Source: an uncultured Gammaproteobacteria bacterium
Lineage (GTDB): Bacteria; Pseudomonadota; Gammaproteobacteria; SZUA-140
DNA: 39,847 nt
Direction of reading: 5' to 3'
Assembly: GCA_945787155.1 (NCBI GenBank)
Contig: CALZHD010000006.1
Coordinates: 1-39,847 of the forward strand
The translations under genes and the position numbers were made by a program. Shown here piece after piece: positions 1 through 39,847 of this stretch. The notes under the pieces were generated by a model, which saw only the letters and a list, made by a program, of their open reading frames with translations, had not been told where the DNA came from and searched no databases. How positions within the stretch are numbered: position 1 is the stretch's first letter; every line of letters starts with the position of its first letter.

Positions 1-474
1 ACCATCTGCGCCGTGGGCATGGCCGTGCTCAAGCTCTTCCGCACTGGCATCGCGAATATCGACAACTTTGACATCGAAATTGAGTGGCACACCGGCCAGT
101 GGGTGATTACCGTCGACGATCACATCATCACCTTCAAGCTCAACCACCGTGACAATCATCATCTCGCCTTCAGGGCTCTGCGCATGGAACTGCATCCCGA
201 CACTAATATCAGCGCCCTCCTCGAACATGTCTTTTGGCACCGTCTGCAGCAGATCATTATCACGTTCACCGTAGCCTTCATCAGGTTGAACAGCAACACT
301 CACTTCATCGCCTACCAATTTTCCCACTAGTGCATTTTCAAGCCCAGGTACAATGTTGCGCGCACCATGCAGATAGACAAAATCACCCCGTCCTTCTGAG
401 CTGTCAATGAGTTTGCCCTCGTCATCTTTGAGGCTATAGTCCAGTGTTACGACTTTTTGATCTGCAATTTGCAC
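1..474 (-). CDS. SlyD-like FKBP-type peptidyl-prolyl isomerase (3' end cut by window edge)
   Basis: Peptidyl-prolyl cis-trans isomerase of the FKBP/SlyD class, a cytoplasmic folding factor. The start is GTG at 474-472, preceded by AAGGAG (481-486 on the opposite strand) at 6-nt spacing. The protein begins MQIADQKVVTLDYSLKDDEG and continues in one open frame of 158 codons to the window edge without a stop. Family hallmarks visible are FVYLHGARNIVPGLENAL near residues 33-50, the segment VQPDEGYGERD that leads into the insert-in-flap (chaperone) domain, and NHPLAGVPLNFDVKVVDIR near residues 126-144. The last readable residues, HGHAHGADG, start the His-rich metal-binding tail typical of SlyD. Only the tail and stop are missing. 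The family call is firm; which FKBP paralogue it is (SlyD or FkpB-like) is less certain. Confidence 0.9.
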   Translation of the reverse strand, partial: MQIADQKVVTLDYSLKDDEGKLIDSSEGRGDFVYLHGARNIVPGLENALVGKLVGDEVSVAVQPDEGYGERDNDLLQTVPKDMFEEGADISVGMQFHAQSPEGEMMIVTVVELEGDDVIVDGNHPLAGVPLNFDVKVVDIRDASAEELEHGHAHGADG

Positions 475-667
475 GTAGTACTCCTTAAAATATTGTATTC
501 ATTGACTCACGGCCACGCCGCTAAACGGCCACACCTTAACGCCTCTCACCGCAAATGTAAAAATTGATCTGTTAATACGCTTCTGCTGCTTAAGGCGATT
601 TAACAAAGACTTTCGTTCCCTGTACCTGGCGAAACAAATACTGCGCCTAACTCATTGTTTTAATAAA

Positions 668-695
668 ATTTAAAAAATAATTCTATTTTTTAAAT
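668..695. repeat. Perfect A/T-only inverted repeat upstream of the haemoglobin promoter
   Basis: Arms ATTTAAAAAATA (668-679) and TATTTTTTAAAT (684-695) are exact reverse complements around the 4-nt spacer ATTC. It lies 7 nt upstream of the putative -35 element of the tandem haemoglobin gene, where an operator, UP-element or bent DNA would sit. It does not match FNR, NsrR or Fur consensus well enough to name a regulator. The rest of the gene-free stretch 475-777 shows only the slyD ribosome-binding site and A+T-rich DNA. Confidence 0.5.
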
Positions 696-702
696 AAAAT
701 TA

Positions 703-732
703 TTTACAAAACATCAATGACAACTATAGAAT
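703..732 (+). promoter_or_regulatory. Putative sigma-70 promoter of the tandem truncated haemoglobin
   Basis: TTTACA at 703-708 (one mismatch to the -35 consensus) is followed after 18 nt by TAGAAT at 727-732 (one mismatch to the -10 consensus). An overlapping alternative -10, TATAGA at 725-730, has 16-nt spacing. This leaves a leader of about 40 nt that contains the ribosome-binding site CGGAGG at 763-768. It is a prediction from consensus match only. Confidence 0.5.
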
Positions 733-777
733 AACATCCTAGATACATCTTACAAGCAGTAACGGAGGATTTAATAC

Positions 778-1590
778 ATGTTCAGCGCAATCGCAAAGTT
801 TTTCTCAGGTGGATCATCAGAGCCCAAACAGGCCAGCCTCTATGAGCGCATTGGCGGTGATGCCGCCGTCAACGCCGCGGTCGATATTTTTTATCGCAAG
901 GTTCTCGCAGATGATCGCATCAACAAATTCTTTGAAGGCATCGATATGGACAAACAGTCTGCCAAACAGAAGGCGTTCCTCACCATGGCATTTGGCGGCC
1001 CAAATAACTACACCGGCGAAGACATGCGTAAAGGCCATGCCCATCTGGTAGAACAGGGGCTCAACGACAGTCACTTCGATGCAGTAATGGAAAACCTTGG
1101 TGCTACCCTGACCGAACTGGGCGTCCCTGGCGAGTTGATCGCAGAAGCCGCCGCCATCGCAGAGAGTACACGTGCTGACGTACTGGCCGGTTTCACTGCG
1201 GAAGAAAAGACTGCACTGGCAAACAAGGCATCACTCTATGAACGTATTGGCGGCGAGGCAGCCGTCAACGCGGCAGTTGATATCTTTTATCGCAAGGTTC
1301 TCGCAGATGATCGTATCAATAAATTCTTTGAAGGCGTAGATATGGAACAGCAGGCTGCCAAGCAGAAGGCGTTTCTCACCATGGCATTCGGTGGCCCACA
1401 CAACTACACCGGTGAAGATATGCGCAAAGGTCATGCACATCTGGTAAAACAGGGACTCAACGACAGTCACTTCGATGCAGTGATGGAGAATCTTGGTGCG
1501 ACATTGACTGAACTGAATGTCCCAGCAGAGTTAATCGGCGAAGCTGCGGCCATTGCCGAGAGCACACGCAACGACGTATTAGGTCGCTAA
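778..1590 (+). CDS. Tandem two-domain group I truncated haemoglobin
   Basis: A single 270-residue chain carries two complete truncated haemoglobin (TrHb1/GlbN) domains, near residues 20-137 and 152-269, after an 18-residue hydrophobic/basic N-terminus and joined by a short linker (about 138-151). By alignment with remembered cyanobacterial GlbN, the proximal F8 histidines are H87 and H219 (context MRKGH). The B10 tyrosines are Y39 and Y171, and the E7 glutamines Q60 and Q192. Position E10 is lysine (K63, K195) where Synechocystis GlbN has the haem-coordinating histidine. Single-domain members are about 120 residues. Known family roles are O2 binding, NO dioxygenation and peroxide or nitrogen-oxide handling; which applies here cannot be read from sequence. 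The gene is monocistronic, with its own promoter, an excellent ribosome-binding site (CGGAGG, 9 nt before ATG) and a strong terminator. Confidence 0.93.
   Translation: MFSAIAKFFSGGSSEPKQASLYERIGGDAAVNAAVDIFYRKVLADDRINKFFEGIDMDKQSAKQKAFLTMAFGGPNNYTGEDMRKGHAHLVEQGLNDSHFDAVMENLGATLTELGVPGELIAEAAAIAESTRADVLAGFTAEEKTALANKASLYERIGGEAAVNAAVDIFYRKVLADDRINKFFEGVDMEQQAAKQKAFLTMAFGGPHNYTGEDMRKGHAHLVKQGLNDSHFDAVMENLGATLTELNVPAELIGEAAAIAESTRNDVLGR
835..1584 (+). repeat. Internal coding duplication (two ~354-nt copies)
   Basis: The DNA for haemoglobin domain 1 (835-1188) and domain 2 (1231-1584) is repeated in direct orientation at an offset of 396 nt. The two encoded domains differ at about 13 of 118 residues. 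Long exact nucleotide stretches remain (for example around 898-918 and 1294-1314), so the duplication is recent or kept uniform by gene conversion. Confidence 0.9.
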
Positions 1591-1621
1591 CACACTACGA
1601 ACAGGGGCTTTCCCCTTTTCT

Positions 1622-1657
1622 AGCCTGGCAAGCTCCCCCAGCTTGCCAGGCTTTTTT
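1622..1657 (+). terminator. Rho-independent terminator of the haemoglobin gene
   Basis: A perfect 13-bp stem, AGCCTGGCAAGCT (1622-1634) with AGCTTGCCAGGCT (1640-1652), has a CCCCC loop and runs into TTTTTT. It sits 31 nt after the stop codon and separates this gene from nadB. Confidence 0.95.
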
Positions 1658-1719
1658 ATGCCCCATTTTCTCTCCACGCCGCACCCCTTCTCTCCCTTTA
1701 TCCGCTAGTGTAGATTAAG

Positions 1720-1749
1720 GCGACAAACGCACACCGAGCCACTTATAAT
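1720..1749 (+). promoter_or_regulatory. Putative promoter of nadB and possibly the following cassette
   Basis: A perfect -10 hexamer TATAAT (1744-1749) is preceded at 18 nt by GCGACA (1720-1725), a 4/6 match to the -35 consensus. It lies about 68 nt before the nadB start and after the haemoglobin terminator, so it is the natural candidate for nadB transcription. A second perfect TATAAT at 3500-3505, just before the iron-sulfur subunit gene, has no good -35 and may be fortuitous. Confidence 0.4.
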
Positions 1750-1816
1750 GGATCGTTCGTAATAACAGGCCTACGGGTGTCAATGCCCGAAGAGATCCAT
1801 TCCCGCAATTAATTCA

Positions 1817-3460
1817 ATGAGCGATACAGTGAGCACAAGCAGAACCCAACAACATGACGTTCTGATTATTGGCAGCGGTGCCGCAGGTATCAGCATGGCT
1901 TTAACGCTGGCTGACAGCGCCAGAGTTGCTTTGGTTGCCAAAGAGGCCCTCACCGAGAGCGCTACGTTTTATGCCCAGGGCGGGATCTCTGCCGTGCTGG
2001 ACAAGACAGACTCGCTTGAGTCCCACACAGTAGACACACTCAATGCGGGTGCAGGACTCTGTGATGAAGCAGTGGTTCGCCACGTGGTGGAGCACGGACC
2101 ACAAAGCATCCAGTGGCTGATCGATCGAGGCGTCAACTTTACGCGGGAATCGAATCATAAAAACAGTGCCGATTATCACCTTACCAGAGAAGGCGGTCAT
2201 AGCCACCGACGCGTGATACATGCCGCCGATGCCACCGGCCGAGAACTGGAGTCTACACTCGCTCAACAGGCGCGCAAACATCCTAACATCGAGATATTTG
2301 AACGCCATATCGCCATCGACCTGATCACCGGCAGCAAGCTCGGCCGACGTGACAACCGTTGCCACGGTGCCTACATCCTCGACCGCGACAATGATGAAGT
2401 GATCGCCTTTGCGGCGCGTGCAGTGGTACTCGCTACCGGCGGCGCCGGTAAGGTTTATCTCTACACTAGCAATCCCGATGTCGCCTCCGGTGATGGCATT
2501 GCGATGGCCTGGCGTGCGGGCTGTCGCATCGCCAACATGGAATTTATCCAGTTTCACCCTACCTGCCTGTTCCATCCAGAGGCCAAATCATTCCTCGTGA
2601 CCGAGGCGTTACGTGGTGAGGGGGCAAAACTGCGCCTGCCTGACGGCACGAGCTTTATGGAGCAGTTCGACGAAAACGCTGAGTTAGCACCCCGCGATAT
2701 CGTGGCGCGTGCCATTGACTACACCATGAAGCGCTCGGGCGTTGAGTATGTGCATCTCGATATCAGCCACAAGTCTGAGGCCTTCATCAAAGAGCACTTT
2801 CCGACCATCTATGCACGTTGCCTTGAATATGGCTACGACATCACACAACAGCCGATTCCGGTGGTACCAGCGGCGCACTATATCTGTGGTGGCATCATGA
2901 GCGACATCCACGGACGCAGCGATATTGAAGGACTCTATGCCGTGGGTGAAGTGGCTTATACGGGCATGCATGGCGCCAACCGCATGGCCAGCAACTCACT
3001 GCTGGAGTGTCTGGTGTTTGCCGAATCTGCCAGCCGCCATATTCTGGAAATGCTCAAACAACCAGGCACGACGCAACCGCTGCCAGAGTGGGATGAAAGC
3101 CGTGTCACCGACTCAGACGAAGAGGTCGTGGTGACCCATAACTGGCATGAACTACGCCGCTTCATGTGGGATTATGTCGGCATCGTACGCACCGATAAAC
3201 GCTTGCAACGTGCTAAAAACAGGGTCGACCTGCTGCAACACGAGATCTCCGACTACTACAGCAATTTCCGTGTCACCAGTGATCTGATCGAACTGCGCAA
3301 TCTCACCCTGGTCGCCGATCTGATCATCCACTCCGCCATCCTGCGCAAAGAGAGTCGCGGCCTGCACTTCACCCTCGACTACCCTGATACTAGCGAAGAT
3401 AAAACACCACAAAAAACTATTTTGATCCCCAACAACTACCTCAAAGCAGGCATAAAATAA
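1817..3460 (+). CDS. nadB: L-aspartate oxidase NadB
   Basis: FAD enzyme oxidising L-aspartate to iminoaspartate with O2 or fumarate as acceptor; first step of de novo NAD synthesis (EC 1.4.3.16), cytoplasmic. At 547 residues it has the usual length. Visible features are the Rossmann FAD motif VLIIGSGAAG near residue 15 and ATFYAQGG near 49-56, with no covalent-FAD histidine. E125 in TREGGHS is the family residue that recognises the substrate amino group. Catalytic positions of the succinate dehydrogenase fold are H247 (HPTC), R293 (APRD), H354 (AAHYICGG) and R389 (HGANRMASNSLLE). The ATG has only a weak ribosome-binding site. It is followed after 79 nt by an iron-sulfur/flavoprotein/NuoF-like gene set that may supply or use fumarate-linked electrons. 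Its pathway partner nadC is at the far right of the window; nadA is not present. Confidence 0.96.
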   Translation: MSDTVSTSRTQQHDVLIIGSGAAGISMALTLADSARVALVAKEALTESATFYAQGGISAVLDKTDSLESHTVDTLNAGAGLCDEAVVRHVVEHGPQSIQWLIDRGVNFTRESNHKNSADYHLTREGGHSHRRVIHAADATGRELESTLAQQARKHPNIEIFERHIAIDLITGSKLGRRDNRCHGAYILDRDNDEVIAFAARAVVLATGGAGKVYLYTSNPDVASGDGIAMAWRAGCRIANMEFIQFHPTCLFHPEAKSFLVTEALRGEGAKLRLPDGTSFMEQFDENAELAPRDIVARAIDYTMKRSGVEYVHLDISHKSEAFIKEHFPTIYARCLEYGYDITQQPIPVVPAAHYICGGIMSDIHGRSDIEGLYAVGEVAYTGMHGANRMASNSLLECLVFAESASRHILEMLKQPGTTQPLPEWDESRVTDSDEEVVVTHNWHELRRFMWDYVGIVRTDKRLQRAKNRVDLLQHEISDYYSNFRVTSDLIELRNLTLVADLIIHSAILRKESRGLHFTLDYPDTSEDKTPQKTILIPNNYLKAGIK

Positions 3461-3539
3461 ACACTCACAGGCGCGTCGCCGCACTGCTTTAGGACCTGAT
3501 ATAATGCTGTTTTTTGCCGCCAAATATGCTGACTGACCG

Positions 3540-4178
3540 ATGACCAATACAGCAACATCCGAGCAATGCACCAACATCACCGTCAACGGCACCGGACTCG
3601 CAGTTTCACCCGGCCACTCATTAATACAAGCGCTGTGGAAGACAGGCCACCCGCTCTTTAAGCGAGCGAGCTGTCTTGAAGGCGTCTGCGGTTCATGCCG
3701 TGTCATGGTGCGCTATGCTGATGAACCCGAGGTCAAGATGGCGCTGGCATGTCAGACCAAAGTTGAAAGTGGGATGCAGGTAGTCTTCCCACAACACCTT
3801 GAGCGACAGTCCGCAGCGTTGCAAACTCACCGCTATCAACTTCAGTCATCGATACCCGCTGATCAACACTTGCACGAAGTTTTTCCAGAGACAGCTCACT
3901 GCCGTCACTGCCATGGCTGCACGGTCGCCTGTCCCAAAGGGATTGATGTTGAAAAAGGGATCACGCTTGCGAATGATAATGAACTTACCGCAGCCGGTGA
4001 CCTTTTCGTCAACTGCGTGATGTGCGATCTTTGCGTCACCAGCTGCCCTGAAGATATTGCCCCCAATTATGTGGCGCTGTTTGCCCGCCGCACCACCGCC
4101 TTTAACAAACCACTACCCGGCAATCTCGCAGCGCGCTTACAGGCACTGCAACGCGGTGAACTGAAGATTGAGTATTAA
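3540..4178 (+). CDS. SdhB/FrdB-like iron-sulfur subunit of a putative soluble NADH:fumarate oxidoreductase
   Basis: Electron-transfer protein of 212 residues, shorter than typical SdhB/FrdB. An N-terminal plant-type ferredoxin domain has [2Fe-2S] ligands C45, C50, C53 and C71. A C-terminal helical domain has two full CxxCxxCxxxCP sets: C121/C124/C127/C131 and C159/C162/C165/C169. In canonical SdhB/FrdB the last cluster is usually [3Fe-4S], with one cysteine missing from the motif. Here all four are present, as in HdrC/TfrB-like proteins, so two [4Fe-4S] clusters are expected. No membrane segment or quinone-anchor gene is nearby. The stop is separated by 1 nt from the ATG of the flavoprotein gene, which suggests translational coupling. 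Its likely job is to carry electrons between the NuoF-like and FAD subunits; this is inference from gene order. Confidence 0.85.
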   Translation: MTNTATSEQCTNITVNGTGLAVSPGHSLIQALWKTGHPLFKRASCLEGVCGSCRVMVRYADEPEVKMALACQTKVESGMQVVFPQHLERQSAALQTHRYQLQSSIPADQHLHEVFPETAHCRHCHGCTVACPKGIDVEKGITLANDNELTAAGDLFVNCVMCDLCVTSCPEDIAPNYVALFARRTTAFNKPLPGNLAARLQALQRGELKIEY

Positions 4179-4179
4179 C

Positions 4180-5775
4180 ATGGCCAACGACGGCACCCCA
4201 TTGGATAAAGCACGACAGGCGTATCGAATCGAGCTGCCTCGACCACAACGGCCATCGGTAGAAGACCCCCAGGCACTTCTCCACGCCTATCATCCCGATT
4301 ACGCCAGCGACAGTCGCGTCACATTGAAAGTGGGTGTTAACCGCAACGATCCTTGTCACCCGCAACTGGCAGCGTTGTTACAGTCCGACTCATCAAGCAA
4401 CGATCAGCTATTAGCAAATGCTAATCATATCGAGACCGACGTGCTTGTCATCGGTTCCGGTGGCGCCGGCTGCGCGGCGGCATTGATCGCGGCAGAAAAT
4501 AGTGCGGAGGTATTGATCGCCACCAAGACGCGCCTGGGTGACAGTAACACCGTCATGGCCGAAGGGGGTATCCAGGCCTCGATCAACCCCAACGATACGC
4601 CACAGGCACATTTTGAAGAGACCCTTCAGGCGGGGCACCATGCCGGCAATAAACGACTGGTCGAACAGATGGTACTGGATGGCCCAGATGTCATCCGCTG
4701 GCTGATCCAGCAGGGGATGCAGTTTGACGTTGATCAGCAGGGCAACCTCTGCACCCGTCGCGCTGGCGGTACCTCGGCAGACCGTGTGCTCTACTATCGC
4801 GACTATACCGGTCTTGAGATGATGCGCGTACTGCGCGAGGCGGTGCGTAACCACCCTCATATCAACACAGCTGATAACAGCCCCGCCGTTGAACTCTTAT
4901 CCAATGAAGCGGGGCACTGCGGTGGCGCGCTGCTCTATTCCATCGACCGACAACAGTACACCGTGGTCAAGGCAAAGTCGGTCGTCCTTGCCAGCGGTGG
5001 ACTTGGACGCATGCACCTCAACGGTTTTCCTACCTCCAACCATGTCGGAGCCACTGGAGATGGACTGGTGCTAGCCTACCGACTCGGTGCAAAACTACAA
5101 ACGTTAGACTCATTCCAGTACCATCCGACAGGGCTTGCGTGGCCACAAACGTTAGCAGGCACATTGATCACCGAAGGGATACGCTCTGCCGGTGCCCAGC
5201 TAGTGAATAGCCGTGGCGAACGTTTTATCGATGAACTCGCGCCGCGCGATGTTGTGTCAGCGGCAATCATCCGCGAATGCAGTGAAGGGCGCGGCATACG
5301 GCTCGCCAGCGGTCGGCAGGGAGTGTGGCTCGACACCCCCGCGCTGGAACAGCAACAGCCCGGAATGCTTGCACAGCGGTTTCCGAAATTCCTCAATCTG
5401 TGCGATAAAGCTGGCATTAATCCTCATCATGCGCCACTGCTGATCTGTCCCACCCTGCATTACCAGAATGGTGGAGTGGTGATTAATGAGCATTGCGAGA
5501 CGACGATTCCAGGGCTCTATTGCGCTGGCGAGGTGAGTGGTGGCATCCACGGTAAGAATCGCATCATGGGTAATGCCCTGCTGGAGATCATCAGTTTTGG
5601 TCGACGTGCAGGTGCTGCGGCCGCCGCGTCGCATCCCCTGCCACATAGTCGTGAGTTAACGCTTGCTCACCTGAAAAGATTTCGCCGCGAGATAGCAAAC
5701 AGCGGCCTTGCCAGCGATCAATCAGGACCACTGCTCTTTCCCCACTATGCCAACTTCACCAGGGGGGCAATGTGA
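4180..5775 (+). CDS. Fumarate reductase/succinate dehydrogenase-like flavoprotein subunit
   Basis: FAD-binding subunit of 531 residues from ATG 4180; an in-frame TTG at 4168 could add four residues. After an unusual N-terminal extension of about 85 residues comes the Rossmann motif VIGSGGAG near residue 90. All four catalytic residues of the family are present: H315 (YHPTG), R356 (LAPRD), H427 (LHYQNGG) and R461 (HGKNRIMGN). The position that carries the FAD-linked histidine in membrane SdhA/FrdA is asparagine (N123, SNTVMAEGG), so FAD should be non-covalent. The glutamate that marks aspartate oxidase (TREGGHS) is replaced by alanine (A195, RAGGTS), which argues against aspartate as substrate. 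The C-terminal helical domain is shorter than in SdhA. It overlaps the NuoF-like gene by 4 nt. Fumarate reduction is the best guess; another dicarboxylate is possible. Confidence 0.85.
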   Translation: MANDGTPLDKARQAYRIELPRPQRPSVEDPQALLHAYHPDYASDSRVTLKVGVNRNDPCHPQLAALLQSDSSSNDQLLANANHIETDVLVIGSGGAGCAAALIAAENSAEVLIATKTRLGDSNTVMAEGGIQASINPNDTPQAHFEETLQAGHHAGNKRLVEQMVLDGPDVIRWLIQQGMQFDVDQQGNLCTRRAGGTSADRVLYYRDYTGLEMMRVLREAVRNHPHINTADNSPAVELLSNEAGHCGGALLYSIDRQQYTVVKAKSVVLASGGLGRMHLNGFPTSNHVGATGDGLVLAYRLGAKLQTLDSFQYHPTGLAWPQTLAGTLITEGIRSAGAQLVNSRGERFIDELAPRDVVSAAIIRECSEGRGIRLASGRQGVWLDTPALEQQQPGMLAQRFPKFLNLCDKAGINPHHAPLLICPTLHYQNGGVVINEHCETTIPGLYCAGEVSGGIHGKNRIMGNALLEIISFGRRAGAAAAASHPLPHSRELTLAHLKRFRREIANSGLASDQSGPLLFPHYANFTRGAM

Positions 5776-7022
5776 CCGCAGCACTACTTAACCAGTTGCT
5801 GCGTCACCCCGACAACTGCTGCACGCAGCTCAATGACTGGTTGACGGGCCGCGGCGGAAAGGGACTCGAGATTGCACTGCGCGATCCTGCCGCGCTCATC
5901 CCTACCATCAAGGCAGCAGGCTTGCGTGGCCTTGGCGGCAGCGGTTTTCCTGCCTGGCGCAAATGGGAGATGATCGCTGCACAAACCGAAAGCGGTGACC
6001 GTTATCTCATTTGTAATGGCAACGAAGATGAGCCGGGTACCTTCAAAGATCGCCTGCTGCTGGAAGAATCGCCTCATCAAATCATCGAAGGGGCGCTGAT
6101 CACCGCACTGGCCTGCGGCATCAACCGCGTTATTTTCTATATCAATCCGCACCTGAAGCGTGCTTTCGAAACATTGTCTGAGGCGATTATACAGTGGCAA
6201 CAGAGTGACTATTCTCAACAGATTAATCAGGTACTGGGCACAACACTGGAATTAAAGCTCATTCCCAGCCCCGGTCACTATATCGCTGGCGAAGAGACCG
6301 CCGCAATTGAGGCGGTCGAAGGCAATTTCCCCTTCCCACGTGGCAAACCACCCTACCCTGCAGTGGCGGGCGTTCACAACAGACCCACACTGGTGAATAA
6401 CATTGAAACACTGGCCAATGTTGCGCACATCATCCGCAAGGGTGCTGCATGGTTTCAGCGACTCGGCGAAAATAATAACAGCGGCACCAAGATCTATTGT
6501 GTCAGTGGCGATGTGACAGCCGTGGGCGCCTATGAACTACCGATGGGCACCACACTGTCGTCACTGCTTTTTCAGTATGCAGGTGGCATCATCGATAATC
6601 GAAAATTGAAGGCGGTGTTTACCGGCGGGCCATCCAACTCAATCTTGACCGCCGATGAACTAGACGTTGCACTCGACTTTGACTCCATGAAACAACATCA
6701 GGCAGCACTTGGCACAGGGGCGATGATCGTCATTGCTGAAGGGAACCCTATCATTCCTCATGTTGCAAAATATCTCGACTTCTTTGCTAACGCATCATGT
6801 GGGCAGTGCCCACCCTGCACCAGTGGCACACAAGATATGGCACAACTCACCAGAAAAATCGCAGCGGGTGAAGGTCGTCCAGATGATCTGGAGTTATTGA
6901 TCAGTCTCAGCGAGATGCTACCTGGCAGTGGCCGCTGTCATCTCATTGATGGTGCCATCACGGTGCTAAAGAGTTCACTGCAACACTTCCAGCCAGAATA
7001 CCGACGGGCGCTGATCAAATAA
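5772..7022 (+). CDS. NuoF-like NADH-binding FMN/[4Fe-4S] subunit
   Basis: Homologue of the 51-kDa NADH dehydrogenase subunit, 416 residues. The FMN/NADH motifs are GLRGLGGSGFPAWRKW (50-65), CNGNEDEPGTFKDR (81-94) and the glycine-rich PGHYIAGEETA (167-177). The [4Fe-4S] ligands match cluster N3: C343, C346, C349 (SCGQCPPC) and C389. It starts at GTG 5772 with AGGGGGG upstream and overlaps the preceding stop by 4 nt. There is no NuoE (thioredoxin-like [2Fe-2S]) domain or gene, and no NuoG or other complex I subunits, so it is not part of a nuo operon. NADH would reduce FMN, and electrons would pass through N3 to the iron-sulfur subunit encoded two genes upstream. The NADH-oxidising role is inferred from motifs. 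NADPH, or the reverse direction, cannot be excluded. Confidence 0.87.
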   Translation: MTAALLNQLLRHPDNCCTQLNDWLTGRGGKGLEIALRDPAALIPTIKAAGLRGLGGSGFPAWRKWEMIAAQTESGDRYLICNGNEDEPGTFKDRLLLEESPHQIIEGALITALACGINRVIFYINPHLKRAFETLSEAIIQWQQSDYSQQINQVLGTTLELKLIPSPGHYIAGEETAAIEAVEGNFPFPRGKPPYPAVAGVHNRPTLVNNIETLANVAHIIRKGAAWFQRLGENNNSGTKIYCVSGDVTAVGAYELPMGTTLSSLLFQYAGGIIDNRKLKAVFTGGPSNSILTADELDVALDFDSMKQHQAALGTGAMIVIAEGNPIIPHVAKYLDFFANASCGQCPPCTSGTQDMAQLTRKIAAGEGRPDDLELLISLSEMLPGSGRCHLIDGAITVLKSSLQHFQPEYRRALIK

Positions 7023-7030
7023 CACCAAAG

Positions 7031-7061
7031 ATGTTCAGCATTACGATCGCTAATCGAACAT
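7031..7061. repeat. Interrupted palindrome after the NuoF-like gene
   Basis: Outer arms ATGTTC (7031-7036) and GAACAT (7056-7061) flank an inner quasi-palindrome (ATTA, CGATCG, TAAT). It begins 8 nt after the stop codon but has no T-run behind it, so it is a weak terminator at best. It might instead be an mRNA 3'-end stabilising hairpin or a binding site. Confidence 0.4.
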
Positions 7062-7182
7062 TCTAAAATTTCGAATGATAAATTAACACTTAATTCTAAC
7101 AATCCACTTCAATAGATCGAAAACACCTTCAACAAGACGCCTAACGTCTCATCCAGCAGTAGCATTAGACCGCCCCATCCGG

Positions 7183-7211
7183 TTGACCGCAAAAACCACA
7201 AATCCTATACT
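7183..7211 (+). promoter_or_regulatory. Sigma-70 promoter of the membrane protein gene at 7301
   Basis: TTGACC (7183-7188) and TATACT (7206-7211) each differ from consensus at one base and are separated by the ideal 17 nt. Predicted transcription starts near 7217, giving a leader of about 84 nt that contains the hairpin at 7245-7279. Confidence 0.7.
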
Positions 7212-7244
7212 GATTTCTCCAAACAGCGTGCATACGGCCAAACA

Positions 7245-7279
7245 CTGTTTATCAGGTTTTTTCAGTGACCTGAAAACAG
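7245..7279 (+). other. Leader hairpin before the membrane protein gene
   Basis: CTGTTT-A-TCAGGT (7245-7257) pairs with ACCTGAAAACAG (7268-7279), a 12-bp stem with one bulged A and a 10-nt loop (TTTTTCAGTG). It lies between the predicted transcription start and a purine-rich ribosome-binding region (AGAGGAGAGGAGAAG). It has no terminator T-run. It may control translation or stability of the downstream mRNA; no known riboswitch family is recognised. Confidence 0.5.
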
Positions 7280-7300
7280 AGGAGAGGAGAAGTTGCAACA

Positions 7301-8128
7301 ATGAAGACACTAGAACCAAAAAAAGTGGATACTAAAGACATTCCACTTTGGTTTAAAGAATCGTTGAGCTTAATTACTCGCCGCTCGCCGCTCTTCATCT
7401 CATCAATACTCACCTTCTTTGTCATCCTGTTCTTTACCATTCGCGCCTTTGCCACACTTGCTGAACAGACGCCGCCACTGTTAGTACTGCCACTATTTTT
7501 ACTCTTCGTTGCCTTTGTACTCCATTTCTTTTTCAGTGACCTGCTTCTGCTCGCCTTTTCATCAGACAACTCTCGCAAGATAAACATCAGTGAACGAGTA
7601 CAGGCGCTAATACCTGAACAGAAATCTTTTTTAAAAATGACCTTGATGGCTTTTTTGGTAGGCTCAACCTTCTGGTTAATCAGTCTTGCAATGAATGTTG
7701 ACAAAGACCTGCTCAGTGCGTGCATCAGCGTAGTTGATCGCATGCTGTTTGAAAAAGATATGCCGCTTTTCTTTATGCTGAAACTTCTCGCCACCATGCT
7801 CTACTTCATGTTGATGGCGATGTTTCTACTACGAACGATTTTTTGCATCCCGCTGATGCTGTTTCATGAACTGCCCTATGCTGAAGCAAGCGCACTCAGC
7901 CATCGTGCAATCATCATCAACTTTCAGACGATGTGCACCTCACTGGTATTGTGGGCGATATTACTATTGGGAGCGATGGCCGTTGCTAACATACTGGCAT
8001 TGATTCTGTTCCCATTGCTACCCGTATTTGTCTTCGTCTGCTATCGCAACATCTTTCTTGGTCAGACAGAAAACACCCCTGCAACCGCGCTCACCGCAGA
8101 GCTAACGACATCAACTTCCCAAGGATAA
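7301..8128 (+). CDS. Multi-pass inner-membrane protein of unknown function
   Basis: Protein of 275 residues with about six hydrophobic membrane segments, roughly at 32-48, 59-77, 108-128, 151-175, 206-225 and 227-245. The N-terminus (about 28 residues) is polar and the C-terminus is Thr/Ser-rich and soluble. Its layout recalls the BPSS1780-type predicted membrane proteins of proteobacteria, but I would not assign a function. It has its own sigma-70 promoter and a leader hairpin, and appears monocistronic, convergent with the SirB2-like gene. The ribosome-binding site is GGAGAGGAGA upstream of ATG 7301. Confidence 0.8.
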   Translation: MKTLEPKKVDTKDIPLWFKESLSLITRRSPLFISSILTFFVILFFTIRAFATLAEQTPPLLVLPLFLLFVAFVLHFFFSDLLLLAFSSDNSRKINISERVQALIPEQKSFLKMTLMAFLVGSTFWLISLAMNVDKDLLSACISVVDRMLFEKDMPLFFMLKLLATMLYFMLMAMFLLRTIFCIPLMLFHELPYAEASALSHRAIIINFQTMCTSLVLWAILLLGAMAVANILALILFPLLPVFVFVCYRNIFLGQTENTPATALTAELTTSTSQG

Positions 8129-8195
8129 TTGGGGAACAATTTGAAGATGATTTTACGTTACCGCTATTATTTAAGCGCTAATGAAAAACAAGGGA

Positions 8196-8576
8196 CTACA
8201 TCAACGCAAAGAGGAAGCCAAACTGATTTTTGGTCAATGCGACCGATACAATAAAAAGAAACACCACCAATGCGCTGAGCCACGCAAGCCCGCGCCCAAC
8301 ATCTGTTTTAGCGATACGCAGCGCCTCGATACCGAGGCAAATATAGGCCACTAGCGCGAGCAACTTGGCGGTGAGCCATGCATCGGTAAAGGGATATTGC
8401 CCAATAGAAATAGTGAGCGCAATAGCTGTGCCAAGCAGTACCGTATCATTGACATGCGGCACAATCTTAACCCACTTCTGCTGCATCATCGTCGAACCCT
8501 TTATCACCCACAAACCACGAATGAAAAAGAGTGTAAAACTGATCAGCGCTGTAAAAACGTGAATATTTTTTAACAT
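8196..8576 (-). CDS. SirB2-family integral membrane protein
   Basis: Small inner-membrane protein of 126 residues with four hydrophobic helices. It matches the SirB2 family pattern (start LKNIHVFTALISFTLFFIRG, then HVNDTVLLGTAI and TAKLLALVAYICLG). In enterobacteria the family was named as an up-regulator of invasion gene expression; its biochemical role is unknown. It starts at ATG 8576 with AGGG about 8 nt upstream, 20 nt after the dsbC stop, so the two are probably co-transcribed. A direct functional link with DsbC is not evident. Confidence 0.85.
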   Translation of the reverse strand: MLKNIHVFTALISFTLFFIRGLWVIKGSTMMQQKWVKIVPHVNDTVLLGTAIALTISIGQYPFTDAWLTAKLLALVAYICLGIEALRIAKTDVGRGLAWLSALVVFLFIVSVALTKNQFGFLFALM

Positions 8577-8596
8577 TGTAGAAACCCTACTAGCGC

Positions 8597-9319
8597 CTAG
8601 TTTGCTTTGCGTTCGTCGAGTATCTTCTTTAGCTGACCCGGAGGCAGATAACCAGGCATCAACGTACCGTCCTCCAGAATCAATGCGGGGGTACCGCTGA
8701 TGCCAATCTTTCTAGCCAGTGCCATGTGCTCCTGCACCGGATTTTCACACTGACGCTGTTGCGGCTTTTGCCCATTCTTCGCCAATGTCATCTCGGCCTT
8801 CTGGTCCTCAGCACACCAGACTGAAACAATCTTATCGTATGAATTACTACCAATGCCCGCACGTGGGAATGCGAGGTAACGAATCTCGATCCCTGCTCGA
8901 TTGTACTCTGCCATCTGACCATGCAGTTTACGACAGTAGGTACAATCAACATCGGTAAAGACATCAACCACGTGTGCTACCTTGCCATCTTCCGGGGTGT
9001 AACGAAGCCTGGATGCAGGATCAGCAGTCGCCATCAAATTAAGACGACCCTTGGTACGTCGCCCTTCGGTGAGGTTGTCCTGAGTCTTCAAATCGACCAT
9101 GTCTCCCTGAAACAGGTAACGCCCGTCCTCAGAAAGATAGAAGATATCCGAACCGTAAACCACTTCATAAAAACCTTTATAGGGGGTCTCCGCCACCACA
9201 TCCGGCGTTTGCCCTGGAATGATATTGGCAAGCGCCTTTCTCACTGCGCCGTCATCAGCGACTGCTGAGGTGGAAAAGACGGCCAACAAGGCCATCACTA
9301 CTACAATACGTTTATTCAT
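8597..9319 (-). CDS. dsbC: Thiol:disulfide interchange protein DsbC
   Basis: Periplasmic disulfide isomerase, 240 residues. A signal peptide (about residues 1-21, ending STSAVA) precedes an N-terminal dimerisation domain (about 24-85) and a C-terminal thioredoxin domain. The active site is C126-T-Y-C129, and the cis-proline loop is GISGTPA near residue 209. Two further cysteines (WCAEDQ and RQCENP) match the structural disulfide of the family. Periplasmic thiol handling of this kind is also relevant for haem attachment to CxxCH motifs, such as the one in the receptor at 24735-26768. A direct connection is only inference. It lies downstream of xerD after a 78-nt gap and upstream of a SirB2-like gene. 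Confidence 0.96.
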   Translation of the reverse strand: MNKRIVVVMALLAVFSTSAVADDGAVRKALANIIPGQTPDVVAETPYKGFYEVVYGSDIFYLSEDGRYLFQGDMVDLKTQDNLTEGRRTKGRLNLMATADPASRLRYTPEDGKVAHVVDVFTDVDCTYCRKLHGQMAEYNRAGIEIRYLAFPRAGIGSNSYDKIVSVWCAEDQKAEMTLAKNGQKPQQRQCENPVQEHMALARKIGISGTPALILEDGTLMPGYLPPGQLKKILDERKAN

Positions 9320-9397
9320 TATGGTTTCCTGCGGTTAACCGATTTCTAACGCCGGTGAATATAATAACAAAAACCAGCCCCAAAATATCCCCCGTCT

Positions 9398-10330
9398 CTA
9401 CCCTCTTGGATGATGAATCGCATGCATCTCTTTCAGGCGTTCGCGTGCGACATGGGTATAGATCTGCGTGGTGGAGAGATCACTGTGGCCAAGCAACATC
9501 TGCAACACCCGCAGATCGGCACCGTGATTGAGTAAATGTGAAGCAAAGGCGTGACGCATAACATGTGGTGAAAGTGGCTTATGGATCCCGACATTGAGGG
9601 CGTGACGTTTAATCAGATACCAGAAGGCCTGGCGTGTCATCGCATCGCCACGTCGTGTGACAAACAGTGCGCTGCACACCCTGCCACTTAATAACTCAGG
9701 ACGCGACTCATTTTGATAACGTGTAATCCAGTCAAGTGCCTCTTCGCCCAGTGGTACCAGCCGCTCCTTACTCCCCTTGCCCATCACTCGAACCACCCCT
9801 TGCGACAAACTGACCCTCGCGACCTCCAGTCCCACCAATTCAGAAACACGCAGCCCAGTGGCATAAAGCACCTCCAGCATGGCGCGATCGCGTAGTCCCA
9901 GCGAGCTCTCTACATCCGGCGCCTGTAACAGATGCTCTACCTCTTCCTCAGTCAACGTCTTAGGCAGTGGCCGTCCCAGTTTTGGAGATTCGATGCGAGC
10001 ACTAGGATCTTCAGTAAGTGCCCCTTCGCGCACCAGGTATTGATAGAGACGCCGCACACTGGAAAGGATGCGGGCACTTGAACGTGCGTGCATCCCTTGC
10101 GTGACGCAATGGGCCAGGTAAGCCAGAAGATCATTGCGCCTAACATTCATTAATGTACTTTCATTACTCGCTAACCACGAGGCCAACTTTTGCAGATCAG
10201 AACGATAAGCGGCAAGTGTATTTTTACTCAGCCCTTGCTCCATCCACAGCGCATCGAGAAAACGGTCGATCAAGCCACTGTCCTGCGCCGACAGCACATT
10301 GGCCGTTAATGCTCGATCACTGTCGCTCAT
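9398..10330 (-). CDS. xerD: Site-specific tyrosine recombinase XerD
   Basis: Tyrosine recombinase resolving chromosome dimers at dif with XerC and FtsK. It has 310 residues, slightly longer than E. coli XerD (298) because of an N-terminal extension. An N-terminal core-binding SAM-like domain (about 20-105) precedes the catalytic domain with R161, K185, H256, R259, H282 and nucleophile Y291 (TTQIYTHV). It ends in LKEMHAIHHPRG, typical of XerD rather than XerC. The start overlaps the ogt 3' end by 14 nt. The neighbouring dsbC on the 3' side is a common proteobacterial arrangement (xerD-dsbC). Confidence 0.95.
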   Translation of the reverse strand: MSDSDRALTANVLSAQDSGLIDRFLDALWMEQGLSKNTLAAYRSDLQKLASWLASNESTLMNVRRNDLLAYLAHCVTQGMHARSSARILSSVRRLYQYLVREGALTEDPSARIESPKLGRPLPKTLTEEEVEHLLQAPDVESSLGLRDRAMLEVLYATGLRVSELVGLEVARVSLSQGVVRVMGKGSKERLVPLGEEALDWITRYQNESRPELLSGRVCSALFVTRRGDAMTRQAFWYLIKRHALNVGIHKPLSPHVMRHAFASHLLNHGADLRVLQMLLGHSDLSTTQIYTHVARERLKEMHAIHHPRG

Positions 10331-10799
10331 GCGCCAACAACCACTGCTTCAGATTCAATTCTGCGCCATCAGTACAGCCGTTATAGCCACCAATGCCCCT
10401 GGCAGCAACAATACGGTGACACGGCACTACAATCGGCACTGGATTACGCCGACACGCACCCCCGACAGCACGCGATGCGCTTTCTAGATAACTGGCAACA
10501 TCGCCATAACGACGCGTCTCTCCCACTGGGATCGATGTCATAAACTGCCATACGCGCTGCTGAAAGTCAGTCCCCTGGGCTGCGATTGACAGCGAGAACT
10601 GCCACTGCGGATCATCGAAATAGGCCTGTAATTGCATCACAACCTCTTGCGCAATATCAGATGCCGGGCGGCATGTCTGATCGCATGCTGGTAAAAGATC
10701 GATCGCTATTAGCTTATCCAGCTTCGCCACAATGCCAAGCTTCATTGAAGCCACTGGTGTCTCAATGACGGCATCATAATTTGCTAGATCTGCTTGCAT
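10317..10799 (-). CDS. ogt: Methylated-DNA--protein-cysteine methyltransferase (Ogt type)
   Basis: Suicide DNA-repair enzyme taking the methyl group from O6-methylguanine or O4-methylthymine onto its active cysteine. It has 160 residues from ATG 10799; an in-frame GTG one codon upstream is possible. The active site is PCHRI, with the cysteine near residue 127. The helix-turn-helix part shows FQQRVWQFMTSIPVGETRRYGDVA, split here only for reference, and the arginine finger region RAVGGACRRNP. The N-terminal RNase H-like domain is short. It has no Ada-type regulatory domain. A 13-nt palindrome CAGATTAAATCTG (10856-10868) lies about 57 nt upstream and could be an operator. It overlaps xerD by 14 nt. 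Confidence 0.92.
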   Translation of the reverse strand: MQADLANYDAVIETPVASMKLGIVAKLDKLIAIDLLPACDQTCRPASDIAQEVVMQLQAYFDDPQWQFSLSIAAQGTDFQQRVWQFMTSIPVGETRRYGDVASYLESASRAVGGACRRNPVPIVVPCHRIVAARGIGGYNGCTDGAELNLKQWLLAHERQ

Positions 10800-10874
10800 C
10801 ACTCATTCACATACCGATAATTTCACTCAATTCTAATTATGCGCTAATTCCATGCCAGATTAAATCTGTCCCAT

Positions 10875-10908
10875 AAAAAAAGGCCAGTAACAAACGTTAC
10901 TGGCCTTT
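10875..10908 (-). terminator. Rho-independent terminator of the rpsP-rimM-trmD-rplS block
   Basis: Read on the minus strand, the 13-bp stem AAAGGCCAGTAAC / GTTACTGGCCTTT with a 4-nt loop is followed by seven T (As at 10875-10881 on the plus strand). It sits 49 nt beyond the rplS stop and insulates ogt-xerD. Confidence 0.95.
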
Positions 10909-10956
10909 CATCATCAACCGCAACCTCGTCCAAAAGTGTGCGAGGTAAACAGTCGC

Positions 10957-11304
10957 TTATTTCAGTTTTTCTTTAATACGGGCAGCCTTACCACGCAGAT
11001 TGCGCAGGTAGTAAAGCTTGGCACGTCTTACGTCACCACGACGGATCACGGTGATATCCTGAACATTCGGGCTATAGGTCTGAAATACACGCTCAACACC
11101 TTCGCCGTAAGAAATTTTACGCACGGTGAATGAAGAGTTCAGACCGCGGTTACGCTTGGCAATCACGACACCTGCAAACGCCTGCAGACGCTCACGCTCA
11201 CCCTCTTTTACACGGACTTTCACTTCAATGGTGTCACCCGGTGCAAACGGTGGCACTTCACGGCCCATCTGTTCTTCTTCGATTTGTTTAATGATGTTGC
11301 TCAC
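10957..11304 (-). CDS. rplS: 50S ribosomal protein L19
   Basis: Protein of 115 residues at the 30S-50S interface. It starts at GTG 11304-11302 with AGGAG 7 nt upstream. The N-terminus [20 protein letters not shown] and the core [16 protein letters not shown], plus the C-terminal [16 protein letters not shown], are diagnostic. Last gene of the conserved block rpsP-rimM-trmD-rplS, 48 nt after trmD. Confidence 0.98.
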
Positions 11305-11352
11305 GGTCTTACTCCTGCTATCACCAATGTGTGTTTAATTTAATGACTATTA

Positions 11353-12123
11353 CTATTTTTCATGTTGCTGGATAAACGCATCCAGCAACTGCTGTTGTTC
11401 TTCATTCAATGTAACGCCCTCAAGTAAATCAGGACGCCGCAACCATGTTCTACCCAGTGCCTGTTGCTGTCGCCAACGATCAATCGCCTGATGGTTGCCA
11501 CTTAACAGCACCGCTGGCACCGCTTTATCATCCACCACTTCTGGACGCGTGTAGTGCGGACAATCAAGCAATCCTGCCACAAACGAATCCTGCTGCGCCG
11601 AGTCTTCATGCCCCAGTGCGCCGGGCAACAGACGCGTCACCGCATCAATCACCACCATGGCCGCCAGTTCACCGCCACTCAATACATAATCACCAATCGA
11701 GATCTCTTCATCGATCTGTGATTCTATCAGGCGTTCATCAATCCCTTCGTAACGCCCAGCGACCAGAATCAGATTAGGCACCTGCGACAACTCAGTCGCC
11801 ATGCGCTGATCCAGCCGTCGCCCCTGTGGCGACATATAGATCACTTTACTCTCACCCTGCCCAGTATCCTGTTCAATACTAAGCGCCGCTTGCGCCTCGC
11901 GTGCCGCGTTAATCGCATCACGTAGCGGCGGTAACATCATCACCATGCCGGGGCCGCCGCCATAAGGGCGATCATCCACGCTCTGGTGACGGTCAGTGGT
12001 GAAATCGCGAGGATTGGTTACCGCCAACTGCAACAACCCACGTTCAATCGCCCTGCCGGTAATCCCATCCTGTCTCAACGCATCAAACATGTGCGGAAAC
12101 AGCGAGACCACATCAATTCTCAC
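11353..12123 (-). CDS. trmD: tRNA (guanine-N1)-methyltransferase TrmD
   Basis: SPOUT (trefoil-knot) methyltransferase making m1G37 in tRNAs; prevents +1 frameshifting. It has 256 residues. I chose GTG at 12123-12121 because the protein then begins [13 protein letters not shown], as in E. coli (MWIGIISLFPEMF), and GGAG lies 9 nt upstream. An in-frame TTG at 12144 would overlap rimM and is less likely. Signatures: [66 protein letters not shown]. It starts 2 nt after the rimM stop. Confidence 0.97.
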
Positions 12124-12125
12124 CG

Positions 12126-12635
12126 TTAAAACTCCGGGTCCCAATCGACCAACATCAACCCCTTTTCAAGATCAATGTCGATAATCACATCGCCTCGGAC
12201 AAACGGGATTAAGCGCTCACGATCTCCCTCTACCACCACCACATCATTGGCGCCAGTATCAAACAGGTGATCAATCTTGCCTAGCGATACACCGTCAACC
12301 GTCTCTACCTGTAGCCCTACCAGATCAGCCCAATAATACTCATCAGCTGCTGCTGGCGGGAGCTGATCACGATTGACCTTAATATCCAGTCCAATCAACG
12401 ATCTCACCTCATCACGATCATCATAACCTTCGAGATGCGCAACGATGCCTTTGCCTTGCGGACGGCCATCCACCACCTTCATGGTTCGCCAGCCACCCTC
12501 CTCAGAACCTACCTGCCATGGCAGATAACCAAGGATGTTTTCTCGCGGTTGTGTATAGGAATAGACCTTCACCCAACCACGTACACCATAAATGCCTGAA
12601 ATACGGCCGACCAGAACCGCTGATCGATCACTCAT
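12126..12635 (-). CDS. rimM: Ribosome maturation factor RimM
   Basis: 16S rRNA processing and 30S head assembly factor, 169 residues. An N-terminal RimM beta-barrel ([20 protein letters not shown]) and a C-terminal PRC-barrel domain ([16 protein letters not shown] ... [16 protein letters not shown]) are visible. It binds S19 in the 30S head. It lies between rpsP and trmD with short spacers (18 and 2 nt), consistent with one operon. Confidence 0.97.
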
Positions 12636-12653
12636 ATCAGGCGTTACCTATTG

Positions 12654-12899
12654 TTAGGCAGCTTCCTGCGACTTAACCAGCTTTGCAACTCGCTCAGATG
12701 GCTGAGCACCCTGGGAAACCCAGTAGTTTAGCCGCTCATTGTCGAGTCTCAATTTTTCTTCATTTCCCTGAGCCACTGGATTAAAGAACCCCAGACGCTC
12801 AATGAAACGACCGTCGCGGGCTCTACGGCTATCGGCTACCACGATGTGGTAGAAAGGACGCTTCTTGGCGCCACCGCGTGCTAAACGTATCGTTACCAT
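12654..12899 (-). CDS. rpsP: 30S ribosomal protein S16
   Basis: Protein of 81 residues beginning [20 protein letters not shown], with [20 protein letters not shown], the S16 signature. AGAGGA precedes the ATG. First gene of the rpsP-rimM-trmD-rplS block. The 204-nt gap to ffh should contain the operon promoter, but I could not pick a convincing -35/-10 pair there. Confidence 0.98.
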
Positions 12900-13103
12900 A
12901 AGTAACTTATTTCCTCTTGTTCTGTCTCAAATATGCACCCAGGTTGTTTATCTGGAGGCGGAAAAGCACGACATTTTACGTGAAACCACACACTTAGGAA
13001 AGCCTAATTTCATCATGAAGGCGATTTACACTCGCCACCACCCACTGACAACGCCGTAAATTTGCTAATACAACCTAGAAAAAACCGCAACTCACTGATT
13101 ATA

Positions 13104-14450
13104 TTAAAAAGGAAGCTGTCCTTTGAGACCACGCATCATCTTGCCCATACCGCCCTTGGACATCTTCTTCATCATCTTCTGCATCTGCGTAAATTGCTTC
13201 AGCATACGATTGACATCCTGCACCTGTACGCCGGAGCCCGCCGCAATACGACGCTTACGCGAGGCTTTAATGATATCAGGGTGACTTCGTTCATGCGGCG
13301 TCATCGAGTTGATCATCGCTTCGACACGATCAAACTGCTTATCATTGATCTGCCCTTTGGCTTCCTGCGGGATATTGGAAAGCCCAGGAATCTTGTCCAT
13401 CAGTCCTGCAACGCCGCCCATGCCCTTCATCTGTTGCAACTGATCCCGGTAATCCGCTAAATCGAAGCCCTTGCCCTGCTTCATCTTTTTAGCGAATTTT
13501 TCCGCCTTATCACGATCTATTTTGCCTTCGGCCTCTTCGACCAGCGTCAGCACATCGCCCATTCCAAGGATGCGCGATGCAACACGGTCCGGGTGAAACA
13601 GCTCTAGCGCCTCATTTTTCTCACCGACACCCAGAAATTTGATCGGTTTGCCGGTGATCTGGCGAATCGACAGCGCCGCACCACCGCGGGCATCACCATC
13701 GGTCTTGGTCAACACCACCCCAGTCAACGGCAGTGCGTCATTGAAGGCCTTGGCGGTATTGGCAGCATCCTGCCCGGTCATGCTGTCGACGACAAATAAT
13801 GTCTCGATCGGCTCAACGGCCGCATGCACTTCTTTGATCTCACCCATCATTTCGTGGTCGACATGCAGACGCCCTGCCGTATCGATGATGACTACATCAA
13901 TGAACTGCTTTTTAGCCTGTTTGATCGCCGCTTTGGCGATCTTGACCGGTTTTTGTGATGGATCACTGGGGAAAAACGTGGCGCCCACCTCACCCGCCAA
14001 CGCCTGCAATTGCTCAATTGCCGCCGGACGGTAGACATCAGCACTCACCACCATCACACTCTTTTTCTGTTTCTGCTGCAAAAAGCGCGACAGCTTAGCG
14101 ACGGTAGTGGTTTTACCTGCCCCTTGCAGGCCCGCCATCAAAATCACCGCCGGTGGCTGTGTACTGAGATTAAGCTCCTCGCACGCCTCACCCATGGTTA
14201 CTGTCAGTTCATCACTCACCACCTTGATGAATGCCTGCCCTGGCGTCAGGCTAAGCAACACCTCTTTGCCAATCGCCCGCTCTTTAACACGCGCTATAAA
14301 TTCACGCACCACTGGCAAGGCTACGTCGGCCTCCAGCAGTGCCATGCGTACTTCACGCAACGCATCTTTGATATTTTCTTCGGTCAGCCGCCCCTGACCA
14401 CGGACATTTTTAAGGGTACGACCCAGGCGATCACTTAAGCCATCAAACAT
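13104..14450 (-). CDS. ffh: Signal recognition particle protein Ffh
   Basis: GTPase subunit of the signal recognition particle, 448 residues, binding 4.5S RNA and signal sequences for co-translational membrane targeting. N domain (about 1-85); G domain with P-loop GLQGAGKTTTVAKL near 108-121, DTAGRLH near 190 and TKTDGDARGG near 247; then a methionine-rich M domain whose C-terminal part reads MQKMMKKMSKGGMGKMMRG. The position next to rpsP and ypjD matches the E. coli order. No clear terminator is seen in the short spacer to rpsP. Confidence 0.98.
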   Translation of the reverse strand: MFDGLSDRLGRTLKNVRGQGRLTEENIKDALREVRMALLEADVALPVVREFIARVKERAIGKEVLLSLTPGQAFIKVVSDELTVTMGEACEELNLSTQPPAVILMAGLQGAGKTTTVAKLSRFLQQKQKKSVMVVSADVYRPAAIEQLQALAGEVGATFFPSDPSQKPVKIAKAAIKQAKKQFIDVVIIDTAGRLHVDHEMMGEIKEVHAAVEPIETLFVVDSMTGQDAANTAKAFNDALPLTGVVLTKTDGDARGGAALSIRQITGKPIKFLGVGEKNEALELFHPDRVASRILGMGDVLTLVEEAEGKIDRDKAEKFAKKMKQGKGFDLADYRDQLQQMKGMGGVAGLMDKIPGLSNIPQEAKGQINDKQFDRVEAMINSMTPHERSHPDIIKASRKRRIAAGSGVQVQDVNRMLKQFTQMQKMMKKMSKGGMGKMMRGLKGQLPF

Positions 14451-14571
14451 CGAAAATTCTCTAACTCGCTAATTTATGGATTTTACTACAGACCGCCAAT
14501 GATACACGTTTCACTGACCATAGATAAGAATGAAGTCGCAGCCCAGAACAGGCCGCTGCACAGAAAATAGA

Positions 14572-15336
14572 TTACAGCTCGAACACCTGATTGCCGAGTA
14601 GTCGCTTCAGATTACGCTCTGGCATCAACGCCTGACACTCATCAAATATCCGCTGTTCCTCTCCCGGCTTGTTGTGCGTGATAAAGATCTCCGGCGTGTG
14701 ATTAAGTTTCACCAGATCCTCTGCCAGTAATGAAGGACAGTAGTGGCGTGCCTTGAGACTCAATTCCCTGTCCTTATTACTGAAGGCTGACTCTACCAGC
14801 AACAGGTCAAGCCTGTCATGGGCATTGAGCGCCGCCCAGAAGGTATCATTGGTAACAGTATCGCCAGTAAAGGCAAATACCCCACTATCGCATGCCACGC
14901 GATAACCGACGGTTGGCACAATATGATTGACGGGGATCATCTCCAGCGAACGCCCTTCAAGCTCACAGGTCTCACCTGGGGAAAGGACATCATAGGCCAT
15001 TACTGGGATTTCAGGGGTGGGTAGTTTCGCGAAATCGGGCCAAACAGCCCAATTAAAGATATGTTTTTTCAGCACATCTATAGTCGGTGCCTGAGCATGA
15101 ATTACGATCGGTTGCTTGAGCTGATCAAAAATACTATCGACCATCAACGGTAGGCAGGCAATATGATCCAGATGAGCGTGAGTCACGAAGACATGGCGCA
15201 CCTTCGCCATCTCTTCGAGCGTCAATTCACCGATACCGGTACCGGCATCAATCAGTATATCGTCATCAATCAGCAGCGAAGTCGTCCTCAAACCATCCCC
15301 GATTCCACCGCTACAGCCCAGTACACGCAATTTCAT
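14572..15336 (-). CDS. Metallo-beta-lactamase-fold hydrolase, class II cyclic-nucleotide phosphodiesterase-like
   Basis: Protein of 254 residues with the metal motif T-H53-A-H55-L-D57-H58, a further metal histidine (probably H138 in VNHIVP) and aspartate (FTGDTV), and a late histidine (FITHNKPGE). The overall pattern, starting MKLRVLGCSGGIGDGLRTTS and lacking the longer RNase Z or beta-CASP parts, best fits class II 3',5'-cyclic nucleotide phosphodiesterase-like proteins. No signal peptide is seen, so it is cytoplasmic. Substrate (cAMP or another phosphodiester) is not provable. It sits upstream of ffh in the same direction with a 121-nt gap, and divergent from ypjD. E. coli has no gene here. 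Confidence 0.75.
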   Translation of the reverse strand: MKLRVLGCSGGIGDGLRTTSLLIDDDILIDAGTGIGELTLEEMAKVRHVFVTHAHLDHIACLPLMVDSIFDQLKQPIVIHAQAPTIDVLKKHIFNWAVWPDFAKLPTPEIPVMAYDVLSPGETCELEGRSLEMIPVNHIVPTVGYRVACDSGVFAFTGDTVTNDTFWAALNAHDRLDLLLVESAFSNKDRELSLKARHYCPSLLAEDLVKLNHTPEIFITHNKPGEEQRIFDECQALMPERNLKRLLGNQVFEL

Positions 15337-15684
15337 TCTATATTTCCCGAATATCTACGCTTTCAGCACGCTTGTTAAGATAAATCCACGCTAAGTTAAC
15401 GACTTCCGCATCATGCATTGAAATACATTTTTCGAAATCACCCAGCCATTTCACCTCAAATTTACTTAAAAATCTCTTAACGCCCCATGTATCGCTGTAA
15501 ATATGGTGTTAACATGGCATGAAACGGTGCACTATGACATCGCAACACTATCATATCTATCGACATTTTCATTTATCTTTTAAGCGAAATTTGCCCATTA
15601 AGTTAAATATTTAACGAAAACATCTCTTCAATGACTCCATCGCTTGTGTCATCATTCTGCCTTAATAAAAAATTCTGATCCTAT
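15337..15684. other. Divergent intergenic region with a 14-bp perfect palindrome
   Basis: This 348-nt A+T-rich gap separates the phosphodiesterase-like gene (minus) from ypjD (plus) and must hold both promoters. The clearest element is the exact palindrome GTTAAATATTTAAC at 15602-15615, about 70 nt upstream of the ypjD start. I see no convincing small gene, tRNA or terminator in it. Confidence 0.5.
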
Positions 15685-16485
15685 ATGAGTACTACAATTA
15701 TCAGTTTCGCCGCCATTGCCTGTTACCTCGCTACTGCGACTCTGCTGGTGATGCGCCTGACAAAGAAGATCGAGATTAACAACAAGACCAAGTTGATCCT
15801 GCTGGGCCTGCTCGCAATGACGCTGCACGCCACGGTCCTGGCCTTCAATATGCTCACCCCACAAGGGATCAATTTTGGTTTTTTCAACGCCGTCTCGCTA
15901 CTCTCATGGTTGATCGCACTCATCCTGCTAACAGCTGCGCTGACCAAGCCGGTGGAAAACCTAGGCATTGTTATTCTGCCATTAGCGGCACTCGCAATCT
16001 CTCTAGTGCTGGTCTTCCCGTCCGAACACTACATCACTGAAGCCGGTAAAACTCAGATTGGCGCTCACATTCTGATTTCTATTATCGCTTATAGCCTGTT
16101 GAGTATCGCTGCAGTGCAAGCGGTGTTGTTAGCGATTCAGGATCGCCACCTGCATAATAAACATCCAGGTGGTTTCATTCGCACCCTCCCACCACTGCAA
16201 ACCATGGAAACACTGCTGTTTCAGATGATTGGACTTGGTTTTATACTCTATAGCCTGTCACTCGTCAGCGGTGCGCTATTCATTGAAAATATGTTTGCGC
16301 AGCATCTAGCACATAAGACCGTCTTTTCAATCACCGCCTGGACTGTTTTCGCAATCCTGCTATGGGGCCGCTGGCAACATGGCTGGCGTGGGAAAAAAGC
16401 GATTCGCTGGACACTGGGTGGGTTCACTGCAGTACTGCTCGCGTACCTTGGAAGTAAACTGGTACTGGAAGTGGTACTCAAGTAG
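15685..16485 (+). CDS. ypjD: YpjD/CcsA-like inner-membrane cytochrome c assembly-family protein
   Basis: Polytopic membrane protein of 266 residues with about eight helices, in the cytochrome c assembly (CcsA/CcmC/CcmF) superfamily. The C-terminal part FSITAWTVFAILLWGRWQHG followed by RGKKAIRW closely resembles E. coli YpjD. Family members handle haem, though YpjD itself is poorly characterised; it is not the core CcmC or CcmF. Gene order ffh - ypjD - CNNM protein is as in E. coli, except that a phosphodiesterase-like gene is inserted after ffh. It starts at ATG 15685 with a weak ribosome-binding site. It is 58 nt from the next gene. Confidence 0.85.
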   Translation: MSTTIISFAAIACYLATATLLVMRLTKKIEINNKTKLILLGLLAMTLHATVLAFNMLTPQGINFGFFNAVSLLSWLIALILLTAALTKPVENLGIVILPLAALAISLVLVFPSEHYITEAGKTQIGAHILISIIAYSLLSIAAVQAVLLAIQDRHLHNKHPGGFIRTLPPLQTMETLLFQMIGLGFILYSLSLVSGALFIENMFAQHLAHKTVFSITAWTVFAILLWGRWQHGWRGKKAIRWTLGGFTAVLLAYLGSKLVLEVVLK

Positions 16486-16543
16486 CCAATGACACCCCAC
16501 TTAATTATGATAGTAATTCAACACTCTTCACGAAGCTCATATC

Positions 16544-17830
16544 GTGGATGATATTTCACTATTCACGCTGCTCGGCCTGCTATTTCTACTGCTGCTGATG
16601 TCCGCTTTTTTCTCCTCCTCGGAAACGGCGATGATGAGCCTCAACCGCTATCGCCTTCGCCACCTTGCGCAGACAGGCCACCCGGGGGCGAAACGTGCTC
16701 AGTCGATGCTGGAACGTCCTGATCGACTGATCGGTCTGATTCTCCTCGGCAATAACTTCGTTAATATTCTTGCCTCTTCGATCACAACGATCATCGCGAT
16801 CAAATATTTTGGCGAGGCGTGGATTGCGGCCGCCGCAGGCATCTTGACACTCATCATTTTACTTTTTGCAGAAGTAACGCCAAAAACGATGGCGGCCCTC
16901 AACCCTGAACGTATCGCCTTCCCCGCAAGCCTGATCCTCAAACCATTGTTGATCGTCTGTTACCCGATGGTATGGGTCATCAATATCATTGCCAACAGCC
17001 TGCTGAAACTACTGGGCGTCTCGCCAAATGATGACGCACTACAACAACTGACCCAGGATGAGTTGCGCACTGTAGTAAACGAGGCAAGTGCAATGATTCC
17101 ACAACGCCACCAGAAGATGCTGCTCAATATACTGGATCTTGAGAAAGTGACCATCGAAGATATTATGGTGCCACGCAATGAGATCATAGGCATCGATCTC
17201 GACGATGACATCAATAATATCGTACAACTGTTGACTAACTGCCAGCACACCCGCTTGCCACTCTATCGTGAAAATATAAACAACGTGCTCGGCATCATGC
17301 ACATTCGCAATGCGCTCCCCTACATTCACAAAGAGGCGTTTAATAAAGAGACCCTGCTCGACATTGCTAAAGAGCCCTACTTCATGCCTGAAGGGACACC
17401 ACTCAATACTCAATTACTGAACTTTCAGCGCCAGAAACGACGCATCGGTCTGGTGGTCGATGAATATGGCGACATCAAGGGACTGGTAACACTAGAAGAT
17501 ATTCTGGAAGAGATTGTGGGTGAATTCACCACCGACGTTGCCACCACCATCAAGGATATACACCCACAGGAAGACGGCAGCTATCTGGTCGATGGTAGCG
17601 CCAACCTTCGTGAAATCAATCGCACCATGCAGTGGTCATTTCCGACCGATGGACCCAAGACACTGAATGGACTGATCACCGACTATCTAGAGTCGATCCC
17701 CATCCCTGGCACCAGTCTACGTATTGCAGGCTATCCAATCGAGATCGTACAAATTTCGGATAACACGGTTAAAACAGCGCGAATCTATCCCGAGCTACGA
17801 GTGGTTAAGGAAGAGAAACTCCACGGTTAA
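16544..17830 (+). CDS. CNNM/CorC (HlyC/CorC) family membrane protein, YfjD-like
   Basis: Protein of 428 residues starting at GTG 16544. An N-terminal DUF21/CNNM transmembrane domain (about 1-190) contains the SSSETAMMSLNRYRLRHL and GNNFVNILASSI motifs. A CBS-domain pair follows (about 200-325, with IMVPRNEIIGID and LVTLEDILEEIVGEF), then a C-terminal CorC_HlyC domain (about 340-425). Family members are linked to Mg2+ (or Na+/Mg2+) transport. E. coli YfjD occupies the same place after ypjD. It is convergent with wspR, 35 nt away, with no obvious intrinsic terminator between them. Confidence 0.9.
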   Translation: MDDISLFTLLGLLFLLLLMSAFFSSSETAMMSLNRYRLRHLAQTGHPGAKRAQSMLERPDRLIGLILLGNNFVNILASSITTIIAIKYFGEAWIAAAAGILTLIILLFAEVTPKTMAALNPERIAFPASLILKPLLIVCYPMVWVINIIANSLLKLLGVSPNDDALQQLTQDELRTVVNEASAMIPQRHQKMLLNILDLEKVTIEDIMVPRNEIIGIDLDDDINNIVQLLTNCQHTRLPLYRENINNVLGIMHIRNALPYIHKEAFNKETLLDIAKEPYFMPEGTPLNTQLLNFQRQKRRIGLVVDEYGDIKGLVTLEDILEEIVGEFTTDVATTIKDIHPQEDGSYLVDGSANLREINRTMQWSFPTDGPKTLNGLITDYLESIPIPGTSLRIAGYPIEIVQISDNTVKTARIYPELRVVKEEKLHG

Positions 17831-17865
17831 CGACCTCGAAAAAATAGCGCCAATACTAATACTAA

Positions 17866-18897
17866 CTACTCAGATTGATCGTCAATATCCCGCTTCGCGC
17901 GACAACAACGATTACGCCCTTCCTCTTTTGCATCATAGAGCGCCCCGTCTGCCAACGCTATCAAGCTGGCCGAATCTTCGCCACACCGCGGGGGTATGCC
18001 TGCCGCACCAAGTGAGATCGTGACAACGCCACTAACATCAGAGAATTCATGTTTTAGTGCTAACTGCTCAACAGCGAGACGCAGTTCTTCAGCGATTACC
18101 ATCGCGCCATTAAGATCCGTATTGGGTAAGATCACACCGAACTCTTCACCTCCATAACGCGCTACCATGTCGGAAGATCGACGCATCGTCGTGGCCAGAG
18201 CAGTCGACACTCTACGCAGGCAATCATCGCCACCCTGATGACCATAACCATCATTATATTTCTTGAAAAAATCGATATCGATCAACAGCAAGGCAAGACT
18301 GGTCTCTTCACGAACTGCGCGACTCCACTCCTTACTAATATATTCATCGAACGAACGCCGATTCGGAATCCCGGTCAAGCCATCAATGGCAGACAATCGC
18401 TCAAGCTCAATATTACTCGCCTCCAGTTCTTTCTGCAGTTCATGTAACTCACGAAAAGCCTGATCTCGTTGCAGTTGCGCTAGAAAACTACGCGAGTGAG
18501 CCTGAATTCGTGCAATCAATTCAATTTTATCTGGCAGCTTTACCAGGTAGTCACTAGCCCCGTTACTAAACGCCTCGCTCTTATCCTTAGGTTCCTCTTT
18601 ACTAGACAGTACGATCACCGGAGTGTTCTTCAAGGCAGGGTGATTACGATACGAACGCACCAGCGTCATACCATCGATATCTGGCATCACCAGATCCTGC
18701 AGGATCGTCGTTGGCTGTACCTCGAGGGCCATATCAATAGCCTTCTTCGAGTCGCTACAATAATGGAGAGTGATCGTCACTTCACTCTCAAGCATGCGCC
18801 GAATCGCTTCAGCCACAATCGGCTGATCATCCACCAGTAATACAACAATGGCGTCAGCCATATTGCCTTCTGTTAATGACTCGTTAACTTCGTTCAT
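17866..18897 (-). CDS. wspR: Response regulator-diguanylate cyclase WspR
   Basis: Output enzyme of the Wsp system: phosphorylation of its receiver domain stimulates synthesis of cyclic di-GMP from GTP. It has 343 residues (Pseudomonas WspR 347). Receiver domain about 15-138 with phospho-acceptor D68 (LQDLVMPDIDG); a helical linker; GGDEF domain about 170-335 with an intact active site GGEEF (249-253) and inhibitory I-site R240-S-S-D243. It starts at ATG 18897; a second start at 18861 has a better AGAAGG, but the longer form matches the Pseudomonas N-terminus in length. Last gene of the operon, 15 nt after wspF. Confidence 0.96.
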   Translation of the reverse strand: MNEVNESLTEGNMADAIVVLLVDDQPIVAEAIRRMLESEVTITLHYCSDSKKAIDMALEVQPTTILQDLVMPDIDGMTLVRSYRNHPALKNTPVIVLSSKEEPKDKSEAFSNGASDYLVKLPDKIELIARIQAHSRSFLAQLQRDQAFRELHELQKELEASNIELERLSAIDGLTGIPNRRSFDEYISKEWSRAVREETSLALLLIDIDFFKKYNDGYGHQGGDDCLRRVSTALATTMRRSSDMVARYGGEEFGVILPNTDLNGAMVIAEELRLAVEQLALKHEFSDVSGVVTISLGAAGIPPRCGEDSASLIALADGALYDAKEEGRNRCCRAKRDIDDQSE

Positions 18898-18912
18898 GCT
18901 CTAGTTCCATGC

Positions 18913-19947
18913 TTAACATGCCGTCACTTTGCTATATTGTTTGAGCAGTGTCGCCCCGATGCAATCTAATGGTAAAACTTTCACTGCAGCATTTAGCGCT
19001 ACTGCCGCCTTCGGCATCCCATATACAGCACAACTCTTTTCATCCTGCGCGATGGTAAACACGCCTTTCTGACGCAACGATAACAGTCCAGCAGCACCAT
19101 CACGCCCCATTCCTGTCAACAATGCCGCCGTCACGTCTCCGCCCCAGTGCGCTGCAACACTCTCAAAGAAGACGTCTACAGAAGGGCGGTATACTACTTC
19201 TTTTGGGTCTGAAGTATATGCCAAACTTCCCCTGGGGGACATCACAAGGTGATCATTGGTCGATGCAACCTGAACGATACCAGGCGATACACACTCACCC
19301 TCTTCTGCAACTTTAACCTGTAAATTGCATTGAGTATTAAGCCACGCAGCTAAATCACAGGAAAAATGCGCATCGATATGCTGAATAATAACCACGCCTG
19401 CAGGAAAGTCTGAGGGAAGTTCAGCTAATATTTTAGCCAATGCCGGCGGCCCTCCAGTAGATGAGCCTATCGCCACTAACGACTGATGCTTATGTAAAAC
19501 CGAATACGAAGGTTGCGACTGCAGTTTTTCTACATGACGCGATGGAATAGGTCTGGTTAATTTCTCTATCGTCTTGATTTTATCTAATAGTGCAATATTA
19601 TCCTTAACATCCTCAGCCCCCCTCAATACGGGAGTTTTCACCACATCCAGTGCGCCAGCGCCCATCGCCTCAAACACCATTGCACTGTTACCTGTGACTG
19701 AGCTTGTGACGATCAAAATCGGGCACGGCGTCGCAGCCATAATTCGACGGGTCGCTTCAATTCCATTCAATATCGGCATAACCAGATCCATCAAAATCAG
19801 ATCAGGAAGATCATGCTGACATCGCTTTACCGCCTCTTCGCCATTCACAGCCACCCATGCCAGCTCATGATCAGTCGCCGTCACCAGCAAGCGCCTCAAA
19901 CCCTCAACAGCCATCATCGTGTCATTAACGATCGCTATCCTCATCAT
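18913..19947 (-). CDS. wspF: CheB-like methylesterase WspF
   Basis: Receptor methylesterase/deamidase with receiver domain, 344 residues. Receiver domain about 1-125 with D54 (LILMDLVMP); catalytic CheB domain about 155-340 with the serine in GSSTGGPPAL (S163), the histidine in IIQHIDAHF (H190) and the aspartate in TGMGRDGAAGL. In Pseudomonas, loss of WspF locks Wsp signalling on. It overlaps the wspE stop by 4 nt (ATGA), which suggests coupled translation. ATG-ATG doublet at the start leaves a one-codon ambiguity. Confidence 0.95.
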   Translation of the reverse strand: MMRIAIVNDTMMAVEGLRRLLVTATDHELAWVAVNGEEAVKRCQHDLPDLILMDLVMPILNGIEATRRIMAATPCPILIVTSSVTGNSAMVFEAMGAGALDVVKTPVLRGAEDVKDNIALLDKIKTIEKLTRPIPSRHVEKLQSQPSYSVLHKHQSLVAIGSSTGGPPALAKILAELPSDFPAGVVIIQHIDAHFSCDLAAWLNTQCNLQVKVAEEGECVSPGIVQVASTNDHLVMSPRGSLAYTSDPKEVVYRPSVDVFFESVAAHWGGDVTAALLTGMGRDGAAGLLSLRQKGVFTIAQDEKSCAVYGMPKAAVALNAAVKVLPLDCIGATLLKQYSKVTAC

Positions 19948-22295
19948 GCCTCTCCAATCAAATCTATCACAGCTTCACGCAATGCCTCATCATGAAAGCA
20001 GCCCTTAGTCAGGTAATAATCCGCGCCAGCTTCAAGCCCAAGTAGCTTATCCTCTTCACGGTCCTTGTAAGAAACCACCATAACAGGCATATTACGCAAT
20101 GCATCATCCTGTTTCATCATACGCACCAGCTCAATGCCGTTCATCCTCGGCATATCAATATCAGTAATGACCAGGCGATAGTCACCACTGCGTACAGCAT
20201 TCCAGCCATCCATACCATCAACCGCAACATCTACCTCATAACCATAGGCCTCCAGCATTTTGCGCTCGACCTCTCGTACAGTAATTGAATCATCAACTAC
20301 CAGCACCCGTTTACTGATACCTTCATCAGCGGCATTTTCTCCACTTACCTTATCAATTCGACCTTTTGAAATTAACTTGGAAATCGAGCGCGCCATATCA
20401 TCCACATCAATAATCAATGTCGGCGAACCATCATCAAGTAATGCAGCTACGCTGACATCTTTTACCTTGCCCAGACGTGGATCAATTACCTGAACCGCCA
20501 GCTCACGCTCACCTAGAAAAGCATCAACAATCACACCATATTGACCATGCCTATCGCTAAGAATGACCACGAACAACTGCTCTCTCTTTGCAGTAGATTG
20601 CTCAGTACCAAACACCTGAGAGGCTGAAACCAGACCGATATGGCGATTATTCCACGTAATATATTGATGATCTTCAACGACTTCAATCTGATCATCTTCG
20701 ATCTTAAGCAAATGATCGATTCGTGCCAAAGGAAAGGCATAGCACTCACCCCCGATATCGACCAATAGCGTTCTGATTACCGACAAGGTCAACGGTAACT
20801 GCATCTGAAAGCAGGTGCCCTGACCTGCTTTAGATGTAATCGTCACCACCCCTCGCATCTCCTTAACCGCGTCGTGAACAACATCGAGGCCAACACCACG
20901 CCCGGATATCTCAGTCACTTCACTGCGAGTACTAAAACTCGGTAGAAAAAGAAATTCCAGCAATTCCATATCACTCATTTGCGCCAATATCTCTTCACTA
21001 CTCAAGCCACGCTCAATAATTTTCTGCTTAAGCGTTTCAAGATCAACACCACGCCCATCATCCTCTACCGTCACTACCAGCATTCCCGAACGGTGACGAG
21101 CATCAAGCTTTACAATCGCCTGAGAGGGCTTGTCATTTCCAGTACGAACGTCTGGCATTTCAATACCGTGATCTACAGCATTTCGCAATAAGTGATTGAG
21201 CGGAGCCTTCACCATTTCTAACACATCGCGATCAACCTGGGTGGTCACTCCGGTAATCTCAAGCCTGGCATCTTTGCCCAGCGAACGTGCGACATCGCGC
21301 ACCATGCGCTGAAAACCATCTACACCATCAGAAAAAGGGCGCATTCGGCTTGCCAACACTTCACGATGCAGCCTGCCTGCAAGATTCCCCGTACGGTAAT
21401 CAAAATGCTCAAGATCAACAAGACGATCCGATAGCGCTTCACGCTGCTTCACTGCTTTTCGTTGCAACTCCATTAATGCAGTTTCCACTACAGGCTCAAT
21501 GCCTGTTGCATTAAACTTTTCACGCAAGTTATCAAGATCACTCACCAGGTCAAAATGAAAACGCTTAAAACGTTGCATCGCCTCTATGTGTGGATGTAAC
21601 CAACGAGCCTCAACCATCGCCTCTCCTGCCAATCCAAGCAACTTATCCATACGCTCAGTACTGACACGTAATACGCGCTCTTTTACTTCCGCCAATGAGG
21701 CCGCTTTATTCGGCGGGGTTTCTGCTGCCAGGCTATTCACTGCAGACTTCTCAGATACAATCGGAGAAGAAGCATCCTGCCGCATACCAGAGACAGGTGC
21801 TGACGCCTCATCATCAACGCTATCTTTAATCACTCCAGACTCATCTCCAGTGACAGCAGGCTTCACTACCACCGCTGCTTGTGATCTCTCACCAGTTAGT
21901 ATCCCTTCAATGGCCAACACCAGTGAATCAAGCGCTGTTTGGTTCAACTCAACCCATGATGAAAGGTCTGATTCGTCTAGTTTTGATACTTGCCCCATCA
22001 TATCGACGCCATTCAACAACACATCAATATCAACACTAATAAATTCCAGCTCACTTTTCTGAGCCGCAACAAAACAGTCCTCCATCACATGAGCCACTCG
22101 TACTACCGGATCAATATCCACCATCCGCGCAGCGCCTTTAATCGAATGAGAGGCACGCATCATCGATTCAAGATTTTCCGTAGAAGATGGATTTTGCTCC
22201 AACACAAGCAGGCCATCAGTCAGCAACGACAGCTGCCCTTCGGCCTCCGTTCGGAAGAGGTCCAACATTGAGAAGCCACTCAGATCGTCACTCAT
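19944..22295 (-). CDS. wspE: CheA-receiver hybrid histidine kinase WspE
   Basis: Central kinase of the Wsp pathway, 783 residues. The N-terminal Hpt domain has phosphorylatable H50 (ASHSIKGAAR). After a variable linker rich in Ser/Ala/Val come dimerisation and HATPase regions with LLRNAVDHGIEM, VEDDGRGVD and ISGRGVGLDVV. A CheW-like regulatory domain follows (about 505-640). A C-terminal receiver (about 660-780) has phospho-acceptor D712 (LVITDIDMPRMNG). The fused receiver, and the absence of any cheY in the cluster, are Wsp hallmarks. It phosphorylates WspR and WspF. It overlaps wspD and wspF by 4 nt each. Confidence 0.96.
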   Translation of the reverse strand: MSDDLSGFSMLDLFRTEAEGQLSLLTDGLLVLEQNPSSTENLESMMRASHSIKGAARMVDIDPVVRVAHVMEDCFVAAQKSELEFISVDIDVLLNGVDMMGQVSKLDESDLSSWVELNQTALDSLVLAIEGILTGERSQAAVVVKPAVTGDESGVIKDSVDDEASAPVSGMRQDASSPIVSEKSAVNSLAAETPPNKAASLAEVKERVLRVSTERMDKLLGLAGEAMVEARWLHPHIEAMQRFKRFHFDLVSDLDNLREKFNATGIEPVVETALMELQRKAVKQREALSDRLVDLEHFDYRTGNLAGRLHREVLASRMRPFSDGVDGFQRMVRDVARSLGKDARLEITGVTTQVDRDVLEMVKAPLNHLLRNAVDHGIEMPDVRTGNDKPSQAIVKLDARHRSGMLVVTVEDDGRGVDLETLKQKIIERGLSSEEILAQMSDMELLEFLFLPSFSTRSEVTEISGRGVGLDVVHDAVKEMRGVVTITSKAGQGTCFQMQLPLTLSVIRTLLVDIGGECYAFPLARIDHLLKIEDDQIEVVEDHQYITWNNRHIGLVSASQVFGTEQSTAKREQLFVVILSDRHGQYGVIVDAFLGERELAVQVIDPRLGKVKDVSVAALLDDGSPTLIIDVDDMARSISKLISKGRIDKVSGENAADEGISKRVLVVDDSITVREVERKMLEAYGYEVDVAVDGMDGWNAVRSGDYRLVITDIDMPRMNGIELVRMMKQDDALRNMPVMVVSYKDREEDKLLGLEAGADYYLTKGCFHDEALREAVIDLIGEA

Positions 22296-22987
22296 ACAAG
22301 AGCTCTCCGCAGCGAGTTAAACAACAACTCCTGATCTAATAGCCCAACATGCCGTTCATCAAGTTCAAATAATCCAGCAAGGTGCGAATACATCGAATTA
22401 GCAGCCGTGGCGGGTACATCTCGAATACTATCTTTCCAAATACGGTGTGTACCGATAATTTCACTCACCGGAAATACAAACTGCTCGCTATCTTTTTCAA
22501 TAATCACCAACCGCTCAAGAAAGCTTTTTCGCAATTCGTCAAAATCAAATTTCTCTCCCTTATCAACTGAAAGCAGTGTTCCCACTGACATCCATAACTT
22601 AAGCTCACCTCTGACATTCACTATCCCTTTAGTCACCGCACTCTTAGAATTTGGAATGCCATGCACTGGGCGTATCTCAGATATTTCATTGATAATCTTT
22701 GTTGGTAACCCAAGCCACTCATCACCAAGCCTGAACACCACTATTGACAGTGATTCATTACTCTTTTCGACCTTCTCCTTAGCCAGTAATGTTGTCCAGG
22801 ATTCCTGATAATCTAGCGGAATCGCGCGCGTCAGCAGGCTACGTCCAGCGCTCGAATACACATCGCAGTTACGGCAATGCAATACGTCTTTAAGACGAGG
22901 GCATTTTTCACCACCTTTACTCCAGACACCAATGGTTGACCAACAATTGTCTATCTGTTCATCCATAAAAACACCTACACCAGACAT
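22292..22987 (-). CDS. wspD: CheW-like coupling protein WspD
   Basis: Scaffold linking receptor and WspE, 231 residues, longer than a plain CheW. The CheW domain covers about 75-225. The N-terminus has a four-cysteine region, C15, C29, C38 and C41 (the last pair in HCRNCDVY), as I recall from WspD homologues. It could bind metal or form disulfides; function unknown. A second start, ATG 22966, would remove seven residues and has an AGGTG upstream, so the start is open. The stop overlaps wspE by 4 nt. Confidence 0.93.
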   Translation of the reverse strand: MSGVGVFMDEQIDNCWSTIGVWSKGGEKCPRLKDVLHCRNCDVYSSAGRSLLTRAIPLDYQESWTTLLAKEKVEKSNESLSIVVFRLGDEWLGLPTKIINEISEIRPVHGIPNSKSAVTKGIVNVRGELKLWMSVGTLLSVDKGEKFDFDELRKSFLERLVIIEKDSEQFVFPVSEIIGTHRIWKDSIRDVPATAANSMYSHLAGLFELDERHVGLLDQELLFNSLRRALV

Positions 22988-22990
22988 TCA

Positions 22991-24268
22991 TTACTGCCTC
23001 GCCCGCTCGGCACGCCGCCTAAGGCTAAGTGCCTCATCAACACTACCATTACGCTCAACATGCAACGCAAGATGAACCAGAGCCTCTGTGTGACTGGGGA
23101 CTAAATAGATGGCCTTTCTGAACATCGACTCAGCCATGCCAGATCTATTTGTCGCCTCATACACCACGCCCAATAAATAGAATGCGTCCGCACTACTAAA
23201 GCGCGCAAGCGCCTGTTGACAAATTTCTTCCGCCTCCTCAAGAGAGCCCTCATCTGCTAATCGACGCGCCTTTGAAACAAGCACATGCTCATCAAGCTCA
23301 TCATCAAATTTATTACGTACCAAATAAGCAGAAAATGGCTTACTATCAACAACGTCTGTTCCGCTCACTAAACTCAAGCTGGGAGTTTTATTCTCAACAG
23401 AAGGTATTGCACTATATTTTTTAGAAAATTCAGCAATCTTTTCATCATAACCACTAGATTCAGTAACATCTAATTCGCATTTTTTAACAAAGGCAAAGGA
23501 ACCACGCATGCGCAATGATCTGAATAAGTGATTAACATTATTATTCGCTTCTGCATGTCCTACAAACAACACTCCATCGGACGCCAACAGATCATAAAGT
23601 TTACTCACTGCCAACTGCTGATCATGATTATCAAAATAGATCAGTAAATTACGGCAAAAAATCACATCATAACCACCTTTCATCTCTGAAAAGTTATCCC
23701 TTAGTAAATTACCTTGTCGAAAGTTCACACGTTTTCTGATACGACTCTTCAACCGATAGCCATCAGCAATCTTTGTAAAATAAGCATCGCGAAATGAAAG
23801 ATCCATGCTACGAAAAGAGTTTTCTCGGTAAACACCCTTCTTTGCCTTATCAAGTGAATGCTGACTAATATCAACGGCATCAATCTGCACACGTGCAACA
23901 GGAAAATTTATTTTATCCAGCGCCATAGCAATGGTGTACGGTTCTTCACCAGTAGAGCAGGGTATGCTCAAAATTCTAAATGTGCGCGCACTATTCTCAG
24001 GCATTAACCAGTTACTATTTATATTGCTAGTTAATACATCGAATGGAACATCATCCCTGAAAAACCAGGTCTCAGGAACTACAACCGCCTCAACCAGGCG
24101 TTTTAACTCATCTTCCGAAGCTAGCAAAACCTGATAATAGTGATCTACATCTTTGAAACTTGAATCCTTTAAACAACGTTTAATGGCATTTTGAATAGAT
24201 GCCTCGCCAACCGTATTGACATCAAGCCCGATTTTTTCTTTTAGCAATGTTTCTATTTTCTTGCACAT
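22991..24268 (-). CDS. wspC: CheR methyltransferase with TPR domain, WspC
   Basis: S-adenosylmethionine-dependent receptor glutamate methyltransferase fused to tetratricopeptide repeats, 425 residues. The CheR part shows VVPETWFFRD, LSIPCSTGEEPYTIAMAL (SAM site) and VIFCRNLLIYFD. After a low-complexity linker (about 275-330), TPR-like helices occupy about 340-420 (EAEEICQQALARFS, AFYLLGVVYEATNR, AESMFRKAIYLVPSHTEAL). I chose ATG 24268, which forms TGATG with the wspB stop like the wspA-wspB junction; an upstream in-frame start at 24310 would overlap wspB by 43 nt. Adaptation partner of WspF. Confidence 0.94.
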   Translation of the reverse strand: MCKKIETLLKEKIGLDVNTVGEASIQNAIKRCLKDSSFKDVDHYYQVLLASEDELKRLVEAVVVPETWFFRDDVPFDVLTSNINSNWLMPENSARTFRILSIPCSTGEEPYTIAMALDKINFPVARVQIDAVDISQHSLDKAKKGVYRENSFRSMDLSFRDAYFTKIADGYRLKSRIRKRVNFRQGNLLRDNFSEMKGGYDVIFCRNLLIYFDNHDQQLAVSKLYDLLASDGVLFVGHAEANNNVNHLFRSLRMRGSFAFVKKCELDVTESSGYDEKIAEFSKKYSAIPSVENKTPSLSLVSGTDVVDSKPFSAYLVRNKFDDELDEHVLVSKARRLADEGSLEEAEEICQQALARFSSADAFYLLGVVYEATNRSGMAESMFRKAIYLVPSHTEALVHLALHVERNGSVDEALSLRRRAERARQ

Positions 24269-24735
24269 CACTTGTCCATTACAGCTGGGCTGCCATAAAG
24301 AAGGTCGCAATCACGCCTAGATAGCAGGCAATCTATATCCATCCACTGAATTACACCTTGAGCATCAGTCATAATATTTGACACATAACTCTCTTCAGAG
24401 GACTTTAATACTGATTGATGAAAACGACTCAGTTCAAGCTCAATCGTTTCGGTCGCATATTCAGCGATTATTCCAAGTATGTGCTCATGCCCAGCATACC
24501 CTGTATAATTAACCAAAAAAATCCGCGTACTCATGACCTGCTCTGAAGAGACCCCATTAAGCAAATATCGTATATCAACCACGGGTACAGGCACTGCACG
24601 ATAGTTACATAATCCTGCTATATAATCGGGTGCTTTCGAGAAGTTACTCAACTTAACCAACGGCACAACCTCAACTATTTTTTTAGCATCGACCACATAA
24701 CGATCTTCACCAACATGGAAGAGAACAAAAAGCAT
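24268..24735 (-). CDS. wspB: CheW-like coupling protein WspB
   Basis: Coupling protein of 155 residues formed essentially of one CheW domain: FVLFHVGEDRYVVDAKKIVE, then APDYIAGLCNYRAVPVPVVDIRYLL in the classic place. It links receptor to WspE; Wsp systems use two CheW proteins (WspB and WspD). Its start shares a base with the wspA stop and its stop shares a base with the wspC start (both TGATG), so translation is probably coupled through the operon. Confidence 0.94.
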   Translation of the reverse strand: MLFVLFHVGEDRYVVDAKKIVEVVPLVKLSNFSKAPDYIAGLCNYRAVPVPVVDIRYLLNGVSSEQVMSTRIFLVNYTGYAGHEHILGIIAEYATETIELELSRFHQSVLKSSEESYVSNIMTDAQGVIQWMDIDCLLSRRDCDLLYGSPAVMDK

Positions 24736-26768
24736 CAGGAATCAATCTTGAACTGTGATACGCCACCCTGAAGTCCATGAGCAGCATCATTCAAACGGTC
24801 AATTGCACTATTAGACTGGCGCAGTGACTCTACCGTCTGTTGTGATGATTCACTTAGCTGAATCATTGCGTGCTTGATCTGCTCAGCACCTTCAGATTGC
24901 ATATGCATTCCTTCATGCACAATCTCAAAACGAGGCGTTAATGTCTGCACTTGATCAATAATCTGCGCAAGCTGCGCCCCAACCTGACGCACATCTTCAA
25001 CACTATTTTTCACCTCGTTCGAAAATTTCTCAACACTCATCACACCTGCAGATACGGCTGACTGCATCTCTTGAACCATTTGTTCAATGTCAAGCGTGGC
25101 TACCGCAGTCTGGTCAGCCAGACGTCGAATCTCGGTCGCTACTACGGCAAAGCCGACACCGTATTCGCCCGCTTTTTCTGCCTCAATAGCTGCATTCAGT
25201 GACAACAAATTGGTTTGGTCGGCAACCTTTGTAATAGTGGTAACAACCGAATTAATGTTACCCGCCTTTTCGCTCAACACTTCAAGCTTTGATGCGATCG
25301 AATTCGACGCATCAACCACTGAGTGCATCGTGTTCTCCATACTTACGAGTCCGGTATGCCCATTTGCCGCAGCTTCAGCAGTACCCGATGCCACTCCAGC
25401 CACCTCATCCATTGTATTGACCAGCTCTTTTCCTGTCGCAGAGATTTCGGTCGCCGTCGCCACAATTTCATTAACAGTGGCAGCCTGCTCCGCTACCGTT
25501 GCCTCTTGCTGTTTCGCCGAAGCGGCTATTTCAGTTGAAGAAGATGTCACTTGTATGCCTGATTGCTGAACCTGTGAAACAAGCCCATTTAGACTACTAA
25601 TCATCGCCTGAATACCTTTCGCCATTCTGCCGACGGCATCATCACCGCTAATATTAATTTCTCCAGTAAGATCACCAGCGGCGGCTCGTTGCACCACTTC
25701 CTGCACCAGACCAACTTTTTCCTCGAGATCTTCCATTGCAGTACGACGCTCTTCCATTAGCTCACTCAAATTACGAACCATGGATTGCAAACCTGATCCG
25801 AGTGAACCAATCGCATCATCACCATTAAAGTTAACAACACCAGTCAGGTCACCCTGTGCAGTTCGATTCACCACATCAAGCAATATGTTGACCTTATCTT
25901 TAAGTGCTTCAGCGGCCTCATGCTCGCGCTGTGCTTGTATTTTTTCCTGCTGACTCGCTTTATCAACATTGTCAGCCATCGTATTCAGTGCCGAACCAAG
26001 CTTACCAATCTCATCCTGTGTAGTTAGATCTACACGTACTGAGGTATCACCAGCGGCCCGCCGATTAACCGTATCCATAACACGTCTTAGCGGCTTGGAA
26101 AGCCACCTACTCAACAAAAAATTTGCCAGCAATAGCCCTATTACCAACAAAGTAATATTCGCTAAAATCTGAGTCTGCACATCTTGAGCTATCACTTCAT
26201 CCTGATGCTTCAGTGAATAGCTGACACGAATGGCGCCATTAACAGAATTTTCAGGCACATTATGACAAGCCAGACAATTCACATCCCCCGGTTCTTTCGC
26301 TGATGTCGCACGGAAAGGTGTCAAGACGGTAATCACACGCCCTTCAACACCCTTGCCAACATCCTTCCCCTGCTGTAGTTCTATAATTTTTTCACCCTGA
26401 AGTGCACGCATATCCCACTCATCAACAGGGGCCTCTTCTGGAAAACCTGGGCCATACTGCTGATTAACTGGCTCCCCACGAATCACTCTTGCATCCACAA
26501 CATTATTACGTTTAAGAATTTTATTTCGCAGGATACTGCGCTGATCCATGGTGTTGGTTAACATCATGGTATTGAGGCTATCGAAATAGAATGTGGCTAA
26601 ATCCTGCGCGCGTTCCTCAGCATCATCATGAGCACGCTGCTTCTCTAAATAAACCGTATAACCAGTCACCATGCTGATTACAAAAACAAAGATGGTGGCA
26701 ACGGTCAGATTGATCTTCACCCGAACGGACAGATGACCAAACAACGAACCACTCTCTTGCGACACCAT
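24735..26768 (-). CDS. wspA: WspA-type methyl-accepting chemoreceptor with periplasmic c-type haem motif
   Basis: Membrane receptor of the Wsp system, 677 residues. Membrane helix about 19-40; periplasmic domain about 41-200; second helix about 201-219; HAMP about 221-270. Two further HAMP-like units contain QGDLTG (305-310) and AGDLTG (364-369). The MCP signalling domain follows (about 400-677), with the hairpin tip near ITKVADQTNLLSLNAAIEAE (512-531). The periplasmic domain holds C165-L-A-C168-H169, a covalent haem c attachment motif, just before a beta-rich end (GAIRVSYSLKH). Pseudomonas WspA, a surface-contact sensor, has no such motif to my knowledge. A Tll0287/DUF3365-like haem sensor domain is possible. 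No C-terminal pentapeptide for CheR is seen. GAGGG lies upstream of ATG 26768. Confidence 0.93.
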   Translation of the reverse strand: MVSQESGSLFGHLSVRVKINLTVATIFVFVISMVTGYTVYLEKQRAHDDAEERAQDLATFYFDSLNTMMLTNTMDQRSILRNKILKRNNVVDARVIRGEPVNQQYGPGFPEEAPVDEWDMRALQGEKIIELQQGKDVGKGVEGRVITVLTPFRATSAKEPGDVNCLACHNVPENSVNGAIRVSYSLKHQDEVIAQDVQTQILANITLLVIGLLLANFLLSRWLSKPLRRVMDTVNRRAAGDTSVRVDLTTQDEIGKLGSALNTMADNVDKASQQEKIQAQREHEAAEALKDKVNILLDVVNRTAQGDLTGVVNFNGDDAIGSLGSGLQSMVRNLSELMEERRTAMEDLEEKVGLVQEVVQRAAAGDLTGEINISGDDAVGRMAKGIQAMISSLNGLVSQVQQSGIQVTSSSTEIAASAKQQEATVAEQAATVNEIVATATEISATGKELVNTMDEVAGVASGTAEAAANGHTGLVSMENTMHSVVDASNSIASKLEVLSEKAGNINSVVTTITKVADQTNLLSLNAAIEAEKAGEYGVGFAVVATEIRRLADQTAVATLDIEQMVQEMQSAVSAGVMSVEKFSNEVKNSVEDVRQVGAQLAQIIDQVQTLTPRFEIVHEGMHMQSEGAEQIKHAMIQLSESSQQTVESLRQSNSAIDRLNDAAHGLQGGVSQFKIDS

Positions 26769-26807
26769 AGGAAACCCTCAAACTAGTCTGGAAATATCAA
26801 TTAATAG

Positions 26808-26823
26808 AGCAACTTTTCAGCCC
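26808..26823 (-). promoter_or_regulatory. Possible sigma-54-type promoter of the wsp operon
   Basis: On the minus strand GGGCTGAAAAGTTGCT keeps the invariant GG and GC at the 10-nt separation required by RpoN. It has a full TTGCT -12 element but a poor -24 element. It lies 40 nt before the wspA start. The match is partial, so this is a candidate only; no sigma-70 alternative is better. Confidence 0.25.
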
Positions 26824-26921
26824 CATTTCTATGCCTAGGGCTACCAAGGAATTCTACGGCTGAAAATTTCAGAACTTTAACAAGTTCCTTCGATGCCTGA
26901 GAAAATTAAGTAAATAGCGAA

Positions 26922-27776
26922 CTAGAACGCTCGCCCAATAGAAAGACTCACCACATCCATGCTGCTTCTGGGTTGGTGCACTAAAAATGCGCCTGAGGTT
27001 ACAGCCGCGGATTTTGAAAAGCGATAACTATCATACATGAAATAGATAAATACCCCCTTATCCAGATTACTGCCATTTACAAGCTGGAAACGATACGTAA
27101 GGAAGACTGAGGCCTCTTTACCTGGGTTAAGCTCGACAGAAGGAACATCAAGGGTCTCTTTTGTGTACACAGGATATTTTATACCCATACGCCACAGGCT
27201 TTTCCAGAGCATCTCTCTATTCTCCACCCCCAATGAAAACCGGGTGAAGGCAACCTTATAATCCTCCACCAGGCCACTAACAGTTTTACCCTGTGAATTC
27301 ACCCCACTGCTGATCTCTCTGGTCCAGTCATCTACCCCCACTCCCGCCAGCAGATCAAGCGAACGGCCCCAAAAAAGGTTCTTAAATCGATATCCACCCA
27401 AAAACTCTCCTGATGCCCCGGCATAATCGACATCGGCAGCACTAAAATGACCACCTGGCTGGCTCTGACCATCATACTCAACATCTCCACCATAGAGCGA
27501 AGCGCGCCCATTATAAATGAAGCCACCACTCAATCTCGCATCGTTGTTAAGAGAAAGGCTTAAACGAGCGCGGGGCCCCTGCTCAGTCAGCAGGCGAATG
27601 TCGCTATTATCATACTCTTGCCAGCGAAACAGTTCGAGACCAATACTGACCTCGGTCATTCCACCATGAAATAGATGTTCATCTTCTGATAGCAGCGCTT
27701 CTTCCGCCATAGCCTGAGGCTGCCACAACAATAACAGCACCGCGCTAATTAAAGCGCAAATGGATAATTTCTGCAT
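26922..27776 (-). CDS. Outer-membrane beta-barrel protein, function unknown
   Basis: Protein of 284 residues with a signal peptide (about 1-24, cleavage after AMA), many alternating hydrophobic/aromatic strands, and a C-terminal aromatic residue (VSLSIGRAF) as in BAM-assembled outer-membrane proteins. I do not recognise the family. Strand-like segments such as DARLSGGFIYNGRASLYGG and LLAGVGVDDWTREIS resemble eight- to twelve-stranded small barrels. It lies 153 nt upstream of wspA in the same direction, so it could be a separate unit or a leader gene of the wsp operon. No terminator with a T-run is seen between them. AGGGTG precedes the ATG. Confidence 0.75.
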   Translation of the reverse strand: MQKLSICALISAVLLLLWQPQAMAEEALLSEDEHLFHGGMTEVSIGLELFRWQEYDNSDIRLLTEQGPRARLSLSLNNDARLSGGFIYNGRASLYGGDVEYDGQSQPGGHFSAADVDYAGASGEFLGGYRFKNLFWGRSLDLLAGVGVDDWTREISSGVNSQGKTVSGLVEDYKVAFTRFSLGVENREMLWKSLWRMGIKYPVYTKETLDVPSVELNPGKEASVFLTYRFQLVNGSNLDKGVFIYFMYDSYRFSKSAAVTSGAFLVHQPRSSMDVVSLSIGRAF

Positions 27777-27815
27777 TCTTAGTTAACACCCTGCGGAAAA
27801 ATAATTATTATTGAG

Positions 27816-27824
27816 ATTGTAGCA
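27816..27824 (-). promoter_or_regulatory. Possible extended -10 promoter of the barrel gene
   Basis: On the minus strand TGCTACAAT fits the extended -10 form TGnTATAAT with one mismatch, about 40 nt upstream of the start at 27776. No clear -35 accompanies it. Confidence 0.35.
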
Positions 27825-28062
27825 GTAATGCTGTTTTATTTTCGAGTCAGGATTCGAACTATTCTAGTACACGTATACTGAAGCAGCAGTCAATCAGCCG
27901 TATTTATAAAAATACCGCACAATAATACTGTAAAAGAGAAGGGATTAAACAAGATGGGCAAACGCATTCGCGATCTACATAATAGTATTCAAAAAGAAGA
28001 GGCCTTTTAAAGGCTATTGGAACTGATAGTTTTGCTCGTATGCGGGGAAAAATGCTCTAGCT
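27825..28062. other. Gene-poor A+T-rich spacer
   Basis: Between the barrel gene and the small acidic ORF I see no supported gene. It contains an 18-codon ORF (27954-28010, plus) and a tRNA T-loop-like string near 27850-27858, neither of which is convincing. Confidence 0.5.
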
Positions 28063-28203
28063 TTACTCTTCATCAACAAGCCGAAAATCAATTCCTGAAA
28101 AATCGCCTGTAGAGTCCCACTCATTGCCCCACTTATCTGCAGCAATAAAGTCTTCTGAAAATTCATCCTCGAGGTCTACATCAATATCTTTTGGTCCGTT
28201 CAT
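28063..28203 (-). CDS. Small acidic protein, 46 residues, unknown
   Basis: ORF of 46 codons from ATG 28203 with a good ribosome-binding site (AAGGGG, 8 nt upstream). The product is strongly acidic: it starts MNGPKDIDVDLEDEFSEDF and ends GIDFRLVDEE, with two tryptophans in the middle (KWGNEW). There is no signal peptide or membrane segment, so it is probably cytoplasmic. It lies upstream of the barrel gene and downstream of yqiB, all on the minus strand, with long spacers. I do not recognise a family. Reality as a gene rests on the ribosome-binding site and a composition unlike random translation. Confidence 0.5.
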   Translation of the reverse strand: MNGPKDIDVDLEDEFSEDFIAADKWGNEWDSTGDFSGIDFRLVDEE

Positions 28204-28373
28204 AAAAAATGCCCCTTATCAGATTTTTTCGAATCTCATAACACACTTTCTCACACTCGAGTGATCGCTAGATTCTAAATACGATTACTAATATTTATAT
28301 CGGCATGTAACGACAAAACTTGATAATTCAGAGCATGAAAGCAACATAATACTATCGATCGATTCTCTCAGGG

Positions 28374-28796
28374 CTAGACAACTGTACTAAATACAAAACG
28401 ATAATCTTTAGCAATACAGTACTCCAGCCACTCAGAAAAGAATTGATTCACTCTCCTTTTTTCAATGGGATAGCGCACTTTTTTATTCGGGTAGGTATAG
28501 ATACGCGCAAAACCAGTTTTATTTTGATAAGTGAGTACTTCAGCCACCCGGGCATCACTGTAAACTCGAATCTTTAAATACATATCGGGCACAATCTTAT
28601 TCTCATCGAGCGCATGCAAAAAGGCAATCGTCAACGTATATTTACCGCGCTCAAGCACCTTCATATGCAGATCAGGCAGCGCTTCAGAGGAAGATAATAT
28701 CGCCACATCAGCATCCATATCTGGCACCAGGCGAGCCAGCGCCTGATAATTTTCCTCGTACACGCTCATTAATGGCTTATTGTTTGGTATCAACAT
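28374..28796 (-). CDS. yqiB: DUF1249-family protein YqiB
   Basis: Protein of 140 residues of the DUF1249/YqiB family, function unknown. It has the characteristic MSVYEENYQALARLVPDM near the start and YPIEKRRVNQFFSEWLEYC near the end. No membrane segment. It follows nudF in the same direction with a 78-nt gap, the same order as in E. coli (nudF-yqiB-cpdA); the next E. coli gene, cpdA, is absent here. Confidence 0.9.
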   Translation of the reverse strand: MLIPNNKPLMSVYEENYQALARLVPDMDADVAILSSSEALPDLHMKVLERGKYTLTIAFLHALDENKIVPDMYLKIRVYSDARVAEVLTYQNKTGFARIYTYPNKKVRYPIEKRRVNQFFSEWLEYCIAKDYRFVFSTVV

Positions 28797-28874
28797 CTAT
28801 ATTCAACTATTTCTCAACATGATTTATATATCGACCGTATCAAAGAACATCTAAATCCTTTCTCACATACCTTA

Positions 28875-29474
28875 TCATAGCCATTGTCTGCGCAAGCGCT
28901 CACGGTTCATCATCAACCACTGCAAAGCAATGATCGGGGCCGCTGAATTAATACGACCACTCTCCAGCAGGGCCACAGACTCGTCATACGACACCACTTT
29001 TACCTGTATATCTTCCCCTTCACCAATCACGCCGTGGATGCCTCCAACGCCCGCTGCATCAACTTTTCCGCAAAAAAGTACGATAGATTCTGTCGTCCCA
29101 CCAGGGCTCACCAGATAATCACACACGTGCTCCAGCTGATCGATAACACACCCAGCCTCTTCAACTGCCTCTCTTGATGCAACCTCCTCGACATCCTCGC
29201 CTGCTTCGATAATACCCGCGACAATTTCAATCAACCAGGGATCATCCGGAAAATCCAGCGCACCCACCCTGAACTGTTCAATCAACACCACCTCATCACG
29301 CACCGGGTCATATGGCAATACCGCCACGGCATGTCCACGCTCAAATATTTCCCTCGTCAAGACATCGCTCCACTCTCCATCGTACTTCCGATGTCTCAAA
29401 CGCAACCGAGCAATACTAAAAAAGCCCTTATAGCAGATGGTTTTCTCGATGATTTCAACCTTTTCTAACGACAT
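28875..29474 (-). CDS. nudF: ADP-ribose pyrophosphatase NudF
   Basis: Nudix hydrolase splitting ADP-ribose to AMP and ribose 5-phosphate (EC 3.6.1.13), 199 residues. The Nudix box spans about 87-108 with REAVEEAG (101-108) carrying the metal-binding glutamates. The family proline/arginine region reads EQFRVGALDFPDDPWLIEIV. The ATG is preceded by GGGTGGGG. Divergent from the Kelch gene, 73 nt apart. It recycles ADP-ribose released by NAD turnover, which ties loosely to the nadB/nadC genes in the window, without operon linkage. Confidence 0.93.
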   Translation of the reverse strand: MSLEKVEIIEKTICYKGFFSIARLRLRHRKYDGEWSDVLTREIFERGHAVAVLPYDPVRDEVVLIEQFRVGALDFPDDPWLIEIVAGIIEAGEDVEEVASREAVEEAGCVIDQLEHVCDYLVSPGGTTESIVLFCGKVDAAGVGGIHGVIGEGEDIQVKVVSYDESVALLESGRINSAAPIIALQWLMMNRERLRRQWL

Positions 29475-29497
29475 AACCCCACCCTGCTTGCAATCAC

Positions 29498-29506
29498 TGT
29501 TATGAT
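29498..29506 (+). promoter_or_regulatory. Extended -10 promoter of the Kelch-repeat gene
   Basis: TGTTATGAT matches TGnTATAAT with one mismatch, 42 nt before the ATG at 29548. No good -35 is visible, as is usual for extended -10 promoters. Confidence 0.4.
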
Positions 29507-29547
29507 ACTTGCGCCCAACGATAGTCCTGACGAACTGACGCTGTTAA

Positions 29548-30639
29548 ATGAACACTCGCAATCAAAATTACCTTTTACCTTTCCTGCTCATCTCATTGCT
29601 AGCCATTATTGCAGTTTTTTTTCTGAAAGCTAAACAGGATGAAACTGGCAAAGCGACATTTAAGTTAAGCTGGCAAAATGCAACCCCTTTTATTGTGCCT
29701 CGGCGCGCCCTGGCTGCTGTCGCATATAATAATTATCTCTATGTACTCGGCGGTATCGACGCCCACAACCGCTACGTGCACACCGTTGAATACACAAAAA
29801 TCCATCCTGATGGCGATTTGAGCCAATGGCAAAAAACGACTGACCTGAATGAGGGACGTTTCTATCTAGCCGCAGCGGCGGTCAATGGTTATCTATATGC
29901 AATCGGTGGCGCCAGAGGGGCACTGGGAGAAAATAACATCCCGGTTGCGACTGTTGAAAAAGCAAAAATTAATCCCGACGGATCACTTGGTATCTGGGAA
30001 CGGGAACAGGCGCTCACCACGCCGCGTCGAGCCCTTACCGTCAATCAACGAAATAATCAGATTTATGCACTGGGTGGATATAATGGTATATTTTTACATT
30101 CGATTGAGCACACCTCAGTTAACGCTGATGGAACGCTCGATGAGTGGCAACTCGCTCCCGAGCAATCTAAAGTGGATCGCTATATCCATTCTTCGGCGAT
30201 TTCCAATGACAAGTTGTACCTGCTTGCTGGTCATATGAAAAACGGTCAGACGGTCAGTTATGGCGATGTTGAGTTAAGCAGGCTATCAACCAATGGCGGA
30301 CTCTCACCCTGGCAGATCGAAAATACAACCCTGCTCACGCCACGCTTCATCGCCACCGCATTTTCGTTAGGGGATTATGTCTACATTGCTGCCGGTCATG
30401 ACGGGGCGAGAAGACTCAGTAGCGTCGAATACGCCCCGCTAGACAGAGAGGGGCATGTCGGAAACTGGCGACTCACTGCTCCGTTAGGAGTACCAAGAAG
30501 TGGCACTACCGCAGTGACCTATAATAAAAGGGTTTATGTACTAGGAGGGATTAGCCAAAATAGCGTGCTAAACAGCGTCGAAATAGCTACTCAGGCAGCC
30601 GATGGGAATTTGGGGCACTTCTCAAACATCACTCACTGA
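29548..30639 (+). CDS. Membrane-anchored Kelch-repeat beta-propeller protein
   Basis: Protein of 363 residues. One N-terminal membrane helix (about 8-26) is followed by a soluble domain of six repeats of roughly 50 residues. Each repeat has a YVLGG-type strand (YLYVLGGID, YLYAIGGAR, QIYALGGYN, KLYLLAGHM, YVYIAAGHD, RVYVLGGIS) and then a DG.L..W turn. This predicts a six-bladed beta-propeller, exported and anchored to the inner membrane. No catalytic residue or Cys ligand is evident, so a binding or scaffolding role is likelier than an enzyme. It is divergent from nudF and ends 8 nt before a convergent small gene. Confidence 0.85.
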   Translation: MNTRNQNYLLPFLLISLLAIIAVFFLKAKQDETGKATFKLSWQNATPFIVPRRALAAVAYNNYLYVLGGIDAHNRYVHTVEYTKIHPDGDLSQWQKTTDLNEGRFYLAAAAVNGYLYAIGGARGALGENNIPVATVEKAKINPDGSLGIWEREQALTTPRRALTVNQRNNQIYALGGYNGIFLHSIEHTSVNADGTLDEWQLAPEQSKVDRYIHSSAISNDKLYLLAGHMKNGQTVSYGDVELSRLSTNGGLSPWQIENTTLLTPRFIATAFSLGDYVYIAAGHDGARRLSSVEYAPLDREGHVGNWRLTAPLGVPRSGTTAVTYNKRVYVLGGISQNSVLNSVEIATQAADGNLGHFSNITH

Positions 30640-30647
30640 CTACAGCG

Positions 30648-30827
30648 TCATTGATCATTATCGGGCTCATCTCCACCCTTTTCCTTTTTCACTTTCTCAA
30701 GTGCTAACGCCTCTTCTTTTTCTTCGGCTTCACGAAGCTTCCGGTTGCGCATATCATCCCGCGCCAAAAAGACCAGAAAAGCAACTACGGCTACCACTGC
30801 GGCAATCTGCAAATATATCGCTAACAT
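30648..30827 (-). CDS. Small single-span membrane protein, 59 residues
   Basis: The product has one hydrophobic helix (about residues 2-22, MLAIYLQIAAVVAVVAFLVF) followed by a highly charged tail (KLREAEEKEEALALEKVKKEKGG) predicted to be helical. I chose ATG 30827 because AAGAGG lies 6 nt upstream; a longer frame from 30887 adds 20 residues without support. The topology resembles small membrane-anchored coiled-coil proteins, but no family is recognised. The gene converges on the Kelch gene. Confidence 0.65.
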   Translation of the reverse strand: MLAIYLQIAAVVAVVAFLVFLARDDMRNRKLREAEEKEEALALEKVKKEKGGDEPDNDQ

Positions 30828-30986
30828 TATTAACCTCTTGACTTTATTGTCCCACTCATCGGAACAATACCAGGATACACGATACACTAGAGCCGAGGGC
30901 TTTTCCTAGTATTTCTATCGGTTTTTAGCTAACAGGATTAGCGCCCACCAGGGCACTTCCTGTAGCCATGGAAACCTGACTCGGTT

Positions 30987-31337
30987 TCAGGTCACTTCAT
31001 CAATGCCTAATCCTGGGGCGCGCGAAGATAATGCGGGTTCAAGCTGCAATGCATCTTGTTGTCGACGAAGCTGGCAGCGACGCTCACGATTGCTTCGTGT
31101 ATCAAGTAAACAGGGAAGCGACTGTTGTCGGCGATCTTGCTGACGACGATCTCGTAAATGTTGCTTACGCTTTTCATCTGTTACAGCAGGCACTGCGCTC
31201 ATCTCTGCCTTATCCCCCGGCCGATGAGTCACTGCATCGACCTCCTGTAAGATGTCGGTCTGGGTCAGTATCAATGATTTATTACGCTGCGTACCTACGT
31301 CATCGGGACGAACATATTGTGGATCAAACATTAGCAT
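30987..31337 (-). CDS. Hypothetical basic Gln/Arg-rich protein
   Basis: Protein of 116 residues. The first 35 residues are mixed (MLMFDPQYVRPDDVGTQ); the C-terminal half is rich in Arg and Gln with repeated RRQQ-like units (HLRDRRQQDRRQQ, NRERRCQLRRQQ), so it may bind nucleic acid or be disordered. GGAAGG is 7 nt before the ATG. An overlapping plus-strand frame (31031-31444) lacks such support, and the Arg-rich pattern together with the ribosome-binding site favours this strand. It lies between cmoB and the small membrane protein gene. No function assigned. Confidence 0.55.
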   Translation of the reverse strand: MLMFDPQYVRPDDVGTQRNKSLILTQTDILQEVDAVTHRPGDKAEMSAVPAVTDEKRKQHLRDRRQQDRRQQSLPCLLDTRSNRERRCQLRRQQDALQLEPALSSRAPGLGIDEVT

Positions 31338-31473
31338 CGTGCTACCTTCCGCGACGGCTGAGATATGCGAATTATAACATGAGCTGTGATCGCGCCAACC
31401 TCATCTGCCTGAGACTCATAATCTGGCACCGGAATCACAGCTAACCACATGTAAAACATGAAATTTTACGAAA

Positions 31474-32445
31474 TCAAGGCGCCTCAGCAACCATTATCGC
31501 CCGCCGTGGCGCAGGCAACCCTTCAACCGTAAGCGTCCTATCCACAGGGTCAAGAAAATCCGGCAACGAGTCAAACGTCATCCACTGTGTACTGCGCTGC
31601 TCTTCCACTGATGTCGTAGCCACATCTACCAATCGAATATTTCTGAAGCCGCAGCGCTGCAACCATCGTTCCAAGGCCAATGGGGATGGAATAAACCAGA
31701 CATTTCGCATTTTGGCGTAGCGCCCCTGAGGTACCAGCACCGTGTCTTGATCACCATCAACCACCAGTGTCTCCAGCACCAATTCCCCCCCTGAACGTAG
31801 CAACGAGCGCAACTCATCGAGATGATCGATAGGAGATCGACGGTGGTACAGTACCCCCATCGAAAAGAGGGTATCAAAACCAGACAGGTTTTGCGGCAAC
31901 TGCTCGACACCCAGCGGTAGCACATAAACGGGTACCTGCGGCATATATTTCGCCAATGCCTGATACTGCATCACAAATAACATCGTCGGATCGACACCCG
32001 CCACCAGCGCCGCCCCCTCACCCGCCATGCGCCAGGCGTGATAGCCGTTGCCGCAGCCGACATCGAGCACATAACGACCATTTAATGGAGCAATATACGG
32101 CTGAAGTCTCGCCCATTTCCAGTCGGACCGCCACTCGGTATCAATCTCTATCCCAAATACCGAATAAGGCCCCTTACGCCAGGGGTGCAGGATGCGTAAT
32201 TGACGTTCGATTTCGAGCGCCATTTCCACATCAACATCAGCAGCATTGCCAATGCTCACACTACCAACAGATAGATCAATCGATGAAGGTTTGATATTGG
32301 GCAATGCATCAACCGCACCTTGCCATTTAGCCAAATCACCATGCCCGCGTACAAAAACGGTATCAACCACCATCGGCAATGTCTCAAGCCACACCTCAAG
32401 CGGAGAGCCTTCAAGCTTCTCGTAAAGCGTCGAATAAATGTTCAT
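31474..32445 (-). CDS. cmoB: tRNA U34 carboxymethyltransferase CmoB
   Basis: Transfers the carboxymethyl group of carboxy-S-adenosylmethionine to 5-hydroxyuridine at tRNA position 34, giving cmo5U, which widens wobble decoding. It has 323 residues. The SAM-type site is VLDVGCGNGYHAWRM near residue 127; other signatures are WRKGPYSVFGIEIDTEWRSDWKW and FSMGVLYHRRSPIDHL. It overlaps cmoA by 4 nt (ATGA). Confidence 0.96.
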   Translation of the reverse strand: MNIYSTLYEKLEGSPLEVWLETLPMVVDTVFVRGHGDLAKWQGAVDALPNIKPSSIDLSVGSVSIGNAADVDVEMALEIERQLRILHPWRKGPYSVFGIEIDTEWRSDWKWARLQPYIAPLNGRYVLDVGCGNGYHAWRMAGEGAALVAGVDPTMLFVMQYQALAKYMPQVPVYVLPLGVEQLPQNLSGFDTLFSMGVLYHRRSPIDHLDELRSLLRSGGELVLETLVVDGDQDTVLVPQGRYAKMRNVWFIPSPLALERWLQRCGFRNIRLVDVATTSVEEQRSTQWMTFDSLPDFLDPVDRTLTVEGLPAPRRAIMVAEAP

Positions 32446-33179
32446 TTCACTGCGATAAACGACACAAAATTAAGGCATTGAAACCACTGACGCACTTCGC
32501 TAAAGCCGACATCCCGCAAGCGCGCCTCGTGCGCTTCACGAGTCTCAGGAATCAATACTTTTTCTAACGCAGCACGCTTCTGACTCACCTCAAGATCGCT
32601 GTAACCATTTGCCTTTTTAAATGCGTGATGCATCTCTGTAAAAAACAGCCCCGCTTGCTCGTCAGCAAAAGCCAGTTTTTCAGATAACACCAACACCCCA
32701 CCAGGCAACATGCCGGCATAAATCTTTTCAAGCACCGCTTGGCGCTGTGCGGGGTCGACGAACTGTAATGTCAGGTTCAACACCACCACAGAAGCGCGCG
32801 CAATTGACACATCCTGGATATCGGCACAAACAAACTCCACAGGCACACTCGCATCGTCATCTTCCACATATTGACGACAGCGCTGCAGCATCGCTGCTGA
32901 ATTATCAACCGCAAAAATAGTACAATCCGGCTGTAATAACCGTCGTCGCATCGACATCGTAACGGCACCCAACGAGCACCCCAAATCATAGAGCTGACTA
33001 TCCGCCTGTGCATATTGTGCCGATAGCACACCCACTACATTGATCAACGTGCTATATCCCGGAACGGAACGGTTAATCATATCGGGAAAGACATCCACCA
33101 CAGACTCATCAAAGCTGAAATCAACGATCTCATTAAGCGGTGTTGCGTACAGCTGGTCAGGCCCCAGCTTATTCATCAC
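32442..33179 (-). CDS. cmoA: Carboxy-S-adenosylmethionine synthase CmoA
   Basis: Makes carboxy-S-adenosylmethionine from SAM and prephenate for CmoB. It has 245 residues. Signatures: FSFDESVVDVFPDMINRSVPGY, the methyltransferase motif LYDLGCSLGAVTMSMRR, and LNLTLQFVDPAQRQAVLEKIYAGMLPGGVLVLSEK. Upstream of cmoB in a two-gene operon with coupled translation. The 167-nt stretch upstream to the clpB terminator holds no other gene. Confidence 0.96.
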   Translation of the reverse strand: MMNKLGPDQLYATPLNEIVDFSFDESVVDVFPDMINRSVPGYSTLINVVGVLSAQYAQADSQLYDLGCSLGAVTMSMRRRLLQPDCTIFAVDNSAAMLQRCRQYVEDDDASVPVEFVCADIQDVSIARASVVVLNLTLQFVDPAQRQAVLEKIYAGMLPGGVLVLSEKLAFADEQAGLFFTEMHHAFKKANGYSDLEVSQKRAALEKVLIPETREAHEARLRDVGFSEVRQWFQCLNFVSFIAVK

Positions 33180-33346
33180 AGGACTCTCTTCATAAAAAAT
33201 AGATCTATTCTATAGCGCATAAAGCCGCACATTATACCCCAGCCAACCAACACAGCCCCAGCACCATCTATAAATGGGATATTTTCACTGCGTGAACACA
33301 GCGTGTCAGTACCCTACGCCGAATGCATCAGGAGAATATAATAAGG

Positions 33347-33393
33347 AAAAAGAGCAGGCAGTGGCTACCCACTAGATAACCGCCACCTGCTCT
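33347..33393 (-). terminator. Rho-independent terminator of clpB
   Basis: On the minus strand the stem AGAGCAGG/CCTGCTCT, continued with GTGG/CCAC pairing across a 2-nt bulge, is followed by TTTTT. It begins 12 nt after the clpB stop. Confidence 0.8.
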
Positions 33394-33404
33394 ACATCGG
33401 TAGT

Positions 33405-36008
33405 TCAGGCAGCAGATACTTCAGAAGCCGCACGCCCTTTTTCAAAGGTCAACTCGTCATCGGCCAACGACACTTCAATCACATCATCCGCCTGATATTT
33501 TCCAGCCAGGATCTCCTGCGCCAGACGATTCTCCAACCGACTCTGGATAGCACGCTTCAATGGGCGCGCGCCATAAACGGGGTCAAAACCAGCCTCACCC
33601 AGCTTATCGAGCGCTTCATCGCTCAATCTAAGCTCGATATCCCGCTCACGCAGACGCTCACGCAGGTAGTCGATTTGAATATCGGTAATCGCCCGGATCT
33701 GCGCCTGAACCAACGGATGGAATACCACCACATCATCGATACGATTGATAAACTCGGGGCGAAAATGGCTACTCACACCAGCCATCACCGCTTCCTTCAT
33801 CACTTCATAATTCTCTTCGCCCGCCATCTCCTGAATCACCTGCGATCCAAGGTTTGATGTCATCACGATCACGGTGTTGCGAAAATCAACCGTGCGCCCA
33901 TGGCCATCGGTCAGGCGCCCATCATCTAATACTTGTAGCAATACATTAAAGACATCGGGATGCGCCTTCTCCACCTCATCCAGCAGGATCACCGAATAGG
34001 GCTTACGACGTACCGCTTCGGTCAGATAGCCACCCTCTTCATAACCGACATAACCTGGCGGTGCACCAATCAAGCGCGCCACCGAATGCTTCTCCATAAA
34101 TTCAGACATATCGATACGCACCATCGACTCTTCGGTATCGAATAAAAACGACGCCAGCGCCTTGGTCAACTCGGTCTTGCCCACACCTGTTGGCCCAAGA
34201 AACAAGAACGAACCATTAGGGCGATTAGGATCAGAGAGCCCGGCACGCGAACGACGAATAGCATCAGCGACCACTTTCACTGCCTCATCCTGCCCAATGA
34301 CACGCTGATGTAATCCCTCTTCCATGCGCAACAGCTTTTCGCGTTCACCTTCCAGCATGCGCGACACGGGAATGCCGGTCCACTTTGATACCACCTCGGC
34401 GATCTCTTCATCAGTGACCTTGTTACGCAGCAGTGTCATGTCCTGCATCTCGGCCTGCCCCGCCATGTCGAGCTGTTTCTCCAGCTCCGGAATACTCCCA
34501 TACTGCAACTCCGACATACGCGCCAGATCACCCGCACGACGCGCCGTCTCCAGCTCAGTGCGGGCACGCTCAAGCGCCTCTTTGATATTTTGCGTCCCCT
34601 GCAACGCCGCCTTCTCTGCCTTCCACACCTCTTCGAGGTCTGCAAATTCAAGTCCGAGCCGGTCGATCTCCGTCTCGAGAATGGCCAACCGTTTCTTCGA
34701 CGCCTCATCGCTCTCTTTACCCAGCGCCTCACGCTCTATCTTGAGCTGGATGAGACGACGTTCCAGACGATCCATCTCTTCAGGCTTTGAATCAATCTCG
34801 ATACGAATGCGGCTCGCCGCCTCATCAATCAGATCGATCGCCTTATCCGGCATCTGTCGGTCGGTGATATAGCGATGCGACAACGTCGCCGCTGAAACGA
34901 TCGCAGGATCGGTGATTTCAACACCATGGTGGACCTCATATTTTTCCTTCAGGCCACGCAGAATCGCTATGGTATCTTCGACACTTGGCTCATCCACCAA
35001 CACCTTCTGAAAGCGGCGTTCCAGCGCGGCATCTTTTTCGATGTACTGACGATACTCATCAAGCGTGGTCGCGCCAACACAGTGCAGTTCGCCACGCGCC
35101 AGCGCCGGCTTCAACATATTCCCAGCGTCCATCGCCCCTTCCGCCTTGCCGGCACCCACCATGGTGTGCAGCTCATCAATAAAGAGGATCACCGACCCCT
35201 CCTGCTTTGCAAGGTCATTCAGGACCCCCTTGAGGCGCTCCTCAAATTCTCCACGAAACTTCGCACCGGCAATCAACGAACCCATATCAAGCGATAACAG
35301 ACGTTTACCTTTAAGCCCTTCAGGCACCTCGCCATTGACGATGCGTTGTGCGAGTCCTTCAACGATCGCGGTCTTACCCACGCCCGGTTCACCTATCAAC
35401 ACTGGATTATTTTTAGTGCGGCGCTGCAATACCTGGATGGTGCGACGAATCTCATCATCACGTCCGATCACCGGATCAAGCTTGCCCTGCTCCGCACGCT
35501 CAGTGAGATCAATGGTAAATTTCTCTAACGCCTGACGCTGCTCTTCGGCATTGGGATCGTCGATATTCTCGCCACCACGCATCTCTTCAATCGCCTTTTC
35601 AAGCGCGCCCTTTACCGCACCCGCCTTGCGCATCAAATCACCCAGCGCCCCTTTATCCTCCACTGCCGCAAGCACAAAGAGTTCACTGGAAATGTATTGA
35701 TCATCACGCTGCTGCGCATATTTGTCGGTCATATTCAGCAGTCGCCCGAGATCGTTGGAGATATGCAGGTCGCCAGCGACACCCTCAACACTTGGCAGAT
35801 GATCCAACGCCTCACCCAGCTGTGAACGCAATGCATTCACATTGACGTCGGCACGATTCAGTAAGGGGCGCACAGTGCCGCCCTGCTGATCCAGCAGTGC
35901 GGTCATCAGGTGTAGTGGTTCTATAAACTGATGATCACGGCCAACCGCGAGGCTCTGCGCATCCGCTAGCGCCATCTGGAATTTACTTGTCAATCTATCC
36001 ATTCTCAT
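33405..36008 (-). CDS. clpB: ATP-dependent disaggregase ClpB
   Basis: Hexameric AAA+ chaperone that extracts polypeptides from aggregates together with DnaK, 867 residues. N-domain (about 1-145, starting [20 protein letters not shown] as in E. coli); first AAA+ module with GEPGVGKT and [19 protein letters not shown]; coiled-coil M domain (about 405-525); second AAA+ module with [27 protein letters not shown] and [18 protein letters not shown] kept the first ATG (36008) because GAGGG lies 7 nt upstream and the start matches the family. A heat-shock promoter lies upstream and a terminator downstream, so the gene is monocistronic. Divergent from the P-type ATPase gene. Confidence 0.98.
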
Positions 36009-36069
36009 GGGGTACCCTCGCTATCTTGATTTTATCAAACATACATCTGTTTATCTCAGGATACTAGCT

Positions 36070-36098
36070 ATATAGGGATCTCTATCGACATATTCAAG
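36070..36098 (-). promoter_or_regulatory. Sigma-32 (RpoH) heat-shock promoter of clpB
   Basis: On the minus strand CTTGAAT (36098-36092) and CCCTATAT (36077-36070) are 14 nt apart, close to the RpoH consensus CTTGAAA and CCCCATNT. It is about 62 nt upstream of the clpB start, as expected for a heat-shock chaperone. Confidence 0.8.
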
Positions 36099-36213
36099 CA
36101 CCCCCTAACTGACCACTTTACTCAGGTTTAGACTACGCTGCATACATCAAAATCTGTTACTTTTGTATTGTAGTACATTAGCCTGACGCTACTCACTGAT
36201 CCCAACCACAGGA

Positions 36214-38958
36214 ATGTTACCGCAGAAAATGGGCATTAAATCAAGCCATCAGCTTCCCGAACCGCCATCCGCACCACAGTCACTTGCGGCACAGGACGTG
36301 ATTGATCGCTTGCACTCGTCGCCACATGGACTCACCCTTGATGAGGTAAACAAAAGGCAGAAACATTTCGGCATCAATACACTGCCTCACCCGCCCCCTC
36401 CAGGCATAGTCAATATATTTTTTCGTCAGTTTCTCAGCCCACTCGTCTATATCCTCTGCCTCGCGGTGCTCGTCTCACTGCTGATTGGCGAGTGGACCGA
36501 CGCCAGCTTTATCACTATCGTTTTATTGATCAACGCCATCATCGGCACCGCGCAGGAATATTCGGCGCAACACAACGCCGAGGCACTAAGTGCGCTCGTC
36601 ACTACCTATACTCATGTGGTGCGTGAAGGAGAGAGTTTTGAGATCAATGCTGAAGCGCTGGTGCCCGGCGATATCGTTCTATTAGAGAGTGGCAGCAAAG
36701 TACCCGCCGATATCCGCCTGATCACCACGCAAGGACTTGCTGTCGACGAATCACTACTGACCGGTGAATCAACGCCCGTGAATAAAGATGCGTTGCGGCT
36801 AGCCTCTACCAGGAACGCATTAAGTGAATGCCCCAATATGATTTTTGCTGGCACCCATGTCACCTACGGGCGCGCGACTGGCATCGTCACAGCCATAGGC
36901 CTAAAGAGTGAACTCGGACAGCTTGCCGATGCAATCCTCGGCACAAAAAAAACCGACTCGCCATTGCAACAGCGAATGGAAAATCTGGTCTTTCGCATCG
37001 GCATTGCGGTCGCTATTGCCGCACTCATCGTTGCCGCCATCACCCTGGCACGCAGTCTGTCCCTGCACGAAGTCTTTATTCTCGTCGTGGCACTCGCAGT
37101 TGGCGCAATCCCTGAAGGGCTACCGGTGGCAATCACGGTAGCGCTCGCCATCGGCATGAGTCGCATGGCCAAACGTAATGTCATTGTGCGCCGCCTGATC
37201 GCGGTTGAGTCACTCGGCTCCTGCACCTTTATCGCATCAGACAAGACCGGCACACTGACCCTCAACGAACTCACGGCACGTTATTTCAGCCTGCCCGGCA
37301 ACGCACTGTTTGAGTTCTCTGGCCAGGGCGTCATTCCGGATGGAACCGTCACACTACGCAAGGGCAACCCACACCTCGCTCATTCTAGCCATTTAAAAAA
37401 TGCCGCGTTGGCGGCTGCCCTCTGTAACGAGGGTTTTCTGGCGCAACGCGCGGGTAGCTGGACACAACACGGCGATACCGTCGACGTTGCACTGCTGGTG
37501 ATGGCACACAAACTCGGCATCACCCAGCCTGAGGCCAACAACAACTACTCGACGATTGCACAGATCCCATTCGAGCCAGAGCACCGCTTTGCCGCTACCC
37601 TGCATCAGCAGACGGGTGAGGCGTCGAATATTATCTTTGTTAAAGGGGCGACCGAGCGCATCATCAAGATGTGTCACCACATGCTTTCCAACGATGGCCG
37701 TGTCGCCCTCAATCAAGAAATTGTCGAAGAGTCGATGCTGAATCTCGCATCGGATGGCCATCGTGTATTGGCACTTGCAATGGGCAATTCCGAACTGGAT
37801 GAAGATGACTTCGCCGAAGCACATCTCGAGGGACTGACATTGATTGGACTGGTGGCGATGGCTGACCCACTACGCGCAGAGAGCCGCAGCGCACTCGACG
37901 CCTGTCGCAATGCCGGGATCGAGGCCGCAATGATTACGGGCGATCATCCCGCCACCGCGTTATCGATTGCGCGTGAACTGAACCTCGCCCAGACCATTGA
38001 CGACGTCATCAGTGGTACACAACTTAAACAGATCGCCACCGATGATCATGCCACCATTGACGCCATCACTCGCCGGCATCGCATCTTTGCGCGCATCGAA
38101 CCCCAACAGAAATTGCAACTGGTCGAATCACTGAAGCGCAATGGTCACTTTGTCGCCGTCACCGGCGATGGTGCCAACGATGGCCCTGCCATGCAAGCAG
38201 CCCACGTCGGTGTCGCCATGGGCAAAAAAGGCACCGATGTAGCCCGCGAAAGTGCCGACATCATCCTCTCAGATGACAACTTCAACTCAATCGTTGCGGG
38301 TGTCGAAGAGGGGCGTGTCATCTACAATAATATCCGCAAGGTGATCTTTCTGCTGCTCTCCACCGGTGCTGCCGAGGTGGTACTCTTCATGCTAGCGTTG
38401 ATCAGCGGCCTGCCGCTGCCACTGCTGGCGGTACAACTGCTGTGGCTCAACCTCGCCACCAACGGCATCCAGGATGTCGCTCTCGCCTTTGAACCCAGAG
38501 AAGGTGACGAGATGAAGCACTCACCACGCCCACCGAAAGAACCGATCTTCAATCGTATAATGATTGAACGCATCATCGTCTCAGCACTACTGGTTGGCAG
38601 CCTCGCCTTTGCCACCTTCAGCGTTCTGCTATCAAATGGCTTTTCAGTAGATGAAGCACGCAATGCGACACTGTTACTGATGGTGCTGTTTGAGAATGTC
38701 CATGTCTTTAACTGCCGCTCCGAAACCCGCTCGGCATTGACCCACAATCCGCTGCGTAACCCACTGCTGCTGTTTGGCACACTGGCGGCACAACTGATCC
38801 ATATCGGTGCGATGTACACCCCCATCATGCAGGAGACCCTGCATATCCAACCAATCTCGTTTGAAAACTGGTTGAAACTTCTCGGCATAGCATTGATACT
38901 GCTGTTCGTCATGGAAGCGCACAAACTGACATACAAGCTCAGAATAAAAACAGGGTAA
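36214..38958 (+). CDS. P2-type cation-transporting ATPase (Ca2+-ATPase-like)
   Basis: Ion pump of 914 residues. Cytoplasmic N-terminus with the cation-ATPase N motif (HSSPHGLTLDEVNKRQKHFG). Actuator motif TGES near 184; PEGLP in M4 near 299; phosphorylation motif DKTGTLT near 343; hinge TGDGANDGPAM near 650; ten membrane helices in total are expected. The M6 segment NLATNGIQDVALAFEP differs from SERCA-type NLVTDGLPA, and M5 keeps a glutamate (TGAAEVVLF), so the transported ion (Ca2+, Mg2+, Na+ or other) is uncertain. It starts at ATG 36214; ATG 36229 is an alternative, and neither has a strong ribosome-binding site. nadC follows after 39 nt. Confidence 0.9.
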   Translation: MLPQKMGIKSSHQLPEPPSAPQSLAAQDVIDRLHSSPHGLTLDEVNKRQKHFGINTLPHPPPPGIVNIFFRQFLSPLVYILCLAVLVSLLIGEWTDASFITIVLLINAIIGTAQEYSAQHNAEALSALVTTYTHVVREGESFEINAEALVPGDIVLLESGSKVPADIRLITTQGLAVDESLLTGESTPVNKDALRLASTRNALSECPNMIFAGTHVTYGRATGIVTAIGLKSELGQLADAILGTKKTDSPLQQRMENLVFRIGIAVAIAALIVAAITLARSLSLHEVFILVVALAVGAIPEGLPVAITVALAIGMSRMAKRNVIVRRLIAVESLGSCTFIASDKTGTLTLNELTARYFSLPGNALFEFSGQGVIPDGTVTLRKGNPHLAHSSHLKNAALAAALCNEGFLAQRAGSWTQHGDTVDVALLVMAHKLGITQPEANNNYSTIAQIPFEPEHRFAATLHQQTGEASNIIFVKGATERIIKMCHHMLSNDGRVALNQEIVEESMLNLASDGHRVLALAMGNSELDEDDFAEAHLEGLTLIGLVAMADPLRAESRSALDACRNAGIEAAMITGDHPATALSIARELNLAQTIDDVISGTQLKQIATDDHATIDAITRRHRIFARIEPQQKLQLVESLKRNGHFVAVTGDGANDGPAMQAAHVGVAMGKKGTDVARESADIILSDDNFNSIVAGVEEGRVIYNNIRKVIFLLLSTGAAEVVLFMLALISGLPLPLLAVQLLWLNLATNGIQDVALAFEPREGDEMKHSPRPPKEPIFNRIMIERIIVSALLVGSLAFATFSVLLSNGFSVDEARNATLLLMVLFENVHVFNCRSETRSALTHNPLRNPLLLFGTLAAQLIHIGAMYTPIMQETLHIQPISFENWLKLLGIALILLFVMEAHKLTYKLRIKTG

Positions 38959-38997
38959 TCAAAAAACTCATCAGCAACACGCCTGGGGACCGCTTCA

Positions 38998-39840
38998 ATG
39001 GCAAAGCTCACACTACCATCGGACATCAAAAATAGCGTCAAAGCAGCATTAAAAGAGGACATCGGCAGTGGCGATATTACCGCCTCACTGATCCCCAAAG
39101 ATGCCATCGCCAAAGCGACCGTGATCACACGCGAGACGGCGATACTGTGCGGTCGCGAATGGTTCAACGAAACCATGCTGCAACTCAGCGACGAAATCAC
39201 GATCAGCTGGCAAGCGCAGGATGGCGATCTGATCAACGAGAACCAGCCCCTGTGTACCATTCAGGGCCCTGCACGCGCCATTCTAAGCGCAGAACGGGTC
39301 GCACTCAATTTTCTGCAACTGCTCTCCGGCATCGCCACCGAGGCACGCCGCTACGCCGACCGCGTCAAAGGACTCAACACCGTGATCCGCGATACCCGCA
39401 AGACCATCCCCGGCCTGCGCCTGGCGCAAAAATATGCCGTTCGCTGCGGCGGCTGCGAAAACCACCGCATCGGGCTTTATGACGGTGTGTTGATCAAGGA
39501 GAACCACATCCTCGCCTGCGGTTCGATCACCAAAGCGGTCGAACAGATCCGCACCAGCCATCCCAAAATGCCGATCGAGGTCGAGGTCGAAGACCTCGAC
39601 GAACTGCGTGAAGCACTGACGGCAGGGGCCGACATGCTACTGCTCGACAACTTTGATCGCGCCACATTGCAACGGGCGGTGATCCTTAATAAGGGGCAGG
39701 CGAAACTGGAGGCCTCCGGCGGCGTCACCTTCAACGAGATTCGCACGCTGGCTGAAAGTGGTATCGATTACATCGCCATCGGTACCCTGACCAAGGATGT
39801 GCGGGCCATTGACCTGTCGATGCGCTTCTCGAACGACTAA
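38998..39840 (+). CDS. nadC: Nicotinate-nucleotide pyrophosphorylase (carboxylating) NadC
   Basis: Quinolinate phosphoribosyltransferase, third step of de novo NAD synthesis (EC 2.4.2.19), cytoplasmic. It has 280 residues, full family length, ending 7 nt before the window edge. Signatures: LKEDIGSGDITASLIP at the start, AERVALNFLQLLSGIAT, DTRKTIPGLRLAQKYAVRCGG (shown here as the conserved active-site stretch near residues 137-157), NHRIGLYDGVLIKENHI, VEVEDLDE and LLLDNFD. It acts on the quinolinate derived from NadB and NadA products. GGGGAC precedes the ATG weakly. It may be co-transcribed with the ATPase gene (39 nt). Confidence 0.97.
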   Translation: MAKLTLPSDIKNSVKAALKEDIGSGDITASLIPKDAIAKATVITRETAILCGREWFNETMLQLSDEITISWQAQDGDLINENQPLCTIQGPARAILSAERVALNFLQLLSGIATEARRYADRVKGLNTVIRDTRKTIPGLRLAQKYAVRCGGCENHRIGLYDGVLIKENHILACGSITKAVEQIRTSHPKMPIEVEVEDLDELREALTAGADMLLLDNFDRATLQRAVILNKGQAKLEASGGVTFNEIRTLAESGIDYIAIGTLTKDVRAIDLSMRFSND

Positions 39841-39847
39841 TCGTAAG

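Follow-up and report, generated by a model that had tools for sequence, protein, structure and literature searches.

Organization and transcription of the B-A-F locus

The window, a stretch of 39,847 nucleotides from an uncultured gammaproteobacterium, carries behind nadB three genes for an iron-sulfur subunit (B), a flavoprotein (A) and a NuoF-like subunit (F), and the question they raise is which reaction such a set would catalyze. Judged from sequence, we consider it probable that B-A-F forms a soluble NADH:fumarate oxidoreductase, a heterotrimer or a higher-order assembly, running from fumarate to succinate. The cassette claimed in an earlier note on this DNA was confirmed at 3540-7022, where all three ORFs are present on the plus strand and abut or overlap one another. 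Gene B (3540..4178) encodes 212 aa with Pfam domains Fer2_4 and Fer4_9, gene A (4168..5775) a FrdA/NadB-type flavoprotein of 535 aa counted from TTG 4168 (FAD_binding_2, E 7e-81), and gene F (5772..7022) an FMN/NADH subunit of 416 aa (Complex1_51K, E 1e-41; NADH_4Fe-4S, E 6e-23). An alternative start of A at ATG 4180, one base past the TAA of B, would give 531 aa and is likelier than the listed TTG, from which the A residues are nevertheless numbered here. The GTG start of F overlaps the TGA of A as GTGA. None of the three products has a transmembrane segment, their maximum 19-residue hydropathy being 1.4-1.7 versus 2.5-2.8 in two neighbouring membrane proteins, and no ORF for a membrane anchor subunit of the complex II kind was found within B-A-F. 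F is followed by a gene for a BPSS1780-like membrane protein. Neither a NuoE nor a NuoG domain was found beside F in Pfam searches, so that both absences asserted in the earlier note hold.

An extended -10-like promoter element, CTGATATAAT, lies ahead of gene B at 3496..3505 on the plus strand. It was kept in seven loci of the genus in which the nadB-B intergenic region has otherwise mostly diverged; a consensus promoter scanner did not list the 3496-3505 element and gave no -35 match. On sequence conservation, B-A-F probably has its own promoter and would therefore not just be read as the end of the nadB message. The nadB-B-A order is syntenic in all genus copies whose contigs span the region, and F follows wherever the contig continues, whereas in the scanned loci from outside the genus no nadB adjoined the triplet. 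The cassette stands directly behind nadB throughout the genus and, among the loci scanned, only there. We rejected nadB as a functional partner, given this confinement and the separate conserved promoter-like element.

Distribution and gene neighbourhoods

Ninety homologous loci were compared, nearly all of them picked on A alone. The order B-A-F on one strand was found in 67 of these, from Pseudomonadota, Chloroflexota, Myxococcota and Actinomycetota, usually with abutting genes (median gaps of 8 and -4 nt), and this number rejects a chance gene order. Two further loci were interrupted by a contig end, and 18, from Nitrospirota, Bacillota and Ilyobacter, contained B-A without F. Unlinked homologues had been named beforehand as evidence against the proposal; linkage largely prevailed, the exceptions being three loci in which A lies apart, although an F orthologue is present elsewhere in all three genomes. 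Natural B-A or A-F fusion proteins were absent from the loci examined.

Neighbouring genes, called by targeted tblastn with Pfam checks, point to fumarate. KorAB adjoins in 13 loci, including an aconitase-IDH-KorAB-B-A-F array in Gallionella, and dicarboxylate transporters (DASS or DctA) adjoin in 20. Fumarase lies beside B-A-F in four Neisseria, and Mdh and SucCD in other loci. In the F-less sister group, B-A stands next to sucCD in some cases and to HdrABC-MvhD and FumC in others; the Hdr-linked relatives from Ilyobacter and Clostridia belong to this group. In our best reading, electrons enter the A-B core through a NuoF-like module here and through an Hdr/MvhD-like one in anaerobes; with such exchangeable modules (NuoF-like, Hdr-MvhD-like and others), the core would be a clear example of redox enzymes evolving in a modular way.

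Features of the three subunits

The PDB sequence matches of A are SDH, NadB and FrdA. Its AF2 model (pLDDT 88) has fumarate reductases as best structural matches (Z 37-39); rows from plasmid records were left out of the alignments of structure models. When A was aligned with E. coli FrdA (3p4p), its fumarate-site residues H319, T335/E336, R360, H431 and R465 (5122..5562, plus strand) fell on the active-site motifs of that enzyme. The H, E, R, H and R are invariant in 90/90 homologues and the T335 position is Thr or Ser, as expected of a fumarate reductase active site. The His that carries covalent FAD in complex II is replaced by Asn127 in 89/90 homologues, and the FrdA-type Glu (E132) is present in 85/90. 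Succinate oxidation depends on the covalent bond, which makes the FAD potential about 100 mV higher (PMC10238741). With NadB, A shares 33-35% identity. Even so, the equivalent of NadB Glu121 is A199 in A and Ala, Pro, Gly or Val in the family, never Glu, and the score against the nadB profile (340 bits) is under the 453-bit cut-off. These two results, together with the intact nadB, led us to reject the identity of A as a NadB paralogue.

Gene B specifies twelve ligand cysteines that are invariant wherever aligned among the homologues: C45, C50, C53 and C71 for a [2Fe-2S] cluster (3672..3752), a first [4Fe-4S] set at C121-C131 (CxxCxxCxxxCP; 3900..3932) and a second, equally full CxxCxxCxxxCP set at C159-C169 (4014..4046), all on the plus strand. 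The nearest folds of its AF2 model (pLDDT 86) are SdhB/FrdB, the N-terminus of NuoG and HydA, and HdrC, the HdrC and NuoG/HydA domains ranking about equally. Overall sequence similarity between B and FrdB is weak.

The PDB sequence matches of F are HydB/NuoF. Its FMN/NADH-binding segment (GLGGSGFP...KW and NGNEDEPGTFKDR; 5928..6053) has N82 and N84-D93 invariant in 69/69 homologues, its GEET motif (6288..6299) has E174 in 69/69 and E175 in 68/69, and the ligands C343, C346, C349 and C389 of an N3-type [4Fe-4S] cluster (6798..6938) are invariant where aligned; all three features lie on the plus strand. Against the NuoF equivalog F scored 378.7 bits versus a cut-off of 558.65, and a second NuoF-like gene of canonical type, with 39% identity, is found elsewhere in the genome of the window's organism. 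Since NuoE and NuoG are also missing beside F, we rejected its identity as a plain complex I NuoF.

Proposed reaction and alternatives

From these features we infer that the three proteins form a complex, that NADH rather than NADPH is the donor and fumarate the substrate, as well as the direction of the reaction and, tentatively, the order of the clusters. F would bind NADH and FMN and split the hydride into single electrons, which would travel through the N3 cluster of F and then the three clusters in B to the non-covalently bound FAD of A, where fumarate would be reduced to succinate. The electron path drawn in the earlier note, NADH-FMN-N3-FeS-FAD-fumarate, is consistent with the ligands and active-site residues invariant in 67-90 homologues, with the fumarate reductase fold of A and with the neighbours KorAB, fumarase, Mdh, SucCD and the dicarboxylate transporters. 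Such an enzyme may feed a reductive TCA branch or, under oxygen shortage, use fumarate to recycle NADH to NAD+. As no KorA was found in a search of the window's own genome, we do not claim a reductive TCA role for this organism; it also has classical SDH, OGDH and RuBisCO, so that its physiological need for B-A-F is not evident.

The linked transporters suggest, with low probability, another substrate: B-A-F would be an NADH-dependent reductase of some other unsaturated or oxo C4 dicarboxylate that they import, such as mesaconate, itaconate or a different fumarate analogue, with fumarate as a side substrate. Heterotrophs (Pseudomonas, Cupriavidus, Paraburkholderia, Roseomonas) do indeed have transporter-linked copies that lack neighbouring rTCA genes. 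However, the FrdA fumarate-site residues are invariant in both the rTCA-linked and the transporter-linked groups, and the fumarase of Neisseria argues for fumarate itself. It is improbable that B-A-F is a minimal electron-bifurcating enzyme in which the drop from NADH to fumarate drives ferredoxin reduction for the adjacent 2-oxoglutarate:ferredoxin oxidoreductase, an arrangement that would couple two reductive TCA steps energetically. The KorAB linkage, the bifurcating HydB and NfnB subunits among the PDB relatives of F, the resemblance of the B N-terminal domain to its HydA/NuoG counterpart and the Hdr-MvhD module of the sister group are in its favour, but F, at 416 aa, has the N3 cluster only whereas the bifurcating homologues among the matches listed have 584-630 aa, no NuoE/HydC-like gene lies beside F, and most triplets are without a neighbouring ferredoxin enzyme.

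We retain fumarate reduction by NADH, and our best reading is that it is practically irreversible. An NAD+-linked succinate dehydrogenase running in reverse would fit the oxidative TCA cycle of the genus, but it would be strongly uphill, the potentials being +30 mV for fumarate/succinate and -320 mV for NAD+/NADH, A lacks the covalent-FAD His and a classical SDH is already present, which makes it very improbable. It is just as improbable that A is an L-aspartate dehydrogenase or iminosuccinate-related enzyme backing up nadB in NAD synthesis: the adjacency throughout the genus and the resemblance to NadB would suit it, but the missing Glu121, the profile score, the intact nadB, the lack of nadB beside triplets outside the genus and the separate promoter-like element argue against it.

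Comparison with known fumarate reductases

The absence of a characterised enzyme of exactly this composition, noted earlier, agrees with our searches: we found no description of a NuoF-type trimer in open-licence papers and no structure of a B-A-F complex among the PDB sequence matches. The trimer would be the new element, since soluble fumarate reductases that depend on NADH but are composed differently, and also Hdr-linked 'tfrAB' sets, have been described before. The Hydrogenobacter enzyme reportedly has five subunits with scattered genes. In H. thermophilus, as summarized by citing papers, a soluble NADH-dependent fumarate reductase similar in this to the proposed B-A-F has a reductive TCA role (Miura et al. 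2008, J Bacteriol 190:7170, as cited in PMC12743299, PMC10521678). The Aquifex counterparts are described as FrdA-E with 'nox' and 'dmsB2' subunits (PMC10052474) and by this description differ from three genes with a NuoF-like subunit. A putative soluble FrdA/FrdB-type pair, 'tfrAB', occurs in the rTCA clusters of tubeworm symbionts and Thioflavicoccus, associated with flxABCD-hdrABC and with no NuoF-like partner mentioned in the text (PMC6315080, PMC11636981); likened by description, it possibly belongs with B-A to one broad A-B family.

The methanogen thiol:fumarate reductase TfrAB resembles B-A in being a soluble FrdA-like protein with an Fe-S subunit. TfrA is the top NCBIfam match of A, at 347 bits far under the 718-bit cut-off; B scored 34.5 versus 385 bits against the TfrB equivalog, and Pfam found no CCG/HdrB-type (TfrB) domain in its 212 aa. 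B-A is like complex II (QFR/SDH) in its catalytic site and in having an Fe-S partner with an SdhB/FrdB-like fold, but B-A-F differs in having no membrane anchor, no covalent-FAD His, full [4Fe-4S] motifs at both dicluster sites and a NuoF-like partner. Enzymes of the bifurcating HydABC/NfnABC type include a NuoE/HydC subunit, and their NuoF-like subunit bears additional Fe-S domains; B-A-F has neither, with one N3 set only.

In Pelotomaculum thermopropionicum, the NADH:fumarate activity of SDH2/FrdAB was mostly soluble (35.7 vs 5.7 mU/mg in crude fractions), and its authors, lacking the NADH subunit, listed candidates that include Complex1_51K proteins (PMC10308238). Compared by description, the partner clustered there is a coenzyme-F420-hydrogenase-like protein, in contrast to the NuoF-like one in B-A-F. 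The B-A-F set makes testable a question raised explicitly for Pelotomaculum, namely through which subunit NADH supplies soluble fumarate reductases (PMC10308238). If the proposed function holds, sulfur-, iron- and nitrite-oxidising autotrophs and many heterotrophs, usually annotated with quinone-linked enzymes or 'tfrAB' alone, would possess a nearly irreversible and widely distributed fumarate-reducing step in their central metabolism, and a single-operon, anchor-free soluble NADH:fumarate reductase could serve succinate production.

Gene organization

Genes B (3540-4178), A (4180-5775, or less likely from 4168) and F (5772-7022) were arranged head to tail on the plus strand; the TAA stop of B was followed one base later by the ATG that is the probable start of A, and the GTG start of F overlapped the TGA stop of A. 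In line with the earlier note, B carried a [2Fe-2S] motif, of the plant type, plus two complete CxxCxxCxxxCP sets, and F was of the NuoF type, having FMN/NADH motifs and an N3 cluster. A was FAD-binding with the FrdA/NadB fold. A transmembrane segment was looked for in all three proteins and found in none, in agreement with the claimed absence of a membrane anchor. A lacked the usual Succ_DH_flav_C domain and had about 85 additional N-terminal residues. This conserved extension (residues 1-86 counted from 4168; window 4168-4425), with an HPDY...GxN motif, was absent from the aligned NadB and is possibly a docking segment. Since B, A and F all scored well under the NCBI cut-offs for named enzymes, vague automatic annotation is to be expected.

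Related genus genomes showed nadB-B-A-F in this order, with genes for a BPSS1780-type membrane protein, SirB and DsbC behind it (75-79% identity in A), and nadB-B-A was also present in two more members (86-87%), whose contigs stop within A. An extended -10-like element, CTGATATAMT (CTGATATAAT in the window, 3496-3505), was near-identical in all seven aligned genus loci while the nadB-B intergenic sequence around it had mostly drifted, which suggests a putative promoter for B-A-F separate from nadB. Upstream of nadB, a gene conserved in the genus (778-1590) encoded a 270-aa protein made up of a tandem pair of truncated-haemoglobin domains that share about 90% identity over 118 residues. The window also contained chemotaxis genes (CheA-type kinase, CheR, MCP; 19944-26768), a Kelch-repeat protein (29548-30639) and a cation P-type ATPase (36214-38958).

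Distribution and genomic neighbourhood

The GTDB genomes were scanned with an alignment of A, and the best 80 loci, selected by A alone, together with plasmid and genus loci gave 90 usable A sequences. The linkage of the three genes, on which the earlier note had made its reading depend, held in 67 of the 90 loci, where B-A-F kept this order on one strand and B and F lay mostly within 60 bases of A. F was missing in 18 loci with B present, and A stood apart in three Beggiatoaceae-like loci. These three genomes all had an F orthologue elsewhere (57-59% identity), with no B detected beside it. In the other two loci F was present and the contig end was too close for B to be visible. On the tree of A, only two changes explained the F-bearing and F-less sequences. 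Carriers of the trimer included Cupriavidus, Paraburkholderia, Pseudomonas, Neisseria, Roseomonas, Gallionella, Nitrotoga, Sedimenticola, a tubeworm (Escarpia) endosymbiont, Chloroploca, and one myxobacterial and one acidimicrobial genome.

The informative neighbours belonged to fumarate/succinate metabolism, and this is the strongest independent support for fumarate as the predicted substrate. Gallionella-type loci had the order KorA, KorB, B, A, F, and in two genomes genes for aconitase and monomeric isocitrate dehydrogenase lay ahead of this set; KorA and KorB came after B, A and F in Sedimenticola-like and tubeworm-symbiont genomes. Both arrangements together amounted to 13 loci, and a DASS/CitT or DctA transporter lay within about 5 kb in 20, loci that belong to several clades and so are not independent draws. 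Fumarase was also near B-A-F in Neisseria, and Mdh or SucCD in some loci. Directly after B-A-F-KorAB, Sedimenticola-like and tubeworm-symbiont genomes encoded an 824-aa protein without Pfam match (16011-18485 of locus L040, plus four homologues).

Predicted function

B-A-F is quite likely an NADH:fumarate reductase. In PDB alignments with E. coli FrdA (3p4p) and NadB (1chu), A retained His319, Glu336, Arg360, His431 and Arg465, the residues that are known to serve catalysis and substrate binding in FrdA, and they were invariant in 90/90 A sequences. Glu121 of NadB touches the amino group of aspartate; its position was Ala, Pro, Gly or Val in the A family. The position of FrdA Glu49, whose SdhA counterpart is Gln, was Glu in 85/90. 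In 89/90, Asn replaced the covalent-FAD His; a covalent link makes the FAD potential about 100 mV higher and is needed for succinate oxidation (PMC10238741). All twelve ligand cysteines of B, and the four N3 cysteines and NEDEPGTFKD stretch of F, were invariant wherever aligned. NGNEDEPG, as opposed to the NADE-type sequences of complex I and hydrogenase homologues, is a useful signature of the F group.

AlphaFold2 models of B and A were good (pLDDT 86 and 88). In fold comparisons A reached Z 38-39 with flavocytochrome c fumarate reductase, 37 with QFR and 35 with soluble Osm1, ahead of L-aspartate oxidase (34), differences in Z below 1 counting as ties. SdhB/FrdB was the best Foldseek match of whole B; residues 10-87 matched the NuoG/HydA [2Fe-2S] domain, which receives electrons from NuoF/HydB in those complexes, and residues 105-212 matched HdrC. 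These part-wise matches suggest that F may dock on B at either the [2Fe-2S] end or the dicluster end.

The genome of the window (94.6% complete) encoded classical SDH, 2-oxoglutarate dehydrogenase and RuBisCO, and a search of it for KorA found none. We infer from this that, in an autotroph whose oxidative SDH is a separate enzyme, B-A-F probably helps to balance redox or to supply succinate when oxygen is low. The activity of a soluble NADH-dependent fumarate reductase is already known from H. thermophilus (as cited in PMC12743299 and PMC10521678) and from P. thermopropionicum extracts (PMC10308238). The open-licence papers searched contained no description of a NuoF-type trimer, which agrees with the earlier note's statement that it knew of no characterised enzyme with exactly this composition. 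In the rTCA literature, tfrAB is named next to flxABCD-hdrABC in tubeworm symbionts (PMC6315080, PMC11636981), and frdAB is named in Leptospirillum, for which its authors proposed an amphipathic anchor (PMC2607301).

F-less relatives

In F-less loci of Nitrospirota and Leptospirillum (L082-L102), B-A was followed by sucCD, and several had two copies of B. In Clostridia and Ilyobacter (loci L014, L098, L100 and L103), HdrABC-MvhD-type genes preceded B-A, with FumC further out in the Clostridia and Mdh in two (L098, L103); this B-A is predicted to be an Hdr-driven soluble fumarate reductase.

Follow-up and report, generated by a model that had tools for sequence, protein, structure and literature searches.

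The window, a stretch of 39,847 nucleotides from an uncultured Gammaproteobacteria bacterium, carries on its minus strand a single operon, wspA-B-C-D-E-F-R, running from 26768 down to 17866 (Table 1). The system is a Wsp system of the R-type by its synteny on one strand, by a WspE that joins a CheA kinase to a receiver, and by a WspR that joins a receiver to a GGDEF domain. The catalytic motif of WspR is GGEEF, and RSSD, five residues upstream, is the inhibitory I-site. The gene order wspABCDEFR, the CheA-receiver kinase, the CheB and the receiver-GGDEF protein with its GGEEF and RxxD are all as in the Wsp system of Pseudomonas. The difference lies in the receptor. The periplasmic domain of Pseudomonas WspA is a putative 4HB_MCP_1 (PMC8846402), whereas that of the WspA of the window is a Cache domain of a predicted c-haem type. 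A further gene on the minus strand, at 26922-27776 and 153 bases upstream of wspA, encodes a protein of 284 aa that has a signal-like N-terminus and matches nothing in Pfam. Its place beside wspA is conserved in the genus alone (52-66% identity along the whole length, with one contig-end fragment at 88%), and since it is restricted in this way its candidacy as a Wsp component is unsupported.

Table 1. The wsp genes of the window and the two predicted haem-ligating sites in WspA
Feature	Positions	Strand	Description
wspA	24735..26768	-	677-aa receptor
M69 codon of WspA	26562..26564	-	predicted distal haem ligand; aligns with Met60 of GSU0935
CLACH, residues 165-169 of WspA	26262..26276	-	predicted covalent haem c attachment (C165, C168), proximal ligand H169
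wspB	24268..24735	-	coupling protein, CheW-like
wspC	22991..24310	-	CheR methyltransferase with TPR repeats
wspD	22292..22987	-	second CheW-like protein
wspE	19944..22295	-	kinase of CheA type, receiver at C-terminus
wspF	18913..19947	-	methylesterase of CheB type
wspR	17866..18897	-	diguanylate cyclase, receiver-GGDEF; GGEEF, RSSD I-site

The codons of the motif read TGT CTG GCT TGT CAT, or C165-L-A-C168-H169, and these two cysteines are the only ones in WspA. None of 20,000 residue shuffles of the protein yielded a CxxCH. Hydrophobic peaks at ~17-35 and ~197-215 mark two helices (TM1 about 15-40, TM2 about 195-215), and the haem-type Cache domain occupies ~41-195 between them. Three HAMP stretches follow, the first at 218-268, and then an MCP signalling domain at 478-639. 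An AlphaFold2 model places the motif in a compact domain between the two membrane helices. We conclude the motif is periplasmic because the helices flank its domain, the HAMP region begins at 218 and the model puts it in the same place. The preliminary description had claimed a full wspA to wspR set with CxxCH between two membrane helices, and had named a cytoplasmic topology as fatal to its reading. The set is complete, the helix peaks, HAMP start and model all agree on the placement, and the motif falls in the periplasmic segment.

Built from 55 homologues, the AlphaFold2 model of the domain has a mean pLDDT of 89.6 and a single Cache-type fold. Its elements are helices 15-70 and 74-85, strands 90-97, 128-137 and 141-153, a motif helix at 165-168 and a strand at 176-185; in the model CxxCH sits in an insert between the last two strands. 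Foldseek against the PDB gave at rank 2 the c-haem domain of GSU0935 (3b42_B, E 4.4e-5, prob 1.00). A VIA-align comparison to the haem protein Tll0287 (5b82) gave Z 9.2 and rmsd 3.3 over 120 residues. Other Cache domains score equally high, so this last comparison supports the fold and not the haem.

The family is harder to name. No Pfam family rises above its cut-off in the periplasmic part of WspA, and phmmer with the full receptor against the PDB found no match for that part. There is no 4HB_MCP_1 match in the WspA of the window, and the model shows a Cache fold instead. Tll0287/DUF3365-like domains had been proposed as the place to look. PF11845 stays under its cut-off of 24.1 bits for the whole of WspA (E 0.47, 11.3 bits) and for the domain alone (E 0.027, 15.3 bits), and hhalign against PF11845 proteins gives 93% over just 44 columns round the motif. 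We reject a Tll0287-like assignment, since the score is below cut-off and the similarity is local. In contrast, hhalign against 29 domains of the GSU0582/GSU0935 kind (PF21563) gives 99.1-99.5% over about 165 columns, which is the whole domain, versus 8% and 1.5% for two control groups of non-haem WspA N-termini. The best single profile match is 3b47 (GSU0582); it is weak (E 0.063), with the CxxCH and the position of M69 co-aligned. The PF21563 model itself does not match the WspA of the window at E<=1, and the whole genome is without a match to it at E<=0.001. The domain looks like a further, unmodelled branch of the c-haem Cache domains, nearest to GSU0582 and GSU0935, because the similarity to the PF21563 type spans the whole domain while that to PF11845 is local and that to non-haem N-termini is low.

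It is useful to set out what is shared with these relatives and what is not. GSU0582 and GSU0935 of Geobacter (3b47 and 3b42; PF21563) are also chemoreceptor-type proteins with a Cache or PAS-like fold, a CxxCH near the C-terminal end of the domain and a distal methionine. However, they are chemotaxis receptors, the aligned identity to them is about 13% in the profiles, and the WspA family has a conserved segment of its own, GPG..E...D..D...L.G; PF21563 does not call the WspA of the window. The sCache_heme domains (DUF3365, Tll0287; PF11845) also have c-haem inserted between Cache strands and have signalling outputs (PMC12889525), but the window domain reaches 15.3 of the 24.1 bits needed for that family and is similar to it only near the motif. 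Yoshioka is said to have described in 2005 the DcrA of Desulfovibrio as a chemotaxis transducer with a c-type haem. By that description alone it is a c-type haem chemoreceptor like the one predicted here, but its output is chemotaxis and not a diguanylate cyclase.

We believe the case for haem is strong. M69 aligns in the profiles with a methionine of GSU0582, and the numbering of 3b42 puts Met60 of GSU0935 at that position. Met60 is the distal ligand of the reduced haem in GSU0935, and CO and NO displace it (PMC8396549). Both Geobacter sensors bind NO and CO, were measured at -156 and -251 mV, and are interpreted as redox sensors (PMC8396549). In our alignment the two cysteines and the histidine are kept in 55/55 homologous domains, with a synonymous mixture of TGT/TGC and CAT/CAC codons, and all 55 also have ATG at the position of M69. 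The source genome has ccmA, ccmB, ccmC and ccmE in order on one contig (C118); CcmE is matched at E 2.1e-36 and the other three were identified by reading the open reading frames. Covalent haem is the expected state because the ligand residues are invariant, the solved relatives carry haem and the ccm genes are present. WspA very probably carries covalently attached haem outside the membrane.

An objection could be raised about how the homologues were found. The search used two patterns, one of which contains CLAC, and 47 of the 55 sequences could be reached solely through the motif-free pattern. CxxCH is present in all 47. A sample independent of the motif was also built by searching for WspE in 369 genomes of the class, 63 of which gave a strong match. 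Every one of the 33 WspAs with this N-terminal domain has CxxCH, and 18/18 other receptors have neither the domain nor the motif. Both results speak against ascertainment bias. The motif is also retained in an orthologue of the WspA N-terminus (83-88% identity) in eight of nine sampled congeners; the ninth, 74% complete, yielded only the HD-GYP relative described below. Loss of CxxCH in close homologues, which the preliminary description held would count against it, is seen neither in the 55 domains nor in the 8 congeners with an orthologue.

About two thirds of the sampled gammaproteobacterial Wsp receptors carry the haem-type domain. In the other 18 the periplasmic part is four-helix or CHASE3-like, is Cache-like, or is almost missing; one of the non-haem WspAs (L148) matches 4HB_MCP_1 at E 9.8e-11. 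A scan of genome contigs for the domain gave 80 loci. Complete wspABCDEFR operons with a haem-type WspA make up 43 of these, 16 are partial or at contig ends, and 4 have A-D-E-R without wspC and wspF; in the rest the domain is on another protein, the locus is cut or no neighbour is in reach. Judged by their record titles, the loci belong mostly to Gammaproteobacteria (Chromatiales, Thiotrichaceae, Sedimenticola, Ectothiorhodospiraceae), and a few to Gallionella, Zetaproteobacteria and 'Deltaproteobacteria' MAGs. Over the labelled rows of a 65-row WspE tree, about 3 changes account for the haem state. When the haem group is set against all other rows, unknowns included, it needs 6, versus 22 with shuffled labels. 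CxxCH therefore segregates with a clade, as the earlier reading had proposed should be checked, both on the tree and in the 33/33 versus 0/18 split. By sequence there is a large haem-type Wsp clade outside Pseudomonas. We leave gain versus loss of the domain unassigned, since the tree has long branches, open forks and no reliable root.

Several variants of the operon turned up along the way. Compact operons of haem-type WspA, WspD, WspE and WspR (L051, L089, L093, L097, L105, L173, L174) have no recognisable wspB, wspC or wspF, and are apparently Wsp systems without methylation-based adaptation. Two operons (L154, L155) are otherwise complete, but their WspA, of 479-510 aa, has its two membrane helices side by side and scarcely any periplasmic domain. 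Two more (L145, L151) have a tandem pair of WspA-type receptors within one wsp operon.

Some of this was known already. Both c-haem Cache receptors (Geobacter, the sCache_heme preprint) and Wsp systems have been described, and haem Cache domains are familiar from ordinary chemoreceptors. Kessler (2021) confined Wsp to the betaproteobacteria and Pseudomonas and found the sensory domain of WspA to be its most variable part (PMC8552884), and a paper of 2017 had already described two Zetaproteobacteria with complete wsp clusters (PMC5513912). The 2026 sCache_heme preprint does not mention Wsp (PMC12889525), and no paper joining c-haem Cache receptors with Wsp was found in the literature searched, which had few subscription journals. 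What is new is the presence of many gammaproteobacterial Wsp systems, a clade that lay outside the published survey (PMC8552884), and the naming of one sensory type of WspA. The size of this receptor subtype and M69 as a candidate distal ligand also go beyond the preliminary description.

Sequence, fold and conservation give good support to a c-type haem domain at the input of a Wsp system, as the preliminary description had supposed, with the haem itself a prediction. We put at roughly 70% the probability that WspA is a haem-c Cache receptor wired to the Wsp c-di-GMP system and working in the following way. The Ccm machinery would attach haem to C165 and C168 in the periplasm; the proximal ligand would be H169, and the distal one M69 on the long helix that crosses the membrane. 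Reduction would favour ligation by M69, and oxidation or the binding of NO or CO would free it. Movement of the helix relative to the strands would then shift the TM1/TM2 and HAMP chain, and this would alter, with whichever polarity, the autophosphorylation of WspE and the c-di-GMP made by WspR. WspC and WspF would adapt WspA through methylation. Of the signals first listed (redox potential, O2, NO and CO), the best candidates are probably NO/CO or the redox state of carriers in the periplasm. O2 comes behind them, since a signalling-linked sCache_heme relative does not form a stable complex with it (PMC12889525).

The strongest alternative is that haem binds and only sets the gain, while surface contact or membrane state, acting through the transmembrane and cytoplasmic parts, remains the main stimulus. 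The two may also coexist, with surfaces sensed through the rest of the receptor. WspA of P. aeruginosa keeps surface sensing when its periplasmic domain is swapped for those of other receptors, and the transmembrane region is implicated (PMC8846402), so the periplasmic domain may only tune the system. The sampled operons also exchange the periplasmic part wholesale, down to the WspAs of L154 and L155 that nearly dispense with it. However, C, C, H and M69 are strictly conserved over a deep clade, which argues for a more active role of the haem. We take this alternative seriously at a little under even odds.

A second alternative is that the domain serves specifically to sense NO in the periplasm, a role put forward for signalling-linked sCache_heme proteins. 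We consider this rather unlikely. The HAMP-linked sCache_heme protein of P. azotoformans has a slow NO off-rate and no stable O2 complex (PMC12889525), and GSU0582 and GSU0935 bind NO and CO (PMC8396549). But the P. azotoformans protein is of the DUF3365/PF11845 family, to which the window domain is only locally similar, and the GSU-type domains are interpreted as redox sensors (PMC8396549). Nor does the draft genome yield a NirS or NorB candidate. Its NirS matches were weak ones in a 333-aa frame and were rejected, and a COX1-family protein, which would include NorB, was not found in it, an absence that may reflect missing contigs since COX1 is present in most of the genus. There is no sign of home-made NO, because neither a NirS of normal quality nor a COX1-family protein was found in the draft. 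No cytochrome bd occurs in the genus.

That CxxCH is a thiol/disulfide switch or a metal site is highly improbable: two cysteines could by themselves make a redox disulfide, but the histidine and M69 are invariant in all 55 domains, the homologues of solved structure hold haem c in the corresponding position, and ccm genes are present in the genome. Chance is negligible as an explanation of the motif, short as it is, and is ruled out by the conservation, the split between receptor types and the shuffles.

If the haem-c receptor reading is right, it bears on what Wsp systems sense. Wsp is known mainly as a surface sensor, activation by surface growth being a trait of the R-type systems, and according to a 2022 review it is a mystery what WspA responds to (PMC8846402). 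With a covalent chromophore in the receptor's sensory domain, that stimulus would become accessible to spectroscopy and point mutants. The Wsp output module bears unrelated sensory domains, so a Wsp annotated by homology should not be equated with surface contact; haem-type receptors suggest that a Wsp input may be redox state or a small gas, nitric oxide for example. One could go further and argue that the haem-type WspA is a redox-contact sensor, with electrons passing between its c-haem and carriers in the periplasm or proteins of extracellular electron transfer. This is a doubtful step, with perhaps one chance in five or so. If it were true, c-di-GMP and biofilm formation would track how oxidised or reduced a mineral, electrode or sulfur surface is, 'surface sensing' in this clade would be redox sensing, and the HD-GYP haem Cache would supply c-di-GMP breakdown with an input of the same kind.

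That HD-GYP protein is a 474-aa membrane protein of the source genome (L009:1915-3339, contig C2 53832-54317) with a periplasmic CLACH domain and an HD-GYP type domain (HD_5, E 1.8e-36). Its CLACH domain is related to that of WspA (E 8.7e-12), and most sampled congeners have relatives of it. It is possible that it is a haem-gated c-di-GMP hydrolase opposing WspR. Because the fusion and the WspA system coexist, haem Cache domains would stand on the making and, by family, on the breaking side of c-di-GMP. The genome also encodes two true PF11845 (Tll0287-like c-haem) proteins: one stands alone and adjoins a multihaem cytochrome gene (L010:1495-2085), and the other, on contig C71, is cut by the contig end. 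Across the phylum the WspA-type domain occurs as well on chemoreceptors of 530-600 aa and on a few longer proteins, with CxxCH in all 22 inspected. One group of gammaproteobacterial genomes of 4-5 Mb has closely related chemoreceptors of 540-600 aa (L264-L270) that carry this domain with C[VI]xCH as its motif.
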